From Albidovulum marisflavi (lineage in GTDB: Bacteria; Pseudomonadota; Alphaproteobacteria; Rhodobacterales; Rhodobacteraceae): 64,000 nt of DNA. The stretch is taken from positions 310,001 to 374,000 of the forward strand of contig NZ_JAOWKY010000002.1 in the NCBI RefSeq assembly GCF_025751435.1. Direction: 5' to 3'. Of the stretch, positions 1 through 64,000 are shown one piece after another. The notes under the pieces are model-generated. The model was not told the origin of the DNA and made no database searches. It saw nothing but the letters and a program-made list of their open reading frames with translations. Both the position numbers and the translations under genes were made by a program. Position 1 is the stretch's first letter, and each line of letters opens with the position of its first letter.

Positions 1-1
1 C

Positions 2-286
2 CCGGACTGGTACAGATTTATGGGTAAGCGAACGACCGGCGGTATCCGCCGTGCTGGCAACCCAAGAGAAGGCATCTTTGACCGTGAAGTGCCCAAGTAC
101 ACGCAAATTGGTAATGCCGTTCCAGTTGGGTTGGCCGAGCGGGTCGGCGCGCACTTCAAGCTCTTGCTTGAGGATGCGATAGGCGATGCTGGCAAAGGCC
201 GACTTTCCAGCGGCGACGGCGCTGGAGATGCTGACCAGGCACGCTATCGAGGCGGCCTTGTTGGTGCCAACACCGACCGGCCTTGA
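2..286 (+). CDS. C5-cytosine DNA methyltransferase, C-terminal part (5' end outside window)
   Basis: This is the 3' end of a gene that enters from the left edge, readable in phase from base 2. The 94 visible residues contain YTQIGNAVPVGLAERVG at about residues 37-53, which matches motif X of C5-cytosine methyltransferases (GNxV followed by a helix packing on the SAM site). Motifs I, IV (PCQ) and VI lie outside the window, so this rests on one motif plus context. It would methylate cytosine C5 in the site cut by the overlapping MvaI/BcnI-type endonuclease. The downstream T:G-mismatch glycosylase is the usual partner of a C5 enzyme rather than an N4 enzyme. The last ~33 codons overlap the endonuclease gene in another frame and look poorly constrained. 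Confidence 0.75.
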   Translation, partial: PDWYRFMGKRTTGGIRRAGNPREGIFDREVPKYTQIGNAVPVGLAERVGAHFKLLLEDAIGDAGKGRLSSGDGAGDADQARYRGGLVGANTDRP

Positions 287-1385
287 GAAGTCGATATTCG
301 ATGCGACGGACGGCCTGCGGGAATACCTCGCGGAACGTGGCTACCATGATTACGCGACGCAAGCTCAGGGGCAAGATCACAAGGTCCTGAAGCAAGCTTA
401 TCTCGTGAGGCCGCATTCGCTGGAGCCATCGCAGGTCTCGCTTTACCGGCCGACCACAAAGAACGGGGATCCCAGGATCTGGCTGGGACATCCCGTGCGT
501 TCTTACGCCAGTGCTTTCAACTTGCTGGCCCTAACCGTGATCGGCGGCACGTTGTACGTCCTGAACATGAGTGATCCGTCCGTGCAGGTGTCGCTGGATG
601 ACGCTGGATCGCCGTTCCGGAAGTTGGTCGACCGCGCTGATCAGGGTGATGTGGTGGCGAGCGAATTGCTCGGCCTTCTGCGACAGATATCGTCCAAGGG
701 TTACTTGCGAACGCTCCGTCCCGGAGACACCGGGATCGGCTTCACGCTTGAAACAATGCTCGGAATCTCCGCGAATTCGAATCAAGCCCCCGATTATAAG
801 GGGATCGAGATCAAGGCCAAGCGCAGTCGGATTGGTGCCGACAAGAGTCGCTCCACATTGTTTTCAAAAGTCCCGAACTGGAAGTTGAGCCCGGTCGGGA
901 ATGCTCTCGGCCTTCTCAAAGCCCGTGGCTATGTCGATAGTGGCGGACGCCTTTCGCTTTATCACACGCTTTCTGCGCTTGGGCCAAATTCGCTTGGTCT
1001 CGCGCTCGACATCGACGCGGAAAAGGATTGGCTTCGCCAGGTCTACCATAGCCCATCAACGCGTACTGTGATCCATGACGTGACCTGGGAAATCCCTGTT
1101 CTGAAAAGTGACTTGGCAGCGAAGCATCGCCAGACGTTCTGGGTTCGGGCGATGTGCCGAGGAGCTGGCCAAGACGAGGAGTTCCACTACGTCGAAGTTC
1201 AGCGTACGCGTCGACCAATGACTGCAAACTTCGTCGCACTCGTCGAAGCGGGCGTCATCACGGTCGACTATGCGCTCCACAAGAAGTCCGAGACGCGCGC
1301 GCGTGACCACGGCTACCTGTTCAAAATTCACCCCGACAAGCTCGGGGCTCTCTTCCCACCACCAGAAGTTCATGCCCTCTCCTGA
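186..1385 (+). CDS. MvaI/BcnI-family type II restriction endonuclease
   Basis: The 399-residue protein carries GDTGIGFTLETMLGI at about 180-194, followed by PDYKGIEIKAKR at 202-213. This gives D203-x4-E208-x-K210, the D-x4-E-x-K catalytic arrangement of the MvaI/BcnI PD-(D/E)XK fold. Family members recognise CCWGG or CCSGG and act as monomers, so a related pentanucleotide is the likely target; this is inferred from family. At 399 residues it is longer than MvaI or BcnI (about 240-250), leaving ~170 N-terminal residues unassigned. The chosen ATG has a weak GAGG about 10 bases upstream and overlaps the methyltransferase by 101 bases. An ATG at 228 is an alternative. The stop overlaps the start of the glycosylase gene, indicating one R-M operon. 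Confidence 0.85.
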   Translation: MLAKADFPAATALEMLTRHAIEAALLVPTPTGLEKSIFDATDGLREYLAERGYHDYATQAQGQDHKVLKQAYLVRPHSLEPSQVSLYRPTTKNGDPRIWLGHPVRSYASAFNLLALTVIGGTLYVLNMSDPSVQVSLDDAGSPFRKLVDRADQGDVVASELLGLLRQISSKGYLRTLRPGDTGIGFTLETMLGISANSNQAPDYKGIEIKAKRSRIGADKSRSTLFSKVPNWKLSPVGNALGLLKARGYVDSGGRLSLYHTLSALGPNSLGLALDIDAEKDWLRQVYHSPSTRTVIHDVTWEIPVLKSDLAAKHRQTFWVRAMCRGAGQDEEFHYVEVQRTRRPMTANFVALVEAGVITVDYALHKKSETRARDHGYLFKIHPDKLGALFPPPEVHALS

Positions 1386-2064
1386 CCATGTTACACCTGG
1401 CGAGAAGCGCAAGCTGACTAGGCTAGCAAAGGACCTGAAGCACTGGGCGAAGGTTAATGGCAGGGACTTCCCTTGGCGCTCGAGCGAGGCCAACACATAC
1501 CAGCAGGTCGTCGTCGAGGTCCTCCTCCAGCGCACGACAGCCGCGGCCGTGGCAGGATTTTTCGAAGCTTTCGTTGCAAAATATCCCAGCTGGGGCCAGC
1601 TTGCCTCGGCCAATGTCGAAGACCTGGAGGAATTCCTTAGGCCTCTTGGGTTGTGGCGTCGCCGGGCTCAGTCCCTCCTTGGTATTGCGAAGTATGCTGC
1701 TGAGAAAGAAGGACAATTCCCATCTGATCCCCTGGAACATCGCCAGATCCCTGCGGTCGGGCAATATGTTTCCAATGCGATCATGCAATTCCAACACGGA
1801 CAGCCTGCACCTTTGCTTGACGTGAACATGGCCCGCGTGATCGAGCGGTTCGTTCGCCCACGGAAGCTCGCTGACATCCGACATGACAAATGGCTGCAAG
1901 AAGCTGCCCACTGGCTCGTGCGTCAAGATCCGCGAGAGGTGAACTGGGCCGTACTGGATTTCGCAGCACTCATATGCCGTTCACGCAGTCCGCTCTGTAC
2001 TTCCTGCCCAGTGAGCGCCCGGTGCAGTTATTTCAAACGGGGCGGGAATGCACAGGCCGGATAG
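1372..2064 (+). CDS. Mig-like T:G-mismatch DNA glycosylase (HhH-GPD, 4Fe-4S)
   Basis: The 230-residue protein is a compact MutY/EndoIII-superfamily glycosylase. The helix-hairpin-helix reads IPAVGQY at 126-132, with the catalytic aspartate at D150 (LLDVN). A C-terminal 4Fe-4S loop has C202, C209, C212 and C218 (C-x6-C-x2-C-x5-C). Position 132 is tyrosine, where E. coli MutY has serine and endonuclease III lysine. Tyrosine here, 18 residues before the aspartate, matches the Tyr126/Asp144 pair of Methanothermobacter Mig, a thymine-DNA glycosylase encoded with a C5 methyltransferase. LLQRTT at 51-56 also resembles Mig. No MutY C-terminal Nudix-like domain is present. The ATG lies 14 bases inside the endonuclease gene, so the two are coupled. 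Inferred role: removing T from T:G after deamination of methylated sites. Confidence 0.82.
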   Translation: MPSPDHVTPGEKRKLTRLAKDLKHWAKVNGRDFPWRSSEANTYQQVVVEVLLQRTTAAAVAGFFEAFVAKYPSWGQLASANVEDLEEFLRPLGLWRRRAQSLLGIAKYAAEKEGQFPSDPLEHRQIPAVGQYVSNAIMQFQHGQPAPLLDVNMARVIERFVRPRKLADIRHDKWLQEAAHWLVRQDPREVNWAVLDFAALICRSRSPLCTSCPVSARCSYFKRGGNAQAG

Positions 2065-2293
2065 CTGGCGGAGGACGTAAGGCGAGCGCGCTGTTAATCA
2101 ATCCCCACTTGCCCGCATTGATGGGCCGCCAATTAACACATCATTGACCATCATGCGCCATATTCCTGCACGACCGTGCACCGCAGCGTGGCGGCATGTC
2201 TTGTCGTCCTTTTTGTAGGTCTGAGCCTAGCCGCAGTCGCGCGACCGTTCGGCTGGGGATCCCTGCCAGCTGCTCTCAGCGGGCACCTGAGCC

Positions 2294-5200
2294 GTGCCAG
2301 ATGCCGCTGCGGAGGCTTCTTCCCATCTTGACAGTTTTCGAGGCCTTTTGAACGATGTGGCGATGGACGCTTCCGTAACCACCGCATCGTTGAAAGATGC
2401 GAACGAGGCAATTTTCGAAGTAATGCTGTCTGGCAAGTACGCCGGGCGAGCGGTTTATTTCACGTTTGATGTCCAAGAGGCCCAAGAGATCGCGAAGCGG
2501 CTCGGGGTCGACGAGGACAGTGTTGAAGAACTATGCGCAAGCCTCGTCGGGGATGCGCTCGATAGGGGGCGAAACCCGTTCTTGACAGTGAGCCGAGAGG
2601 CCCGCCGGTGGGCCTCCGAAGGTATGGTTGGCCCGCCTCCATTCCTCGCGCTATTGCACGTGATGTCCCATGCTGCAGAGCTCATGGCTAACGACGGCGA
2701 ATATGCGGCGAACGCATACTACCCGCGGTTGGCGAGCCTCGTCGGGGGTTCGTCTGGAAATCTTCGCGACCAAGGCAAGCAAACCGAGCTCTTCTGGCGT
2801 CTTCTGGAGACTTGGCTGGCCGAGAATGATTACGAGCTTGGTCGCCCGACGGCTTCAGCACGCGGTACCTGGAAGTACGTCGGGCTAGCTATGTCGCAAG
2901 CGATCGTGCGGTCCACGGATCGCGCCGCGATGCACGACCTGTTCGATACCTATGGGTTCTCTAACGGGGATCGTCTAACGGTCGCCGATATTTATCCCTA
3001 TGTCGACGACTGGATCCGGTCGAGCAACTCCACGGCGCGACTTCGCAAGGCCTGGGAACAGAAAGAATTACGTGATCGTGTCTGTGAGATCGCGATCGAT
3101 GAGTTCCAAGATTGGTCCAACGATATCCTTGGTTCGCCCACAGGCCAAGCCAAGGAACACTCCCGTCGACTGACCCTTGTCGCGCAAGTCCTGCCATCCT
3201 TTCCAAAGCAAAGGCTGTCGCTGCACCTTGGTCGCAGTATGGAATTGAGCGAACCCGTTACCGGCTTAGTGGACGCCGCGGGAAACTCTTTTGACATATC
3301 CAATTCCACATTTGGAGCTTTCGCCACGATCTCACCAAACCCGATGGGGCGCAATAACTCGGGTCTAGCTTCCAGCATTTCCCTTAATGGTAGTAGCTAT
3401 CACCTTAGGTGGAGTTCTGGCCTCGTGATCCCGCTAACCAAGTCGAGCGAGGGACCATATTGGACAGAGATCGCTAGGGTCAGCATCGGAACGGAAATTA
3501 TCGTGCTGGTGCGCAACAAGAAAACCCTCGTAGAAGCGCTGGAGAACTTGCTCGCCGCCACGTCGACAGGTGAGGCGACATACCTTACCTCGCAAGAACT
3601 TGACGGTATTCCAGACGGATGGCGGCTATACAAGGACGTACGGATAATTCGGGCAGCAGACTGGGAGGTTGACACGGACTTGGAGCCGTTAATTCCGATG
3701 TCCGAGGGCGCGGGTTTCGTCATTTCTGGCGGCTTGCAGCTTGCTCGCGGAGTTTGGCATTCAAAAGCACCGCCAGCAGTCGACCTTGTAACCGATAGCG
3801 GCCCGACCCGGCTGGAAGCACAGAGGCCAAGTATTGGTGGCCTGCAGTTGGCCCGAGAGTCCCGATCTGACTCGCGTATCTGCAGCCTTCCAATGCAAGA
3901 TCTCGGCGATGCGAGTTACACCGTGCGTGGGTACACCGGTACCAAGCAGGTGGCCGAAACCCTCGTTGTATTGCGTTCTGCTGAACGGGCGCGTCCCCTT
4001 GACCGCCAAATGGTCGGCCGCCTCGCGCATGGGGAGGTATTCTCAGCGAAAGAGCCTCCCGCGGAGGGCTTTCCTTGCATGATCCGTGGCTTCATCGTTT
4101 CCCCGAAACCGCCAGCAGTAGAGCACCACGCGAAAGTAGACGCGGATGGTATGGAGAAGGTTCCGATTGCCGACGGTGTGTTGGATGACGAAGAAAACGG
4201 CTTTGCAGACGAAGACGTTGTCGCCATTCAATCACAGTCCTGTGCCGCCCGCGGGCACCATATTTGGAGGTGCGAATCTGCCCCCGTCGAAGCGATAGCA
4301 TCCGGACTGAGGAAAGTAATGAGCACGCCGCTTAAGATGGAATGCGTCGACTGCCATCTCGCGGTCATCGCAAGAAATCGTGGGCGGAAAAAGAAGAAAC
4401 CGGAGGAGGTGCGTTCTCCCATCGCCCACAAAAGCACGCGTGGGAAATGGGATAGACCACCAAAAGCGGTCGACCTTGATTTCGACCTGCTCTTCGACGC
4501 GCTTTGCTTCTTGGGCTCGGGGTCCTGGGGTCGCATGGACAGGCTTCTTGTCGGTCAAGACATCCCACCTTGGACACTGGGTGAGATGGCGGGCGCGTGG
4601 GCATCTCTGGGTTTGATCGATGTATCTTACGCGCCAGGGACACATCGCCCAAAGAAATGGAGCGTGCCCCCACCAGCAGTATGTGCGACTGAGGACGGCC
4701 AAGGCTTTTTCTCCGGATTTCGGTGTGATCCACTTATCGACTTGGCACTAGAAGAGCTTGTTGGTTTGGGTGGGACCGCCTCGGTCATTGAACAAGAAGG
4801 CGCGCCACGTCACATCGGTTTTCGAAACGTCGATCTTGGCGACCTCGCCGAACGTATAGGGGCCCTGGAAGACCCCCTCGGAAGGTCGTTCTCGATCGTC
4901 GAGCAACCGGCACTTGACTTGGTGAGAGCGATAACCTCGCTCCCGGGGCTCGAGGCTTCATTAGTACCCATTTCAACGGGCGCATCTCCCCGCCACCTGC
5001 AGTTTTTCGACATCGAAGGCGCTCGTTGGCGCCGCGCGGAGGCGATATCTGGCGAAGGCGCCTACCGGTTTGATCACGCTGGGCGAGTCTATGTTTACCG
5101 GGGCGCCGATGGCCGTGAGTTCATGGGACCACAGCAGGTCATCAAGCTGCTAGCTGCAAGGCAGCGTGGTAGCCGCCTTCATCGCTACAATGAACAGTCC

Positions 5201-5380
5201 CGCGAGTTTACTTCGACGCGGGGAGCGGAGCCAGTCGGCTTGCTCGCCCGTGCGTTGGTGGCCTGCAGTGGTCGTCTTCCGCGCAAGGATGACAGTGGGT
5301 TGACCATTTATGAAAACGTCCGGCCGGAAATCGGCCAAGCAGTGCTGTTTAATCTCTATTCAAGGAAGCTGATCGAATGA
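2294..5380 (+). CDS. Large Druantia DruH-like protein of unknown fold
   Basis: This protein of about 1005-1028 residues precedes the giant helicase and overlaps it by an ATGA, so the two are translationally coupled. I recognise no catalytic motif. It looks soluble, with no membrane segment or signal peptide. A possible metal-binding pair C-x2-C sits at about 684-687 (ECVDCH), after a GHHIWRC stretch and before a basic RGRKKKK patch at about 695. The arrangement of a ~1000-residue orphan directly before an ~1800-residue DUF1998 helicase matches Druantia type III (DruH then DruE). The DruH call rests on size and context, not on a motif. The GTG at 2294 has no clear ribosome-binding site, and the in-frame ATG at 2363 is equally possible. 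Confidence 0.5.
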   Translation: MPDAAAEASSHLDSFRGLLNDVAMDASVTTASLKDANEAIFEVMLSGKYAGRAVYFTFDVQEAQEIAKRLGVDEDSVEELCASLVGDALDRGRNPFLTVSREARRWASEGMVGPPPFLALLHVMSHAAELMANDGEYAANAYYPRLASLVGGSSGNLRDQGKQTELFWRLLETWLAENDYELGRPTASARGTWKYVGLAMSQAIVRSTDRAAMHDLFDTYGFSNGDRLTVADIYPYVDDWIRSSNSTARLRKAWEQKELRDRVCEIAIDEFQDWSNDILGSPTGQAKEHSRRLTLVAQVLPSFPKQRLSLHLGRSMELSEPVTGLVDAAGNSFDISNSTFGAFATISPNPMGRNNSGLASSISLNGSSYHLRWSSGLVIPLTKSSEGPYWTEIARVSIGTEIIVLVRNKKTLVEALENLLAATSTGEATYLTSQELDGIPDGWRLYKDVRIIRAADWEVDTDLEPLIPMSEGAGFVISGGLQLARGVWHSKAPPAVDLVTDSGPTRLEAQRPSIGGLQLARESRSDSRICSLPMQDLGDASYTVRGYTGTKQVAETLVVLRSAERARPLDRQMVGRLAHGEVFSAKEPPAEGFPCMIRGFIVSPKPPAVEHHAKVDADGMEKVPIADGVLDDEENGFADEDVVAIQSQSCAARGHHIWRCESAPVEAIASGLRKVMSTPLKMECVDCHLAVIARNRGRKKKKPEEVRSPIAHKSTRGKWDRPPKAVDLDFDLLFDALCFLGSGSWGRMDRLLVGQDIPPWTLGEMAGAWASLGLIDVSYAPGTHRPKKWSVPPPAVCATEDGQGFFSGFRCDPLIDLALEELVGLGGTASVIEQEGAPRHIGFRNVDLGDLAERIGALEDPLGRSFSIVEQPALDLVRAITSLPGLEASLVPISTGASPRHLQFFDIEGARWRRAEAISGEGAYRFDHAGRVYVYRGADGREFMGPQQVIKLLAARQRGSRLHRYNEQSREFTSTRGAEPVGLLARALVACSGRLPRKDDSGLTIYENVRPEIGQAVLFNLYSRKLIE

Positions 5381-8300
5381 GGCAAGCCACCCCGACGCGA
5401 GTTCAAGACTACATTCGAGAAGCCTACCTGAAATACTACGATTCTGCTTTCTGGATGCGGGATGATGGCATCATGGCCGAACGCCGCGAGCTCCTACAAG
5501 CGTCTGGCGTGATGGCACAGGAACCGCTCTTGGAAGCCGTTCCGCAGTACCCATCAGTTGAAGCCATAGAAGAGGCCTGCAAACGCGCCGGGCTCTCGAG
5601 TGAAACTGCATCGCGATTAGGTCCACTGGTATTCGGCTCTGATCAATCGATTAAGCTGAGGCAGCACCAAGCGGAAGCGCTCGTCGCTGCTATGTCCGGG
5701 AACGGACTGGGACAACGAAACGTTGTGGTTACGTCCGGTACCGGCTCGGGAAAGACTGAGAGCTTCCTCCTCCCCGTCTTGGCAGGGATATTGGAAGAGC
5801 GGACCAAGAAGGGCACTCGGGGCCCCATGAAACCTTGGTGGGAAAAAGACCTCGAGCGACACGACAAGGCTTGGAGCCACAGCCGAGCGCTAGCCAGGGA
5901 TCCGTCGGATGCAGCCATTCGCGCCCTAGTGCTGTATCCGACCAATGCCTTGGTCGAAGACCAAATTTCGCGCCTTAGGCGTTCGGCCATGCGAGCGATC
6001 GAGGAGACCGGTGATCCAGTCTTCTTTTTCGGTAGGTATACCGGCGCGACGCTTGGTGAGACCTACGTTCCGCCAGCGTCCCTGAAGTCAAACGATCGGG
6101 GAAAGATCAACAAGGTCGCGAAAGAGATCCGTGAAATTGCAAAAGAGGCAAGGGAACTCAGGGAGTCGCTCAAAGTATCCGGCAAGTCGTCGACGGAGAT
6201 CCTTGATGCGGCCAGCCAGTTCCAAGACCCGTACTGCGGGGAGATGCTGACGCGTTGGGACATGATCTCGGCGCCGCCTGACATCCTGATCACGAACACG
6301 AGCATGCTGAACATCATGCTTCTTCGTGACGTCGAAGATCCCATTTTCGAGAAGACGCGCGAGTGGCTCGAGGCCGACGAAGCCAATCACTTCAGCTTGG
6401 TCGTCGACGAATTGCACAGCTATCGTGGCACGCAGGGAACTGAGGTTGCGTTGGTCGTGCGCAACCTCCTCGATCGGCTTGGACTTGGCCCTGACTCGTG
6501 CCAGTTGCGCTGCATCGGCACAAGCGCATCCTTGGACCCCGATAGCGGTATCGAGTACTTGGAGCAGTTCTTCGGGGTCGACCGAAAAACCTTCGCGATC
6601 CTACCGGGCAAACCCGACGAATTCTCCATGAACCTTCCGGTAAAAACGGATGTCCTCGAAGAAAACCTGATCGATCTGAACTCGGGAGAATTAGAGAAGG
6701 TAAAGGCCGCTTCAAAAAATGTATGCCAGAATTTTTCACCACGGACTGCTCTTGCAGCCGCTTGCAAAGCTGCTGGTTTAACCGTCGCGCCGGCGGGGGG
6801 CGAAGCAGAAGCTGTCTCTATAGTCCGGCCCGCGAAGCTTTCTCGGATAGGGAGTACATTATTCGGCCCGAGCAGCTCGGCTGAGCTTCTTGATGCAATC
6901 ATGATAGCGGCAACTCATGAGGACCGCGGGAGCTGGGAGAACCCAAAGCCGACCTTCCGATCGCACATGTTCATGCGTCAAGTGCAGGGGGTTTGGGCTT
7001 GTTCGAACCCGGATTGCTCGGAGGTCGAGGAGAAATACCGGTCGAAGGAGCGGAGGATCGGTCGGCTCTTCAAGTCACCCGCATTGAAGTGCGAGTGTGG
7101 CGGCCAAGTTCTGGAACTCTTGTACTGTTACGATTGTGGAGAAGCCTTCCTAGCGGGGTTCGTGGTCCCGTCCAGCAGCCCGACCTTGAAAGACCAGATC
7201 TTTCTCGAGGCAACCAAGTCGGTCGAGGGTGGCGGCTATCCTGGAATGGTTTATGAGCGACCACATGATGAGTTCAGGTGGTATTGGCCGGGTGGCCGAA
7301 TACCTGCAGGGTCGTCCAGTTGGACACATGGGTTTCCAAGCGGGAATGGTTCCGGAAAATTCCAGTTCCAAACAGCCCGGTTGGACTACAATCTAGGGTT
7401 ACTTGTGCCTGGCGACCCCGATCCGACTGGAGTCGTTTTAGCTGCGCCGTCGAACCTACCCGAGGGTCTCACCGTCGCTGGTCTCCCTGAGACGTGCCCT
7501 CACTGCTTGAGCTCTTATAGCTCACGCAATCAACGGGACCTGAAGGCATTCTACAGGGGCACGGTTCAAACCCCGATTCGCGGCCTCCGTACCGGCTTGA
7601 ACGTTACGACCCAGCTGATCGCCGATCGCGCGATGCTGTCGACCGGTGACGGCGTGGCTGCCGAGAAGATGATTGCGTTCACGGATAGCCGAGACGATGC
7701 CGCCGACTTGGCGGCCGGCCTCGAACTGCATCACTTCCGCGACCTGGTGCGGCAGCTCGTCTTCAAGCAGTTCTCTGAGGAGAACGTACCCACTTCGGCC
7801 GAACTCCGGAAGATCATCCAAGCCGTCAAGAGCGGTGATCCGGATGCCATCGCGCAACGCGAAGCCGCGAACAAGAAGACACCCGGTATCTATGACGCCT
7901 CGGTGAAGATCGAGTTCGGAGTCGACGAGGAGGCCGACAGGGAGTTGATCGCCAAGCACGACGCGGCTGTTGGGTCCGGAGCCATAGCTTGGCCTGCCTT
8001 GATGGTCGCGCTTCGTGATTCCCTAGTGGCTCTCGGCCAAAACCCCGCTGGCACGGATGCCAGTCGCGCTACCGACCGCCCCGATGGCGATGGCACCCCG
8101 TGGTGGAAGTTCTTCGATCCGCCAGAGGGCGCAACATGGGCGACGCTTGATGCAACGGCGGCGAGCGACGGCCGCCGCGAGTTCATGGCGCACTTGTCGA
8201 GGACAGTTGCTTCCTCGCTGTTTGACCAAGCTGGACGCGATCTCGAGTCGATGGGTACGGCAACGATCGACCTCGACTCTGACTGCGGCAAAGAGCTTGG

Positions 8301-10884
8301 CATGGACGACGCGTTGGCTAGGGGCATCGTTGGCAACGTCATCAGGATCCTCGGGCAGGCACGTCTCCTCGAGGGCGAAAGAACGCGTTCCTCGACGAAC
8401 CCGCCCACCCAAGTCAAAGAATACCTTGAGAAACTCGCGCCCTTGGCGAACAGGCAACCCGCGGAGCTCGCTGAAGCGATCAAGGAGCTCCTGCGCAAGA
8501 AGAACGCGCTGACCGACCAATGGCTCTTGGCGATTGGACGACATGCGTCGTTCCCATTGAAGCTTGTTCCAAGGGGCGAACGCGCTCTGAAAAGATGTGC
8601 GACCTGTGCCAAGTCGACGATGGTGGTTCCCCTGAATATTTGCACGACCCCGCATTGTGCGTCGCGGGATTTCGTAGAGGTCCCGAATCCAGGCGAAGAC
8701 TACTACGCCTGGGTGTCGAGGGAACCTGTCCATCGCCTGTCGGTGGAGGAGTTGACCGGACAGACTAAGCCAATGTCGAAGCAGCGAAAGAGACAGCGCC
8801 TGTTCAAGGGTGAAGCGTTCGTCGGTGAGGAGCACGAAATTACGCATGGTCTCGACGCCTTGTCGGTCACGACCACCATGGAAGTCGGCGTCGACATCGG
8901 CTCCCTGAAACTCGTCATGATGGCCAACATGCCGCCTCAGAGGTTCAACTATCAGCAACGTGTTGGTCGAGCTGGTCGAGCCGGGCAGGCATTCTCATAT
9001 GCCGTGACGATTTCGCGAGGCGCAGCTCATGATGATTACTACTTCAACAACCCGGAACGCATGACAGGGGATATTCCTCCCCAGCCCGAGTTAGATCTAT
9101 CGCGTCCAGAGATCATCAAGCGGGTGGCAGCCGCAGAAGCGTTGAGGCGCGCTTTCAATAGCCTTGCTCAACCGCCTGGAAGGACCCCGGAGAGCGCGCA
9201 CGGCGCATTTGGAAGGGTCGACGAGTGGTTCCCGGTTTACCACGCGGACGTTGCGAACTGGTTGGCCACGTCGCCGGAGGTCAAGGAAATCGTCGAGAGG
9301 ATTTGCGCCTACACACCACTTGAACGCCCGGCCCAAGTTGACGCAATCGAGCAGTATCTTCGAAATCAACTAATCACCAAGATCGGCGAGTGTGTTCAGA
9401 GCAGCCAATTCATCCAAGATGAACTGAGCCACCGACTGGCAGTTGCTGGCTTGCTTCCGATGTTTGGCTTCCCGACGCAGGTTCGAAGCCTTTTCTGGGA
9501 CAAGAAGGCAAACCGGGCCGAAGACACCGTAATCAGCGATCGACCGCTTGACCATGCTATCTGGGCCTTTGCACCGGGCGCCGAGATTCCAAAGGACAAG
9601 AGGCTCTACACGGCCTGCGGGTTTGTCTTCCGTAGAGACGGCCACCAGGGCGTTGTGAACGAAGCCGCCCCGCTTGGCGCATCCTTACCTTACTGGAGAT
9701 GCACGGAAAAAGCGTGCGGAACCATTGCACAAGGCAATGCCGAGACCTGCCATGTGTGCGGAAATCCTGCGCAGACATTCCCACTGTACCAGCCGAAAGG
9801 ATTCATGGCGCACTGGAAAGCCCGGGACTACGATGGCCAACGTCAGCGCGGCCCCGCGCTCCCGCCACCTGTGCGCGCGTTCGACCAGCCCTACGACCCA
9901 TTAACCAGTTGTGGACCTATGCTTCTCGCGCTCGGCCAGGGGCAAGTTGCCTTGATCAACGACAATGGCGGCGATCTCTACGAGTTCACGCAGGAACCTT
10001 ATGACAAGGTGACCGTCCGTGATAGCTCGCTCTACCGGGACGACTACATGTTCACCGGCGACGGAGGGGAGGTAATCGATCGAGGAGCAATCGGGGCCGT
10101 TTTCACGACCGACGTGCTAAGCTTCTATTTTGACGGCGCTCAGGACATCGGAAACGGGGGTGTACTTGACGTTGTCGAACAACGATCCGCTCGGCCGGCG
10201 ATTGCCTCTTTCGCGGAGTTCGTGAAGCTTGCCGTTTCCACCGAGCTGGACATCGACCCGGAGGAGTTTCGTTCTGGTCGCCAACGATTGAAGCTTGATG
10301 GACGTGCTTGTGAAACCGAGCAGGTTTTCATCGCGGACAAGCTAGAGAACGGTGCCGGGTATTCACGCTGGGCGGCGAAGCCCGAAAACATGAGGCGCTC
10401 ACTCGAGCGCTTCTTGGACGGCGATGATGGGGTTGGACGAACTTGGCAGGACGACGCGCATTCGCGGGACTGCGACTGCTCATGCCCAGATTGCCTGAGA
10501 AGCTATGCCAACCGCTTCATACACGGATTGTTGGACTGGCGCCTCGCCCTTGACCTCGCGGACCTAGCGCTTGGTCGCGGCTTGGACACGAGCAGGTGGA
10601 TTGGTGGTCCAGAGGACCGGGCCGCACAATCGTTCAAGAAGTTTTGCGATAGCACGGGCCTCCCCGTCGAGATTGACTACGCAGAAGGTCTCACTGCGAT
10701 CGTTTCCGGCACCAAGGCTCTTATCCTCGGGCATCCGCTGTGGCACACGCGTGAGGGCTTGTGGCAGCCGCAGCAGACCGATGCACGGAATGAACTGCGT
10801 GCTAGGGGCATCGAGGCCACGTGCGTCGACGTCCGCGACTTCACTGCCCGGCCGGCAGTCTACTACATGGAGCTCCGCGCGTGA
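5377..10884 (+). CDS. Giant DEAD/DEAH helicase with DUF1998-like C-terminus, DruE-like
   Basis: The 1835-residue protein has a superfamily 2 helicase core. A Q-motif-like LRQHQAEAL is at 94-102, Walker A TSGTGSGKTES at 119-129 and a DELH Walker B at 344-347. Lobe 2 has TMEVGVDIGSLK near 1170 and motif VI QQRVGRAGRAGQ near 1193-1204. Zinc-ribbon-like cysteine groups occur around 550-590 and near 1450. The C-terminus has C1699-x-C-x-C-x2-C1706 followed by LRSYANRFIHGLLDWRLAL, the DUF1998 signature. Length and domain order fit DruE, the signature helicase of Druantia anti-phage systems; DISARM DrmB also has DUF1998 but is much shorter. It overlaps the genes on both sides (ATGA at 5377, GTGA at 10881). 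Confidence 0.72.
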   Translation: MRQATPTRVQDYIREAYLKYYDSAFWMRDDGIMAERRELLQASGVMAQEPLLEAVPQYPSVEAIEEACKRAGLSSETASRLGPLVFGSDQSIKLRQHQAEALVAAMSGNGLGQRNVVVTSGTGSGKTESFLLPVLAGILEERTKKGTRGPMKPWWEKDLERHDKAWSHSRALARDPSDAAIRALVLYPTNALVEDQISRLRRSAMRAIEETGDPVFFFGRYTGATLGETYVPPASLKSNDRGKINKVAKEIREIAKEARELRESLKVSGKSSTEILDAASQFQDPYCGEMLTRWDMISAPPDILITNTSMLNIMLLRDVEDPIFEKTREWLEADEANHFSLVVDELHSYRGTQGTEVALVVRNLLDRLGLGPDSCQLRCIGTSASLDPDSGIEYLEQFFGVDRKTFAILPGKPDEFSMNLPVKTDVLEENLIDLNSGELEKVKAASKNVCQNFSPRTALAAACKAAGLTVAPAGGEAEAVSIVRPAKLSRIGSTLFGPSSSAELLDAIMIAATHEDRGSWENPKPTFRSHMFMRQVQGVWACSNPDCSEVEEKYRSKERRIGRLFKSPALKCECGGQVLELLYCYDCGEAFLAGFVVPSSSPTLKDQIFLEATKSVEGGGYPGMVYERPHDEFRWYWPGGRIPAGSSSWTHGFPSGNGSGKFQFQTARLDYNLGLLVPGDPDPTGVVLAAPSNLPEGLTVAGLPETCPHCLSSYSSRNQRDLKAFYRGTVQTPIRGLRTGLNVTTQLIADRAMLSTGDGVAAEKMIAFTDSRDDAADLAAGLELHHFRDLVRQLVFKQFSEENVPTSAELRKIIQAVKSGDPDAIAQREAANKKTPGIYDASVKIEFGVDEEADRELIAKHDAAVGSGAIAWPALMVALRDSLVALGQNPAGTDASRATDRPDGDGTPWWKFFDPPEGATWATLDATAASDGRREFMAHLSRTVASSLFDQAGRDLESMGTATIDLDSDCGKELGMDDALARGIVGNVIRILGQARLLEGERTRSSTNPPTQVKEYLEKLAPLANRQPAELAEAIKELLRKKNALTDQWLLAIGRHASFPLKLVPRGERALKRCATCAKSTMVVPLNICTTPHCASRDFVEVPNPGEDYYAWVSREPVHRLSVEELTGQTKPMSKQRKRQRLFKGEAFVGEEHEITHGLDALSVTTTMEVGVDIGSLKLVMMANMPPQRFNYQQRVGRAGRAGQAFSYAVTISRGAAHDDYYFNNPERMTGDIPPQPELDLSRPEIIKRVAAAEALRRAFNSLAQPPGRTPESAHGAFGRVDEWFPVYHADVANWLATSPEVKEIVERICAYTPLERPAQVDAIEQYLRNQLITKIGECVQSSQFIQDELSHRLAVAGLLPMFGFPTQVRSLFWDKKANRAEDTVISDRPLDHAIWAFAPGAEIPKDKRLYTACGFVFRRDGHQGVVNEAAPLGASLPYWRCTEKACGTIAQGNAETCHVCGNPAQTFPLYQPKGFMAHWKARDYDGQRQRGPALPPPVRAFDQPYDPLTSCGPMLLALGQGQVALINDNGGDLYEFTQEPYDKVTVRDSSLYRDDYMFTGDGGEVIDRGAIGAVFTTDVLSFYFDGAQDIGNGGVLDVVEQRSARPAIASFAEFVKLAVSTELDIDPEEFRSGRQRLKLDGRACETEQVFIADKLENGAGYSRWAAKPENMRRSLERFLDGDDGVGRTWQDDAHSRDCDCSCPDCLRSYANRFIHGLLDWRLALDLADLALGRGLDTSRWIGGPEDRAAQSFKKFCDSTGLPVEIDYAEGLTAIVSGTKALILGHPLWHTREGLWQPQQTDARNELRARGIEATCVDVRDFTARPAVYYMELRA

Positions 10885-12854
10885 TCGAAGTCATCGGACA
10901 TGGCGGAAGCCCCGAATACGAAGCTGCGCTGAAGATAAGGTCCGCCTTAGCTTCTTATTGGCCAGGCATTGAAGATTCGCCCGCCGAGCAAGATCACGTG
11001 AAAATCGCTGCCAATACCAAGTTAGCCGGCTACAAGGTAAGTGACATCGACGTCGTTATCGCCGCCAAATTCGCCCGGGGACGATACTTCGTACCGAAAT
11101 CTACCCTCAAGGACAAGGATGGGCGCAGAGTCGCCGGCGCAAAGATCCGTGTTCTGTCCTTGGTGGCCGCCATAGAGGTCAAGGGACATGACGCCAGTGG
11201 ACTCAGCATAAGCAACGGGGGCGTTAGCGTATCCTACAAGGAGGGCTCGAAGAGTGCGACTGATCAAAACGATGCCCAGGCGCAGGCGCTAAAACGCTAC
11301 TTCAGCGATCTGACACGTCAGAATCCGTGGGTTTATCGCTCCGTACTCCTCACGGGCATCAATGAACTTCCGAGAGATCGAGGGCGCCAAGTGCCGGATG
11401 CCGGCGCTGTCGCGGCGAACTTTGATTTCGGCGGCTTGCTTTGCTCGATGGTAGGCATCCATGGCATCGGAGAAATTGGAAACGAGTACACCATCTCGTC
11501 CGCCAAGCCCGAGGCGATGGAGTCTATTCTTTCGGCCTCGATCTTTAGGCAGGTTGTACCTTCCAACCTCGACCGCAAGAAGATGGATCGAATTGCCGCT
11601 AGGCCGCCCGAGGCAATTGAGATAGCTGGCCTAATAGGCGATGAGCGCGTTCATCTACGCGGCGAGGGCGGGACCGGAAAGACCGTTCTTTTGGCACAGG
11701 CGGCGCACGAGGCCTTCAGGTCCCATGCGAAGCGTTCACTCTTTCTCACATACAACCACGCCTTAACAGCCGACATTCAGAGGGTTTTGGCGCTGCTGGG
11801 AGTTCCCAGCAGCGGTGATTGTGGGGGTGTCGATGCCCGGACCGTCATGTCATTCGTATACTCTTGGTTGCGTAGGCTTGGCGCCATTGGCGAGGATAAA
11901 GACTTTGAATTCGATCGTTACGGCGAGCAGTGTGAGAAAGCTCTAGAATTATTCGAAAACGGGCTTTTGAGTGACGAAGACATTGCACTGGCAAAGTCAA
12001 CGAACTTCGAAGAGTTCGACTATGATGCAATCCTCATCGACGAAGCGCAGGATTGGCCACAAGCCGAAGCCGATCTTCTTGTCCGATTGTACGGCGGAAA
12101 TACGATTTCTTTGGCTGATGGAATGTCACAGCTCGTGAGGGGCAAAGCAACAGATTGGCGGTCCTCTGTTCGCGACCGCAAGGGAACGAAGAAGCTCCCA
12201 CTTCAAGAATGCCTACGGATGAAGGGAAACCTAGGGCAATTTGCAAATATTGTCGCGGAGCGAGCCGGGCTCAACTGGAAAATTATCCCTAATTCGGAGG
12301 CAGCCGGTGGTAGAGTGATCATCCGAGATGGTGCCTTCAAAGAGATGCCGGACCTGCACGAAGAACTCTTGGCAAAGGCGCGCAGCGATGGCTGCGAGCC
12401 GATCGATTGCCTTTACTGCGTCCCGTCTGCAGGCGTAGTAACGCGTGGCAACCGGCGGGTCAGCGTTCTTGGCGCGGCGATGGGAGAACGAGGCCTGTCT
12501 GTTTGGGATGGCGTGGATCCAGTTGCTCGGCGTGATTTTCCTAGGTCAACAAAAGAAAACCGTATCGTTCAATACGAATCTTGCCGAGGTCTAGAGGGCT
12601 GGGTGGTAGTTCTCGACGCCCTGGACGATCTGTGGGCGGCCAAGTACCGAGACGCACTCGCGGAGCCATCTTCGCTAGGAGGCGCGATAGAGCCGGAGGT
12701 GAGAGCGCGGCGTGCGGCATGGACCTGGTGCCTAATGGCCATGACGCGGCCCATCGACACTTTGGTAATCACTCTCAGCGATCGCGGTAGCGAGGTCTCG
12801 CAAGTACTGAACCGTATCGCCCAGGCCTACCCGGATATTGTTGAAGTTGCGTAG
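10881..12854 (+). CDS. NERD-like nuclease fused to SF1/UvrD-type helicase
   Basis: The 657-residue protein starts at a GTG whose last two bases begin the TGA stop of the upstream helicase. Its N-terminal ~110 residues show D55/D57 (SDIDVVI) followed by AIEVKGH with E99 and K101, the D...ExK pattern of NERD/PD-(D/E)XK nucleases. The ATPase part has Walker A GEGGTGKT at 261-268, Walker B LIDEAQDW at 386-392, then SCRGLEGWVVV near 572 and a C-terminal AMTRPIDTLVITL typical of the last UvrD/Schlafen-type helicase motifs. It should therefore cut DNA and translocate on it. Tight coupling to the DruE-like gene suggests a third subunit or effector of the same system. Druantia type III as I know it has only two genes, so its presence is notable. 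Confidence 0.72.
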   Translation: MIEVIGHGGSPEYEAALKIRSALASYWPGIEDSPAEQDHVKIAANTKLAGYKVSDIDVVIAAKFARGRYFVPKSTLKDKDGRRVAGAKIRVLSLVAAIEVKGHDASGLSISNGGVSVSYKEGSKSATDQNDAQAQALKRYFSDLTRQNPWVYRSVLLTGINELPRDRGRQVPDAGAVAANFDFGGLLCSMVGIHGIGEIGNEYTISSAKPEAMESILSASIFRQVVPSNLDRKKMDRIAARPPEAIEIAGLIGDERVHLRGEGGTGKTVLLAQAAHEAFRSHAKRSLFLTYNHALTADIQRVLALLGVPSSGDCGGVDARTVMSFVYSWLRRLGAIGEDKDFEFDRYGEQCEKALELFENGLLSDEDIALAKSTNFEEFDYDAILIDEAQDWPQAEADLLVRLYGGNTISLADGMSQLVRGKATDWRSSVRDRKGTKKLPLQECLRMKGNLGQFANIVAERAGLNWKIIPNSEAAGGRVIIRDGAFKEMPDLHEELLAKARSDGCEPIDCLYCVPSAGVVTRGNRRVSVLGAAMGERGLSVWDGVDPVARRDFPRSTKENRIVQYESCRGLEGWVVVLDALDDLWAAKYRDALAEPSSLGGAIEPEVRARRAAWTWCLMAMTRPIDTLVITLSDRGSEVSQVLNRIAQAYPDIVEVA

Positions 12855-12882
12855 CGTCATAGATCGGCGAGCCGAGGAGGAT

Positions 12883-12912
12883 CGCGGTCGGAGTGTCTTC
12901 TTTCCGACCGCG
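12883..12912 (+). terminator. Hairpin after the defence operon
   Basis: A perfect 10-bp inverted repeat, CGCGGTCGGA and TCCGACCGCG, encloses a 10-base loop 28 bases after the helicase-nuclease stop codon. It is followed by GGGAATTT rather than a run of T, so intrinsic termination would be weak. The position at the end of the operon supports a terminator or an mRNA 3'-end-stabilising stem. Confidence 0.6.
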
Positions 12913-12949
12913 GGGAATTTGACAATTGAACCTCAGCTTGGTGGTGGTG

Positions 12950-13153
12950 TTAGTGAGCCGAGGTACGCTGCTCAACCGTGGATTGAATAGCCTCTTGCTC
13001 GAACGCCTCGATGTCGCAGACGCGGTACACGACGCGTCCGCCCAACTTCATGTACGCAGGGCCCTCTCCCGCCCACCGCCACCGTTCCAGGGTACGGTGC
13101 GAGATGGTCCAGCGGTCGGCGAGTTCTTTCTGCGTCAGGCAATTGCTTTTCAT
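12950..13153 (-). CDS. AlpA/excisionase-like helix-turn-helix protein
   Basis: This 67-residue protein reads LTQKELADRWTISHRTLERW at about 6-25, followed by a wing-like GGRVVYRVCDIEAFE. This is the winged MerR-type helix-turn-helix of AlpA-like regulators and phage/island excisionases. A GGAG sits a few bases before the ATG. Such genes usually belong to integrative elements, where they control excision or integrase expression. No integrase gene is visible in the window. It is convergent with the defence operon, placing a mobile-element gene at the right end of the defence island. It could equally be a local transcription regulator. Confidence 0.75.
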   Translation of the reverse strand: MKSNCLTQKELADRWTISHRTLERWRWAGEGPAYMKLGGRVVYRVCDIEAFEQEAIQSTVEQRTSAH

Positions 13154-13519
13154 GTCTTACTCCATCTAAGCAACTCGGTGTGGTTGCGTCCGAACGAAGG
13201 CGTGAAAGAAAATGCGAGGCAAGTCAGTTAGTTGCGCAAGTCCGCGCATTGCGTCTGGTTTGGCGACGGCGGGGAATCCAAGCGGCGATCAGCGCCCCGG
13301 TTTTGGGAAGTTCCGAACGGACGCAACCGAGAGAAAATGATTAATAATCGCTTGAAGACGAGCGATCTCGTGCAGTTCTGCCAGCGCATGACTGCGGGAC
13401 TCTGAGCCGAGATTTTCGATGACTCATTCCCTCCGCCACTGAAGATCAATCAAGTAATATTTATCATGAACTTGGACCGATGTTACTCGGCTCCATCCCC
13501 CATTTTGCCCCCCACACTG
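13154..13519. other. Non-coding stretch between AlpA-like gene and IS remnant
   Basis: I see no convincing gene here. One 73-codon minus-strand reading frame (13228-13449) has no recognisable family or ribosome-binding site. An 11-bp sequence GGTTGCGTCCG at 13182-13192 recurs inverted at 13318-13328, near the AlpA-like promoter. It could be a binding site, but chance is not excluded. Confidence 0.35.
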
Positions 13520-14041
13520 TCAACACATGCCGCTCCGATTCTGAGGCTGGCTTGCTGTCCGATTGACGTTAAGCTGGGCGTCGATGCCGAGATGCACCTT
13601 CCGCCATTCTCGCGGCTTGGAGGGCCCATGTTTCTTGGCCAACCACTCACCGTCACCCCCAGCCTTGATACCGGTGCTGTCGATCAGCAGGTGCAAAGAA
13701 CCCGCGCTCGGACGATAGGGGATCAGGACGACCAGATGCTTCTGGCGGCGGCTCAGCGTGCTGAAATCCGGCACCGGCCAATCGAGCCCGGCCAGGTCCG
13801 GCAAGCTCCCCTCCATCCCGGTCGCTTGCCGCAGCGGCCGCCCGAAGAGCGCCTTCAGCGTCAGGCAGGTCTGGATCGCCGCGTCCGGGAAGACGGGCTG
13901 CCGCCCGCGCTTGCCGGTCGGTTTGGCAAACCACTGCGTCTCAGGATCGAACCAGATCGACAGCGATCCGCGACTTGCCGGCGCGGCGTCATGGTCATGC
14001 CAGTTCGTGGTTCGGTAGACTGGAGGCTTCGGCCTGCTCAT
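13520..14041 (-). pseudogene. IS5-family transposase, 3'-truncated
   Basis: The minus-strand frame begins MSRPKPPVYRTTNW and runs through an IS5-type N-terminal region to the first catalytic aspartate in LLIDSTGIK and then KVHLGIDAQ. Transposase similarity stops at about 13573, followed by an unrelated tail to a stop. The remaining DDE aspartate and glutamate should lie in the missing C-terminal part, so the enzyme is dead. It is the same transposase as the internal fragment at 17991-18265. Confidence 0.85.
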
Positions 14042-14104
14042 CCCGCCCGGCTAACAGACTGAATTCACAAGGTGAATCCTCCACCCGATTTACGCAACAA
14101 AGCC
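13573..14104 (-). mobile_element. Partial IS5-family insertion sequence
   Basis: One end of the element is kept. Beyond the transposase start the plus strand reads GATTTACGCAACAAAGCC, ending at about 14104, which on the minus strand is an IS terminus starting GGCTTTGTTGCG. The nuclease-toxin reading frame resumes immediately after it, so the element inserted into, or recombined with, that toxin gene. The other end was lost at about 13573. I see no second terminal repeat or target duplication. Confidence 0.65.
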
Positions 14105-14526
14105 GCCGTTTCGACGTTGTATCAGTAAAGGACGGCACCTATTATCTGACGGAAATCAAATGGCGTGAGAACGAGGACAAAAGGAAATCACTTGTCCGCA
14201 AAGCTGGCAGGGCGTTGGATCCTTTCCGAAAGGCGCCATCTGGGAAGAAGGTGCTCGAAGCCGGTACAGCCCTTGCGCAACTGTATTTCGACGCAACACT
14301 CAAATCTGATATCGATCTGGAGGGCAGAGAGCTTCCACAAGGAGGATTGGAAGGTCTTTCCGAGATGGAGGGGGAAGTGGTAATCCGCTGGGAGCTCTGG
14401 GGGGACAAGAATGATGAAAAGATCATCAACCTCTCCGTTATCAAAAGGATCGCTGACCCGGAAGAGCGCAATCGCGTGAAAGAGAACGTCGTGAACGACC
14501 TGATGGAGCAAATGTCAGTTCAATGA
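14104..14526 (+). pseudogene. C-terminal nuclease-toxin remnant cut by IS5
   Basis: An open frame emerges from the IS end and gives about 140 residues with RRFDVVSVKDGTYYLTEIKW at its start. The aspartate followed by TEIK fits the D...ExK core of PD-(D/E)XK nuclease toxins at the C-termini of Rhs or CDI proteins. The upstream delivery part and any start codon are missing. The frame overlaps the next gene by ATGA, the typical toxin-immunity arrangement. Base composition is lower in GC than the surrounding housekeeping genes, typical of exchanged toxin tips. I cannot name the toxin family. A pre-toxin domain rather than the toxin itself is possible. Confidence 0.5.
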
Positions 14527-15188
14527 CCGACTCTGTCCCTCTTAGTCGCTTTGTGAAAGATCGCCCGCTGAAATGGAAAAGGGCGAGCCTCCGATACCGT
14601 TATCGCGATGCGTTTCTTTCGCTTGAGCGGGCTAACCGGTCGGAATCTCTCGGGGCGTATTATGTGCTGGTGCGCTTGCAATCTGAACGTTTCGAAAGGT
14701 TTCTGAGTGCAGTAAAGCAGTCTTCCGAATTTGTAGAAAAACTACCAAAAGTCAGGCATACTCTAAAAAGTCCGGGGCCCGCGACACTGGGGCAGGCCAG
14801 TTTTGGAATTCATCTTCCGGGGTATGTGCTTGACAAGAGCATGATTTTGATTTCGGAACCATATTCGGAAAGAGAGTCATTGGTTCCTATTGGATTCGAC
14901 ACTTTATCAGAGAAACGATTCTGCTCCTTTCTCGCTCATGTCGACGATCTACTAAATTCTTCAGATGGACTTTACCGTGCACATGAGCGAAACGGGTTCA
15001 TTAATTGTGATTTGGGGCATTTTGATATTTTCTGGAGCTACATTTTTGCGGCTGCCCTTGCCAGGCTACCTGTCGAAGAATGTGCACGGCGTATTTTTAG
15101 TGATGTTGGTGCGCACTATGCACGTCCTATCAACGCGCCAGACGCAAGCTTTGTAGATTCTCTATACCGGATAGCTCTCTCAACATAG
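14523..15188 (+). CDS. Putative immunity protein for the truncated nuclease toxin
   Basis: The 221-residue protein begins at an ATG overlapping the stop of the toxin remnant (ATGA). I do not recognise a family. It is predicted soluble, with no signal peptide or membrane segment, and its composition is relatively AT-rich compared with the glycan or nar genes nearby. Position directly after a polymorphic-toxin C-terminus and before an Rhs tip makes an immunity role the simplest inference. With its toxin truncated it would now act as an orphan immunity gene against related competitors. Confidence 0.5.
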   Translation: MTDSVPLSRFVKDRPLKWKRASLRYRYRDAFLSLERANRSESLGAYYVLVRLQSERFERFLSAVKQSSEFVEKLPKVRHTLKSPGPATLGQASFGIHLPGYVLDKSMILISEPYSERESLVPIGFDTLSEKRFCSFLAHVDDLLNSSDGLYRAHERNGFINCDLGHFDIFWSYIFAAALARLPVEECARRIFSDVGAHYARPINAPDASFVDSLYRIALST

Positions 15189-15231
15189 CTTCATGGTTGT
15201 CTCCAAATCGCGGCAAGATGACTGAAGCTAG

Positions 15232-16560
15232 CGCGGCCCTCAGGGCGAGACGGCCTATGTCAACCAGTTCTTCACGATGCGGAACTGCGAGGTGGGGACG
15301 AAACACGTCTTCGCGGGCACAACGCGGCTGGTCTCGAAGCTGGTCAAGCAGCCGAAGGACATCGACGGGGACGGGGTGCCCGACCCGATCGCCAACTGCG
15401 CGGCGGAGCCCTGGGGCTGGACCAATGGCAACGGGCTGGGCCTTGGTCATGCCAATGGCAATAACGGTCAGGGCAATGGCTGGTGCAACGGCGGCGGCAA
15501 CGGCAACAACCCGCCGGGCGCCGAGCTTTACGAGTTCCAGCAATACTACTTCCACCCCGACCACCTCGGCTCGTCGAGCTATGTGACCGACGCCGACGGC
15601 GAGATCTTCCAGCACCTGGAATACTTCCCCTTCGGCGAAACCTGGGTAGAGGAACACTCCAACACCCAGCGCACGCCGTATCTGTTCACCGGCAAGGAGC
15701 TGGATGAAAAGACGCAGCTCTACTACTTCGGCGCGCGGTATTACGACCCGAGGACGAGCGTGTGGCAGAGCCCCGATCCGATCTTGGCGAGCTATTTGGG
15801 GGGAAGCGGCTCGGGTTCTGGTGTCTACTCTCCTATGAATCTGAGCTTGTATGGCTACTCTCATCAACGGCCAGTGGTCCTATTTGATCCGGACGGACGG
15901 GAAGTTGGCAAATTCGATTGGGATCGCCTGACCGCCCTCACACTTGGGGGCGCGGCATTGGGATCAACCACCCTCGCCACTGCGGGTACTGTTTGTACCG
16001 TTGGTGCCCCGGCCTGCTCTGGTGCGGGCTACGTTGGCGGCGGCGTGATTGGCGGTGTGGGTGGTGCGATTGTCGGCTTGGGAACTGAGATTGTTGAAGA
16101 GTCGTCCCCATATGTTGTTGCCGGTGCCCAATGGGTCGGAAATCAGTCCGCCGGATTGTGGAACTGGATGACGGGGAACGGTGCGACTTCGCAAGCGCTC
16201 CCGCATCCCGACATCCGTGCCAAGGATCTTCCGGCTCCTCCGCCCGGTCGAGTTCCGTTGTTCCGCGCCGTTGGAGCTGGGGAGGCGGCCGCACTTCTCG
16301 CCAATGCAGGGAGGTTTACACCTAGCCCTTACGGCAGCGAAGGGAAATATTTTGCCCTTGATCCTTTGGGAGCAGCCATTGAAGGTAGAGCGCTACACCC
16401 AGAAGGTTTTGTGGTAGTTGCAACAACTGCTCCATCTATGGTAGTGAATAACGGTTCGTATTTTGAGGACGCAACTAGGGAAGGCAAAGTTCCTAGTGTT
16501 GTTGTTTGGAATCCAGAGTTGCCACTATTGACCCCAGCAATACCAGTTTTGGTGGACTAG
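15232..16560 (+). CDS. Rhs core tip with putative ART-like C-terminal toxin (5'-truncated)
   Basis: The frame is closed upstream by TAG at 15229-15231, so the long N-terminal Rhs shell is missing. The first in-frame ATG is at 15277. From that ATG, residues 1-82 include a glycine/asparagine-rich linker, and 83-207 hold the Rhs-associated core (YYFHPDHLGSSSYVTDADG, YLFTGKELDE, YYFGARYYDP). The core ends in RPVVLFDPDGR, the junction that precedes variable toxin tips. Residues ~218-275 are glycine/alanine-rich and hydrophobic. The final ~105 residues (PLFRAVGAGEAAALLANAGRF, then GKYFALDPLG) resemble ADP-ribosyltransferase-type toxin domains; that call is tentative. The predicted immunity gene follows one base after the stop. 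Without the shell it may be a silent recombination cassette. Confidence 0.7.
   Translation, partial: RGPQGETAYVNQFFTMRNCEVGTKHVFAGTTRLVSKLVKQPKDIDGDGVPDPIANCAAEPWGWTNGNGLGLGHANGNNGQGNGWCNGGGNGNNPPGAELYEFQQYYFHPDHLGSSSYVTDADGEIFQHLEYFPFGETWVEEHSNTQRTPYLFTGKELDEKTQLYYFGARYYDPRTSVWQSPDPILASYLGGSGSGSGVYSPMNLSLYGYSHQRPVVLFDPDGREVGKFDWDRLTALTLGGAALGSTTLATAGTVCTVGAPACSGAGYVGGGVIGGVGGAIVGLGTEIVEESSPYVVAGAQWVGNQSAGLWNWMTGNGATSQALPHPDIRAKDLPAPPPGRVPLFRAVGAGEAAALLANAGRFTPSPYGSEGKYFALDPLGAAIEGRALHPEGFVVVATTAPSMVVNNGSYFEDATREGKVPSVVVWNPELPLLTPAIPVLVD
15268..15513 (+). repeat. Rhs-tip direct repeat, copy 1
   Basis: This ~246-bp segment encodes the Rhs residues from FFTMRN through the GNG-rich linker. It is repeated with few differences at 16956-17207 in the same orientation. 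The two copies flank the core, toxin and immunity genes between them. Confidence 0.85.
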
Positions 16561-16561
16561 A

Positions 16562-16843
16562 ATGAAATATAAAGCAGAGATAAAACTAAAAAAGGAAGGA
16601 GGTAGAAAGGAGGCTATACGGCATTCACCGTTCCTCGGACATATTAAATTTAATGAAGCCGATGCTGAAGGCTTTAGTGTTAAGGTTTTCTTTGACGATA
16701 CCGTACATTGGGAGGTCGGAGAATCGATGGAGTGTCGCGTGGAGTTTTTGCACTATGACATATTTCCTGTAGACTTAAGAGGTGATGTCTTTACGTTGTT
16801 TGATGGACGAGTTATAGGTAATGGTAGGTTTGCATCTTCGTGA
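16562..16843 (+). CDS. Putative immunity protein resembling EF-Tu domain III
   Basis: The 93-residue protein starts one base after the toxin stop. Its sequence follows the beta-barrel of EF-Tu domain III: KAEIKLKKEGGR then HSPFLGHIKF near the N-terminus, and GESMECRVEFLH then FTLFDGRVIGNGRF near the C-terminus. In EF-Tu the matching strands read EVYILSKDEGGRHTPF and GDNIKMVVTLIH, ending in EGGRTVGAGVV. No GTPase domain is present. The gene is clearly AT-rich compared with its surroundings. Position makes it the cognate immunity protein of the adjacent toxin. The resemblance suggests it either mimics EF-Tu towards the toxin or simply reuses a common barrel fold. The similarity is read by eye and needs profile confirmation. 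Confidence 0.65.
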   Translation: MKYKAEIKLKKEGGRKEAIRHSPFLGHIKFNEADAEGFSVKVFFDDTVHWEVGESMECRVEFLHYDIFPVDLRGDVFTLFDGRVIGNGRFASS

Positions 16844-16937
16844 CCGCATTGCACAATTAGGGATTTTTGTTATTATGCAATGCGTATTAATGTGTAATGT
16901 AAGAGGTTGGTTTGTTAATATTTTAATATCAGAGTGA

Positions 16938-17207
16938 GACGACCTGTATCCCGAGTTCTTCACCATGCGGAACCGCGAGGTGGGGACGAAGCATGTCTTC
17001 GCCGGGTCCACGCGGCTGGTCTCGAAGCTGGTCAAGCAGCCGAAGGATATCGACGGCGACGGCACGCCCGACCCGATCGCCAACTGCGCGGCGGAGCCCT
17101 GGGGCTGGACCAACGGCAACGGGCTGGGCCTTGGTCATGCCAATGGCAATAACGGTCAGGGCAATGGCTGGTGCAACGGCAATGGCGGAGGCAATGGGAA
17201 CAACCCG
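16938..17207 (+). pseudogene. Second Rhs-tip fragment
   Basis: The frame opens after TGA at 16935-16937 and encodes DLYPEFFTMRNREVGTKHVF through the GNG-rich linker, near-identical to the start of the 15232 gene. It stops matching at about 17207, before the Rhs core motifs, and continues out of register for ~20 codons to a stop at 17279. It has no start codon of its own and no shell, so it is a displaced cassette fragment. The 87 bases before it (16844-16930) are AT-rich and without a gene. Confidence 0.75.
16956..17207 (+). repeat. Rhs-tip direct repeat, copy 2
   Basis: This ~252-bp segment repeats 15268-15513, with a small length difference in the glycine/asparagine linker. Confidence 0.85.
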
Positions 17208-17218
17208 CTTCGGGCCGC

Positions 17219-17302
17219 GGGGCAGGTCAGAGCGAAGTCCTGCAAGAAATGGTCGACTACGTTGCCCAACGGGGTGTAGTTCTAACGATATTCGACTACT
17301 AG
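17219..17302 (+). pseudogene. Last ~27 codons of a lost toxin tip
   Basis: In a frame different from the Rhs fragment just upstream, bases 17219-17302 encode a short tail containing QEMVDYVAQRGVVLTIFDY and a stop 11 bases before the next ATG. The position between an Rhs tip and an immunity-like gene suggests the C-terminal end of a toxin whose body was deleted, with the junction out of frame. It is too short to assign a family. Confidence 0.4.
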
Positions 17303-17313
17303 TAGAGTACCGG

Positions 17314-17808
17314 ATGTTAGCGTGGCTGAAAGGTTTAGTCTCTGGAGCCGGGTATCATCCCGATGCTTCAGTTCGACTGGTGGAGGCATTTGAATACAAA
17401 GACAAAATTGTACTAGTGCCAGGCGTGAATACCGGGAAGGCGCGAATTCCTGATCCCGACAAAGCCGTCGTCACTAGTCTTGAGGCATCGGATGACGCGC
17501 TCGGAAGTGCGCTTCTCAAGGCGCTGGAGAGGCACAGACAGGACAGCAAATTCAAGGCACCCGAATATGAAAAGGGTGATGTTATCGACGTCAAGACCCA
17601 TGAGTTGATCGGCTTTTCGCGCGCAAGGGGCTTCTTCTCAAAGGTGAAGTACGCCCAAGCAGCGGAACGGGACGGGGATGTGACCCTGTCGCCTTCGATA
17701 AAGGGGGCGATCACAGCCAAGCTTCCCGGTATCACGCTGTCGTCGGGTGATCAGGAAGCGCTCGGCGCAGCACTTCGCAAAACCATCGAGGCCTGTCGTT
17801 TGTCATAA
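17314..17808 (+). CDS. Orphan immunity-like protein, possibly CdiI/DUF1436-type
   Basis: This 164-residue soluble protein begins MLAWLKGLVSGAG and ends in ITLSSGDQEALGAALRKTIEAC. The ending resembles CdiI immunity proteins of the DUF1436 group, where a serine/aspartate turn precedes an E-x-LG-x-AL helix. The centre has HELIGFSRARGFFSK and DVTLSPSIKG. The family call is tentative. It follows the remnant of a toxin tip, so it is probably an orphan immunity gene kept after loss of its toxin. No strong ribosome-binding site was seen; expression may depend on read-through from upstream. Confidence 0.45.
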   Translation: MLAWLKGLVSGAGYHPDASVRLVEAFEYKDKIVLVPGVNTGKARIPDPDKAVVTSLEASDDALGSALLKALERHRQDSKFKAPEYEKGDVIDVKTHELIGFSRARGFFSKVKYAQAAERDGDVTLSPSIKGAITAKLPGITLSSGDQEALGAALRKTIEACRLS

Positions 17809-17812
17809 GTCG

Positions 17813-17990
17813 ATGGAATCGGTCCGGGAGACCGGGACCTGGGAATACCAGCCGAACAAGACCGAGAGCTTCACGCTGAACATGGCCTCCGACACGATCC
17901 GCAACATCGTGGCGAAGGATCAGCAGCATGTGCGCACCCAGCCAAGCGGCACGCAGATCACGCAGAATAAGACCTCCTACGACTGGACCT
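17813..17990 (+). pseudogene. Unidentified coding remnant cut by the second IS5 fragment
   Basis: An open frame of about 59 codons, beginning MESVRETGTWEYQPNKTE and continuing with SDTIRNIVAKDQQHV, has the codon usage of a real gene and ends abruptly where transposase sequence begins at 17991. I do not recognise it. It may come from the same Rhs/secretion-related locus. Confidence 0.4.
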
Positions 17991-18265
17991 ATAGGGGATC
18001 AGGACGACCAGATGCTTCTGGCGGCGGCTCAGCGTGCTGGAATCCGGCACCGGCCAATCGAGCCCGGCCAGGTCCAGCAAGCTCCCCACCATCCCGGTCG
18101 CTTGCCGCAGCGGCCGCCCGAAGAGCGCCTTCAGCATCAGGCAGGTCTGGATCGCCGCGTCCGGGAAGACGGGCTGCCGCCCGCGCTTGCCGGTCGATTT
18201 GGCAAACCACTGCGTCTCGGGATCGAACCAGATCGACAGCGATCCGCGCCTTTCCGGCGCGGCGT
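17991..18265 (-). mobile_element. Internal fragment of IS5-family transposase
   Basis: This 275-bp stretch matches 13715-13989 of the first IS remnant with only a few substitutions. It covers the N-terminal half of the transposase on the minus strand. It lacks the start codon, both terminal repeats and the C-terminal half. The two fragments have the same orientation and bracket the toxin/immunity region. Confidence 0.85.
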
Positions 18266-18632
18266 TACTCGAAGCTGACCGGCAGGCACCGCCTGATCCC
18301 AGGAAAAGTTCTGAGTGACAAAGTCCAGCGCGCCGCGCTTGGGACGACGACGTGCCAGAAACCCTCTCTTGTCAAATCTCCCTGAACTGTCCCATCGGCG
18401 CTGACGTCAGACACCCTTTGCGGAGACAGGTTCGAATTGGTCTGACACCACCTGCCAAACGGGTGGCACGGTTTCTTCGCCGCCTGGAGGAACTCGCGGG
18501 CAAGGCGAACTGAGACGCGTTCGAATTCGTCTGGCGGCACCCTCAGATAGCACTGCTCGATATTGCGCAATTTTGTCCAAAGCAATACGTTCGCCTTAGA
18601 CTGACCGGTAGTGTGGGAGGGGGCTTACAATC
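18266..18632. other. Intergenic region before glycan operon
   Basis: I see no supported gene. A minus-strand frame (18265-18585) has no family resemblance. An AT-richer stretch at about 18540-18600 and a strong GGGAGGGGG just before 18633 suggest that the promoter and ribosome-binding site of the following operon lie here. Two imperfect copies of GTTCGAATTSGTCTG occur near 18430 and 18518. Confidence 0.35.
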
Positions 18633-19802
18633 GTGCCGGAAACGACAGGCGGGTCCAGCCCAATTCCTTTCTCGCGGACTTATATCTACGGAAATGAGAT
18701 TGATTTCATTCAAAAAACCATAGAAACAGGGCGGCTTTCCGGCCCCGGTCCGCAAAGCGAGGCCTGTGAGAGGCAGATCCGGGAGACGGTCTCTGCCCCT
18801 TGGGCGGCGGTCGTGCCGTCCTGTACGGCAGCTCTCGAAATGGCGGCGCTCCTGATCGGCCTCGCTCCGGGGGACGAGGTGATCATGCCCTCGTTCACCT
18901 TCGTCTCGACGGCGACCTCCGTGGTCTTGCGTGGCGCGATTCCTGTTTTTGCTGATATCGATCCCGTGACACTGAACCTCTGCCCCGATGCGGCGGCGGC
19001 TGCGATCACGCCACGGACGAAAGCAATTTTCGTCGTCCATTATGCGGGCGTCGTCGCGGATATGGACCGTCTGGGAAAGCTGGCGACGGAACACGGGCTA
19101 GCCATCGTAGAGGATGCCGCCCAGGCCTATGGTGCGAAACGCGGGGGACGCCCGGCCGGTAGCTACGGGGCGGCGGCTGGCTTCAGTTTCCACGGGACGA
19201 AAAACATCGGCGCTGGCGAAGGCGGCGCGCTGGTTGTCAACGACCCCGCGCTGGTCGAACGAGCGGCGATCCTGCGCGACAAGGGCACTGATCGTGGCAA
19301 GTTCCTGCGCGGTGAGGTCGATGCCTATAGCTGGCAGGATGTCGGCTCGTCGCAGATCGTCAGCGAGCTCACCGCCGCCTTCCTGCACGCTCAACTGCTG
19401 CAGGCCGACGCGATCCGGTCCGAACGACTCGCCCTTTGGCAAGGCTACCAGGATGCCCTGCGCGAGGCCGAGGGCGCCGGTCATTTCACACTGCCCCACC
19501 CGCCGGCAGACGCCGAACACAACGGTCATATCTTCTTCCTGATGCTACCCGATGCCTCCGCCCGTCGCGACCTGTCGGCCCATCTTGCCCGGAACGGGAT
19601 CACGGCCTCACCGCACTATGTGCCGCTGCATACGGCGCCTGCCGGACGGCGGTTCGGGCGGACTTCGGGGTCGCTGACAATGACCGATCGAGCCGGCGAG
19701 TGCCTTTTGCGGCTGCCGTTGTGGAACGGGCTTGGCGACGACCTTCACCGCGTGACCGGGGCCGTCCTGAGCTGGTGCGCGGACAGAAGGGCGGCCGCTT
19801 GA
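18633..19802 (+). CDS. DegT/DnrJ/EryC1-type sugar aminotransferase (WecE-like)
   Basis: The 389-residue PLP enzyme has the family landmarks: SCTAALEMAALLIGLAPGDEVIMPSF at about 63-87, VEDAAQAYGA with D161, and the Schiff-base lysine K190 in FHGTKNIGAGEGGAL. Late motifs PHYVPLH and LLRLPLWNGL match the WecE/RffA group, which converts dTDP-4-keto-6-deoxyglucose to the 4-amino sugar using glutamate. The substrate is inferred from subfamily resemblance. The GTG start is preceded by a purine-rich GGGAGGGGG. It is the first gene of a four-gene unit with a BKACE enzyme, a glycosyltransferase and an acyltransferase, consistent with synthesis of an acylated amino sugar on a surface glycan. Confidence 0.85.
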   Translation: MPETTGGSSPIPFSRTYIYGNEIDFIQKTIETGRLSGPGPQSEACERQIRETVSAPWAAVVPSCTAALEMAALLIGLAPGDEVIMPSFTFVSTATSVVLRGAIPVFADIDPVTLNLCPDAAAAAITPRTKAIFVVHYAGVVADMDRLGKLATEHGLAIVEDAAQAYGAKRGGRPAGSYGAAAGFSFHGTKNIGAGEGGALVVNDPALVERAAILRDKGTDRGKFLRGEVDAYSWQDVGSSQIVSELTAAFLHAQLLQADAIRSERLALWQGYQDALREAEGAGHFTLPHPPADAEHNGHIFFLMLPDASARRDLSAHLARNGITASPHYVPLHTAPAGRRFGRTSGSLTMTDRAGECLLRLPLWNGLGDDLHRVTGAVLSWCADRRAAA

Positions 19803-19816
19803 CGGGCTCCCGAACC

Positions 19817-20662
19817 ATGAAGAAGGGCTTCCTGTTGAATGTGGCCTTCACAGGCGCGGTGTCTGACAAGGCAAGGAATCCCGCGGTCCCATACACGACC
19901 GCCGAAATCGTGGCCGACTCGCGGGCGGCGGTGGCGGCGGGCGCTTCCGTCGGACATTTTCACGTGCGTGACAATGCGGGCCGCGCATGCAACGATCCTG
20001 CGCGCTACGCCGATCTCTTTGCCGCATTGCGGGACTGCCCCGACACTGCCGAGATGGTCATCGTTGCGTCGACCAGCGGCCGGCACGGCCAGACCCTAGA
20101 GGAACGCGCCGCCGTTTTGTCGCTGCCGCCGGAGGTGCGGCCCGACATGGCCTCGCTGACGCTCTCGTCGCTGAATTTTGCCGGCGGCCCCTCGATCAAC
20201 GGCCCGGACACGATCCGCGCGCTGGCACGGTCGATGCTGAAGGCGGGCGTTCGGCCGGAGCTGGAGGTCTTCGACCTTGGCATGGTGGCATTTCTTCACC
20301 GGCTGATCGACGAGGGTCTGGTCGAGCCACCCTATTATGTAAACGTGATCCTTGGAAATGTCGCCGGCCTTCAGGCGGACCCGCTGTCGGTCGGAGCCGT
20401 GCTTGCCAATCTTCCGCAGGACGCGATCGTCAGCCTTGGTGGCATCGGTTCGGCCCAGGGAAAGGCGCATCTTCTGGCGCTGGCCGCAACTGACGGTCTG
20501 CGGACCGGCGTGGAGGACAATTTCCGCCTGCCCGGCCAGAACGCGCTGGCTTCAAATCCCGACATGGCGAACTTCGCTGCGACGCTTGCGCGCCTGGCCG
20601 GACGGACCCTCGCGACGCCCGCAGAGGCACGCCGTCGTCTTGGCCTTGCAAACGGCAACTGA
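19817..20662 (+). CDS. BKACE-family beta-keto acid cleavage enzyme (DUF849)
   Basis: The 281-residue TIM-barrel protein shows the family's metal site: HFH at 47-49 in GHFHVRD, and a later glutamate in GVEDNF near residue 235. LVIVAST-like and LGGIGSAQ strands also fit. BKACE enzymes such as Kce use zinc to condense a beta-keto acid with acetyl-CoA, giving acetoacetate and a CoA thioester. The substrate here is unknown. It starts 14 bases after the aminotransferase stop; a TTG at 19799 is an alternative start. It abuts the glycosyltransferase (stop followed directly by ATG). A lysine-fermentation type enzyme inside a sugar operon is unusual and may supply an acyl-CoA for the downstream acyltransferase. 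Confidence 0.85.
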   Translation: MKKGFLLNVAFTGAVSDKARNPAVPYTTAEIVADSRAAVAAGASVGHFHVRDNAGRACNDPARYADLFAALRDCPDTAEMVIVASTSGRHGQTLEERAAVLSLPPEVRPDMASLTLSSLNFAGGPSINGPDTIRALARSMLKAGVRPELEVFDLGMVAFLHRLIDEGLVEPPYYVNVILGNVAGLQADPLSVGAVLANLPQDAIVSLGGIGSAQGKAHLLALAATDGLRTGVEDNFRLPGQNALASNPDMANFAATLARLAGRTLATPAEARRRLGLANGN

Positions 20663-21721
20663 ATGCCAAGCGTGACAGTCAGCATCGTCAGCAGCAACGT
20701 CCGGCCAGAGGTCGGCGAGGCCGTGGCAAACGGACTTGAAGCGCGCGGGTTGCAGGCGCGCTTTCTGGAGGATGCAACTCCCGAGGCGATGCGCTCGGAC
20801 TTGATCCTCCTGCTTGGCGGCCCCTCGTCGCAGCGTACCACGATCGGTCGGATCGAACGGGCGCGGTCCGGCAGGCCCGGCGTCGCGGCCTGGCTGTTTG
20901 AACCTTTACCGCCGCCCGAATTGCCTTGCGACACCGTCCGGCGCGCGACACGGTTCAGCGCCATCCGAACAGGTCGTCGCTGGACCCGCCCCCTGATGCG
21001 TTTCCTGTCCTGGCCGACCGACGCGATGCTCGCCCGCCGCGCAGGACGCGGCCTTTCGGCGTCGAACATGCGGTTCTTCATTGACAGCGCCAGTTTTGCC
21101 TTTCGTGGCACCGAGCGGGGCTGGCTGGACGCGGTCTTTGTCAGTACCGAGCAGAAGCGCGCGCAATTGGCGGACTGGGGCGTGCCTTCGACCTTCCTGC
21201 CCGTGGGGCAACAGCCGGCTTTCGGCCGGGATCTGGGCCTCGACAGGGACATCGACCTTCTGTTCATCGGCTCGATGAAATCCCGTCGGCGGCAGGCGGC
21301 GCTCAAGTCCCTGTTCGCCACGGCGCGCGGGCAGGGTCTGACCGTCCATGTCCCGGAAGGCGCCGTCTGGGGGGAAGACAGGACACGGTTGATCAACCGC
21401 GCGCGCGTGCTGCTGCATGTCCACCAGTTCGACTGGGACACGCCGTGGATGCGCTGGTGTCTGGCCGCCGCCAATGGGGCCGTCGTCATCAGCGAACCCC
21501 TGAGCCTTCCCGATCCGCTGCGCCCCGGCGTCGATTATGTCGAGGCCCCTTTGAGCGGGATGGCCGCGCTTCTGGCCGAACTCGCGCGAAACGAGGACAG
21601 GCGCCTTGCCATGCTGGCAGCCAGCCGCGCCCGGATCGAAGCAACCATGACCCAGGGCGCGTCTTTGGATCGCCTCGCCGAACGTCTTCTGGCCCTCGCC
21701 CGTGAAAGGAGAGACCGATGA
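20663..21721 (+). CDS. GT-B glycosyltransferase (CgeB-like/group 1)
   Basis: The 352-residue protein has the GT-B C-terminal lobe pattern: IDLLFIGSMKSRRRQ near 195-208, LINRARVLLHVHQFDWD near 240-256 and AAANGAVVISEPL near 268-280. These are typical of CgeB-like and group 1 transferases that add sugars from nucleotide donors. The N-terminal lobe is divergent, and no membrane segment or signal peptide is evident. Donor and acceptor cannot be read from sequence. The ATG follows the preceding stop without a gap and its own stop overlaps the next ATG, so it is in the middle of one operon. Confidence 0.72.
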   Translation: MPSVTVSIVSSNVRPEVGEAVANGLEARGLQARFLEDATPEAMRSDLILLLGGPSSQRTTIGRIERARSGRPGVAAWLFEPLPPPELPCDTVRRATRFSAIRTGRRWTRPLMRFLSWPTDAMLARRAGRGLSASNMRFFIDSASFAFRGTERGWLDAVFVSTEQKRAQLADWGVPSTFLPVGQQPAFGRDLGLDRDIDLLFIGSMKSRRRQAALKSLFATARGQGLTVHVPEGAVWGEDRTRLINRARVLLHVHQFDWDTPWMRWCLAAANGAVVISEPLSLPDPLRPGVDYVEAPLSGMAALLAELARNEDRRLAMLAASRARIEATMTQGASLDRLAERLLALARERRDR

Positions 21722-22356
21722 AACCGATCCTTGTTCTGGGCACGACGCCCTATGCCGCCGTCTTCGTCGACAGTTTCGAAGCCTGCCAGGGCGTTCGCTT
21801 CGACGGTTGCGTCGAGAATCTCGACCGCGCGCGCTGTGCTGAGCGAATTCTACACCTGCCCATTCACTGGTTCGAAGACATCGACCCGATGAAGGACAGC
21901 CATCTCTTGGCCTGTGCTCTAGGCACCACGCGGCGCGCCGACTGGATCGCGCAGATGGAAGAACGCGGCTTCGGCTTCGCGACGCTGGTCCACCCCTCGT
22001 CGGTTGTGTCGGCACGCACTGAGATGGCCGCCGGCGTGTCCGTGGACATGGGCGCCGTAATTGCGGGCTTCAGCACGATCGACGCCCATGTCCGCATCGG
22101 CCGCCGGACCTCGATCGGACATCACACGATGATCGGGGCCTGTTCGACCATTCATCCGGGCAGCATCATCTCGGGCAATTGCAGGATCGGACGCCAGGTG
22201 ACCATCGGCACGGGAGCGGTCGTCATCGACGGGATCGAGATCGGAGACGGTGCCGTGATCGCGGCGGGCGCGGTCGTGAACCGCCCGGTGGCGCCGCGCT
22301 CTATGGTCGCCGGCAATCCCGCGGGCGAAAAGCAGGTGGATTACGGACCCAGATAG
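21718..22356 (+). CDS. NeuD/PglD-family sugar O/N-acyltransferase
   Basis: The 212-residue protein begins with the Rossmann-like PglD N-terminal domain (PILVLGTTPYAAVF). It then has left-handed beta-helix hexapeptide repeats from about 100 to 190 (SIGHHTMIG, TIHPGSIISG, TIGTGAVVIDG, VIAAGAVVN), ending in SMVAGNPA. A catalytic histidine is expected in IGHHTMIG. These enzymes transfer an acetyl or other acyl group from CoA to an amino or hydroxyl group of an activated sugar. With the aminotransferase four genes upstream in the same unit, the likely acceptor is a 4-amino-4,6-dideoxy sugar. It overlaps the glycosyltransferase by ATGA. Confidence 0.85.
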   Translation: MKPILVLGTTPYAAVFVDSFEACQGVRFDGCVENLDRARCAERILHLPIHWFEDIDPMKDSHLLACALGTTRRADWIAQMEERGFGFATLVHPSSVVSARTEMAAGVSVDMGAVIAGFSTIDAHVRIGRRTSIGHHTMIGACSTIHPGSIISGNCRIGRQVTIGTGAVVIDGIEIGDGAVIAAGAVVNRPVAPRSMVAGNPAGEKQVDYGPR

Positions 22357-22549
22357 CGCGCTGTCCGTCTTCTGGAATTTGCCGTAGAGGTCTTCTCTGA
22401 GGTACTTGGCTAGTTGCGGCAACTGAGGAACGTCATGCCCTTGCCGACGTGGCCCCAAACATTTGCTGCGACCAGGACACTGTGCACATCAAAGGTATGT
22501 GCCTCGGTTTCAACGAGGGACAGGTCAGGACGCAAAATCTCAAGCGGAC

Positions 22550-22960
22550 TCAACGCCCAAACAGCGTGACCTTCGCCCGCTCGATACCCAGCGTCCCGGT
22601 CTCGTAGCGAAACACGACGACGTCGATGTTTCGGTCATTCCCGCGCAAGTCGATTGCCCTTGTGCATTCACCATTGCGGAGTGTGCGCTGAATGACCACG
22701 TTCTGGCTGCCGCCATTTTCAAAGCGCACGTCCACGTCGTAGAACGTTACGCGGGCGTCACTCACGCAGATCCTGATTTCGTCGTAGCGTCGTCCGCCGA
22801 CAGGGATTCTGTCGCGCTCCCTATGATCCATGACGTTGCGCGAGCCGAGTTTTTTCCAGCTCTCCGCTACCGCGGGAACGGCTGACAGGCTGATGATGGT
22901 TGCCGCAAGGACAAGGCACGCGAAGGCGTCAAAGTGGATATTTCGGAACTTCAGCATCAT
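22550..22960 (-). CDS. Small secreted protein, DUF2541-like
   Basis: The ~136-residue protein has an N-terminal export signal (FACLVLAATIISLSAVPAVAES), with likely cleavage after AVA, leaving a beta-rich domain of ~100 residues. Its conserved-looking features are WKKLGS, YDEIRICVSDARVTFYDV, IDLRGNDRNID and a final KVTLFGR. These recall small periplasmic proteins of the DUF2541/YaaI type, but I cannot confirm the family. Two consecutive ATGs (22960, 22957) lie 4-7 bases after AGGA; either may be used. It is transcribed towards the glycan operon and appears to be a single-gene unit. Role unknown. Confidence 0.6.
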   Translation of the reverse strand: MMLKFRNIHFDAFACLVLAATIISLSAVPAVAESWKKLGSRNVMDHRERDRIPVGGRRYDEIRICVSDARVTFYDVDVRFENGGSQNVVIQRTLRNGECTRAIDLRGNDRNIDVVVFRYETGTLGIERAKVTLFGR

Positions 22961-23266
22961 TGTCCTGCCACCCACCATCCGGACGAAGCTCGCCGGAGGT
23001 TAAAGGGCCGCAGCCATCGTGTTTGTCCTGAACTGGACGTTTGCTTTGCCCACCCCCGTTCCTGCGCCCTCGAAACGCTCGCCCTGCCCTTTGTCGTTTT
23101 TGGACCCGTGCTTTTGCCTCCATGACATGTACAGCTGTCGACCCGCTTCGCTCTTGTCCCGGAAGGGCTGCCCCAGCGGAAACGGGTTCGAATTGGTTGC
23201 CAGCAATTGACGTCAGGCAATGGCAGCCTTCGCGCCGACCTTGGCGCGCGGTTCTGCACATCATTC
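22961..23266. other. Gap between secreted protein and excisionase-like gene
   Basis: A minus-strand frame at 23000-23206 could encode 68 residues from a TTG start with fair codon usage (NSNPFPLGQPFRDKSEAG), downstream of the excisionase-like gene. It has no recognisable family or ribosome-binding site, so I do not call it a gene. The promoter for the secreted protein must also lie here. Confidence 0.3.
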
Positions 23267-23488
23267 CTAGGGCTCGATATCCCGGGCGCGGGTGGCGTGG
23301 CGCTGCAAGAAGTCTTCAAGGTCCCGGTCAGCGATCCTCCATCCCTTGCCGATATCGATCGCGCGCAGGGTTCCGTCCTTGATCCAGCCGCGCACTGTCG
23401 CTTCGCTGACTTCCAAGCGGTCGCTGACTTCCTTGACGGTCTGGTACTGGTCGCGTGGCATCAGAAGCATCCATTTTCCATCAGTCAT
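23267..23488 (-). CDS. Excisionase-family helix-turn-helix protein
   Basis: The protein of 64-73 residues contains QTVKEVSDRLEVSEATVRGW followed by IKDGTLRAIDIGKGWRIADRDLEDFL, the complete winged-HTH of the excisionase/MerR-like HTH_17 group. The first ATG (23488) or the internal MPRDQ start gives a compact domain with little else. Such proteins act as excisionases or as regulators binding direct repeats. No integrase or other element gene is adjacent, so its partner is unknown. An arm-symmetric TAGTT-A-AACTA at 23526-23536, 38 bases upstream, is a possible operator. Confidence 0.75.
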   Translation of the reverse strand: MTDGKWMLLMPRDQYQTVKEVSDRLEVSEATVRGWIKDGTLRAIDIGKGWRIADRDLEDFLQRHATRARDIEP

Positions 23489-24066
23489 CCGTAGATATTT
23501 GCGTTTAATGCTCTATGTATGCGTATAGTTAAACTACATGCCATTTTGGCACGTTTGGTTCCGCCCGCGGAAGGCCAAACCTGCGGATCGGAAACAGGAG
23601 CAGCGAGGATGAGCATCCATTCCATTCTGATTGCCCATGACCTTTCAAAGCGGCCGGGTCACGCGGTGCAAGGGCATTGTGGCGTTGCCCGAACCCATGA
23701 GGCCCCCGCGCGGACAATCAGGCATGCAGTCGTGGGACAGGCCGCTCGCCGGTCTCGGGGGCCGGGTTCGAAGCGTCCGCAGGCCGTGCCAACCGGTGGT
23801 TTCAGCTCTCACGCCCGACGTGATCGCGGCCGGCGTGACCGCGCCCGTCATGTTCCCGAAAGGTATCGCTTCGGTCACGGCCGATCTCGGGCGCGACCAT
23901 CTGGCGGATACCCAGATGAAGGGAAGGGCCAAGTCCGCGTGATATCAGCTTCCCTTGCCACCTGAAAAGGCCGACCATCCGGAAATCGATCTAGTACCGG
24001 ATTGCGCTGCGGGGCTCGTTGCGCAATTCACCTGAAAAGACAACTGCGAACCGACAGGAAGCGCTT
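23489..24066. other. Gap before the antiporter operon
   Basis: I see no reliable gene. A frame from ATG 23609 has a good ribosome-binding site (AGGAGCAGCGAGG) and starts MSIHSILIAHDLS, but it soon turns into low-complexity Arg-rich translation. A different frame ends with VMFPKGIASVTADLG. This may be a frameshifted pseudogene. The AT-rich 23500-23550 segment probably holds the excisionase promoter, and AGGAAG at 24056-24061 is the antiporter ribosome-binding site. Confidence 0.35.
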
Positions 24067-26931
24067 GTGGCCGTAAACGACTATTCGCTCATCATCATCG
24101 CGCTGCTACCGTTCATAGGCGCGTTGATTCCCGGAGTCATGATCCGCGCGGGTCGCAATGCCTGCGCGTTCTTCACTGCGGCGCCGACAGCGCTTTCCCT
24201 GACAATGCTGCTGCTGCTCGCTCCATCGGTCATGGACGGGCAGGTGATCACGGCCGAGCTTCCGTGGCTGCCCCAGATCGGGCTTTCAGCGGCATTCTTT
24301 CTTGACGGCCTTGGCCTCATGTTCGCGACGATGATCCTGGGCGTGGGCCTGCTGATCACGCTCTATGCGCGATTTTATCTGTCGGGCGACAATCCGATGG
24401 GGCAGTTCTATACGTTCCTGCTGCTGTTTCAGGGCGCGATGCTTGGTATCGTGCTGTCGGACAACATCCTGCTTCTCTTGATCTTCTGGGAACTGACAAG
24501 CCTGTCGTCCTTCCTTCTGATCGGCTATTGGAAGCACCTGCCCGAAGGGCGTCAAGGCGCGCGGATGGCCCTGGCGGTGACGGGCTCAGGCGGGCTCGCC
24601 ATGATCGCCGGGATGCTGATCCTTGGCGACATCGTGGGAAGCTACAATCTGACCGACATCCTTGCAGCCGGTGAAACGATCCAGGCTTCGGACTGGTACC
24701 TTCCGGCTTTGATCCTGATCCTGATCGGCGCATTCACCAAATCGGCCCAGTTCCCGTTCCACTTCTGGCTGCCGCATGCGATGGCCGCGCCGACGCCGGT
24801 ATCCGCCTATCTTCATTCCGCGACCATGGTGAAGGCGGGCGTCTTCCTGATGGCGCGGATGTGGCCCGCGCTGGCCGGGACGGAGGCGTGGTTCTACATC
24901 GTCACGACCACCGGCTTCGTGACAATGGTGCTTGGGGCGTTGATCGCGCTTTTCAAGGACGACCTGAAGGCGCTGCTGGCCTATTCGACCGTAAGCCATC
25001 TTGGACTGCTGACGATGCTGCTGGGCTTTGGAACACCCATGGCGGCGGTCGCGGCGGTGTTCCACACCATCAACCACCTCACGTTCAAGGCCGCGCTCTT
25101 CATGACCGCAGGCATCGTCGACCACGAGGCGCATACGCGCGACATCAAGCGGCTTGGCGGATTGAGGACACTGATGCCGGTGACCTTCGCCATAGGCATG
25201 CTCGCGGCGCTTTCGATGGCCGGCATCCCCCTGTTGAATGGCTTCTTGTCCAAGGAAATGATGCTGGAAGAGGCCTCGCACACAAGCTGGGCGGGCAGTC
25301 ATCTGGCAGTGCCGGTCCTTGCGACGCTGGGCGCGCTGTTGTCCGTCGCCTATTCTTTCCGCTTCATTGCGCACGTCTTTCTCGGGCCGGTGCGCGATGA
25401 CTATGCCCACGAACCCCACGATCCGTCACCCGGCCTGTGGAGTGCGCCCGCCCTGCTGGTCGTCCTTGTCGTCGTGATCGGAATCATGCCGAGCGTCGCC
25501 GAGCCCGTAGTGCGCGTCGCCGCAGGCGCCGTGACAGGGGGCATCCTTCCTGAATTCCATCTGAAGCTCTGGCACGGGATCACGCCGGCGCTGTTCATGT
25601 CGGTCATTGCGGTTCTGGGCGGCGCGGCGCTTCTGGCGGCCCATCGCCCCCTGGATCGGGCCTGGATCGCCCTGCCCCGCCCTGAGGCCAAGGCGATGTT
25701 CGATCGCATGATCGGCGGGGCGGCGGGGGTCGCGGCGCGCATCACGCAATTGACCCATGACGGGGCGATGTCGCGTTACCTTGCGATCTTCGTCGCCTCG
25801 GCGACCGTGCTGGGCTACATCGCCTGGAGCGGCGGCGGACTGCCAGCCCCCACACGTGCGCCTTTGCCCGTGCCGCCTGTGGTCGCGGTGGGCTGGGTGC
25901 TACTGCTGGTGGCGACCGGGTCGGTCGTGCTGATGCACCGCGACCGGTTCCGGGCGTTGATCGTGATCGGGGTTATCGGACTGACGATCTCGGTCGGATT
26001 CGTCTATCTCTCGGCCCCGGACCTGGCGCTGACGCAGATTTCGGTGGAAACCGTGACCATCATGCTGCTGCTGCTGGCGCTTCATTACATGCCCAAGGTT
26101 TCGCCCATCGAAAGCTCGGTCGGCCGTCGCATCAGGGATGGTGCGATCGCCCTCGCGGCGGGGGGCGGGGTGGGCGCGCTCGCCTACATGTTCCTGCTGC
26201 GCGACATCCCCACCATCTCGGACTATCACATCGCGAACTCGTACGAGGGCGGCGGGGGAACGAACGTGGTCAACGTGATCCTCGTCGATTTCCGCGGTTA
26301 TGACACCTACGGTGAAATCATCGTGCTGGGGATCGCCGGTCTGATCATCTATGCCGTGATGGAGGCTTTGCTGAGCGGTCCGGCGGCGCGCAAGCTGCGC
26401 AACACCGATTACTCGCGCGACCGGTCTCGTGACAGGCATCCGCTGATGATGGTGATTGCCACTCGGGTCATGATGCCGATCGCGGTTCTGGTGGGCGTGT
26501 ACATCTTCCTGCGCGGGCACAATGAGCCCGGTGGAGGGTTCGTCGCGGGTCTCGTCGTGTCGATCGCGCTGCTCATGCAATACATGGCGTCGGGCTTTGC
26601 GTGGACCCAAAGCCGCCAGCAGATCGAATATCACTCGATGATCGGCTGGGGCGTGGTCATCGCCAGCCTGACCGGCGCCGGCGCCTGGCTGGCCGGAAAA
26701 CCCTTCCTGACCAGTGGGTACGACTATTTTCACTTCCCGCCGATCGAGGAGTTCGAGCTCGCCACAGCGATGCTGTTCGACCTCGGAGTGTTTCTGACGG
26801 TTCTGGGTGCGGTGATGCTGATGCTTTACAGCCTGTCGCGCATCGCGCGCTACGCAGGCGAAACGGTCAATCGCGAACCCATGGATTACGACCCATCGGC
26901 GCTGGTGCGGTTCGCAAGGGAGGAAGACTAG
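24067..26931 (+). CDS. mnhA: Mrp/Pha cation:proton antiporter subunit A fused to B
   Basis: The 954-residue membrane protein is the large MrpA subunit, homologous to complex I NuoL. Its antiporter core has LIFWELTSLSSFLLIGYW near 140, the FPFHFWLPHAMAAPTPVSAYLHSATMVKAG segment near 235-265 and HAxNHLTFKAALFM-type helices. A further C-terminal block starting ATRVMMPIAVLVGVYIFLRGHNEPGGGFVAG (~800) is a complete MrpB. The A-B fusion is typical of alphaproteobacterial Pha/Mrp systems. It exchanges Na+ (or K+) for protons across the inner membrane. I chose GTG 24067 because AGGAAG lies six bases upstream; a TTG 16 codons earlier lacks a site. It heads the A-G operon. Confidence 0.93.
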   Translation: MAVNDYSLIIIALLPFIGALIPGVMIRAGRNACAFFTAAPTALSLTMLLLLAPSVMDGQVITAELPWLPQIGLSAAFFLDGLGLMFATMILGVGLLITLYARFYLSGDNPMGQFYTFLLLFQGAMLGIVLSDNILLLLIFWELTSLSSFLLIGYWKHLPEGRQGARMALAVTGSGGLAMIAGMLILGDIVGSYNLTDILAAGETIQASDWYLPALILILIGAFTKSAQFPFHFWLPHAMAAPTPVSAYLHSATMVKAGVFLMARMWPALAGTEAWFYIVTTTGFVTMVLGALIALFKDDLKALLAYSTVSHLGLLTMLLGFGTPMAAVAAVFHTINHLTFKAALFMTAGIVDHEAHTRDIKRLGGLRTLMPVTFAIGMLAALSMAGIPLLNGFLSKEMMLEEASHTSWAGSHLAVPVLATLGALLSVAYSFRFIAHVFLGPVRDDYAHEPHDPSPGLWSAPALLVVLVVVIGIMPSVAEPVVRVAAGAVTGGILPEFHLKLWHGITPALFMSVIAVLGGAALLAAHRPLDRAWIALPRPEAKAMFDRMIGGAAGVAARITQLTHDGAMSRYLAIFVASATVLGYIAWSGGGLPAPTRAPLPVPPVVAVGWVLLLVATGSVVLMHRDRFRALIVIGVIGLTISVGFVYLSAPDLALTQISVETVTIMLLLLALHYMPKVSPIESSVGRRIRDGAIALAAGGGVGALAYMFLLRDIPTISDYHIANSYEGGGGTNVVNVILVDFRGYDTYGEIIVLGIAGLIIYAVMEALLSGPAARKLRNTDYSRDRSRDRHPLMMVIATRVMMPIAVLVGVYIFLRGHNEPGGGFVAGLVVSIALLMQYMASGFAWTQSRQQIEYHSMIGWGVVIASLTGAGAWLAGKPFLTSGYDYFHFPPIEEFELATAMLFDLGVFLTVLGAVMLMLYSLSRIARYAGETVNREPMDYDPSALVRFAREED

Positions 26932-26932
26932 C

Positions 26933-27301
26933 GTGGAATTCATCGTGGCGAGTTCCGTGGGCACGCTGACTGCCGCAGGGATCTACCTGATCCTCCGGCT
27001 GAGAGCGTTTTCCACGATCCTGGGGCTTGCGCTCCTGTCCTATGCCGTGAACGTCTTTCTGTTCGCATCGGGCCGGCTTGCGATCGACCTGCCGCCGATC
27101 CTGTCGCCCTATGGCGACGCAAGCTACACGGACCCATTGCCCCAGGCTCTCGTTCTGACCGCGATCGTGATCTCTTTCGGCATGACCGCTGTGCTGGTGA
27201 TGGTCGCGCTTGGCGCATACCTGGAATCGGACGACGACCGGATCGACCTGCCACAGGCGCCCGACGAAGACGACAAGACCGACGGAGAAGCGGCCCAATG
27301 A
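26933..27301 (+). CDS. mnhC: Mrp/Pha antiporter subunit C
   Basis: The 122-residue NuoK-like subunit has three transmembrane helices: an N-terminal helix, LGLALLSYAVNVFLFASGRL near 30-50, and ALVLTAIVISFGMTAVLV near 70-90. The motif DPLPQALVLTAIVI is diagnostic of MrpC. The charged C-terminus is cytoplasmic. The GTG start follows the mnhA stop by one base and the stop overlaps mnhD by ATGA, so expression is coupled. It is part of the hetero-oligomeric antiporter complex. Confidence 0.93.
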   Translation: MEFIVASSVGTLTAAGIYLILRLRAFSTILGLALLSYAVNVFLFASGRLAIDLPPILSPYGDASYTDPLPQALVLTAIVISFGMTAVLVMVALGAYLESDDDRIDLPQAPDEDDKTDGEAAQ

Positions 27302-28842
27302 ACCACTGGATCATCGCACCTGTCATCCTGCCCGCGCTGCTTGCACCCATCATCGGTTTCGTTATGCGCCACGACATTCCGCTGGCGCGCACGGCTTCGA
27401 TCGCGGGAACCGTCGTTCTTCTGGGCATGGCCATCGGGCTTTTCGCGGCCGCTGGCGGCGACCCGCAGGTCTATTATCTGGGCGACTGGCCGGCTCCGTT
27501 CGGCATCGTCCTGGTGCTTGACCGTCTTTCGGCGCTGATGGTTCTGGTCACCACAGTGCTGGCGCTCCTGGTGCTGATCCATGCCGTCGCGACCGGGTGG
27601 GACACGCGGGGACGGCACTTCCACGCGCTTTTCCAGTTCCAGCTGATGGGGATCGTGGGGGCTTTCCTGACCGGCGACATCTTCAACCTGTTCGTGTTCT
27701 TCGAGATCCTCCTGATCGCGTCTTACGGCCTGATGGTCCATTCCGGCGGGCGCGAAAGGATGAGGGCCGGGCTGCATTACGTGGTCATCAACCTGGCGGG
27801 GTCCACGCTGTTCCTGTTCGCGCTCGGGGTGCTTTATTCGAGCACCGGCACACTGAACATCGCGGATCTGGCGCAGCGCCTTCGGGAAGTGCCGGTCGAA
27901 GAAGCCGCGCTGACCCGCGTGGCCGCCATGCTGCTGATGATCGTCTTCGCGCTGAAGGCCGCGCTGTTTCCCGCGCAGTTCTGGCTTCCGGAAACCTATG
28001 CAAACGCCCCGGGACCGGTCGCCGCGCTTTTTGCGATCATGACCAAAGTTGGGGCATACGCGATAATAAGGATCCACACCTTGATCTTTGGCCCCGACAT
28101 CGACGCGACTGCGGGAGTGGCCGAAACCTGGCTGTTTCCAGCGGCGCTTGTCACGATCGCCATCGGCGCGATCGGTGTTCTGGGTGCGCGGCATCTTTCG
28201 CGGTTGATCGCCTTCTCGGTGCTGGGTTCCATGGGCACGCTGATGATCGCCATCTCCGACTTCTCGCCCTTGGCGACGACGGCGGCGCTCTATTACCTCG
28301 TACACTCGACCTTCGCGGCGGCATCGCTGTTTCTTGTCGCGGACCTGGTCGTTGCGCGCCGCACGGGCGACCAGCTCGTCCTGAGACCAGCAGTCGTGCA
28401 GAACGGGTTGTTCGCGACGCTGTTCTTTGCTGCGGCGATCGGCATGGCGGGGATGCCGCCGCTCAGCGGGTTCGTCGGAAAACTGATGGTGCTGGACGCG
28501 CTGCGCGAACCGGAAACCATCGTCTGGGCCTGGAGCGCGGTCCTGATCGCGTCGCTTCTGACCATCGTCGGGTTCGCCAGAGCCGGAAGCACGCTGTTCT
28601 GGAAATCCACGACAGTCCTGCAGGATGTGGCCGGACATCCAGATCCGCTTCCCGATCCGATCGGCGTCGGCAGGCCAGCGGGCGCTGCCGAACTGGCTCC
28701 CGTTATCGCAGCCATCGCCTTGCTTGTGCTGCTGACAGCCTTTGCCGGACAACTTGTCGGATATCTCGATGGCACGACGGCGCAGCTATTTGACAGGGAC
28801 GGCTACATCATCGCGGTCCTTGGACCGGATGGGGAGACCTGA
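27298..28842 (+). CDS. mnhD: Mrp/Pha antiporter subunit D
   Basis: The 514-residue NuoM/NuoN-like subunit has about 14 transmembrane helices. Landmarks are FNLFVFFEILLIASYGLMVH near 130-150, ALFPAQFWLPETYANAPGPVAALFAIMTKVGAYA near 225-260, and AIGMAGMPPLSGFVGKLMVL near 380-400. The conserved TM5 glutamate is in FFEILL and the lysine in MTKVG, both needed for proton translocation in MrpD. Length is normal. It overlaps mnhC by four bases, and mnhE follows one base after its stop. Confidence 0.93.
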   Translation: MNHWIIAPVILPALLAPIIGFVMRHDIPLARTASIAGTVVLLGMAIGLFAAAGGDPQVYYLGDWPAPFGIVLVLDRLSALMVLVTTVLALLVLIHAVATGWDTRGRHFHALFQFQLMGIVGAFLTGDIFNLFVFFEILLIASYGLMVHSGGRERMRAGLHYVVINLAGSTLFLFALGVLYSSTGTLNIADLAQRLREVPVEEAALTRVAAMLLMIVFALKAALFPAQFWLPETYANAPGPVAALFAIMTKVGAYAIIRIHTLIFGPDIDATAGVAETWLFPAALVTIAIGAIGVLGARHLSRLIAFSVLGSMGTLMIAISDFSPLATTAALYYLVHSTFAAASLFLVADLVVARRTGDQLVLRPAVVQNGLFATLFFAAAIGMAGMPPLSGFVGKLMVLDALREPETIVWAWSAVLIASLLTIVGFARAGSTLFWKSTTVLQDVAGHPDPLPDPIGVGRPAGAAELAPVIAAIALLVLLTAFAGQLVGYLDGTTAQLFDRDGYIIAVLGPDGET

Positions 28843-28843
28843 C

Positions 28844-29335
28844 ATGATCCGCCGCCTGATCCCCCACCCTCTTCTCAGCATCGTTCTGGCGCTTGTCTGG
28901 CTGGGCCTCGTCAACACCGTCACCTTGGGCAATCTGCTGCTGGGCGCTTTCCTGGGGCTCGTCGTGCCGATGTTCACGGCGCCCTATTGGCCAAACCGTC
29001 CGAAGCTGCGCCGCCCGCTGGTGGCTGCCAGATATATCCTGATCGTGCTGTGGGACATCATCGTCGCCAATGTGCAGATTGCGTGGATCATCCTGTTCAA
29101 GCGAAACGCCGATTTCCGGTCGCACTGGATCAACATCCCGCTCGAGCTTCATTCGCCCGAGGCGATCACCGTGCTGGCGGGCACCATCACCATGACTCCA
29201 GGCACCGTTTCGGCAATGCTGTCCGCAGATGGCCGGTCCATTCTTGTCCACTGCCTTCATACCGAGGATCCGGACCATGAACGCGACAGGATCAAGCAGC
29301 GCTACGAACAGCTGCTAAAGGAGGTATTCGCATGA
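28844..29335 (+). CDS. mnhE: Mrp/Pha antiporter subunit E
   Basis: The 163-residue protein has two N-terminal transmembrane helices and a cytoplasmic ferredoxin-fold domain. The conserved MrpE pattern appears as ITVLAGTITMTPGTVSAML near 105-125, followed by LVHCLHTEDPDHERDRIKQRYE. The ATG at 28844 follows GGGGAGACCTGAC and lies one base after the mnhD stop. The gene overlaps mnhF by ATGA. MrpE is needed for assembly and activity of the complex. Confidence 0.9.
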   Translation: MIRRLIPHPLLSIVLALVWLGLVNTVTLGNLLLGAFLGLVVPMFTAPYWPNRPKLRRPLVAARYILIVLWDIIVANVQIAWIILFKRNADFRSHWINIPLELHSPEAITVLAGTITMTPGTVSAMLSADGRSILVHCLHTEDPDHERDRIKQRYEQLLKEVFA

Positions 29336-29601
29336 TAACCGTTGCCATGCTGACCGCGTTCGGCTGTTTCGGGCTTGGGCTGCTGTTCTGTCTCTGGCGG
29401 ATCGCCATTGGGCCCGATGCATCCGACAGGATCCTTGCGCTCGACACCATGGTGATCAACGTGATCGCCTTGCTGGTGCTTTATGGAATCTGGAATGGCA
29501 CCGCGGTCTATTTCGAGGCCTCGATGCTGGTCGCCATGGTCGGCTTCGTTTCCACCGTAGCCTATTGCCGCTTCGTCCTGCGCGGCGACATCATCGAGTG
29601 A
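29332..29601 (+). CDS. mnhF: Mrp/Pha antiporter subunit F
   Basis: The 89-residue subunit has three short transmembrane helices. The MrpF hallmark GPDASDRILALDTMVINVIALLVLYG (residues ~27-52, written here in part) is complete, with the conserved D-R-x-x-A-x-D pattern. A GGAGG lies just before the start. It overlaps mnhE by four bases and is followed eight bases later by mnhG. Its length is typical. Confidence 0.92.
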   Translation: MITVAMLTAFGCFGLGLLFCLWRIAIGPDASDRILALDTMVINVIALLVLYGIWNGTAVYFEASMLVAMVGFVSTVAYCRFVLRGDIIE

Positions 29602-29609
29602 GGTGCAAG

Positions 29610-30011
29610 ATGCCCGCCCTGACCGAAGCCCTGATTTCCCTTCTCATCGTTCTTGGCGGCGTCTTCGGCCTCGTCGGTTCCTTCGGGTTGATCAAGCTGC
29701 GCGACACGATGCAGCGGCTGCATGGACCGACCAAGGCGACAACGCTCGGGATCGGCTGCGTCCTGATCGCGTCGATGCTCTACTTCATCGCGGTCAAGGG
29801 CAGCGTTTCGTTTCACGAGCTCCTGATCACGCTGTTCCTTTTCCTGACAGCGCCGATCACCGCGAATTCCATCGCCAAGACCTACATCATCCGGAACGTC
29901 GGGAAGAAGGAACTTCCGGCCACCGGGCGCAGACACGGGTGGTCGGTCTATGAAGATCCGCCTGGCGCGCCCGAAAGCCAGCCTTCGCCTGACGTCCGCG
30001 CGGAAGCCTGA
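29610..30011 (+). CDS. mnhG: Mrp/Pha antiporter subunit G
   Basis: The 133-residue subunit is the last of the operon. It has three transmembrane helices and the MrpG signature GSFGLIKLRDTMQRLHGPTKATTLG at about 26-50, followed by the helix LLITLFLFLTAPITANSIAKTY. The ATG at 29610 follows AGGTGCAAG; an in-frame upstream extension would overlap mnhF heavily and is not needed. A strong hairpin 14 bases after the stop closes the operon. Confidence 0.92.
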   Translation: MPALTEALISLLIVLGGVFGLVGSFGLIKLRDTMQRLHGPTKATTLGIGCVLIASMLYFIAVKGSVSFHELLITLFLFLTAPITANSIAKTYIIRNVGKKELPATGRRHGWSVYEDPPGAPESQPSPDVRAEA

Positions 30012-30024
30012 TCGTGTTCAAAGT

Positions 30025-30045
30025 GGCACCCGTCTTTCGGGTGCC
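30025..30045 (+). terminator. Hairpin ending the mnh operon
   Basis: A perfect 8-bp stem GGCACCCG/CGGGTGCC with loop TCTTT lies 14 bases after mnhG. No T-run follows on this strand. It separates convergent operons. Confidence 0.6.
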
Positions 30046-30128
30046 AACCTGCAAGCTGGTCATAGAAGACGCAGGCGGCGCCTGTCGCTGACAGGACCGC
30101 CCTGACCATGCTATCGGCCGGACCATTC

Positions 30129-30163
30129 GGGCGCATCACATCACCCAAGCGTGTGACGCGCCC
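30129..30163 (-). terminator. Hairpin ending the ectoine operon
   Basis: A 12-bp stem with one mismatch (GGGCGCATCACA pairing with TGTGACGCGCCC) and an 11-base loop lies 13 bases beyond the stop of doeD on the minus strand. There is no clear T-run, so it is probably a weak intrinsic terminator. Confidence 0.5.
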
Positions 30164-30175
30164 TTTGGGTGTGGC

Positions 30176-31549
30176 TTAGCCCAGCACCGTCTTCACAGCG
30201 CGGGCGGTCGCCGCGACGACCTGATCAGCCTCGGCCTTGGACAGGCAGAAGGGCGGCGCGAAGCCCAGGATGTCGCCCTGCGGCATCGCGCGGGCAATGA
30301 CCTTGTCCTGCGCCAGAAGCGCCGAGGAAACCTGCGGGCCGATCTTCTTTGCGGGATCGAAGAACCTTCGGCTGTCCTTGTCCTCGACGAACTCGACGGC
30401 GCACAGCATCCCCTCGCCGCGCACATCGCCCACGTGGGGATGGTCGGAGAGCGCCTCGCTCATCTGGGCCTTGAGATAGGCCCCAACCTCGCCCGCGTTC
30501 TTCACGAGACCCAGATCGTCGATCAGCTTCAGGTTCGCAACGCCGGCCGCCGCGCCGATCGGGTGGGCCGAATAGGTCCAGCCGTGGCCGATCGCGCCAT
30601 ACTCGTCCGTGCCCTGTTCCAGCACCTTCCAGACCCTGTCCGAAACGATGGAGCCGGAGAGCGGAGCATAGGCCGAGGTCAGGCCCTTGGCGATGGTGAT
30701 GATGTCGGCCTCGATCCCGTAATGGTCCGAGCCGAACATGGTCCCAAGACGCCCGAAACCGGTCACGACCTCGTCTACGATCAGCAGGATGTCGTGCTTC
30801 TTCAGCACTTTCTGGATGGCTTCCCAGTAGCCGGCGGGGGGCGGCACGATGCCACCCGTGCCCAGTACCGGCTCGCCGATGAAGGCCGCGATCGTGTCCG
30901 CGCCCTCGCGTTCGATCAGCGCCTCAAGCTCGGCGACGCAATGGGCGACAAACGCGGCCTCGCTTTGGGCCAGGTCCTTGCGACGGTAGTAATAGGGCGC
31001 CTCGGTGTGGATCACCTGCGCCAGCGGCAGGTCGAACTTCTTGTGGAAAAGCTCCAGCCCGGTCAGCGAGCCGGTCATCAGGCCCGACCCGTGATAGCCG
31101 CGCCAGCGCGAGATGATCTTCTTCTTCTCCGGCCGGCCAAGGATGTTGTTGTAATACCAGACGAGCTTTACGTTGGTTTCGTTCGCGTCCGACCCGCCAA
31201 GGCCGAAGTAGACCTTGGACATGTTCGCGGGCGCGCGGTCGAGGATCATCTTCGCCAGCGTGATCGAGGCCTCGGTGCCATGCCCGACATAGGCGTGGTA
31301 GTAGGCCAATTCCTTCGCCTGCGCGGCGATGGCCTCGGCGATCTCCTGCCGGCCGTAACCGACGTTTACGCAGTAGAGCCCCGCGAAGGCATCAAGCAGG
31401 CGGATGCCGTCGCGGTCCTCGATATGCACGCCCGATGCGGTGCGGATCACGCGGTTCGGGCTTTCGCCCCGCGCGTGTTGGGCAAGATGCGTGGACGGGT
31501 GAAAGAAATTCTCGCGGTCCCACTGGTCCAGTTGATCGTTCTTCAGCAT
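30176..31549 (-). CDS. doeD: Class III aminotransferase, diaminobutyrate transaminase DoeD-like
   Basis: The 457-residue PLP enzyme has GLGGSDANETNVKLVWYYNN near 116-135, the cofactor aspartate D259 in IVDEVVTGFGR, and the Schiff-base lysine K288 in TIAKGLTSAY. It belongs to the omega-amino acid:pyruvate group. As last gene of the ectoine cluster, next to DoeC and the AsnC regulator, it should transaminate L-2,4-diaminobutyrate to aspartate semialdehyde. Family alone would allow many amines; context decides. The ATG at 31549 is used because GGGAGA precedes it; it lies 14 bases after the doeC stop. A longer frame from 31573 would overlap doeC. Confidence 0.82.
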   Translation of the reverse strand: MLKNDQLDQWDRENFFHPSTHLAQHARGESPNRVIRTASGVHIEDRDGIRLLDAFAGLYCVNVGYGRQEIAEAIAAQAKELAYYHAYVGHGTEASITLAKMILDRAPANMSKVYFGLGGSDANETNVKLVWYYNNILGRPEKKKIISRWRGYHGSGLMTGSLTGLELFHKKFDLPLAQVIHTEAPYYYRRKDLAQSEAAFVAHCVAELEALIEREGADTIAAFIGEPVLGTGGIVPPPAGYWEAIQKVLKKHDILLIVDEVVTGFGRLGTMFGSDHYGIEADIITIAKGLTSAYAPLSGSIVSDRVWKVLEQGTDEYGAIGHGWTYSAHPIGAAAGVANLKLIDDLGLVKNAGEVGAYLKAQMSEALSDHPHVGDVRGEGMLCAVEFVEDKDSRRFFDPAKKIGPQVSSALLAQDKVIARAMPQGDILGFAPPFCLSKAEADQVVAATARAVKTVLG

Positions 31550-31563
31550 TCGGTTTCTCCCTC

Positions 31564-33039
31564 TCACGCCCAATCGCGGCAGACGTACTTGATTTCAGTG
31601 AATTCCTCCATCCCCAGTCGCGCACCTTCGCGGCCAAGGCCGGATTGCTTGGTTCCGCCAAAGGGGATCGGCGCGCCGGTAACCTTGGTGCGGTTCACCG
31701 CGACCATGCCGAACTGAAGCGCGCGGGACAGCCGGTAGATGCGGCGCGGATCCTGGGTGTGGATATAGGCGACAAGGCCGTATTCGGTCGCATTGGCCTG
31801 GGCGATCACCGCATCCTCGGCGTCGAAGGGAAGGATCGGCGCGACCGGGCCGAAGGTTTCCTCTGACAGGATCCGGGCATCGGCGGGCACATCCACCAGC
31901 ACGGTCGGCTCATAGAACAGCGGGCCAAGCGCATGACGTTTGCCTCCGCATGCCAGCTTCGCGCCCTTGGCCAGCGCGTCGGCCACATGCTCTTCCTGCT
32001 TGGCGACGGCCTTTTCGTTCATCAGGGGGCCGAGGTCGCGGTCTTCCATACCCGGCCCGATGGTCAGGGCCTTGGTGGCCTCGGTGAAGCGCTTGCAGAA
32101 CTCATCATAGATCGCGCGCTCGACGTATATCCTGTTGGCGCCAAGGCAGTCCTGGCCCGAGGTTGCCCATTTCGCCTTCATGGTTTCGGCGACCGCATTG
32201 TCCAGATCCGCGTCCTTGAAGACGATCACGGGGGCGTGGCCGCCCAGCTCCATGACGAGCCGCTTCACGGTGTCGGCAGACTGGCGGTAAAGCAGCCGGC
32301 CCACTTCGGTCGATCCGGTAAAGGACAGAGCCCGCACGCGTGTGTCCCTTGTCCAGGGCTCGACGATGACGGGCGCGACGCCGGTGACGACGTTGAAGAC
32401 ACCGGGAGGAACCCCGGCGCGCTCTGCCAGTTCGGCCAGCGCGAGGGCCGAGAAGGGGGTTTCAGCCGAGGGATGACAGACGACCGTGCAGCCCGCAGCC
32501 ATCGCCGCCGCCGCCTTGCGCGTCAGCATGGCCGAGGGGAAGTTCCATGGCGTGATCAGCGCGGCAACGCCGACCGGCTCGCGCCAAAGTTCGACCTCGG
32601 CGTCCGGAAGGTGGCTGGTGACGCCCTCGATGTTCGGTCGCTTCGCCTCCTCGGCGTAGAATTCGATGAAGGCCGCGCCGTATTCGATTTCCCCCCTTGC
32701 TTCGGACAGGGGCTTGCCTTGTTCCAGCACCATGATCCGCGCAAGGTCATCCTTGTGCGCGAGGATCAGCTCGAACCAGCGCCGAAGGATCGCGGACCGG
32801 CCTTGCGGCAGAAGGCCGGACCAGCCCGGAAACGCCAGTTGCGCGGCGTCGACGGCGCCCGCGGCCTCGGTGCCGGACAGGCTGGCGACCTCGCCGATCG
32901 CTTCGCCGGTAGCCGGGTCGGTCACGGCGATGGTGTCGCCGGTTTCCGCGGCGCACCATTTGCCACCAATATATGAAAAGCAGCGGACAAGCTTCTTGTC
33001 CTCGATCTGTGCCAGGGTCGTGGTCGCGTTATCCAACAT
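31564..33039 (-). CDS. doeC: Aldehyde dehydrogenase, DoeC-like semialdehyde dehydrogenase
   Basis: The 491-residue NAD(P)-dependent aldehyde dehydrogenase has the general base E264 in MELGGHAP and the nucleophile C298 in TSGQDCLGAN. The N-motif is ITPWNFPSAM near 162-171. It is closest in pattern to succinate-semialdehyde dehydrogenases, as is the Ssd/DoeC enzyme of ectoine clusters, which oxidises aspartate semialdehyde to aspartate. The ATG at 33039 is preceded by GAGGA. A longer frame back to 33111 adds a Pro/Ser/Asp-rich leader unlike the family. It sits between doeX and doeD. Confidence 0.83.
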   Translation of the reverse strand: MLDNATTTLAQIEDKKLVRCFSYIGGKWCAAETGDTIAVTDPATGEAIGEVASLSGTEAAGAVDAAQLAFPGWSGLLPQGRSAILRRWFELILAHKDDLARIMVLEQGKPLSEARGEIEYGAAFIEFYAEEAKRPNIEGVTSHLPDAEVELWREPVGVAALITPWNFPSAMLTRKAAAAMAAGCTVVCHPSAETPFSALALAELAERAGVPPGVFNVVTGVAPVIVEPWTRDTRVRALSFTGSTEVGRLLYRQSADTVKRLVMELGGHAPVIVFKDADLDNAVAETMKAKWATSGQDCLGANRIYVERAIYDEFCKRFTEATKALTIGPGMEDRDLGPLMNEKAVAKQEEHVADALAKGAKLACGGKRHALGPLFYEPTVLVDVPADARILSEETFGPVAPILPFDAEDAVIAQANATEYGLVAYIHTQDPRRIYRLSRALQFGMVAVNRTKVTGAPIPFGGTKQSGLGREGARLGMEEFTEIKYVCRDWA

Positions 33040-33154
33040 CTGATCCTCATCGGGAGTGTCGGGGGGATCATCGCCGCTGTTCGCAGAGGGCGGGACCGAA
33101 CTTTGCGCCATCGGCAGAAGATTCCTCTGCCCACGCCGCGCTTTTCAGACCGGA

Positions 33155-33634
33155 TCACTCAAGGTCAAGAAGCACGTCGAACGGAGGGGCGCCGTAACCC
33201 TTCACCGGCTTCGTCACGATGTAGGTGAAGTAGCGCGCGAGGCCGATGCGCGCGTCCAGCATTTCGTCAATAAGTCGTTGATAGGCGTCGATGTCGCGGG
33301 TGACGATCTGAAGCAGGTAGTCGAAGCCGCCGCCAAGCGCCCAGCAGGCAACGATCTCATCATAGCGCTTCACCGCATCCTCGAAGGCGCGGAAGCTGGC
33401 CGACGTGTGGTCGGCCAATTCGGCCGCGACGAAAACCGTCACATGGGGTCCCAGCTTCTTCAGGCTGATGTCGGCGCGGTATCCCTCGATCAGTCCGGCC
33501 TTTTCCAGCTTCTTCAGCCGGTCCCAGCAGGGCGTGGGCGACAGCCCGATCCTCTCGGCCAGCGCGGCCTTGGTGATGCGCCCCTCCGTGGACAGGACCC
33601 GCAGAATCTGGATGTCGCGATCGTCGAGCTTCAT
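33155..33634 (-). CDS. doeX: Lrp/AsnC-family regulator DoeX
   Basis: The 159-residue protein has an N-terminal helix-turn-helix (LDDRDIQILRVLSTEGRITK, then LAERIGLSPTPCWDRLKKLE) and a C-terminal RAM/AsnC effector domain (GFDYLLQIVTRDIDAYQRLID). AsnC-type regulators are a regular member of ectoine/hydroxyectoine catabolic operons (asnC/doeX), where they respond to pathway intermediates such as diaminobutyrate derivatives. It begins three bases after the upstream M24 gene, so it is co-transcribed and could regulate its own operon. Confidence 0.85.
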   Translation of the reverse strand: MKLDDRDIQILRVLSTEGRITKAALAERIGLSPTPCWDRLKKLEKAGLIEGYRADISLKKLGPHVTVFVAAELADHTSASFRAFEDAVKRYDEIVACWALGGGFDYLLQIVTRDIDAYQRLIDEMLDARIGLARYFTYIVTKPVKGYGAPPFDVLLDLE

Positions 33635-33637
33635 CGG

Positions 33638-34783
33638 TCAAAGCACCGTCGGCCCCATGGGCGCGTTGGTCAGAAGCTCCGGCCCGTTCGGCCCCAGAAG
33701 CGCGCAGTTCGAGACGAAGAAATCACCGCGGCCTGTTTCGGTGAACCATGACAGAAGATGGAAGCTCATCCCCTCCTTGATCTCCAGGTCGCTGTCGTGG
33801 CGCAGGCCGGTGACCTTGTTGCCGCCCGTCCAGGAGGGGGGGAAGCCGATGCCGACCAGATAGCCGCAGTGATGGCGGCGGTAGTGCGGCAGCCCCGCAT
33901 CGTCCACTACGGCCTGCCAGTCGGCATAGACGTCGCGCGCGCGCCTTCCGGGGCGCAGGCCGTTCAGGCTTGCCGCGAACGCGCGTTTCGAGATTTCGGC
34001 CATCTCGGCATCCTCGTCGCGGATGTGGCCCAGATGGATCAGACGCCCCATCGGCGCATGGTAGCGCGAAACGCAGCCTGCGAGTTCCAGCATGACCCGT
34101 CCACCGTTGATGTAAGTGCCGTCGCCCCAGGTCGTGTGTTCCTCGGCGATGCGGTGGTCGGGGCGGATGAACGGGCCGAAGCCGGGCGGGTTCGATCCAG
34201 CGCGGATCATCGCGGCAGTGCATTCGGCGGCCACGTCGGCCTCGCGCGCGCCGTCGCGGATGGCGGCGATGGCGGCAAGGGTTCCGGCGTCCGAGGCCCT
34301 GGCGGCGGCGCGCATGATCGCCTGCTCCTCGGGTGATTTCACAAGGCGCAGGGCGTCGGTCAGGTCGGTGATGTCATCCCACTGTCCCGCGCCGGTCGTC
34401 TTGGCGATCTCGCGCCCGGCGGCAAAGGAAAACCCGGAGGATGAGGTTTCGAAACCCACCCGCTTGCCGGACAGGCTGCCCAGTTCCCCGGCCAGATGGC
34501 TTGCCGGGGTCACGCTGTCGCTGTGGCCCGAAAAGCGGGCGTTGCGCACCTGGTTCTCGATCGTGACCCGCTCCATCTGGCGGGTAACCAGCACCATCTC
34601 GCCGTCTGCCGGCACGATCAGGTGATGCGGCGCGAAATAGCCCCAATGATCAAGGCCCGTCAGATAGAAGACGCTTTCGGGCGCCGAGAAGACCGCGATA
34701 TCCAGGCCGCGCGCAGCCATTTCCACGCGGACGCCAGAGACGCGGCGGGCAAGTTCCTTGTCTGAGAAGGGATTCTTGAACAT
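33638..34783 (-). CDS. M24-family hydrolase, second DoeA-like paralogue
   Basis: The 381-residue protein has the creatinase-like N-domain (LDIAVFSAPESVFYLTGLDHW) and the pita-bread C-domain of M24 peptidases. At the metal site it reads LELAGCVSRYHAPMGRLIHLG, with Glu and His where true metallopeptidases have two Asp. The ectoine hydrolase at 40029 has the same departure (FELSGCYRRYHAPLCRTVHLG). The two are therefore related, and a metal-independent ring-opening amidohydrolase role is plausible. Within the eutB-eutC-doeX operon it may act on a hydroxyectoine-derived or related ring compound. The start is three bases after the eutC stop. Confidence 0.7.
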   Translation of the reverse strand: MFKNPFSDKELARRVSGVRVEMAARGLDIAVFSAPESVFYLTGLDHWGYFAPHHLIVPADGEMVLVTRQMERVTIENQVRNARFSGHSDSVTPASHLAGELGSLSGKRVGFETSSSGFSFAAGREIAKTTGAGQWDDITDLTDALRLVKSPEEQAIMRAAARASDAGTLAAIAAIRDGAREADVAAECTAAMIRAGSNPPGFGPFIRPDHRIAEEHTTWGDGTYINGGRVMLELAGCVSRYHAPMGRLIHLGHIRDEDAEMAEISKRAFAASLNGLRPGRRARDVYADWQAVVDDAGLPHYRRHHCGYLVGIGFPPSWTGGNKVTGLRHDSDLEIKEGMSFHLLSWFTETGRGDFFVSNCALLGPNGPELLTNAPMGPTVL

Positions 34784-34786
34784 CTT

Positions 34787-35773
34787 TCATGCTCGTATGA
34801 TCGTCCCCGCTTTGGCGAACCGGGCGCGGACATGGGTTGCGATCGCGGTATCCTGAACGCCGGTACCGGTCAGGTCGCAGATGGTGATGTCGTCGGACGA
34901 CGTGCGGCCCGGCTTCTGGCCGGCGATGATCTCTCCCAACTCGGGGGGCGTGCCTTTGGTCCAGACGCCCGCGGCCAGCGCGGCCTCCAGTTCGCCCGAA
35001 ACCTCGCACTGGCTGACCCGGTCGCAGACATAGGCGTCGGCGGCCATCAGCGCGGCTGGCTCGATCTCGTTCTTGCCGGTCTGGTCCGAGCCCATGGCGG
35101 TGATGTGCAGTCCGGGATGCAGCCAGTCGGCCCTGATCAGCGGCTCGCGGGACGGCGTCGTCGTGACGACAAGCTGGCTTTGCGCGACCAGCGCGGCGGG
35201 ATCCGCGATCGCTTCGGCGTCGATGCCAAGCAAGGATGCCAGATCAGAGGCGCAGGCGCGGGCCTTGTCCATGTCGCGCCCGTGGACAAGCACGCGCGCA
35301 AAGGGACGGACCAGGTGTGCCGCCTGCATCTGAAGCCGCGCCTGGACCCCGGTGCCGATCACGCCGGCGGTCTCGACCATCATCGGGGCCAGATGGCGCG
35401 CGGCGACGGCGCCTGCGGCGGCGGTGCGAATGTCGGTCAGATACCCGTTGTCCAGGAACAGCGATTCCACCAATCCGGTCCGGGCCGAAAAAAGGATCAT
35501 CAATCCGTTCAGGCTGGGCAGCCCGATCTTGGGGTTATCGAAGAAACCGGGGCTTACCTTGATCGCGAATCCGTCGAAGCCGGGGATGTAGGCCGTCTTG
35601 ACGTCCACTTCTCCGTTCACCTCGTGCAGGTCCATGGACATGATCGGCGGCATCACGACACCGCCTCGGGCCAGCGCGGCAAAGGCGGCCTCGATGACGT
35701 CGACCGTGGTCAGGTCCAGGTGAACGACCTGCCGCAATTCGGCTTCGGTGACGATCTGGATGTCATGCGCCAT
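34787..35773 (-). CDS. eutC: EutC, ornithine cyclodeaminase/mu-crystallin family
   Basis: The 328-residue Rossmann protein shows the family landmarks: IKVSPGFFDNPKIGLPS near 90-107, LTDIRTAAAGAVAARHLAP near 130-148, GVIGTGVQARLQMQA near 155-169 and ITAMGSDQTGKNEIEP near 235-250. EutC is found with EutB in hydroxyectoine degradation and is thought to act on the imine or amino acid derived from hydroxyectoine. The reaction is not settled. It overlaps eutB by 11 bases. Confidence 0.85.
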   Translation of the reverse strand: MAHDIQIVTEAELRQVVHLDLTTVDVIEAAFAALARGGVVMPPIMSMDLHEVNGEVDVKTAYIPGFDGFAIKVSPGFFDNPKIGLPSLNGLMILFSARTGLVESLFLDNGYLTDIRTAAAGAVAARHLAPMMVETAGVIGTGVQARLQMQAAHLVRPFARVLVHGRDMDKARACASDLASLLGIDAEAIADPAALVAQSQLVVTTTPSREPLIRADWLHPGLHITAMGSDQTGKNEIEPAALMAADAYVCDRVSQCEVSGELEAALAAGVWTKGTPPELGEIIAGQKPGRTSSDDITICDLTGTGVQDTAIATHVRARFAKAGTIIRA

Positions 35774-36767
35774 AACGCTTTCCCTTCACGCTCAGATCGC
35801 CGATCTGCACATCTTCGCCCGCCATGATCCTGTTGAACGTAACCATGTCGAGGTTGCGCCCCGTCACGATCGTGCCGATCGGCCCGTCGGAGGCCACCTT
35901 GCCTGCCAGCACCGCCGCCAGACCCACTGACGAAGCGCCCTCGGCCACGATGCGGTCTTCGTAGTAAAGGACCTGCATCGCGTGGCGGATCTCTTCCTCC
36001 GTCACAAGCACCACGTCATCCAGATTGTCGCGGCAAAGCGGGAACGACAGCCGGTTCTCAAGCCCGATCCCCCCGCCAAGGCTGTCGGCAAGCGAGGCGT
36101 ATTCGGGAACCTCAACCGGATGTCCGGCACTGATCGAGGCATGCATGGCCGCGCCCCGGTCCATCGTGATGCCGATGACCCTGATCCCGGGATTGATCGA
36201 CTTGGCCGCGACAGACACGCCCGCCGCAAGCCCGCCGCCAGACAGCGGCACCAGAAGCGTCGCAAGGTCGGGCCTGGCCTCCAGCATCTCGAAACCGATG
36301 GTCCCCTGCCCCGCAATCACTTTGGGATCATCGAAGGGCGAGATTTCCACCAGCCCCTCCGCCTCGCACAGCCGCTGGCTTTCATACATCGCCTCGTCCT
36401 GCGTCGTGCCGACGATGCGCACGTCGGCACCAAGCGCGCGGATGCCGTCGACCTTGGCCTGCGGCACCAGCTTCGACATGCAGATCACAGCCTTCATGCC
36501 CCGGCGTGCCGCGGCAAAGGCGACACCGCGTCCGTGGTTCCCGGTCGAGCAGCAGGTCACCCCGCCGACCGTGTCGGGCAGGGCCATGACCGCGTTGACC
36601 GCGCCACGCAGCTTGAACGCACCGATGGGCTGCATGTTTTCGAGCTTCAGCAGGAACTCTTGTCCGGCGGCCCGAGTCATGAACGGCGAAGGGACGAAGG
36701 GTGTCGCATCGGCAACGCCCCGGATTACCCGCCTCGCTGCGAGGATATCGGCCAGTGAGAAATCCAT
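35763..36767 (-). CDS. eutB: EutB, hydroxyectoine-utilisation PLP dehydratase
   Basis: The 334-residue fold-type II PLP enzyme is threonine-dehydratase-like. The Schiff-base lysine is K52 in PIGAFKLRGA, the substrate loop STGNHGRG is near 94-101, and the phosphate-binding GGGLAAG is near 181-187. The GIGLENRLSFPLCRDNLDDV block is characteristic of EutB. In the proposed pathway it removes water from hydroxyectoine-derived hydroxydiaminobutyrate so that the product joins the ectoine route. It starts immediately after ehuA, linking transport and catabolism. Confidence 0.87.
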   Translation of the reverse strand: MDFSLADILAARRVIRGVADATPFVPSPFMTRAAGQEFLLKLENMQPIGAFKLRGAVNAVMALPDTVGGVTCCSTGNHGRGVAFAAARRGMKAVICMSKLVPQAKVDGIRALGADVRIVGTTQDEAMYESQRLCEAEGLVEISPFDDPKVIAGQGTIGFEMLEARPDLATLLVPLSGGGLAAGVSVAAKSINPGIRVIGITMDRGAAMHASISAGHPVEVPEYASLADSLGGGIGLENRLSFPLCRDNLDDVVLVTEEEIRHAMQVLYYEDRIVAEGASSVGLAAVLAGKVASDGPIGTIVTGRNLDMVTFNRIMAGEDVQIGDLSVKGKRYGA

Positions 36768-37586
36768 TCAGTCTGCTTCCTTGACGGCGGAAAGGAACTG
36801 CTTGGTGCGGTCCCGCCTGGGATTTCCAAACAGATCGTCGGGGGGGCCCTGCTCTTCGATCTTGCCGCCGTAGAAGAAGCAGATCCGGTCCGAGATATCG
36901 CGCGCGAAGCCCATCTGGTGCGTGACCATCAGCATGGTCAGGTTGTGTTCGGAAACCAGTCTTCGGATGACGTTCGTCACTTCGCCGATCACCTCGGGGT
37001 CAAGCGCAGACGTGACCTCGTCGAAAAGCATGACCTTGGGGCGCATCGCAAGGGCGCGCGCGATCGCCACGCGCTGCTGCTGACCGCCCGACAGGCGCGA
37101 GGGGTGCTGGTCTTTCTTGTCGATCATGCCGACCATTTCCAGCAATTCCTCGGAGCGCTCCCGTGCTTCGCGTTTCGACAGGCCCAGGACCTGGACCGGA
37201 CCCTCCATGCAGTTTTGCAGCGCCGTCATGTGCGGGAAGAGATTGAAGTGCTGAAAGCACATCCCGATGGAGGATCGCGCACGCCGCAGATACTTCGCAT
37301 CCGCCGGCACCAGCACGCCATTCTTCGGCATATGGGTGAGCGGCTTGCCATCGACATAGATCACGCCGCCGTTGATCGTCTCGAGCGTCATCAGCATCCG
37401 CAGAACGGTGGTCTTGCCCGATCCCGACGGGCCGATGATGGTCACCATCTCCCCCTCGGCGACATCAAGGCTTAGATCGTCAAGCACCGTCAGCGCACCA
37501 TAACGCTTTGTCACGTTCATGAACCGCACCATGGGAACGTCCGCCCCGGTCAGTTCCAGCGGATATTGCGACATGTCTTCCATCAT
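36768..37586 (-). CDS. ehuA: Ectoine ABC transporter ATPase EhuA
   Basis: The 272-residue ATPase has Walker A GPSGSGKTT at 52-60, the signature LSGGQ at 165-169, and Walker B VMLFDE at 185-190 followed by a normal H-loop (MVTHQMGF). It is of the polar amino acid (HisP/GlnQ) type, as expected for the Ehu ectoine/hydroxyectoine importer. The ATG at 37586 overlaps the stop of ehuD (ATGA). It energises uptake with EhuC and EhuD. Confidence 0.9.
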   Translation of the reverse strand: MMEDMSQYPLELTGADVPMVRFMNVTKRYGALTVLDDLSLDVAEGEMVTIIGPSGSGKTTVLRMLMTLETINGGVIYVDGKPLTHMPKNGVLVPADAKYLRRARSSIGMCFQHFNLFPHMTALQNCMEGPVQVLGLSKREARERSEELLEMVGMIDKKDQHPSRLSGGQQQRVAIARALAMRPKVMLFDEVTSALDPEVIGEVTNVIRRLVSEHNLTMLMVTHQMGFARDISDRICFFYGGKIEEQGPPDDLFGNPRRDRTKQFLSAVKEAD

Positions 37587-38248
37587 CTCATCCCCAGTTT
37601 TCGGCGCACCCAGGCCTCGAAGGCGCGGATCAGGCCGGCCGAAGGCAGTGAGATCATCAGGAATACCACGCCGACGATCGTGTAAGGCTCAAGGTAGCGG
37701 TAGTTCTGTCCGCCGATCGCATTTGCGGCGTGCATCAGTTCAGCAACCCCGATCACCGACAGCATCGGCGTGTCCTTGACGATGCCGACCAGATAGTTGC
37801 CCATTCCCGCCACGGACGGGGGAAGGGCCTGCGGAATGATGACGCGGAAGTAGGTTTTCATTGGCGTCATGTTCAGCGCGGTGCAGGCTTCCCACTGCCC
37901 CTTGGCCACGGATTCGATCCCGCCCCGGTAAACCTCGGAAAGATATGAGGCGTAGTGAAGGCCGATGGCGATCATGCCCGCGACCCAGGGGCTGAGGTTC
38001 AGCCCATACTGGGGTCCGACGTAGTAGACGAAGAAGATCTGCAGAACCAGCGGCGTGGACCGGATGAACTCAACGACTTCCCGCACGACGAGGGTCAAGC
38101 CGCGGTAGGGCGTGCGCTGCGCGAGCGCCAGCACAAGCCCCAGCACCACCGCAATCGCGTAGCCGATGCCCGCCGCCATCAGCGTGTTGAGCGTCGCCCA
38201 GAGCATGCGGGGCATGATCTCGTATGTGAATTCCCAACTCCACTGCAT
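37583..38248 (-). CDS. ehuD: Ectoine ABC transporter permease EhuD
   Basis: The 221-residue inner-membrane permease has about five helices and the HisMQ-type EAA loop WEACTALNMTPMKTYFRVIIPQALP. The sequence EFIRSTPLVLQIFFVYYVGP near 60-80 is typical of polar amino acid permeases. Its order between ehuC and ehuA matches ehuABCD loci. It lies three bases after ehuC and overlaps ehuA. Confidence 0.88.
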   Translation of the reverse strand: MQWSWEFTYEIMPRMLWATLNTLMAAGIGYAIAVVLGLVLALAQRTPYRGLTLVVREVVEFIRSTPLVLQIFFVYYVGPQYGLNLSPWVAGMIAIGLHYASYLSEVYRGGIESVAKGQWEACTALNMTPMKTYFRVIIPQALPPSVAGMGNYLVGIVKDTPMLSVIGVAELMHAANAIGGQNYRYLEPYTIVGVVFLMISLPSAGLIRAFEAWVRRKLGMR

Positions 38249-38251
38249 CGC

Positions 38252-38917
38252 TCAGCCCCTCCCCAGGCGACGCGCCATGACCCGTTCGAGCCAGCGCATG
38301 AAGGGCGTGATGAGGAAGCGGGCAAAGATGTAGTAGATGATCAGGGCCGTCCCGAAGGCCTGCGCCGACAGATAGGTCGAGCCGTTGATCTGGCGCGCCT
38401 CGAACATCAGGTCCGACACGGCGATCAGCGCGACAAGCGCGGTGCCCTTGAGAAGTTCAATGATAAGGTTGCCCCAGGGCGGCAGCATCGCGACGAAGGC
38501 CTGGGGCAGGATGATCCGCCGCATCTGGGCCGCAGGCGACATGGACAGCGCGTACGAGGCCTCCCACTGGCCTTTCGGAACCGACTGGATCGCACCCCGG
38601 ACAAGTTCCGCCCCATAGGCGCCAAGGTTCAGACCAACAGCGACAAAGCCTGTCGTGAACTTGTCGAACGTCAGCCCGAACAGCGGCAGGACATAAAACA
38701 GCCAGAACAGCTGCACCAGAAGCGAGGTGCCGCGAAAGAATTCGATGTAGACGACGGCGACGCCCTTGGCGATCGGGTTGGAGGACAGCTTGAGCAGCCC
38801 CATGATCAGCGCCATGACGATCGCCAGAGCCGCGGCCAGAATGAACTGCGCGGCCGTGATCAGGGCGCCATCGATATAGCGGCCGCCATATTCGGCCAGA
38901 AACTCCGGATAAGACAT
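38252..38917 (-). CDS. ehuC: Ectoine ABC transporter permease EhuC
   Basis: The 221-residue HisMQ-type permease has helices around IYIEFFRGTSLLVQLFWLFYV-like sequence and the EAA loop WEASYALSMSPAAQMRRIILPQAF. It pairs with EhuD to form the channel. The ATG at 38917 begins MSYPEFLAEYG; an ATG five codons earlier is possible. It follows ehuB by 72 bases. Confidence 0.88.
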   Translation of the reverse strand: MSYPEFLAEYGGRYIDGALITAAQFILAAALAIVMALIMGLLKLSSNPIAKGVAVVYIEFFRGTSLLVQLFWLFYVLPLFGLTFDKFTTGFVAVGLNLGAYGAELVRGAIQSVPKGQWEASYALSMSPAAQMRRIILPQAFVAMLPPWGNLIIELLKGTALVALIAVSDLMFEARQINGSTYLSAQAFGTALIIYYIFARFLITPFMRWLERVMARRLGRG

Positions 38918-38989
38918 GGCCGCTCCGATCATTCATAAAACGTGACGGGCCCGGCGCCGGGCCCGTCGCGGCTTCAGATCAGCTGAAAC

Positions 38990-39835
38990 TCAGCGGTTCG
39001 AGCAGACCCATTCGGTCGTCTCGTCGCCCGGCAACACCTTTTCATCGTAGCCGTATTCGGCGACGGCAGCGAGCATTTCGGGCGATCCAAGGTATTTTTC
39101 CTGGGCCTCGTTGAACGCGGCGACAAAGTCTGCGTCATCGTCACGGAACCCGATTCCGACCCAGTTCTGCGTCCAGTCCGGAAGCGCGCCGGGATCAGTC
39201 ACTTCGATTTCGCCGCCCGAATTCTTGGCCAGTTCCTGGGCGGTGAAGAATGTCACCGCGCCGGCAGCAGCGCGACCGGCCTTGACGGCGGCCAGGATCT
39301 CGGTCGGTCCAGGAACCTGCATGATCTGAGCCTCGGGCACACCTTCCTTCATGGCGGCCTCGACCGTGTTGAAGCCCGCCCCGGTCACCATCGTGGCGTT
39401 CTTGGCCACGAAATCGGTGTAGGTCGAGATGCCTTCCGGGTTGCCAGCCTTCACGATGAACGCGTCGGACACCTTCGCCATGGGCTCGGAAAAGGTCACG
39501 TTCTCGCAGCGCGTGCCAAGGATGTACATTCCGCCCGTGATCATGTCGAAACGGTTTGCCTGAAGACCCGGGATCAGCCCACCCCAGTCGGTCACGACGG
39601 GCTCGATGTTGTCATGCCCCATCTGACCAAGCACGCCCAGCACATAGGCGTTGACGAAGCCAAGCGGGGCATTGTTTTCGCCGGGGTAGGCCCAGGGAAC
39701 CTCGTTCGCGAAGCCAAGGCGAATGGTTTCGCCGGCGTTGATCCGGTCCATCAAGGGCCCGGCGAAGGCCGCGACCGTGGACGCCCCCAAAGCGATACCG
39801 GCGGCGATTGTTGTCATTACTAGAGATTTTCTCAT
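38990..39835 (-). CDS. ehuB: Ectoine/hydroxyectoine-binding protein EhuB
   Basis: The 281-residue periplasmic binding protein has a Sec signal peptide (MRKSLVMTTIAAGIALGAST, ending near AFA at 26). The mature bilobal domain starts around DRINAGETIRLGFANEVPWAY. The late YLGSPEMLAAVAEYGYDE and the C-terminal TTEWVCSNR are typical of EhuB. It captures ectoines for EhuCD. The ATG at 39835 is preceded by GGGAG; a frame extending to 39898 would put charged residues before the signal peptide. It is the first gene of the ten-gene minus-strand operon and divergent from doeA. Confidence 0.9.
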   Translation of the reverse strand: MRKSLVMTTIAAGIALGASTVAAFAGPLMDRINAGETIRLGFANEVPWAYPGENNAPLGFVNAYVLGVLGQMGHDNIEPVVTDWGGLIPGLQANRFDMITGGMYILGTRCENVTFSEPMAKVSDAFIVKAGNPEGISTYTDFVAKNATMVTGAGFNTVEAAMKEGVPEAQIMQVPGPTEILAAVKAGRAAAGAVTFFTAQELAKNSGGEIEVTDPGALPDWTQNWVGIGFRDDDADFVAAFNEAQEKYLGSPEMLAAVAEYGYDEKVLPGDETTEWVCSNR

Positions 39836-39885
39836 GCCGTTCTCCCTGATGGATGCTCGCGACCGGAAGAGTCGAGAGCGCTTCG

Positions 39886-40000
39886 TTGTGCACATCATTG
39901 CCTGACCATTTCATGTGTCAAGAAATTTTCCGCGCATTAAGCGCATTATGCACGCATTTATCTTGCTCGCATTAGCGTTTGTGCATAGCGTTGTGCACAA
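39886..40000. promoter_or_regulatory. Cluster of TTGTGCACAA-like palindromes in divergent promoter
   Basis: The region between ehuB and doeA contains a perfect palindrome TTGTGCACAA at 39991-40000. Related sites are TTGTGCATAG at 39979-39988, TTATGCACGC at 39946-39955 and TTGTGCACAT at 39886-39895. Single 10-bp palindromes are common by chance, but four related sites in 115 bases of a divergent promoter suggest an operator array. The candidate regulator is the GntR protein at 43299 or DoeX. Confidence 0.5.
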
Positions 40001-40028
40001 TTGCCCTGCAGCCTTAGGTGAGGAGCCA

Positions 40029-41213
40029 ATGGGACTGGAAAACGCACCCTTCAGTGCAGCCGAGTACGCGCGTCGCATCGCGAAGACGCGCGCAGCCATG
40101 GAAAAGGCCGGCATCGACGTTCTTTTCGCGACGGATCCTTCGAATCAGGCCTGGCTGACTGGTTACGACGGCTGGTCCTTCTACGTGCACCAGGGCGTGA
40201 TCCTTCCGATGGAGGGGGACCCGGTCTGGTGGGGCCGCAGCCAGGACGCCAACGGCGCCCTGCGAACCGTCTGGATGGATGACGACAAGATCATCGGCTA
40301 CGACGACCGCTACATCCAGTCCACCACGAGCCACCCGATGGAGGACCTGGCCAAGCGGCTTGCCGACATGGGCTTCGCAAACGCAAGGATCGGCGTCGAG
40401 CTTGAGAACTACTACTTCTCGGCCAAGGCGTACCTCGCCCTTTCGGCAGAGATGCCCAACGCAAAGCTCGTCGATGCGACCGCGCTTGTGAACTGGCAGC
40501 GCATGGTCAAGTCGCCCGACGAAATCGCCTTCATGCGCAATGCGGCGAAGATCTCGGAAAAGATCGTCCGGCTTGGAATCGAGCTGGCCCGCCCGGGCCT
40601 GCGCAAGAACGAACTGGTGGCAGAGATCAGCCGCGCCGGCATTCTTGGCGTTGACGACGCCTGGGGCGACTACCCCGCGATCGTCCCCCTGACCCCGTCG
40701 GGGGTCGACGCGACCGCCCCGCATCTGACCTGGAACGGGGAACCCATGAAGTCCGGTGAGGCGACGTTCTTCGAGCTTTCGGGCTGTTATCGCCGCTACC
40801 ACGCCCCGTTGTGCCGCACCGTGCACCTTGGCAAGCCGCCGCAGGACATGATCGACGCGGCAGAGGCGCTGACCGCCGGGCTTGAAGCCGGGCTGGACGC
40901 CGCCCGCGCCGGCAACCGGACCCGTGACGTGGCCAACGCGCTAGGCGCCGAGCTTGAAAAGATCGGCATCAAGCGATCGGGCCGCTGCGGCTATCCGATC
41001 GGTCTGTCCTACCCGCCCGACTGGGGCGAACGCACCGCATCCTTCCGCGCCACCGACGAAACCGTGCTTGAGCCCGGCATGACCTTCCACTTCATGCCCG
41101 GTCTGTGGTTGAAGGATTGGGGGCTTGAGACGACCGAGTCGATCCTGATCAAGGAAAGCGGCCCTGCAGAAACCTTCTGCGATGTCGAACGCAAGCTTTT
41201 CGTGAAGGACTGA
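40029..41213 (+). CDS. doeA: Ectoine hydrolase DoeA/EutD
   Basis: The 394-residue M24-fold protein matches the DoeA pattern closely: FSAAEYARRIAKTRAAMEKA then GIDVLFATDPSNQAWLTGYDGWSFYVHQ, and WWGRSQDANGALRT. It opens the ectoine ring to N-acetyl-diaminobutyrate. The usual M24 metal aspartates are replaced by Glu and His in FELSGCYRRYHAPL, consistent with a metal-independent hydrolase. I chose ATG 40029 because GAGGAG lies just upstream; the frame is open further back but reads as a hydrophobic non-family leader. It is divergent from ehuB and heads the doeA-deacetylase-EamA-GntR unit. Confidence 0.9.
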   Translation: MGLENAPFSAAEYARRIAKTRAAMEKAGIDVLFATDPSNQAWLTGYDGWSFYVHQGVILPMEGDPVWWGRSQDANGALRTVWMDDDKIIGYDDRYIQSTTSHPMEDLAKRLADMGFANARIGVELENYYFSAKAYLALSAEMPNAKLVDATALVNWQRMVKSPDEIAFMRNAAKISEKIVRLGIELARPGLRKNELVAEISRAGILGVDDAWGDYPAIVPLTPSGVDATAPHLTWNGEPMKSGEATFFELSGCYRRYHAPLCRTVHLGKPPQDMIDAAEALTAGLEAGLDAARAGNRTRDVANALGAELEKIGIKRSGRCGYPIGLSYPPDWGERTASFRATDETVLEPGMTFHFMPGLWLKDWGLETTESILIKESGPAETFCDVERKLFVKD

Positions 41214-41218
41214 CAGAC

Positions 41219-42379
41219 GTGCACCATCTTGACGACACCAAGGCGCTTCTTCGCCACCTGATCGCGTTTCCCACGGTTTCGACCGACAGCAATCTTGCGA
41301 TGATCGAGTTCCTCGCCGATCAGCTGAGTGCAGTGGGCGCGCGGGTGGACATCCACCGGGACGCGACAGGCGCGAAGGCCAACCTTTTCGCGACACTCGG
41401 CCCCGACACGGATGGCGGCATCCTGTTGTCGGGACACTCGGACGTTGTGCCGGTGGCGGACCAGAACTGGTCCACCGATCCTTTCGAGATGGTGGAGCGT
41501 GACGGCAAGCTCTACGGCCGTGGCACATGCGACATGAAAGGGTTCATCGCCGCCGCAGTGGCGATGGCGCCCTTCTATGCGGCACGTGTCAAGGACCGGC
41601 CGATCCACTTCGCATTCACCCATGACGAGGAAACCGGCTGCATTGGCGCGCAGGCGCTTGCGCAGGTCCTGCGCGCGCAGGGCATCCGGCCCGGCATCGC
41701 GATCATTGGCGAGCCGACGTCGATGCGGATCATCGAGGGGCACAAGGGCTGCTACGAATACTCGACCCACTTCACCGGGCTCGAAGGCCACGGTTCGGGC
41801 CCCGACAGGGGCGTCAACGCGGTCGAATACGCCGTGCGCTACGTCGCGCGGCTTCTGGAACTCAAGGAACAGCTCAAGGGCCGCGCGCCTGCCAACGGCC
41901 GGTTCGAACCGCCTTGGACCACGATCAACACCGGCGCGCTGATCGGTGGCGTGGCGCACAACGTCATCCCCGGCAAGGCTCGGGTCGACTGGGAAATGCG
42001 TCCCGTCCAGAACGGCGACGCCGACTTCGTGAAATCGAACCTGCATGAGTTCTGCACCCACACGCTGATCCCCGCGATGCGTTCGGTATCCCCGGACGCC
42101 GATATCGTGACCGAGGTCATCGGTGAGGTCGATGGCCTGATCCCGGCCGACGACAACGAGGCCAAGGAGATCCTGATGGAACTGACCGGCGCCAATGGCG
42201 CCGACACCGTGGCCTTCGGAACCGAGGCAGGCATATTCCAATCGCTCGGCACCGCAGCCGTGGTCTGCGGTCCGGGATCCATAGAACAGGCGCACAAGCC
42301 GGACGAATACCTTTCGCTTGACCAGCTTGAGCAATGCCTGAACATGCTGGAACGACTGGGCGACAAGCTCGCCGCGTGA
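41219..42379 (+). CDS. M20 deacetylase (ArgE-like), probable N-acetyl-diaminobutyrate deacetylase
   Basis: The 386-residue protein has the full M20 di-zinc site: H73 and D75 in SGHSDVVPV, D105 in GTCDMKGF, and E137/E138 in HDEETGC. It resembles acetylornithine deacetylase ArgE. It begins five bases after doeA, whose product is an N-acetylated diaminobutyrate, so the likely substrate is N-acetyl-2,4-diaminobutyrate. The usual EutE/DoeB deacetylase (aspartoacylase-like) is not seen in this window. This M20 enzyme may replace it (a DoeB2-type arrangement). The GTG start has only a weak ribosome-binding site. Confidence 0.8.
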   Translation: MHHLDDTKALLRHLIAFPTVSTDSNLAMIEFLADQLSAVGARVDIHRDATGAKANLFATLGPDTDGGILLSGHSDVVPVADQNWSTDPFEMVERDGKLYGRGTCDMKGFIAAAVAMAPFYAARVKDRPIHFAFTHDEETGCIGAQALAQVLRAQGIRPGIAIIGEPTSMRIIEGHKGCYEYSTHFTGLEGHGSGPDRGVNAVEYAVRYVARLLELKEQLKGRAPANGRFEPPWTTINTGALIGGVAHNVIPGKARVDWEMRPVQNGDADFVKSNLHEFCTHTLIPAMRSVSPDADIVTEVIGEVDGLIPADDNEAKEILMELTGANGADTVAFGTEAGIFQSLGTAAVVCGPGSIEQAHKPDEYLSLDQLEQCLNMLERLGDKLAA

Positions 42380-42386
42380 GGATGCG

Positions 42387-43286
42387 ATGCAAACCGCCAC
42401 AGGAACGGAAAGCCGGGCCAACGCGATCTTCTGGAGCGCGGCGCCGTTCATTTTCCTGATCTTCTGGTCCGGCGGTTACACCTTTGCAAAGCTCGGCCTG
42501 GCGCATATCGAGCCGATGACCATGCTGACCCTGCGCTACGGACTTGCCGCCGTGGCGCTGATGCCCTTCCTGCTGCGGCCCGCCGCCCGCTGGCCCGCGA
42601 GCCCGCGCCACTGGGTCGCGATTGCCCTGACCGGGTTCCTGATCCAGTGCGTCTACTTCGGGCTTGCCTATCTTGCGATGAAGCGCGGGATGAACGCCGG
42701 GACCACCGCGATCATCATGTCGCTACAGCCGATCCTTGTCGCGGCGCTGTCGCCGCTGCTGACCGGGAAACGCGGCGGGCGTTTTCTTTGGGCGGGCTTG
42801 CTGCTGGGGTTTGCGGGTGTCCTGCTTGTCATCGTGTCGGGCCAGACGCTTGGCCCAAGCCCCTGGGTCGCGGTCATGCTTGCCGTCAGCGCACTGGCGG
42901 GCATCACGCTGGCCACCCTGTTCGAGAAGTGGCACGGGCTGAAGACCGACCCGGCCGTCGGCGGGGTCGTCCAGTACGTCGTTGGCTTCTGTGTTCTGCT
43001 TCCGGTGGCGATGATCACCGAAACCATGGTGATTGACTGGCAGCCGGAACTTGTCGTCGCCATGACCTACCTTGTGATCGCCAACTCGATCATATCCATC
43101 GGGCTGTTCATCGCGCTGATCCAGCGTGGTGATGCCACCCGCATATCCTCGCTGCTCTATCTGGTCCCGCCGCTGGCCATGATCATCGCCTGGGCCGCAT
43201 TGGGAGAGCATGTCACATCACTCGCGCTGGTGGGCTTCGGCCTGTCCGCGGCGGGTGTCTACATCGTCAACCGCCAGACCGCATGA
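42387..43286 (+). CDS. EamA/DMT-family transporter
   Basis: The 299-residue membrane protein has ten predicted helices in two EamA repeats, the first from ~15 (IFLIFWSGGYTFAKLGLAH) and the second from ~155. Motifs such as MLTLRYGLAAVALMPF and AIIMSLQPILVAALSPLLTGKR are typical of DMT permeases. Substrates are usually amino acids or metabolites, often exported. In this operon it may export excess intermediates or amino acids, which is inference only. GAGG precedes the ATG, eight bases after the deacetylase. Confidence 0.83.
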   Translation: MQTATGTESRANAIFWSAAPFIFLIFWSGGYTFAKLGLAHIEPMTMLTLRYGLAAVALMPFLLRPAARWPASPRHWVAIALTGFLIQCVYFGLAYLAMKRGMNAGTTAIIMSLQPILVAALSPLLTGKRGGRFLWAGLLLGFAGVLLVIVSGQTLGPSPWVAVMLAVSALAGITLATLFEKWHGLKTDPAVGGVVQYVVGFCVLLPVAMITETMVIDWQPELVVAMTYLVIANSIISIGLFIALIQRGDATRISSLLYLVPPLAMIIAWAALGEHVTSLALVGFGLSAAGVYIVNRQTA

Positions 43287-43298
43287 GGTTTCAAGACA

Positions 43299-43985
43299 TT
43301 GAATGTTGAACCGATAGACGTCACCCAAAGCGCCCGTGAACGGTTCGAGAGGATGCACCACGAGATCCGCAACAGGATCTGCCTTCTCGACTACGCTCCG
43401 GGAACTCGGCTTTCGGAAGAGGCTCTTGCAGCGGAATTCGGGACCAGCCGCACGCCGCTGCGCAGGGTCCTTGTCCGCCTCGAGGGCGAGGGCTTGGTGC
43501 AGTCGGTTCACGGGGTCGGCACGTTTGTCACCGATGTCGAGATCGAAGAGCTGGCACAGACCTACCGCTTGCGCCTGGAACTGGCGGAACTGACCGGCAA
43601 GCTTGATCCCGTCGCCCCGGACGCGGCGCTTTGGGAGCATTTCCGCGATCTTGCGGACCGTTCGCACGCGCTTGTCGCGGATCCTGATCCGCGTCGCTTT
43701 GCCCAGCTCAACGTCGACTTCTTCCTGGCGCTGCTGTGCCTGACCGCCAACGAACCGCTGCGCGAAGTGTGCGAACGTCTTTATTTCCAGACGACGCGGA
43801 TCTGGCTGAAATCGGTCTTCGCCTCAACGATCGACCTGATCGACGAGGTCGATGTCTTCTGCAGAGAGGTGGACGACATCCTGCGCGCGCTGCGGATCGG
43901 CGATCTGCATGCCGCCGCGCTGATACAAAGGGCGCATATCTCGATGAGCTTCGAAAGGATGCGCAAGGGCCCCGACAAGTCGTGA
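43299..43985 (+). CDS. GntR/FadR-family regulator
   Basis: The 228-residue protein has a GntR winged helix (IRNRICLLDYAPGTRLSEEA, then FGTSRTPLRRVLVRLEGEGLV) and an all-helical FCD ligand domain from about 85. It is the last gene of the doeA unit, so it probably controls ectoine catabolism through the palindromes near 39886-40000. That link is inferred. The usual ectoine regulator EnuR is a longer MocR-type protein and is not present here. A TTG start at 43299 is used because no in-frame ATG precedes the HTH closely; the first internal ATG is at codon 19. Confidence 0.78.
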   Translation: MNVEPIDVTQSARERFERMHHEIRNRICLLDYAPGTRLSEEALAAEFGTSRTPLRRVLVRLEGEGLVQSVHGVGTFVTDVEIEELAQTYRLRLELAELTGKLDPVAPDAALWEHFRDLADRSHALVADPDPRRFAQLNVDFFLALLCLTANEPLREVCERLYFQTTRIWLKSVFASTIDLIDEVDVFCREVDDILRALRIGDLHAAALIQRAHISMSFERMRKGPDKS

Positions 43986-44038
43986 AGGGCCGATGCCAAC
44001 CCGGATCGCGCGGTCACGATGATCTTCGCCGCAGGCGA

Positions 44039-44734
44039 TCAGACGCATTCGTCCATCAGGCGGCCCGGCATCGCGATCGCGCGGATACGGTCCACGTCAT
44101 GGAACCTGACCGTCGCACCATCGACCATGACACCTTCGTCCTTGAGCTGCTTGAGCGCCCGCGAAAGGTTTTCGGGTGTCATACCCAGATAGGACGCGAG
44201 GATCCGCTTTTCGAACGGAAGCTCGAAGGACGACCCCTGCCCCGCCTTTTCGGCCTCGCCGATCAGGAACGCGGCGAGCCTTTCCTTGGACGATCGCAGC
44301 TTGATGTTCTTCGCATGCCGCACGACGCTGCGATAGCAGCCCGCAAGTTCCCCGACGATCGCCTGCGCGAAGGCGGCATCCTTGAGAAACGCCGCGCGAA
44401 GGTCGGCGCCCGGAACCATGGCGATGCGGGATGACGTCATGGTGCGGGCGGACATAAGGTAGGGCGCATCATTGATACAGGCCGCGAGAATGAAGGTGGA
44501 TACGGGCCGCGCGACGGCCAGGGTGGTTTCCCGATTGCTCCACCTTGCGAACAGTTCGACCGCCCCGTCCGTCACGATGTGCAGGAAGTCGGCGGGCCGC
44601 CCCTCTTCGATCAGGGTGACTTGGGCCGGGAAGTTCTGATGATACGCGCCGCGCATCAGATCTGCAAAAGGCGCCTCCCCCATGTCACGAAACAGCGGCA
44701 GGGCGCGGATCTCCTGGAGGTCGGCGTCTCGCAT
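44039..44734 (-). CDS. narR: Crp/FNR-family nitrate respiration regulator NarR-like
   Basis: The 231-residue protein has a cyclic-nucleotide-binding-like sensor domain (LIEEGRPADFLHIVTDGAVELF) and a C-terminal helix-turn-helix with LGMTPENLSRALKQL. The E-x-x-S-R in the recognition helix is the FNR/DNR pattern that reads TTGA-N6-TCAA. The N-terminal cysteine cluster of FNR is missing, so it does not sense oxygen directly. Its divergent position upstream of a fused narK and narGHJI is that of NarR in Paracoccus, which responds to nitrate/nitrite. A degenerate box, TTGATAATTGTTAA at 44762-44775, lies 27 bases upstream of its start. Confidence 0.82.
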   Translation of the reverse strand: MRDADLQEIRALPLFRDMGEAPFADLMRGAYHQNFPAQVTLIEEGRPADFLHIVTDGAVELFARWSNRETTLAVARPVSTFILAACINDAPYLMSARTMTSSRIAMVPGADLRAAFLKDAAFAQAIVGELAGCYRSVVRHAKNIKLRSSKERLAAFLIGEAEKAGQGSSFELPFEKRILASYLGMTPENLSRALKQLKDEGVMVDGATVRFHDVDRIRAIAMPGRLMDECV

Positions 44735-44897
44735 GAATCACCGGGGCTAGGGTTTCGACTCTTGATAATTGTTAAGGCAAATGCCGACGCATGTCGACAT
44801 TCAGCCATCAGAATTAACCCGATCTGGTCAACGCATTTCGCGGCGGCGCATGACTATTATCATAAGCAATTGATTTTACTTCATAAATGTTCAGTTT

Positions 44898-44911
44898 TTG
44901 ACTTGGATCAA
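44898..44911 (+). promoter_or_regulatory. FNR/NarR-type box upstream of narK
   Basis: TTGACTTGGATCAA fits the FNR-family consensus TTGAY-N4-RTCAA perfectly. Its centre (44904.5) would put a class II start site near 44946, leaving a ~42-base leader before narK. NarR or another FNR-type activator should bind here. Confidence 0.75.
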
Positions 44912-44987
44912 GAAAAACTGACGCCGCCGGTGATCATGTCGCGGCAGTCGCGCGGGGACTGACTCTGCGCATGTTACGGAGGCGACA

Positions 44988-47714
44988 ATGCTGCAGGGAA
45001 TGCACGTGTCGAAGGGCGATCAGAATCGCGCCCTCGCACTCAGCACCATTGCGTTCACGGTCTGCTTTGCAGTCTGGACGATCTTTTCCATCATCGGCGT
45101 GGCCATCAAGAAAGAGCTTGGCCTGAGCGAGTTCGAGTTCGGCCTTCTGGTAGCGACACCGATCCTGACCGGCTCGCTCACGCGGCTGATCCTTGGGGTC
45201 TGGACCGAAAAGTACGGCGGCAAGCTCGTGTTTTCGGCACAGATGATCCTGACGGGTCTGGCGACCTGGGCGCTGACCTTGGCGCACACCTACGTCATGT
45301 ACCTTGTTGCCGCCCTTGGCATCGGCCTTGCCGGCGGGTCGTTCATCATCGGCGTCGCCTATGTTTCGCGCTGGTATGAGGCCGGCAAGCAGGGCACCGC
45401 GCTTGGCATCTTCGGCGCGGGCAACGTCGGAGCGGCCGTGACCAAGTTCCTGGCCCCGTTCGTGATGGTGGCCTATGGCTGGCAGGGCGTGGCGCAAGTC
45501 TGGGCGGCCGGCATCGCCATCATGGGCGTGCTGTTCTTCATCCTGGCCAAGGACGATCCGGAGCTTGTCGAACGCCGCAAGAAGGGCGTCCGCGCCCCAA
45601 GCCTTGCCGAGCAGTTCGCGCCACTGAAGAAGCTCCAGGTCTGGCGCTTTTCCCTTTACTACTTCTTCGTCTTCGGCGCCTTCGTGGCGCTGGCTCTCTG
45701 GATGCCGCACTACCTGATCGACGTCTACGGCGTCGACGTCAAGACGGCCGGCATGTCGGCTGCGGCGTTCTCGCTTTCCGCCTCTTTGTTCCGCGCCTAC
45801 GGAGGGCACCTGTCGGACCGCTTCGGCGCAAGGTCGGTGATGTACTGGACCTTCCTCTTCTCGCTGGTGTTCCTGTTCATGCTCTCCTACCCGCCCACGG
45901 ATTACGTTATCCAGGGCAAGGACGGCCCGATCCACTTCTCGACCGAGATGGGCCGCTGGCCGTTCGTCATCACGCTGTTCTGCCTCGGTTTCTTCATGAG
46001 CCTGGGCAAGGCGGCGGTCTACAAGCACATCCCTGTCTATTACCCGACGCACGTCGGCGCGGTGGGCGGCCTTGTCGGGATGATCGGCGGCCTTGGCGGC
46101 TTCATCCTGCCGATCATGTTCGGCGCGCTGCTTGACCTGACCGGCATCTACACCAGCTGCTTTGCGCTGCTCTTCGTGCTGGTCGCCGTGGCGCTGGCCT
46201 GGATGCACCTGTCCATCCGCGCGATGGAACGCGCTGCGCATGGCGACATGCTCGACACCCTGCCCGCTCTTCCCGAGCTGCAGGAAATTCACATACCTGG
46301 AAAGACCATAATGACACACACGCTGGACGACTGGCGCCCCGAGGACCGTGCGTTCTGGGACGAAAAGGGGCGCCGCATCGCGCGCCGGAACCTGTGGATA
46401 TCGATCCCTGCCCTGCTTCTGGCCTTCTCGGTCTGGATGGTGTGGTCGATGGTCGTGGCGCGGCTTCCCGCCATCGGCTTCGATTTCACCCCCGGCCAGC
46501 TGTTCTGGCTGGCGGCGCTGCCGGGGCTCTCGGGCGCGACCCTGCGGATATTCTACAGCTTCATGGTGCCGATCTTCGGCGGCCGCCTGTGGACGACGCT
46601 ATCGACGGCCTCGCTGCTGCTGCCCGCGATCGGCATCGGATACGCGGTTCAGAACCCCCAGACACCCTACCTGATCTTCATGGTGCTTGCGCTTCTGTGC
46701 GGGCTGGGCGGCGGCAACTTCGCCTCGTCGATGGCCAACATCGCCTACTTCTTCCCGAAGGCTGAAAAGGGCAACGCGCTGGCGCTGAACGCAGGGCTTG
46801 GGAACCTCGGCGTGTCGGTCATGCAGTTCCTTGTTCCGATCGTCATCACCGCGGGCGTCTTCGGCGCCATGGGCGGCGAGGCGCAGACGACCGCGGATGG
46901 CGCCGAAATGTGGATGCAGAACGCCGGCTTCGTCTGGGTGCCCTTCATCATCGTTGCGACCATCGCCGCCTGGCTGGGCATGAATGACATTGCCGAGGCC
47001 AAGGCGTCGTTCCGCGACCAGGCGATCATCTTCTCGCGCTTCCACAACTGGATCATGTGCGTTCTCTACACCGGGACCTTCGGCAGCTTCATCGGCTACT
47101 CGGCTGGCTTCCCGCTGCTGACCAAGCTGATGTTCCCCGAGGTCAACGCGCTGCAGTATGTCTTCCTCGGACCGCTTGTGGGCGCCCTTTCCCGCGCGGC
47201 AACGGGCTGGGTTTCGGACAGGTTCGGCGGTGGCCGGGTGACCTTCTGGACCTTCCTGGGCATGATCGTGGCGGTGTTCGGCGTCATCAACTTCCTGCCG
47301 GTCGGCGGCGCGGGTGGAAGCTTCACCGGCTTCTTCGCCTGCTTCATGGCGCTGTTCTTCCTGACCGGCGTTGGCAATGCTTCGACCTTCCAGATGATCC
47401 CGGCAATCATGGGCCGCGAAATCCCGCGCCTGATGCCGCACCTGGACGCGGCGGCGAGCCGCCGGCAGGCCGAACGCGAAAGCGCGGCGATCATCGCCTT
47501 CACCAGCGCGATCGCGGCCTACGGTGCCTTCTTCATCCCGAAGGCCTACGGCACCTCGATCGCGATGACAGGCGCACCCTTCCTGGCACTCTGGGGCTTC
47601 CTTGCCTTCTACGCGATCTGCCTGGTTCTCACCTGGTTCTACTACACGCGGCCGGGCGGCGTTCTTCATGACATCGAGCGTGGCCGGATGCCGGCCGCCC
47701 CGGCGCAGGCCTGA
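44988..47714 (+). CDS. narK: Fused nitrate/nitrite transporter NarK1-NarK2
   Basis: The 908-residue protein is two MFS transporters in one chain. The first half (1-~430) has LVATPILTGSLTRLILGVWTEKYGG and GNVGAAVTKFLAP, typical of NarK1 nitrate/proton symporters. The second half starts near residue 442 (MTHTLDDWRPEDRAFWDEKG) and has FYSFMVPIFGGRLWTTLST and GGGNFASSMANIAYFFPKAEKG, typical of NarK2 nitrate/nitrite antiporters. Each half has about 12 helices, giving 24. The same fusion is known in Paracoccus. It brings nitrate to cytoplasm-facing NarG and exports nitrite. An ACGGAGG precedes the ATG. Confidence 0.93.
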   Translation: MLQGMHVSKGDQNRALALSTIAFTVCFAVWTIFSIIGVAIKKELGLSEFEFGLLVATPILTGSLTRLILGVWTEKYGGKLVFSAQMILTGLATWALTLAHTYVMYLVAALGIGLAGGSFIIGVAYVSRWYEAGKQGTALGIFGAGNVGAAVTKFLAPFVMVAYGWQGVAQVWAAGIAIMGVLFFILAKDDPELVERRKKGVRAPSLAEQFAPLKKLQVWRFSLYYFFVFGAFVALALWMPHYLIDVYGVDVKTAGMSAAAFSLSASLFRAYGGHLSDRFGARSVMYWTFLFSLVFLFMLSYPPTDYVIQGKDGPIHFSTEMGRWPFVITLFCLGFFMSLGKAAVYKHIPVYYPTHVGAVGGLVGMIGGLGGFILPIMFGALLDLTGIYTSCFALLFVLVAVALAWMHLSIRAMERAAHGDMLDTLPALPELQEIHIPGKTIMTHTLDDWRPEDRAFWDEKGRRIARRNLWISIPALLLAFSVWMVWSMVVARLPAIGFDFTPGQLFWLAALPGLSGATLRIFYSFMVPIFGGRLWTTLSTASLLLPAIGIGYAVQNPQTPYLIFMVLALLCGLGGGNFASSMANIAYFFPKAEKGNALALNAGLGNLGVSVMQFLVPIVITAGVFGAMGGEAQTTADGAEMWMQNAGFVWVPFIIVATIAAWLGMNDIAEAKASFRDQAIIFSRFHNWIMCVLYTGTFGSFIGYSAGFPLLTKLMFPEVNALQYVFLGPLVGALSRAATGWVSDRFGGGRVTFWTFLGMIVAVFGVINFLPVGGAGGSFTGFFACFMALFFLTGVGNASTFQMIPAIMGREIPRLMPHLDAAASRRQAERESAAIIAFTSAIAAYGAFFIPKAYGTSIAMTGAPFLALWGFLAFYAICLVLTWFYYTRPGGVLHDIERGRMPAAPAQA

Positions 47715-47731
47715 ACGGAAAGGAGAGAAAG

Positions 47732-50700
47732 ATGAGCCATCTACTCGACCGGCTGAACTTCCTGAAATCCGTCCGCAAGGATACCTTTGCGGACGGGCAC
47801 GGACAGACCACGATTGAAAACCGAGACTGGGAGGACACTTACCGGAACCGCTGGCGGCACGACAAGATCGTCCGCTCCACCCATGGTGTGAACTGCACCG
47901 GGTCCTGTTCCTGGAAGATCTACGTCAAGTCCGGGATCGTGACCTGGGAAACCCAGCAGACGGACTATCCGCGCACGCGGCCCGATCTGCCCAACCACGA
48001 ACCGCGCGGCTGCGCCCGCGGCGCGTCCTACAGCTGGTATCTTTACTCGGCCAACCGGGTAAAGACGCCGCTGGTGCGCGGCAGGCTCATGCGGATGTGG
48101 CGTGACCTGCGCAAGACACTGTCCCCGGTCGAGGCCTGGAAGGCGATCCAGGCCGACCCGGCCAAGCGCGCCGACTACACGCGCACCCGCGGCAAGGGCG
48201 GCTTCGTCCGCGCCGGCTGGGACGAGGTGACCGAGATCGTGGCCGCCGCCAATGCCTATACGGCCAAGACCTACGGCCCCGACCGCGTCTTCGGCTTTTC
48301 GCCGATCCCGGCGATGTCGATGGTCAGTTATGCCGCCGGGTCGCGCTACCTGAGCCTGCTGGGCGGCACCTGCATGTCATTCTACGACTGGTACTGCGAC
48401 CTGCCGCCGGCCTCGCCCATGACCTGGGGCGAACAGACGGACGTGCCGGAATCGGCCGACTGGTACAACGCCGGCTTCCTGATCCTGTGGGGTTCGAACG
48501 TGCCGCAGACGCGGACGCCGGACGCCCACTTCTATACCGAGGCGCGCTACCGCGGCACCAAGTCCGCAGTCGTCAGCCCCGACTATTCCGAGGCCGCCAA
48601 GTTCTCGGACATCTGGCTGAACGCCAAGCAGGGAACCGACGCGGCGCTCGGCATGGCGATGGGCCATGTCATCCTGCGCGAATACCACCTGGACCGGCAG
48701 GCAGCCTATTTCGAGGACTACTGCCGCAAGTACACCGACATGCCCATGCTGGTGAAGCTGGAGCCGAAGGGCGACAGCTTCGTTCCGGGCAGGCAGCTTC
48801 GTGCCGCCGATTTCGACGGTGCGCTCGGACAGTCGAACAACCCGGACTGGAAGACCGTTGCCCTTGACGAAAAGACGGGCAAGATCGTCGTCCCGAACGG
48901 GTCAATCGGCTTCCGCTGGGGCGAACAGGGCAGCTGGAACCTTGAGGAAACAGCCGGTGGCAAGGACGTGACGCTCAAGATGAGCCTTGTCCTGGACACC
49001 GACCGCGACGACGTGATCGGCGTCGACTTCCCCTACTTCGGCGGCCAGGCGACCAACGGCTGGGCGAACGATGCGCGGGGCGACGTGCTGACCCGCAACG
49101 TCCCGGTGAAGAAGATCAGGCTGGCTGACGGACAGGACCACTACGTCGCCACCGTCTTCGACCTGCTTTGCGCGAACTACAGCCTCGATCGCGGGCTGGA
49201 CGGCGACCATGTCACCAACGACTACGACGCCGATGTGCCCTTCACGCCCGCATGGGCGGAACGGATCACGGGCGTCAAGCGCGACCGCATAATCCAGGTC
49301 GCGCGGGAATTCGCGTCGAACGCCGAAAAGACCAACGGCAAGTCGATGATCATCATCGGCGCGGCGATGAACCACTGGTACCACATGGACATGAACTACC
49401 GCGCCGCCATCAACATGCTGGTCATGTGCGGCTGCGTGGGGCAGTCGGGCGGCGGCTGGGCGCATTATGTGGGCCAGGAAAAGCTGCGCCCGCAGACCGG
49501 CTGGACGGCCTTGGCCTTCGCGCTGGATTGGGCGCGCCCACCCCGGCACATGAACTCGACCAGCGCCTGGTACGCCCATACCGACCAGTGGCGGTACGAA
49601 ACCGTGACCTCGTCCGAGATCCTGTCGCCCACCGCGCCGGATGGCGACTGGAAGGACCTGAGCCTGATCGACTACAACATCCGGGCCGAGCGTATGGGCT
49701 GGCTGCCCTCGGCACCGCAACTCCGCACCAACCCGCTTGAGGTGGGCCGCGCCGCGAAGGACGCGGGCAAGCCGATCCCGGAATACGTGGCCGAGCAACT
49801 GAAGGCCGGGACGCTGGAAATGTCGGCCGAGGACCCGGACGCACCGGAAAACTGGCCGCGCAACCTGTTCGTCTGGCGCTCGAACCTGCTCGGATCGTCG
49901 GGCAAGGGGCACGAATACTTCCTCAAGCACCTTCTGGGCACCGACCACGGCGTGCTTGGCAAGGACCTGGGAGAGGAAGGCCGGACCAAGCCCGTCGAGG
50001 CGCGCTGGCACGACAAGGCGCCCGAGGGCAAGCTCGACCTTCTGGTAACGCTCGACTTCCGGATGTCCACGACGGCGGTCTATTCCGACATCGTCCTGCC
50101 AACGGCGAGCTGGTACGAGAAGGACGACCTCAACACCTCGGACATGCACCCGTTCATCCACCCGCTTCAGGCGGCGGTCGATCCGGCCTACGAGTCGAAG
50201 ACCGACTGGGAGATCTTCAAGGCGATCGCCAGGAAGTTCTCCGAAGTCGCGCCCGAAATCCTGGGCGTCGAGACCGATGTGGTGCAGCTGCCGCTGCAGC
50301 ACGACAGCCCGATGGAAATCGCCCAGTCGACCGTCAAGGACTGGAAAAAGGGCGAATGCGACCTGGTCCCCGGCAAGACCGCGCCGAACTACATCGCGGT
50401 CGAACGGGATTACCCGAACCTCTACGCGCGCTTCACCTCTCTCGGCCCGCTCATGGAGAAGGTGGGCAATGGCGGCAAGGGCATCTCCTGGGACACCAAG
50501 GAGGAGGTGCATCACCTCAAGGACCTGAACGGCACGCACCACGAGGGTCCGACGCAGGGCATGGCCAAGATCGAAACCGCGATCGACGCGGCCGAGGTCA
50601 TCCTGATGCTGGCGCCGGAAACCAACGGCGAGGTCGCCGTCAAGGCCTGGGAGGCGCTGTCCAAGGCGACGGGCCGCGAACACGCGCACCTGGCCGAGGT

Positions 50701-51475
50701 CAAGGAAGACGAAAAGATCCGCTTCCGTGACATCGCCGCGCAGCCGCGCAAGATCATCTCGTCGCCCACCTGGTCCGGCATCGAAAGCGAGGAGGTCTGC
50801 TACAACGCCGGCTGGACCAACGTCCATGAACTGATCCCGTGGCGCACCGTCTCGGGCCGCCAGCAGCTTTACCAGGACCACGAATGGATGCAGGCCTTTG
50901 GCGAGTTCTTCGTGACATGGCGCCCGCCGGTCGACCTCAAGACCATCACGGCGGCAGCGACCAGCGCCCTTGGCGCCAGCGAAAAGCACGTCGTGCTGAA
51001 CTTCATCACCCCGCACCAGAAATGGGGCATCCACTCGACCTATTCCGACAACCTGCTGATGCTCACGCTGAACAGGGGCGGGCCGGTCGTCTGGATCTCC
51101 GAAAACGACGCCGCCACGGCGGGGATCGTCGACAACGACTGGGTCGAGGTCTTCAACTCCAACGGCGTTCTGACCGCGCGCGCGGTCGTCAGCCAGCGGA
51201 TGAAGGACGGAACGCTCTTCATGTACCACGCACAGGAAAAGATCGTGAACACGCCGGGATCGCAGATCACCGGCAAGCGGGGGGGCATCCACAACTCCGT
51301 CACCCGCGCGGTCGTCAAACCCACGCACATGATCGGCGGCTACGCCCAGCAGTCCTACGGCTTCAACTACTACGGCACGGTCGGCGCCAACCGCGATGAA
51401 CTCGTGGTCGTGCGCAAGATGGAGAAGGTCGACTGGCTCGACCGGCCGGCAGCAAGAACGGAGGCAGCGGAATGA
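47732..51475 (+). CDS. narG: Respiratory nitrate reductase alpha subunit NarG
   Basis: The 1247-residue catalytic subunit carries Mo-bis-MGD. The FS0 cluster ligands H51, C55, C59 and C94 are all present (STHGVNCTGSCSW, GCARGASY), and the molybdenum ligand is D223 in YDWYCDLPPASP. Length matches known NarG. It reduces nitrate to nitrite on the cytoplasmic face of the membrane, taking electrons from NarH. GGAGAG precedes the ATG. It overlaps narH by ATGA. Confidence 0.97.
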   Translation: MSHLLDRLNFLKSVRKDTFADGHGQTTIENRDWEDTYRNRWRHDKIVRSTHGVNCTGSCSWKIYVKSGIVTWETQQTDYPRTRPDLPNHEPRGCARGASYSWYLYSANRVKTPLVRGRLMRMWRDLRKTLSPVEAWKAIQADPAKRADYTRTRGKGGFVRAGWDEVTEIVAAANAYTAKTYGPDRVFGFSPIPAMSMVSYAAGSRYLSLLGGTCMSFYDWYCDLPPASPMTWGEQTDVPESADWYNAGFLILWGSNVPQTRTPDAHFYTEARYRGTKSAVVSPDYSEAAKFSDIWLNAKQGTDAALGMAMGHVILREYHLDRQAAYFEDYCRKYTDMPMLVKLEPKGDSFVPGRQLRAADFDGALGQSNNPDWKTVALDEKTGKIVVPNGSIGFRWGEQGSWNLEETAGGKDVTLKMSLVLDTDRDDVIGVDFPYFGGQATNGWANDARGDVLTRNVPVKKIRLADGQDHYVATVFDLLCANYSLDRGLDGDHVTNDYDADVPFTPAWAERITGVKRDRIIQVAREFASNAEKTNGKSMIIIGAAMNHWYHMDMNYRAAINMLVMCGCVGQSGGGWAHYVGQEKLRPQTGWTALAFALDWARPPRHMNSTSAWYAHTDQWRYETVTSSEILSPTAPDGDWKDLSLIDYNIRAERMGWLPSAPQLRTNPLEVGRAAKDAGKPIPEYVAEQLKAGTLEMSAEDPDAPENWPRNLFVWRSNLLGSSGKGHEYFLKHLLGTDHGVLGKDLGEEGRTKPVEARWHDKAPEGKLDLLVTLDFRMSTTAVYSDIVLPTASWYEKDDLNTSDMHPFIHPLQAAVDPAYESKTDWEIFKAIARKFSEVAPEILGVETDVVQLPLQHDSPMEIAQSTVKDWKKGECDLVPGKTAPNYIAVERDYPNLYARFTSLGPLMEKVGNGGKGISWDTKEEVHHLKDLNGTHHEGPTQGMAKIETAIDAAEVILMLAPETNGEVAVKAWEALSKATGREHAHLAEVKEDEKIRFRDIAAQPRKIISSPTWSGIESEEVCYNAGWTNVHELIPWRTVSGRQQLYQDHEWMQAFGEFFVTWRPPVDLKTITAAATSALGASEKHVVLNFITPHQKWGIHSTYSDNLLMLTLNRGGPVVWISENDAATAGIVDNDWVEVFNSNGVLTARAVVSQRMKDGTLFMYHAQEKIVNTPGSQITGKRGGIHNSVTRAVVKPTHMIGGYAQQSYGFNYYGTVGANRDELVVVRKMEKVDWLDRPAARTEAAE

Positions 51476-52992
51476 AAGTCCGTGCACAAATCGGCATGGT
51501 GCTGAACCTGGACAAATGCATCGGGTGTCACACCTGTTCGGTCACCTGCAAGAACGTCTGGACCAGCCGCGACGGCGTCGAATACGCCTGGTTCAACAAC
51601 GTCGAGACCAAGCCCGGCATCGGCTACCCGAAAGACTGGGAAAACCAGAAGCGCTGGAACGGCGGCTGGGAACGCACGGCATCGGGCGGCCTTCGCCCGA
51701 AGCAGGGCGGCAAGTGGCGGATCCTGGCGAACATCTTCGCCAACCCCGACCTACCCGAGATCGACGATTTCTACGAACCGTTCGACTTCGACTACGACCA
51801 CCTGAAGTCGGCACCCGAGATGGAAGCCTTCCCGACCGCGCGCCCGCGCTCCAAGGTCTCGGGCGAGCGGATGGAGAAGATCGAATGGGGCCCCAACTGG
51901 GAAGAGATCCTGGGTGGAGAATTCGCAAAGCGGTCCAAGGACTACAACTTCGAGGGCATCCAGAAGGACATCTACGGGCAGTATGAAAATACGTTCATGA
52001 TGTACCTGCCGCGGCTTTGCGAACACTGCCTGAACCCGGCCTGCGCCGCATCCTGCCCCTCGGGCGCGATCTACAAGCGCGAAGAGGACGGCGTCGTGCT
52101 GATCGACCAGGAAAAATGCCGGGGCTGGCGGATGTGCGTCTCGGGCTGTCCCTACAAGAAGATCTACTACAACTGGTCGACGGGTAAGTCCGAGAAGTGC
52201 ACGCTGTGCTATCCACGCCTGGAATCCGGCATGCCGACGGTCTGTTCGGAAACCTGCGTGGGCCGGATCCGTTATATCGGCGTGATGCTGTACGACGCCG
52301 ACAAGATCGCGGATGCGGCGTCAGTCGCGGACGAGAAGGAGCTGTATGACGCCCAGCTTGGCGTGTTCCTGGACCCGAACGATCCCAAGGTGATCGAGGC
52401 CGCCCGTTCCGAGGGTGTGCCCGAGGACTGGATCGAAAGCGCCCGGAAGTCGCCGATCTGGAAGATGGCGATGGACTGGAAGATCGCCTTCCCGCTGCAC
52501 CCGGAATACCGGACGCTGCCGATGGTGTGGTACATCCCGCCACTGTCACCGATCCAGAACGCCGCCGCCGCGGGCCAGATCGCGAGCCAGGACGACATGC
52601 CGGACGTGAAATCGCTCCGCATTCCGGTGCGTTACCTTGCCAACATGCTGACGGCAGGGGACGAGGCGCCGATCATATCCGCGCTGGAACGGATGCTGGC
52701 GATGCGTTCGTACATGCGGTCCAAGACCGTGGACGGGGTCGTCAACCTGGGCGTCGCCAACCGTGTCGGCCTCACGCCCCACCAGATCGACGAGATGTAC
52801 CGGATCATGGCCATCGCCAACTACGAGGACCGTTTCGTCATCCCGACGACGCACCGCGAGGTGGTCGAGGACGCCTACGACCTGCGCGGCGGCTGCGGCT
52901 TCACCGATGGCAACGGCTGCTCGACAGGATCGACCGGCGGCAAGCTTTTCGGCAGCCGCAAGTTCGTCACACCCACGGAGGGCTGGAAATGA
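51472..52992 (+). CDS. narH: Respiratory nitrate reductase beta subunit NarH
   Basis: The 506-residue electron-transfer subunit has four cysteine groups: CIGCHTCSVTCKN at the N-terminus, CEHCLNPACAASCPSGA near 184, CRGWRMCVSGCPYKK near 217 and KCTLCYPRLESG near 245. The tryptophan in CRGW marks the [3Fe-4S] cluster, as in other NarH proteins. It passes electrons from NarI hemes to NarG. It overlaps both neighbours by ATGA junctions. Confidence 0.97.
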   Translation: MKVRAQIGMVLNLDKCIGCHTCSVTCKNVWTSRDGVEYAWFNNVETKPGIGYPKDWENQKRWNGGWERTASGGLRPKQGGKWRILANIFANPDLPEIDDFYEPFDFDYDHLKSAPEMEAFPTARPRSKVSGERMEKIEWGPNWEEILGGEFAKRSKDYNFEGIQKDIYGQYENTFMMYLPRLCEHCLNPACAASCPSGAIYKREEDGVVLIDQEKCRGWRMCVSGCPYKKIYYNWSTGKSEKCTLCYPRLESGMPTVCSETCVGRIRYIGVMLYDADKIADAASVADEKELYDAQLGVFLDPNDPKVIEAARSEGVPEDWIESARKSPIWKMAMDWKIAFPLHPEYRTLPMVWYIPPLSPIQNAAAAGQIASQDDMPDVKSLRIPVRYLANMLTAGDEAPIISALERMLAMRSYMRSKTVDGVVNLGVANRVGLTPHQIDEMYRIMAIANYEDRFVIPTTHREVVEDAYDLRGGCGFTDGNGCSTGSTGGKLFGSRKFVTPTEGWK

Positions 52993-53690
52993 AGACCTTC
53001 AAGGCGCTGTCGGCGCTGCTGTCCTACCCTTCGAAGGACCTCAAGTCTGCGATCCCCGCGATCCGCGAGGTTCTGAACGCCGAGGGCCTGCTGAGCCGCG
53101 GCCAGCGCACCGCGCTGGAGCCGCTGCTGACGGACCTGGAATCCGCCGACATCTATGATCTGCAGGAGCGCTACGTGCTCCTGTTCGACCGCTCGCGGAC
53201 GCTCTCGCTCAACCTGTTCGAGCATATCCACGGCGAAAGCCGGGATCGCGGCGGCGCGATGGTCGACCTGCTGGAAACCTACCGGGCGGGCGGCTTCGAC
53301 CTGACGGGGCCGGAGCTTCCGGATCACCTGCCGGTCTTGCTGGAATACCTCTCGACCCGGCCCCTCGCCGAGGCGCGGGGCCTTCTCGCCGACGCCGGGC
53401 ACATCATCGCGGCGGTGGCCGAACGGCTGACACGGCGCGACACGCCCTATGCGGCGGTCCTGGACACGCTGGCGCGTCTTGCCGGAGCCGGGTCCGACAG
53501 CCCCGAGGCCGAGGCGCTATTGTCCGAGGCCGACGACGATCCCGAGGACCTCGAGGCGCTGGACGCGATCTACGAGGAGGCGCAGGTGACCTTCGCCCCG
53601 GATCCCAACGCGGGATGCCCGATCTCGCGCGACATCCTCGCGCGGATGGACGTCCCAAGGAACCCGGCCACGGCCGGAGCGCCCCAGTGA
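52989..53690 (+). CDS. narJ: Nitrate reductase assembly chaperone NarJ
   Basis: The 233-residue TorD-family chaperone starts MKTFKALSALLSYPSKDL and has the NarJ core YVLLFDRSRTLSLNLFEHIH followed by ESRDRGGAMVDL. It guides molybdenum cofactor insertion into NarG and is not part of the final enzyme. The C-terminus is acidic. The ATG overlaps the narH stop; the open frame further upstream lies within narH and is not used. Confidence 0.93.
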   Translation: MKTFKALSALLSYPSKDLKSAIPAIREVLNAEGLLSRGQRTALEPLLTDLESADIYDLQERYVLLFDRSRTLSLNLFEHIHGESRDRGGAMVDLLETYRAGGFDLTGPELPDHLPVLLEYLSTRPLAEARGLLADAGHIIAAVAERLTRRDTPYAAVLDTLARLAGAGSDSPEAEALLSEADDDPEDLEALDAIYEEAQVTFAPDPNAGCPISRDILARMDVPRNPATAGAPQ

Positions 53691-53703
53691 AGGAGGGCTA
53701 ACG

Positions 53704-54387
53704 ATGCACCAGTTCATCTTCGGTATTTACCCATACATCGCCTTGTCGGTGCTGCTTCTGGGATCGATCGCGCGCTATGAACGCGACCCGTTCACATGGA
53801 AGTCGTCGTCCTCTCAGCTTCTGCGCCGCAGGCAGCTTGTCATCGGCTCTGTCCTTTTTCATGTGGGCGTGCTGGTGATCTTCTTCGGCCACCTGGTTGG
53901 CCTCCTGACGCCCATCCAGGTCTTCGACGCGCTTGGCATCAGCCACGGCGCGAAGCAGCTTCTGGCGGTCGTCGCGGGTGGCATCGCGGGGGTCATGGCC
54001 CTGACAGGGGGAACGATGCTTCTGCACCGTCGGTTGAAGGATCCGCGCGTCAGGGCGACGTCCAGCTTTGCCGACACGGGTATCCTGGCGCTTCTCTTGA
54101 TCCAGCTCGTGCTTGGCATGTTGACGATCTTCGTCTCGCTCCAGCACCTGGACGGGCACGAGATGACCAAGTTCATGGCTTGGGCTTCGGGGATCTTCAC
54201 CTTCGATGGCAACGCGGCCAGCTACGTTCGGGATGCCAACATCCTGTTCAAGCTGCACATCTTCCTTGGTCTGACCATCTTCCTGCTGTTCCCGTTCACG
54301 CGGCTGGTGCACATGCTTTCGGCGCCGGTCCGCTACCTGTGGCGGCCCGGCTACCAGATCGTCCGTACGAAGAAGCGCGGGGCCTGA
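53704..54387 (+). CDS. narI: Respiratory nitrate reductase gamma subunit NarI
   Basis: The 227-residue cytochrome b subunit has five transmembrane helices. Heme-ligand histidines are in LFHVGVLVIFFGHLVGL near 50-66 and in KLHIFLGLTIFLLFPFTRLVH near 185-205. It oxidises quinol and anchors NarGH to the membrane. AGGAGGG precedes the start. The next gene follows the stop by one base. Confidence 0.95.
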   Translation: MHQFIFGIYPYIALSVLLLGSIARYERDPFTWKSSSSQLLRRRQLVIGSVLFHVGVLVIFFGHLVGLLTPIQVFDALGISHGAKQLLAVVAGGIAGVMALTGGTMLLHRRLKDPRVRATSSFADTGILALLLIQLVLGMLTIFVSLQHLDGHEMTKFMAWASGIFTFDGNAASYVRDANILFKLHIFLGLTIFLLFPFTRLVHMLSAPVRYLWRPGYQIVRTKKRGA

Positions 54388-54388
54388 G

Positions 54389-55180
54389 ATGGGACCGCTT
54401 CTGACCGACATCACGGTGAACGGCGAGGTCATCCCCGCCGCCGCCATCGCCGCCGAGGCACAGATGCACGCCGCGCCCAAGGGCAAGCCGGGTCTTGCCT
54501 GGCGGGCGGCGGGACGGGCGCTCGCGGTCCGCGCCTTGCTCTTGCAAGAGGCTCGTCGGCGCGGGCTTGCACCTTTGCCGGTCACCGATGGCGGCCTGGC
54601 AGAGACAGAAGACGAAGCGTTGGTGCGTCAGCTTCTGGACTTGGCTGTGAAGCCCAATGCCGCGGACGAAGCCAAGGCACGCGCCGCCTACGATGCCGAT
54701 CCGGCCCGTTGGCGCGCGCCCACGCTTTACGAGGCTGCGCACATCTTGTTTCCCTGCCGGCCCGACGATACCGAGGGCCGGGCACAGGCACGCGCCAGGG
54801 CCGAAGCGGCGCTGGCAGAACTTGCTCGCGCCCCCCGCAACTTCGACACGCTGGCACGCGACCTGTCCGCCTGCGCATCCCGCGATGCCGGCGGACGCCT
54901 GGGCCAGATCGCCACCGGAGACACCGTGCCCGAGTTCGAGGACGCGCTGAACGCCCTGGCGGAGGGCGAGATCGCCGCAACCCCGATCGCGACGCGCTAT
55001 GGGTATCACATCATCCGCCTTGATGCCCGCGCCGAAGGGGCGATCCTGCCCTACGAAACGGTGGCCCCGCGCATCCGCGAAATGCTGGCGAAGGCGGCCT
55101 GGGCCACGGCCGCCCGTGAATTCGTCGCAGCGCTTGCGGCCCGGGCCGCTGTCAGCGGCATCGACCTGAAGGCTGCATGA
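54389..55180 (+). CDS. Parvulin-type peptidyl-prolyl isomerase in nar operon
   Basis: The 263-residue protein has an N-terminal helical region (VNGEVIPAAAIAAEAQ) like SurA/PpiC/NifM proteins, then a parvulin domain from about 118 to 220 (EAAHILFPC, ARDLSACASRDAGGRLGQI, VPEFEDALNALAEGEI, TRYGYHIIRLD). No signal peptide is visible, so it is probably cytoplasmic and could help fold NarGHI, as NifM does for nitrogenase. Starting one base after narI and one base before the next gene, it is clearly in the operon. Confidence 0.85.
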   Translation: MGPLLTDITVNGEVIPAAAIAAEAQMHAAPKGKPGLAWRAAGRALAVRALLLQEARRRGLAPLPVTDGGLAETEDEALVRQLLDLAVKPNAADEAKARAAYDADPARWRAPTLYEAAHILFPCRPDDTEGRAQARARAEAALAELARAPRNFDTLARDLSACASRDAGGRLGQIATGDTVPEFEDALNALAEGEIAATPIATRYGYHIIRLDARAEGAILPYETVAPRIREMLAKAAWATAAREFVAALAARAAVSGIDLKAA

Positions 55181-55181
55181 G

Positions 55182-55796
55182 ATGGGCCAGGTTCTGCAGG
55201 CGCTGCTGGACAGGAACCGGGATTGGTCGGCGCAGATCCGCGCGGCGTCGCCGGACTATTTCGACGGCCTGGCCGAACAACAGGCGCCGGAGTTCCTCTG
55301 GATCGGCTGTTCCGACAGCCGCGTTCCCGCGAACGTCATCTCGGGCCTCGCCCCGGGTGAGGTCTTCGTCCACCGGAACGTGGCGAATGTCGTGCACTCG
55401 TCCGACATGAACCTGCTGTCGGTGCTTGAATTTGCGGTGGACGCGCTTGGAATTCGCCAGATCATCGTCTGCGGGCACTACGGTTGCGGAGGCGTGCGCG
55501 CCGCGACCGAAGAGGACCTTCCGCACGGCCTGGCAGATCACTGGCTTGAACCGATCCGCCGACTTGCCAAGCGCCATGCGCGGGAACTGTCCGAGATCGC
55601 GGACATCGAACAGCGCCGCGACCGTCTTGCCGAGTTCAACGTCCTTGAAAGCGTCGCCCGTGTCGCCGAGACGCCGATCCTGCGCCGGGCCTGGAGCAAG
55701 GGCGACTATCCCCTGATCCACGGCCTGATCTACGGCATCCGGGACGGGGTCCTTCGAAGCCTCGACTGCACCATAAGCGGCGCCGACAGGCGCTGA
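55182..55796 (+). CDS. Beta-class carbonic anhydrase
   Basis: The 204-residue enzyme has the zinc ligands C43, H99 and C102 (GCSDSR, VCGHYGCGG) and the catalytic dyad D45/R47. VFVHRNVANVV near 61-71 is also conserved. It interconverts CO2 and bicarbonate in the cytoplasm. It follows the isomerase by one base, placing it in the nar transcript. A role in pH or bicarbonate supply during nitrate respiration is inferred. Confidence 0.92.
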   Translation: MGQVLQALLDRNRDWSAQIRAASPDYFDGLAEQQAPEFLWIGCSDSRVPANVISGLAPGEVFVHRNVANVVHSSDMNLLSVLEFAVDALGIRQIIVCGHYGCGGVRAATEEDLPHGLADHWLEPIRRLAKRHARELSEIADIEQRRDRLAEFNVLESVARVAETPILRRAWSKGDYPLIHGLIYGIRDGVLRSLDCTISGADRR

Positions 55797-55807
55797 AAGG
55801 AACAGAC

Positions 55808-56323
55808 ATGCGACTTGCCTACGTCACTTCCCTTGAGCGCGGCGTGACCGACAGGGTCCTGGCCGAAGCGGCCAATGAACTGATGAAGCGCGGGCTTCGC
55901 CCGGCCGGGGTCGTCCAGACGAACATCCTGCGGCCCCAGCGGTTTCACTGCGACATGGACCTTGTGCTGCTGCCCGACGGGCCGACGATCAACATCACGC
56001 AAGACCTTGGCGCGAACGCGCGCGGCTGCCGACTGGATCCCGGCGCGCTGGAACAGGCCGTCGCGCAAGTTTCTGCACGGCTTCAGGGCGGCGAGGCGGA
56101 CGTGCTGATCCTGAACAAGTTCGGCAAGCACGAAGCCGAGGGACGCGGCTTCCGCGAACCCATCGCAAACGCCCTCGAGGCCGGTCTTCCCGTGATCCTC
56201 GGCGTGAACGGCCTCAATCTGGATGCCTTTCTGGAATTCAGCGCGGGATGTGCCGAAAGGCTGGACTGCACCGCGTCGGCGCTGGTCGGCTGGGTGGAAA
56301 ACGAACTGGCGCTTGCGGCCTGA
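55808..56323 (+). CDS. DUF2478 protein (nucleotide-binding-like, molybdenum context)
   Basis: The 171-residue protein has the DUF2478 pattern: LEQAVAQVSARLQGGEADVLILNKFGKHEAEGRGF (residues ~85-119, in part) and GLPVILGVNGLNLDAFLEFS. The D-V-L-I-x-N-K-F-G-K motif looks like a nucleotide-binding site. This family occurs beside molybdate transport and molybdoenzyme genes, so a link to cofactor supply for NarG is likely; its reaction is unknown. An AAGGAACAG precedes the ATG. It is the last gene of the nar operon. Confidence 0.8.
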   Translation: MRLAYVTSLERGVTDRVLAEAANELMKRGLRPAGVVQTNILRPQRFHCDMDLVLLPDGPTINITQDLGANARGCRLDPGALEQAVAQVSARLQGGEADVLILNKFGKHEAEGRGFREPIANALEAGLPVILGVNGLNLDAFLEFSAGCAERLDCTASALVGWVENELALAA

Positions 56324-56372
56324 ACGACGCGTTCGGGTTGGCGGTCGAGGCTTGATCCGGCCAGCCGAGGCT

Positions 56373-56396
56373 CCCGCAGATCGGCACCGCTGCGGG
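56373..56396 (+). terminator. Hairpin between nar operon and convergent unit
   Basis: A perfect 7-bp stem CCCGCAG/CTGCGGG with a 10-base loop lies about 50 bases after DUF2478. There is no T-run. It is a likely bidirectional end between convergent transcripts. Confidence 0.45.
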
Positions 56397-56417
56397 CGGT
56401 CCCTGCCCCACCCTGCC

Positions 56418-56711
56418 TCAGGGCTCGGGCAGCCCTTCGACGATCGTCAGGTGAACGATGGCCGCACCTTCGCGGTGCCGGCACGCGTCCTGATAGGCTT
56501 CCGAGGCATAGCAGGCTTTCGCGGCCGCCAAGGACGCGAACCGGATCACGACGTGGCGCTGAAGGTCGGGACCTTCAAGCACCTCGGCCTCTCCGCCGCG
56601 CGCAAGGAAGGTTGCCCCGTGTTGCGCAAGCGCGGCTGCGGCACGCTGCTGATAGCCTTTGTAGGCCTCGGCGTCCGTCACGGTGACATGGGCGATCCAG
56701 TAGGCGCTCAT
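56418..56711 (-). CDS. DUF1330 family small protein
   Basis: The 97-residue ferredoxin-fold (dimeric alpha/beta barrel) protein begins MSAYWIAHVTVTDAEAYKGY, with HGATFLARGGEAEVLEG and RFASLAAAKACYASEAYQ. These are the DUF1330 hallmarks. Function in the family is unknown. The ATG overlaps the stop of the upstream GntR gene (ATGA), so the two are co-transcribed. Link to the divergent monooxygenase operon suggests a small enzyme or binding role with its substrate. Confidence 0.88.
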   Translation of the reverse strand: MSAYWIAHVTVTDAEAYKGYQQRAAAALAQHGATFLARGGEAEVLEGPDLQRHVVIRFASLAAAKACYASEAYQDACRHREGAAIVHLTIVEGLPEP

Positions 56712-57385
56712 TCTTGGCTCTCCAGGCTTTGCCGCGCGATCTCGGCCGCGTCGCGCAAATGGTCGCTGACCGCCGCCGCCGCGGCCTCGGGTTGGCCTGC
56801 GCAGATCGCATCGCAGATCCGGGCCATGTGTGCGGGGCCCGACACGCGCCGGTTGCTGCTGGCAAGCGTCAGCGCGCGCAGTCGCGAAATCCGGCCGTTC
56901 AGCCGCTGGACGATCTCCCACGCGATGGTGTGGCCCGCCGCAGTGAAGATGACCTCGTAATACGCCGTCGTCGCGGTGTAGAGCTCAAGCGGGCCGCCAT
57001 GGGCGAAGGCACGGTTGAGTTCCTCAAGCGCCGCCCTGAGCCGATTTGCTATGTCCTGATCGCAGACGCGCGCGCAGGCGGCGGCGGCGTCGGCCTCAAG
57101 CAGCCGGCGTATGTCGTAGATCTGGCGCGCGCCCTGCCAATCCAGCAGCGCGACGACAGGCCCCGACCTTGGCTGCGTTTCGACCAGCCCTTCCGCCTCA
57201 AGATACCGGATCGCCTCGCGCACGATGGAGCGTGAAACCCCCAGAAGGTCGCAAAGACTGCGCTCCACCAGCCGCTCTCCGCCGGAAAAGCGCCCGGTGA
57301 TTATGGCCTGGCGCAGCCGATCGACGGCAAGCGACCGCAGGGTCGTCGCAGGGTAGTCGATCCGCATGTCATCGGCGTTTTCCAT
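56708..57385 (-). CDS. GntR/FCD-family regulator of the divergent catabolic operon
   Basis: The 225-residue protein has a GntR winged helix (LRQAIITGRFSGGERLVERS then LLGVSRSIVREAIRYLEAEGLV) and an FCD domain from about 85. It is transcribed away from the DUF1185 operon across a 95-base gap containing TGGTATACCA, a plausible GntR operator. It therefore probably represses the operon until a pathway metabolite binds the FCD domain. Confidence 0.85.
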   Translation of the reverse strand: MENADDMRIDYPATTLRSLAVDRLRQAIITGRFSGGERLVERSLCDLLGVSRSIVREAIRYLEAEGLVETQPRSGPVVALLDWQGARQIYDIRRLLEADAAAACARVCDQDIANRLRAALEELNRAFAHGGPLELYTATTAYYEVIFTAAGHTIAWEIVQRLNGRISRLRALTLASSNRRVSGPAHMARICDAICAGQPEAAAAAVSDHLRDAAEIARQSLESQE

Positions 57386-57443
57386 GCGCGAATCCTATGG
57401 ATTGGCGGCGGCGAACGCAACTGAATATTGACAGACTATATTC

Positions 57444-57453
57444 TGGTATACCA
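57444..57453. promoter_or_regulatory. Palindromic GntR operator candidate
   Basis: TGGTATACCA is a perfect palindrome of FadR-like TGGT-N2-ACCA form, 28 bases before the DUF1185 start. A TTGACA at 57428-57433 could be the -35 element, so bound regulator would block the promoter. No good -10 match at ideal spacing was seen. Confidence 0.5.
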
Positions 57454-57480
57454 ACATACAAGTGAAAAAAGGAGCGACTG

Positions 57481-58083
57481 ATGCCCGCAGAGATTCGCAA
57501 GACACTCACACTTGTGGAAACGACATTGATCGAGGGAGGGCGTGCCGCGCCGCGACCGCTGAAGCTGATCGCGGCAGTTGCCGTCCTTCGCAACCCCTGG
57601 GCGGGTCGAGGGTTTGTCGAGGACCTGAAACCCGAGATCCATGCCGTCGCACCGGACCTGGGCGCGCTTCTGACGGGCATGGTGCTTGAGGCCGCCGGCG
57701 GCGCCGACGCGGTCGAGGGCTACGGCAAGGCCGCCGTCGTGGGCCTGGACGGAGAACTGGAACACGCCAACGCACTGATCCACACCCTGCGGTTCGGCAA
57801 TCATTACCGGCAGGCCGTCGGCGCCAAGACCTACCTGGCCTTCACCAGTGTCCGCGGCCCCGCGAACTGCTCTGTCATGATCCCCCTGATGGACAAGCAC
57901 GACGAAGGCCGGCGGTCCCATTACCAGACGGTGCACTTCTCGGTCCCCGACGCGCCCGCGGCGGATGAGCTGATCGTGGCGCTTGGGGCTTCGACGGGTG
58001 GGCGGCCGCACCACCGCATTGGCGACCGCTACCAGGATCTGAGGGACCTTGGACATGATGTCTCGAACCCTGCGGCTGTCTGA
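57481..58083 (+). CDS. DUF1185 'amino acid synthesis' family protein
   Basis: The 200-residue protein matches DUF1185: AVLRNPWAGRGFVEDL near 34-49, GYGKAAVVGLDGELEHANALIHT near 80-102 and FGNHYRQAVGAKTYLAFTSVRG near 105-126. The family name is historical and the reaction unknown. It is the first gene of a five-gene catabolic unit; GGAG precedes the ATG. Its gene overlaps the next one by 29 bases. Confidence 0.87.
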   Translation: MPAEIRKTLTLVETTLIEGGRAAPRPLKLIAAVAVLRNPWAGRGFVEDLKPEIHAVAPDLGALLTGMVLEAAGGADAVEGYGKAAVVGLDGELEHANALIHTLRFGNHYRQAVGAKTYLAFTSVRGPANCSVMIPLMDKHDEGRRSHYQTVHFSVPDAPAADELIVALGASTGGRPHHRIGDRYQDLRDLGHDVSNPAAV

Positions 58084-58849
58084 CGGGCTGTGCGCAAACG
58101 TGGTCGAGGCGGGTTCGGGCGAGCCCGTCCTGCTGATCCACGGCGTCGGCATGTGTGCCGGGGCCTGGGAGCCTCAGACGGCGGCGCTGAGCGCAGATTA
58201 CCGCGTGCTGGCGGTCGACATGCCGGGTCATGGCGGCAGTGACCCGCTTCCCGGCGCGCCGCTCCTGCCGGACTATGTTGACTGGGCGGCGCGTGTGGTC
58301 GATGCGCTTGACCTTGGCCCGGTGTCGGTCGCGGGGCACTCGATGGGCGCGTTGATCGCGGCGGGACTGGCTGCAGAGCGGCCCGACCTTGTGCGGCGCG
58401 CAGCACTTCTGAACGGGGTCTATCGCCGCGCCCCCGAAGCGAAGGCTGCGGTTCTGGCGCGCGCGTCAGAGATCGGCGCAGGCCATGGCGGCATAGAGGC
58501 CCCCCTGGCCCGATGGTTCGGCCCGGAGCAGTCCGAAATACGCGACAAGGTTGCAGGCTGGCTGCGTAACGTTTCGCGATCGGGCTACGCTGCCGCCTAC
58601 CGCGCCTTCGCCGAGGGCGATGAGGTCTACGCGGCGCGTCTGGGTTTGATCCGCTGCCCGCTTCTGGTGATGACCGCGGACGAAGACGCCAATTCGACAC
58701 CCGAGATGACCAGGGCCATGGCCGCGCTTGCCCCCTTGGGGCGGGCCGTCGTCGTGCCGGGGCATCGGCACATGCTGAACCTGACCGCACCTGATATCGT
58801 CACCGCCGAACTGCGCCGCTGGCTATCCACCGAGGAGACTGCCCCATGA
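58055..58849 (+). CDS. Alpha/beta-fold hydrolase
   Basis: The 264-residue protein has the oxyanion segment LLIHGVGM near 26-33, the nucleophile S96 in GHSMG, and a late histidine in VVVPGHRHMLN. The acid is probably the aspartate in VMTADEDAN. It would hydrolyse an ester, lactone or similar bond in the pathway substrate. I chose ATG 58055 because GAGGG lies nine bases upstream; TTG 58049 and ATG 58058 are alternatives. It overlaps both neighbours. Confidence 0.85.
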   Translation: MMSRTLRLSDGLCANVVEAGSGEPVLLIHGVGMCAGAWEPQTAALSADYRVLAVDMPGHGGSDPLPGAPLLPDYVDWAARVVDALDLGPVSVAGHSMGALIAAGLAAERPDLVRRAALLNGVYRRAPEAKAAVLARASEIGAGHGGIEAPLARWFGPEQSEIRDKVAGWLRNVSRSGYAAAYRAFAEGDEVYAARLGLIRCPLLVMTADEDANSTPEMTRAMAALAPLGRAVVVPGHRHMLNLTAPDIVTAELRRWLSTEETAP

Positions 58850-59784
58850 CGACGCCCGACACGCTCTCTGTGGACCCTCGCGCGCTGCGCGACGCGTTCG
58901 GCTGCTTCATGACGGGCGTTACGGTCGTGACCACCCTGGACCCTTCCGGCAAGCCGCTTGGCTTCACCGCGAACTCGTTTTCATCGGTCTCCATGGATCC
59001 GCCGCTCCTTTTGGTTTCAATCGCGAACAGTTCATCGAACCTGGGCAGTTTCGCGCAGGGGAAGGGGTTTGCGGTCAACATCCTGTCAGAGTGGCAGAAG
59101 GACATCTCCACAACCTTCGCCAAGCGGTCCGACGATCGTTTCGCATCGGTCTACTGGCGTCACGGCCCCGTGGGATCGCCGCTGATCGCCGAGGTTTCCG
59201 CCTGGTTCGACTGCACGCTTGAGCAGGCGGTGCCCGCCGGTGATCACACCATCCTGATCGGACGCATCGGCGCGTTCGAGTCGACCTCTCATCCCGGCCT
59301 GGGGTATTCCCGCGGGGCCTATGTCACGCCCGCAGCCACCGCTGTCGAACTGCCCGCGGGTCCCGACGTCGTCATCTCGGCGATCCTCGAGGCCGAAGGA
59401 CAGGTCCTTCTGGTCGACGATGGCCGGGGCGGGCTGTGCGTGCCGACGGCGCGCGTGGGGCGCGAGGGCATGCAGGCCGCGCTGGCCAAGCTGATCGAAA
59501 GCATCGGCATCCACGCCGAAGCCGGATCGATCTATGCCGTCTACGAGGACGCCAAGCTGGGCACGCAACACATCGCGCTGCGCTGCCCGGCCGAGGCGGC
59601 CAAACCGGCAAAGGGCGCCTTTGTGGAACTGTCGCGATCGGGCGTGGCCGACGTGACGGATCCGGCGCTGCGCGTGATGCTGGAACGTCTGGCCGACGAA
59701 TCCCGTCTTGGCAACTACGGCGTCTATTTCGGCACATACGATCAAGGGCGTATCCAACGCATCGCAGAGGAAAAGAGCAAATGA
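58846..59784 (+). CDS. Flavin reductase with degenerate Nudix-like C-terminal domain
   Basis: Residues 1-165 of 312 form a flavin reductase (HpaC-like) domain: FMTGVTVVTTLDPSGKPLGF, TANSFSSVSMDPPLLLVSI and FAVNILSEWQ. It supplies reduced FMN to the adjacent LLM monooxygenase. Residues ~172-312 are an extra domain starting VVISAILEAEGQVLLVDDG with VPTARVGREGMQAALAKL. This recalls a Nudix fold but lacks the G-x5-E-x7-REUxEExGU box, so it is probably a sensor or interaction domain. It overlaps both neighbours by ATGA. Confidence 0.85.
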   Translation: MTTPDTLSVDPRALRDAFGCFMTGVTVVTTLDPSGKPLGFTANSFSSVSMDPPLLLVSIANSSSNLGSFAQGKGFAVNILSEWQKDISTTFAKRSDDRFASVYWRHGPVGSPLIAEVSAWFDCTLEQAVPAGDHTILIGRIGAFESTSHPGLGYSRGAYVTPAATAVELPAGPDVVISAILEAEGQVLLVDDGRGGLCVPTARVGREGMQAALAKLIESIGIHAEAGSIYAVYEDAKLGTQHIALRCPAEAAKPAKGAFVELSRSGVADVTDPALRVMLERLADESRLGNYGVYFGTYDQGRIQRIAEEKSK

Positions 59785-60818
59785 AATTCTCGCTTTTCAT
59801 TCACATGGAGCGCGTCTCGGCCGAAGATGACGAGAAGCGGCTTTACGACGAGATGATCGAGCTTTGCCGCATCGCCGACGAGGGCGGCATGCACGCCATC
59901 TGGACGGGCGAGCATCATGGGATGAACTTCACCATCGCGCCGAACCCGCTGCTGAACCTTGTCGACCTCGCGCGGAGAACGAAGAACGTGCGCCTTGGCA
60001 CCGGAACGGTGATCGCACCGTTCTGGCATCCGATCCGCCTCGCGGGCGAGGCCGCGATGGCCGACATCATCATGGACGGGCGGCTCGACCTGGGCATCGC
60101 CCGCGGCGCCTACAGTTTCGAGTATGAGCGCATCATGCCGGGGCTGGACGCCTGGAACGCGGGCGGCCGGATGCGAGAGCTGATCCCGGCCGTCAAGGCG
60201 CTTTGGCAGGGAGACTACAGCCACGACGGACAGTACTGGCAGTTCCCGAAAACGACATCGTCGCCGAAGCCCCTGCAACAGCCGGGCCCGCCGATCTGGG
60301 TCGCCGCGCGCGATCCGAACAGCCATGAGTTTGCTGTCGCCAACGGTTGCAACGTGCAGGTCACGCCGCTGCACCTGGGCGACGAAGAGGTCGTCAGCCT
60401 GATGGAGCGCTTCAACGCGGCCTGCGCCGCCCACCCCGAGGTGCCGCGCCCCAAGATCATGGTACTGCGCCACACCTATGTGGCCGACAGCGAGGCCGAC
60501 GCGGAACTGGCCGCCGAAGAGATCAACCGCTTCTACTGCTATTTCGGCGCGTGGTTCAAAAACGATCGGCCCATATCGCAGGGCCTGATCCAGCAACTGA
60601 CCGAAGACGAGATCGCGGCACACCCCTTCTATTCCGCCGCCGCGATGCGCAGGAACCAGATCATCGGCGAAGCCCCCGAAGTGATCGAGCGGATAAGGTC
60701 CTATGAGGCCCTTGGCTATGACGAGTTCAGCATGTGGCTGGACAGCGGCATGAGCTTCGAGCGAAAAAAGGCGTCGCTCGAAAGGCTGATCCGCGACGTC
60801 ATGCCTGCTTTCGCCTGA
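59781..60818 (+). CDS. LLM-class flavin-dependent monooxygenase
   Basis: The 345-residue luciferase-like TIM barrel has WTGEHHGMNFTIAPNPLLNL near 40-59, VRLGTGTVIAPFWHP near 70-84 and GRLDLGIARGAY near 100-111. Together with the flavin reductase encoded just upstream it should form a two-component oxygenase using FMNH2 and O2. Substrate is unknown; the following aldehyde dehydrogenase suggests that an aldehyde is produced. The ATG overlaps the reductase stop. Confidence 0.88.
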   Translation: MKFSLFIHMERVSAEDDEKRLYDEMIELCRIADEGGMHAIWTGEHHGMNFTIAPNPLLNLVDLARRTKNVRLGTGTVIAPFWHPIRLAGEAAMADIIMDGRLDLGIARGAYSFEYERIMPGLDAWNAGGRMRELIPAVKALWQGDYSHDGQYWQFPKTTSSPKPLQQPGPPIWVAARDPNSHEFAVANGCNVQVTPLHLGDEEVVSLMERFNAACAAHPEVPRPKIMVLRHTYVADSEADAELAAEEINRFYCYFGAWFKNDRPISQGLIQQLTEDEIAAHPFYSAAAMRRNQIIGEAPEVIERIRSYEALGYDEFSMWLDSGMSFERKKASLERLIRDVMPAFA

Positions 60819-60829
60819 CGGGGGAAAAG

Positions 60830-62293
60830 ATGGACCGCTTCCAGCACTACATCGACGGCGCGTTCGAGGACGGCGAAGGCACCTTTGCCAGTATCGACCC
60901 GGCCAGCGGCGCCCCTTGGGCGCAGATGCCACTTGCCTCGCCCGCCGACGTGAACCGTGCGGTGGAGGCGGCCCATCGCGCGTTCGGTTCGGCCGAATGG
61001 GCGGGGATGACCGCCATGGCGCGCGGCAAACTGCTGTTCCGCCTCGCGGAACTGGTCCGTGCGGCAGCCCCCAGGCTCGCAGCGCTCGAAACGCGCGATA
61101 CCGGCAAGATCATCCGCGAAACCTCTGCCCAGATCGCCTATGTGGCGGACTACTACCAGTATTATGCGGGGCTTGCCGACAAGATCGAGGGCGCGCATCT
61201 GCCGATCGACAAGCCCGACATGGAGGTCTGGCTTCGGCGCGAGCCCGTCGGCGTGGTGGCGGCGATCGTTCCCTGGAACAGCCAGCTGTTCCTGTCAGCC
61301 GTGAAGCTTGGCCCGGCACTTGCGGCCGGCTGCACGGTCGTGCTGAAAGCGTCCGAGGACGGCCCTGCGCCGCTGCTGGAATTCGCGCGACTGGTTCACG
61401 AGGCGGGATTTCCCGCGGGCGTGGTCAACATCCTGACGGGTGGGCCGGAGGCCGGTCACACGCTGAGCACCCATCCGAAAGTCGCGCATATCGCCTTTAC
61501 CGGCGGGCCTGAAACGGCGCGCCACATCGTGCGCGCCTCGGCCGAAAACCTCGCCCGGACCTCGCTCGAGCTTGGAGGCAAGTCGCCCTTCATCGTCTTT
61601 GACGATGCCGACCTTGACAGCGCCGCGAACGCGCAGGTCTCGGGCATCTTCGCCGCCACCGGGCAAAGCTGCGTCGCCGGATCGCGGCTTCTGGTGCAGT
61701 CGGGTATCAAGCACGACTTCCTTGCGCGCTTGACGGCCAAGGCCGAGGCCATCGCGATCGGGGCGCCGGAACGCATGGAAACCGAGGTCGGGCCGCTTTG
61801 CACGATGCGCCAGCGCGACCGGATCGCCCTGCTGATCGAAAGATCCGTGGCCGCCGGCGCAAGGGTGGTCACGGGCGGCAAGGTTCCCGACGGGCCGGGG
61901 TTCTACTTTCCGCCGACGATCCTTGATTGTTCCGATGCCCCCGACGCCCCCGCCCTGCGGGAAGAGTTCTTCGGGCCTGTCCTGTCGGTCGTGTCGTTCG
62001 AAGATGAGGCCGAAGCCCTGTCGATGGCCAACGACACGCAATTCGGCCTGGCCTCCGGCGTCTTCACGCGCAGCCTGACCCGCGCGCATCGGATGATCCG
62101 CGGCATCCGCGCGGGCGTCGTCTGGGTGAACACCTACCGCGCCGTCTCGCCCATCGCGCCGTTCGGCGGACACGGGCTGTCAGGGCACGGCCGAGAGGGC
62201 GGGCTTGCCGCCGCGCTTGATTACACGACCATCAAGACGGTGTGGCTGCGCACGTCGGATGACCCGATCCCCGACCCGTTCGTCATGCGCTGA
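60830..62293 (+). CDS. NAD-dependent aldehyde dehydrogenase
   Basis: The 487-residue enzyme has the general base E247 in LELGGKSPF, the nucleophile C281 in TGQSCVAGSR and IVPWNSQLF near 146-154. It is complete and close in pattern to betaine/4-hydroxymuconic-type aldehyde dehydrogenases; the exact aldehyde cannot be read. The ATG follows GGGGGAAAAG, 11 bases after the monooxygenase. It is the last gene of the operon. Confidence 0.9.
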   Translation: MDRFQHYIDGAFEDGEGTFASIDPASGAPWAQMPLASPADVNRAVEAAHRAFGSAEWAGMTAMARGKLLFRLAELVRAAAPRLAALETRDTGKIIRETSAQIAYVADYYQYYAGLADKIEGAHLPIDKPDMEVWLRREPVGVVAAIVPWNSQLFLSAVKLGPALAAGCTVVLKASEDGPAPLLEFARLVHEAGFPAGVVNILTGGPEAGHTLSTHPKVAHIAFTGGPETARHIVRASAENLARTSLELGGKSPFIVFDDADLDSAANAQVSGIFAATGQSCVAGSRLLVQSGIKHDFLARLTAKAEAIAIGAPERMETEVGPLCTMRQRDRIALLIERSVAAGARVVTGGKVPDGPGFYFPPTILDCSDAPDAPALREEFFGPVLSVVSFEDEAEALSMANDTQFGLASGVFTRSLTRAHRMIRGIRAGVVWVNTYRAVSPIAPFGGHGLSGHGREGGLAAALDYTTIKTVWLRTSDDPIPDPFVMR

Positions 62294-62582
62294 AGCAGCC
62301 TGCCAAAGGGCTGGCCATACCGTATCGGCGTCACGGCGCAGACATGACGAATGCGCCGCCGGGATCGCTTGCCCGAACGGTTTCTGATCGGTCAGCCCCT
62401 GGGCAAGGGCACCCTACCCCGGCGACGCCGGCAGCGCGTTTCTGGCCGATCCGTTCCGCTCGGTGTAACCTTGCCGAAGCCGACCCAGGGCGATGGCACA
62501 GCGCGCTTGCGGGTCTTGACGTCACCGACAGGGGCGGAAAGAAGGGGTCCAATGCCCGGACCGCGCCCCTGAGGAGAGGATT

Positions 62583-64000
62583 ATGAAGTTCCGTTTCCCA
62601 ATCGTTATCATCGACGAGGATTTTCGATCCGAGAACACCTCGGGGCTCAGCATCCGCGCCTTGGCGGAAGTCATCGAAAGCGAAGGCTTCGAGGTCCTGG
62701 GCGCGACCAGCTACGGCGACCTGTCGCAGTTCGCGCAGCAGCAAAGCCGAGCCGCCGCCTTCGTGCTTTCGATCGATGACGAAGAGTTCAGCCCGGGCCC
62801 GGACGTGGACCCGGTGATCGTGAACCTTCGCAACTTCATCGCCGAGGTGCGTCGCAAGAACGAGGACGTGCCGATCTATGTGTACGGCGAAACCAAGACC
62901 TCGCGCCACCTGCCAAACGACATCCTGCGCGAACTGCACGGCTTCATCCACATGTTCGAGGATACGCCGGAATTCGTCGCCAAGCACATCATCCGCGAGG
63001 CGAAGGGCTACCTCGAAAGCATCCAGCCGCCGTTCTTCAAGGCGCTTCTGGATTATGCCGAGGACGGGTCGTATTCGTGGCACTGCCCGGGCCACTCCGG
63101 CGGCGTGGCGTTCCTGAAAAGCCCGATCGGGCAGATGTATCACCAGTTCTACGGCGAAAACATGCTGCGGGCCGACGTCTGCAATGCGGTCGAGGAACTG
63201 GGGCAGCTCCTGGATCACAACGGCGCCATCGGCGCATCGGAGCGCAACGCCGCGCGGATATTCAACGCCGATCATTGCTTCTTCGTCACAAATGGCACTT
63301 CGACCTCGAACAAGATGGTCTGGCACCACACCGTCGCGCCGGGCGATGTCGTGATCGTCGACCGCAACTGCCACAAGTCGATCCTGCATTCGATCATCAT
63401 GACAGGTGCGGTGCCTGTCTTCCTGCGGCCCACCCGGAACCATTGGGGCATCATCGGCCCCATCCCGCGCTCGGAGTTCGAGCCGGACTCGATCCGCGCG
63501 AAGATCCGCGCCAATCCTCTTTTGCAAGACACCGATCCCGACAGCGTGAAGCCGCGCATCATGACGCTGACCCAGTCGACCTATGACGGGGTGCTTTACA
63601 ACACCGAAGAGATCAAGCGGCTGCTCGACGGATATGTCGACAACCTGCACTTCGACGAGGCCTGGCTGCCCCACGCGGCGTTCCATCCCTTCTACGGGAC
63701 CTATCACGCGATGGGCCGCAAGAGGGGCCGCACGAAGCATTCGGTCACCTACGCCACCCAGTCGGTTCACAAGCTGCTGGCCGGAATCAGCCAGGCCAGC
63801 CATGTGCTGGTGCAGGATTCGCAGGGCACGAAGCTGGATCGGCACCTGTTCAATGAATCCTACCTGATGCACACATCGACCAGCCCGCAATATTCGATCA
63901 TCGCCAGCTGCGACGTCGCGGCAGCGATGATGGAACCGCCGGGCGGAACGGCGCTGGTCGAGGAAAGCATCCTCGAAGCGCTCGATTTCAGGCGCGCGAT
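62583..64000 (+). CDS. Orn/Lys/Arg decarboxylase, 3' end outside window
   Basis: The visible 472 residues cover the response-regulator-like N-terminal wing (PIVIIDEDFRSENTSGLSIR) and most of the PLP domain of fold-type I basic amino acid decarboxylases (AdiA/CadA/SpeF group). Landmarks are WHCPGHSGGVAF near 162, TNGTSTSNKMVWHH near 237-250, HFDEAWLPHAAFHPFYG near 358, and the Schiff-base lysine K397 in QSVHKLLAGISQ. Full proteins are ~700-780 residues, so about a third is missing. It produces agmatine, cadaverine or putrescine with acid consumption; which one is unclear. GAGGAGAGG precedes the ATG. The 289 bases upstream hold no supported gene. Confidence 0.9.
   Translation, partial: MKFRFPIVIIDEDFRSENTSGLSIRALAEVIESEGFEVLGATSYGDLSQFAQQQSRAAAFVLSIDDEEFSPGPDVDPVIVNLRNFIAEVRRKNEDVPIYVYGETKTSRHLPNDILRELHGFIHMFEDTPEFVAKHIIREAKGYLESIQPPFFKALLDYAEDGSYSWHCPGHSGGVAFLKSPIGQMYHQFYGENMLRADVCNAVEELGQLLDHNGAIGASERNAARIFNADHCFFVTNGTSTSNKMVWHHTVAPGDVVIVDRNCHKSILHSIIMTGAVPVFLRPTRNHWGIIGPIPRSEFEPDSIRAKIRANPLLQDTDPDSVKPRIMTLTQSTYDGVLYNTEEIKRLLDGYVDNLHFDEAWLPHAAFHPFYGTYHAMGRKRGRTKHSVTYATQSVHKLLAGISQASHVLVQDSQGTKLDRHLFNESYLMHTSTSPQYSIIASCDVAAAMMEPPGGTALVEESILEALDFRRA

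Follow-up and report, generated by a model that had tools for sequence, protein, structure and literature searches.

A candidate Druantia type II/IV variant accompanied by exchangeable C5-methylation modules

Genes of the locus and their products

The window, that is, the whole stretch of 64,000 nt analyzed here, with coordinates counted from its first letter, opens with six reading frames that share one direction and were all confirmed (Table 1). Only the 3' end of the C5-cytosine methyltransferase (MTase) gene lies inside it; the whole gene (501 aa, L002:16781-18286) starts 1220 bases 5' of the window. Overlaps of 101, 14, 4, and 4 bases join the frames into two modules, as the sequence-only reading had described, with the second figure holding when the glycosylase start is taken at 1372. 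For the start codons at 186, 5377, and 10881, support short of proof comes from homologues whose alignments begin at residue 1. The modules are separated by 229 bases between the end of the glycosylase gene and the start of druF, in which no promoter was found. The inverted repeat that follows the last gene is a possible terminator or processing hairpin and has no T-run 3' of it. A ZacA/ZacB-like pair is found upstream of the locus, the GC content is lower over about 1 to 18 kb, and phage lysis/tail genes adjoin the cassette both here and in a related locus, L008.

Table 1. Features at the start of the window and the evidence for their assignment
Feature	Position	Strand	Basis
C5-cytosine DNA methyltransferase, 3' end	2..286	+	PF00145 8.7e-55 on whole gene
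MvaI/BcnI-family restriction endonuclease, 399 aa	186..1385	+	PF15515 1.2e-52
HhH-GPD DNA glycosylase with 4Fe-4S motif	1372..2064	+	PF00730 9e-15
druF, 1028 aa, DruL-like C-terminal part 770-1021	2294..5380	+	PADLOC DruF2 PDLC00016 9e-108
druE, 1835 aa, YprA-type SF2 helicase with MZB (DUF1998) domain	5377..10884	+	PADLOC DruE2 1437.5 bits
PD-(D/E)xK (NERD-like) nuclease fused to UvrD-like SF1 helicase, 657 aa	10881..12854	+	motifs, model, fold matches
10-bp perfect inverted repeat, 10-base loop, directly 3' of last gene	12883..12912	+	read by eye

The MTase retains intact PCQ and ENV motifs and matches the PADLOC profile MTase_II (1.6e-72) better than DruM (9.5e-53), that is, ordinary type II methylases score higher. 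The restriction endonuclease reaches 179.7 bits with PF15515, above the cut-off of 25, and its PD..E-x-K motif is intact; it is 51% identical to the copy in locus L005, and the PD..E-x-K stretch is invariant between the two. In the glycosylase, a Tyr at the position of the EndoIII Lys, the catalytic Asp and a C-x6-C-x2-C-x5-C cluster are found in 6/6 homologues. From comparison of Mig with EndoIII, we take the replacement of the lyase Lys by Tyr to mark a Mig-like enzyme, with T:G glycosylase as its predicted activity; the best NCBIfam match is MutY (7.8e-40), below the cut-off of that model. A type II restriction-modification (R-M) system of the MvaI/BcnI type with a Mig-like glycosylase is ordinary by itself. 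A restriction glycosylase of the PabI/CcoLI type was rejected, as the protein matches HhH-GPD and PabI is described as having a HALF PIPE fold (PMC10273834). The glycosylase of this locus might nevertheless itself restrict.

The gene at 2294, earlier called an orphan of about 1000 aa, encodes DruF: the profile PDLC00016 covers residues 35 to 1001 of 1028, and the PADLOC DruL4 profile matches the C-terminus (2.6e-7). DruH was rejected for this gene, since only DruF and DruL models match at E<=1. The structure model of DruF has a pLDDT of 62, and its best fold matches, many of them Ig-like β-sandwich domains, are weak (about 1e-3). Comparison of DruF with the inactivated CnuB/McrB-like GTPase homologue that marks type IV CoCoNuT systems (Bell et al.) drew on this low-confidence model and the same weak matches.

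The expectation of a giant DUF1998 helicase held up, as the next gene encodes a type II DruE that matches DruE2 over its full length and has intact GSGKT, DELH, and QRVGRAGR motifs. Pfam recognizes DEAD (4e-14) and, below its cut-off, MZB (3.8e-4); there is also a weak match to BrxH (1.5e-10). No conserved D/E-x-K was seen by eye in the final ~110 residues. The C-terminal Vsr domains of DruE in Druantia types I and II are described as predicted inactive (PMC12458937), while for type III a requirement of the DruE nuclease site for defence is described (PMC13192584).

The last gene had been read as a NERD nuclease-SF1 helicase. Motifs and fold sustain the SF1 helicase; the NERD label is based on residues and topology, and the Pfam domain (PF08378) misses its gathering score, with E 0.18 for the window protein and a single one of the 14 members reaching E<=0.1, at 0.036. 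D57, E99, K101, GxGKT, and DE[AG]QDW are kept in all 14 members, which are 30 to 82% identical to the window protein, and 13/14 have a UvrD-helicase Pfam match at E<=0.1. The structure model (pLDDT 86.3) contains, by eye, the α-β-β-β-α-β order of a PD-(D/E)xK core with extra short strands, and its fold matches are SLFN11, PcrA, UvrD, and Rep (Foldseek: SLFN11 2.4e-14, 1pjr 6.5e-13, 4c30 3.1e-12). The closest sequence match of solved structure is a HelD-type helicase (6.7e-6). Identity with DruG or DruK was rejected, as neither profile matches; the DruK profile matches in locus L048. No homologue of this nuclease-helicase matched among 50,697 phage records, and the portions of the literature consulted contained no description of it as a Druantia component.

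Partners of the cassette across loci

Rather than being rarely found together, a possibility raised by the sequence-only reading, the two modules are regular neighbors: a C5 methylase module lies beside the cassette in 11/11 evaluable loci. The clade of the window comprises 13 loci, of which two were left out. In L011 the contig ends 80 bases past the cassette and there is no C5 MTase upstream, nor at the other end of the same contig (L082, 3.3 kb); L017 is degenerate, in a genome without an MTase match. The package of MTase, MvaI/BcnI nuclease, and Mig-like glycosylase occurs in 7/11 loci, one glycosylase being a remnant. The proposed survey of co-occurrence found all six genes also in L005, L008, L009, L012, and L014, and L016 holds the set with the glycosylase as a remnant only. 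In the other 4/11, the place of MvaI and glycosylase is taken by a C5 methylase of another kind, the locus also containing a Vsr gene, and no MvaI was found in the three genomes (G387, G389, and G391) or the plasmid record (W01) that carry this package, the search for L004 covering the plasmid record only. A fixed six-gene unit including the R-M module was therefore rejected; what stays constant is the presence of a methylase, in common with Druantia type II, and not this particular R-M system. A gene predicted to act in T:G mismatch repair (one a remnant) is present in 11/11 evaluable loci. Vsr does not always adjoin its MTase, lying ~9 kb off in L004 and at the opposite cassette end in L010/L083. 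At L013, the frames that lie entirely between MTase and Vsr are at most 93 aa long, leaving no candidate restriction enzyme there, and none was recognized among the scanned neighbors of L015, which include one 201-aa frame without assignment. The cassettes of L004 and L005 are plasmid-borne, and L004 also carries a DndH-like gene.

Among DruE-type loci without a recognized DruF, a C5 methylase was found in 3/29, and in 0/7 of the type I loci among them; Fisher's test of 11/11 against 3/29 gives 1.6e-7, which is not a true probability as the rows are related. The three controls that do carry a methylase are L059, where an MvaI-like gene (3.2e-22) also occurs, L065, and L079; these and L055 were left without a type, and the stretches of L064 and L073 are short or truncated. 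Because the local profiles used for typing came from few sequences, a distant DruF may be missed. Plasmid controls came from the 60 matches to DruE listed out of 160 records, of which five served as controls and two were clade members; of three equal-scoring Sinorhizobium records one was taken in and two were left out. L034, a wrong contig, was set aside. Other DruF loci have a C5 MTase in 6/12 cases, with none in the examined stretch of the remaining 6/12, and methylation is therefore not universal for DruF systems.

The DruE and nuclease-helicase trees agree with each other, and the two methylase packages interleave on both. Parsimony requires at least two package switches on the tree and six changes of placement; where a package lies is unrelated to descent. 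The window and L008 are 88% alike in DruE, 82% in the nuclease-helicase, and 64% in their MTases, which flank the cassette on opposite sides. The MTase of L008 clusters with its counterparts in L014 and L016, apart from that of the window (support 96/97). Because the second kind of methylase is not a resolved group in the tree, "two packages" may hide more.

The family of the nuclease-helicase did not turn out to keep unrelated company, another possibility that had been raised: druE is present in 19/22 loci examined, three of the 19 being type I Druantia. The order druF-druE-nuclease-helicase was found in eight genomic loci with spanning DNA and on two plasmids. In L051, L063, and L066, the nuclease-helicase stands behind a type I Druantia that has no C5 MTase, making it independent of methylation; it is not obligatory, as it is absent from G364 and 4/7 type I loci. 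Nuclease-helicases of other families occupy this position in L049, L025, and L067, as does a GajB-like one in L071 and, from weak matches, probably also in L072, L074, and L077.

Comparison with known defence systems

The suggestion of a Druantia-like system, hybrid or extended, is supported by the DruE2 and DruF2 profiles, and we give about even weight to reading the locus as a Druantia type II/IV variant, taken together with the mechanism set out below. Type II is described as DruM, DruF, DruG, and DruE (PMC8565338). The locus resembles it in DruE2 and DruF2 by profile and in its C5 methylase, and Vsr genes also occur in L028 and L056, loci that resemble type II, with the order MTase-DruF-DruG-DruE-Vsr on plasmid L028. 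Unlike type II, the locus is without a recognized DruG, its DruF has a DruL-like C-terminus, the nuclease-SF1 helicase is added, and the methylase belongs to an exchangeable R-M or repair module. None of the six proteins had DruG among its matches at E<=1 (for DruE, among the best 25 of 39); the same model detects L028 at 1.7e-124. Type IV, described as DruE, DruF, and DruL without DruM/DruG (PMC8565338), shares DruE, DruF, and DruL-like sequence with the locus, in which the DruL-like part is fused to DruF rather than encoded by a separate gene and a C5 methylase is present. DruH, the component sought for type III, was not recognized in the locus, where the 2294 gene matches DruF and DruL models only (E<=1).

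ARMADA type II, as described in PMC12458937, likewise has a YprA helicase, ArmC, alongside ArmD, a helicase of the UvrD family bearing an extra N-terminal domain, but that domain is a RelE-like RNase in ArmD and PD-(D/E)xK in the locus. No separate BrxHII-like or PglX-like gene was seen among the six proteins or the ten upstream frames scanned. TALON, from the same source (PMC12458937), also combines a YprA helicase with a NERD-type nuclease in one operon; in the locus, by contrast, no TPR-CSD or TBP genes were recognized, DruE is of the Druantia type, and the nuclease forms one protein with an SF1 helicase. With their overlapping frames, the genes for methylase, nuclease, and glycosylase resemble an MvaI/BcnI type II R-M system with a Mig-like glycosylase, for which regular company with a Druantia cassette is unusual.

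A possible division of labor

The two interchangeable methylation modules beside the cassette suggest that methylation marks self for defence. In the mechanism that we propose, to which the even weighting above applies, the C5 MTase would mark host DNA as self, the role of DruM, and the Mig-like glycosylase or Vsr would repair C-to-T damage caused by 5-methylcytosine. DruF may sense or tether the target, a guess in view of its poor model, and DruE would load onto and unwind invading DNA that lacks the mark. Cutting would fall to the nuclease-helicase behind DruE, because in types I and II the C-terminal nuclease of DruE is predicted to be dead. The MvaI/BcnI nuclease, dispensable for the Druantia part, would contribute ordinary restriction at those methylated sites. 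Going further, we tentatively propose that the DruF-DruE-nuclease-helicase core takes any C5 methylase as a plug-in self mark, provided that one is there, and repeatedly captures complete modules that combine methylation and T:G repair, some of them whole R-M systems, differing in sequence family and probably in specificity, with cutting outsourced in trans to the NERD-like SF1 helicase, the DruE nuclease being dead.

The same arrangement might arise if the C5 R-M system and Druantia were independent defence modules, brought together by islands or prophage cargo sites. The ZacA/ZacB-like pair, the lower GC, and the phage genes describe such an island, the 229-base gap contains one terminator-like site where chance predicts 0.6, and L004 has its DndH-like gene in addition; chance neighborhood fits poorly with a C5 methylase in 11/11 evaluable loci, regardless of side or strand, compared with 3/29 without recognized DruF, or with the absence of a recognized restriction enzyme at L013 and L015. 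We consider independence a serious if somewhat doubtful possibility. Alternatively, the R-M system could mainly be an addiction device that retains the cassette and its mobile carrier, its methylation having no part in Druantia. The MvaI-type system in 7/11 loci, and cassettes on plasmids and beside phage genes, are in keeping with this, but in 4/11 the search of genome or plasmid record found no MvaI, and no restriction enzyme was recognized at L013 and L015, so that a known addictive agent would be missing unless Druantia itself kills, and we regard this explanation as improbable.

A separate doubt concerns the cutter, since the nuclease-helicase could be a UvrD/HelD-like accessory for repair or DNA clearing, with DruE or DruF cutting through an unrecognized domain. 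Its best sequence match of solved structure, a HelD-type helicase, the unreached NERD model, and its absence from some Druantia loci would agree with such a role; the catalytic D, E, and K, invariant in 14/14 members at 30 to 82% identity, and the other nuclease-helicases found in the same place, including the GajB-like one, argue against it, and we think it rather unlikely.

The available text of the literature did not explain how Druantia types I, II, or IV work. The prediction that the DruE domain is dead in types I and II (PMC12458937) raises the question of what cuts phage DNA there. The nuclease-helicase, with invariant catalytic residues and a place directly behind druE in both types, is a candidate for this cutter. 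The exchangeable methylase modules make the role of methylation in Druantia type II testable. If the core accepts any C5 methylase, then, unlike classical restriction, it would not read a single fixed sequence.

Druantia identity of the six-gene locus

The sequence-only reading had placed six genes here, and all are real: a C5 methylase, an MvaI/BcnI nuclease (MvaI), a Mig-like glycosylase, druF (2294), druE (5377) and a nuclease-helicase gene (10881), with overlaps of 101, 14, 4 and 4 bases exactly as it gave them and 229 bases separating the glycosylase gene from druF. The methylase is cut by the window edge; its full frame, read on a longer stretch of the same contig (L002), contains PCQ and ENV motifs. 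In PADLOC, residues 35-1001 of the 2294 product match DruF (PDLC00016, 9e-108) and its C-terminus is DruL-like (2.6e-7); the product of 5377 is DruE of type II, at 1437.5 bits against 1301 bits for the type IV model. Neither DruH nor DruG is among the models listed as matching. The locus is therefore Druantia II/IV and not III, so that the earlier Druantia-like assignment holds while its type III (DruH) option falls away. According to the available text of PMC8565338, type II needs all of DruE, DruF, DruM and DruG, with DruL taking the place of the last two in type IV; against that scheme the window locus is intermediate between the two, and we regard it as a new variant of Druantia. Such loci are uncommon: among 385 alphaproteobacterial genomes 3 match the DruF profile (one weakly), and among 398 proteobacterial genomes 10 match the DruE2 profile at 1e-50, three of them across nearly its whole length.

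The nuclease-helicase and its companions

The predicted fold (pLDDT 86.3) of the 657-aa product of the third cassette gene (the cassette being druF-druE-nuclease-helicase) is that of a UvrD-like SF1 helicase, and the best solved-structure matches include SLFN11, PcrA, UvrD and Rep. In the model the N-terminal part runs alpha-beta-beta-beta-alpha-beta, plus additional short strands, and D57 opens the second long strand while E99-x-K101 closes the third; D57, E99, K101, GxGKT and DE[AG]QDW are conserved in 14/14 relatives. The Pfam NERD model scores below its cut-off, and the protein is therefore named PD-(D/E)xK, NERD-like, which retains the SF1 helicase of the earlier reading and softens its NERD label.

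druE stands beside the nuclease-helicase gene in 19/22 loci examined: 10/10 from a profile scan of genome contigs (one via a second contig, one degenerate), 3/4 plasmids examined out of 6 matching records (one with truncated genes), 4/6 loci on viral contigs, and both carriers among 388 proteobacterial genomes (the window's own and G717). The gene lies 3' of druE everywhere except in L020, where it is 5' of druF. Three type I loci (L051, which is G717, and L063 and L066, contigs of L018 and L019) carry it after DruA, a 954/1020-aa protein, DruD and DruE; it was not found in four other type I loci, nor in genome G364, whose DruE is 40% identical. The same position is occupied by other nuclease-helicase families in L049, L025 and L067, the first two with DruF-like genes, and by DruK, a PD-(D/E)xK nuclease, in L048. 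No druE was recognised in locus L022, where a homologue lies close to TmtA-like and type III restriction-like proteins.

Exchange of the methylase module

The window's clade comprises 13 loci, 11 of which could be judged, and in each of these 11 a C5 methylase sits immediately next to the cassette, by itself or together with its package. Seven have the MvaI package (window, L005, L008, L009, L012, L014, L016), the other six with methylases 64-68% identical to the window's; the glycosylase is present in 6/7 and is an 85-aa remnant in L016. The remaining four (L004, L010/L083, L013, L015) combine a methylase 31-34% identical to the window's with a Vsr gene, which adjoins the methylase in L015 and lies 0.7 kb away in L013 (no complete frame >93 aa between), at the opposite cassette end in L010/L083 and ~9 kb away in L004. 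Neither the genomes of L010/L083, L013 and L015 nor L004's plasmid yielded MvaI. The module lies upstream or downstream of the cassette, on either strand.

Within the stretches examined, a C5 methylase occurs in 6/12 other DruF loci, 0/7 type I loci and 0/5 long proteobacterial DruE-like loci; it occurs in 3/17 other viral DruE-like loci, among them L059, where an accompanying MvaI-like gene is maybe the same partnership at greater distance. The 11/11 compares with 3/29 without recognised DruF (Fisher p 1.6e-7) and with the other DruF loci (p 0.014), p being only a guide as the loci are related. The association is strong in the window's clade and partial among other DruF systems.

The DruE and nuclease-helicase trees are concordant for common loci, MvaI and Vsr packages are intermixed on them, and the methylases of the Vsr loci form no resolved group in their tree. 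On the nuclease-helicase tree, where some forks have 81-94% support, parsimony counts 2 package switches and 6 placement changes. With labels shuffled, placement changes averaged 6.6, and 44% of shuffles did not exceed the observed number; placement thus has no relation to descent. The corresponding share of shuffles for packages is 8%. Window and L008 share 88% (DruE) and 82% (nuclease-helicase) identity, and their methylases, on opposite cassette sides, are 64% alike and not grouped together. Modules have therefore been replaced and their presence retained.

Genomic setting and proposed mechanism

GC is ~0.54-0.60 in the first ~18 kb of the window vs 0.60-0.67 beyond, and 20 same-family genomes gave no DruE2-type match at E<=1e-50, which is compatible with horizontal gain. 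Phage-type genes precede the methylase, the L008 module likewise lies close to an endolysin gene and to tailed-phage genes for head and tail, and the cassette may be prophage cargo. The ZacA/ZacB-like pair is likely another defence pair, the Rhs-like frames with their small ORF look like a polymorphic-toxin cassette array, and the overlapping ORFs are possibly a small two-gene system.

Features of the locus, its surroundings and compared loci
Feature	Location	Remarks
Full methylase frame	L002:16781-18286	501 aa
Hairpin, 10 bp, perfect	window 12883-12912	3' of last stop codon; read by eye from sequence
ZacA/ZacB-like genes	L002:9206-13095	two, minus strand; weak matches (1.4e-8, 3.3e-11); ~5-9 kb before window start; IS240-type transposase adjoins
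Phage-type genes	L002:14125-16568	phrog_6368, DUF6127/phrog_10540, M15 peptidase phrog_17373, phrog_26778; stop 0.2 kb 5' of methylase, 1.4 kb before window start
275-base repeats	window 13715-13989, 17991-18265	97% identical; in apparent IS5-type transposase remnants (by eye) flanking the stretch at 14-18 kb of the window
ORF pair	window 13975-15188	183 and 221 aa; 4-base overlap
241-base repeats	window 15266-15506, 16954-17194	92%; in Rhs-like frames (by eye)
Small ORF	window 16562-16843	3' of first 241-base repeat
NERD+UvrD proteins, other families	L049:17343-18956; L025:14128-15849; L067	PADLOC RTasNERD-Hel, C3a187
MvaI-like gene and C5 methylase	L059:17889-21614	minus strand; 2-4 kb behind druE relative; viral contig
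1817-aa protein	L004:1328-6781	DndH-like C-terminus (5.8e-69); in line with C5 methylase and Vsr; Shinella plasmid

Gene content, motifs, co-occurrence and module exchange are established here. Mechanistically, C5 methylation would mark self, T:G repair would be the price of 5-methylcytosine, and a nuclease would be supplied in trans. The available text of a preprint (PMC12458937) describes a C-terminal Vsr nuclease in DruE types I and II that is predicted inactivated, and in ARMADA II a UvrD-family helicase, ArmD, alongside the YprA helicase; visual inspection of 15 aligned DruE sequences showed no conserved D/E-x-K over the C-terminal ~110 residues. For type III DruE, mutation of the PLD site eliminates Druantia defence, according to the available part of another preprint (PMC13192584). 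We found no description of a NERD-helicase in Druantia in the available text of PMC12458937, PMC10952713, PMC7251935, PMC10273834, PMC11090510 and PMC8565338, and some earlier publication may already depict one. The new Druantia variant gives a testable hypothesis on self-marking and on the missing nuclease.
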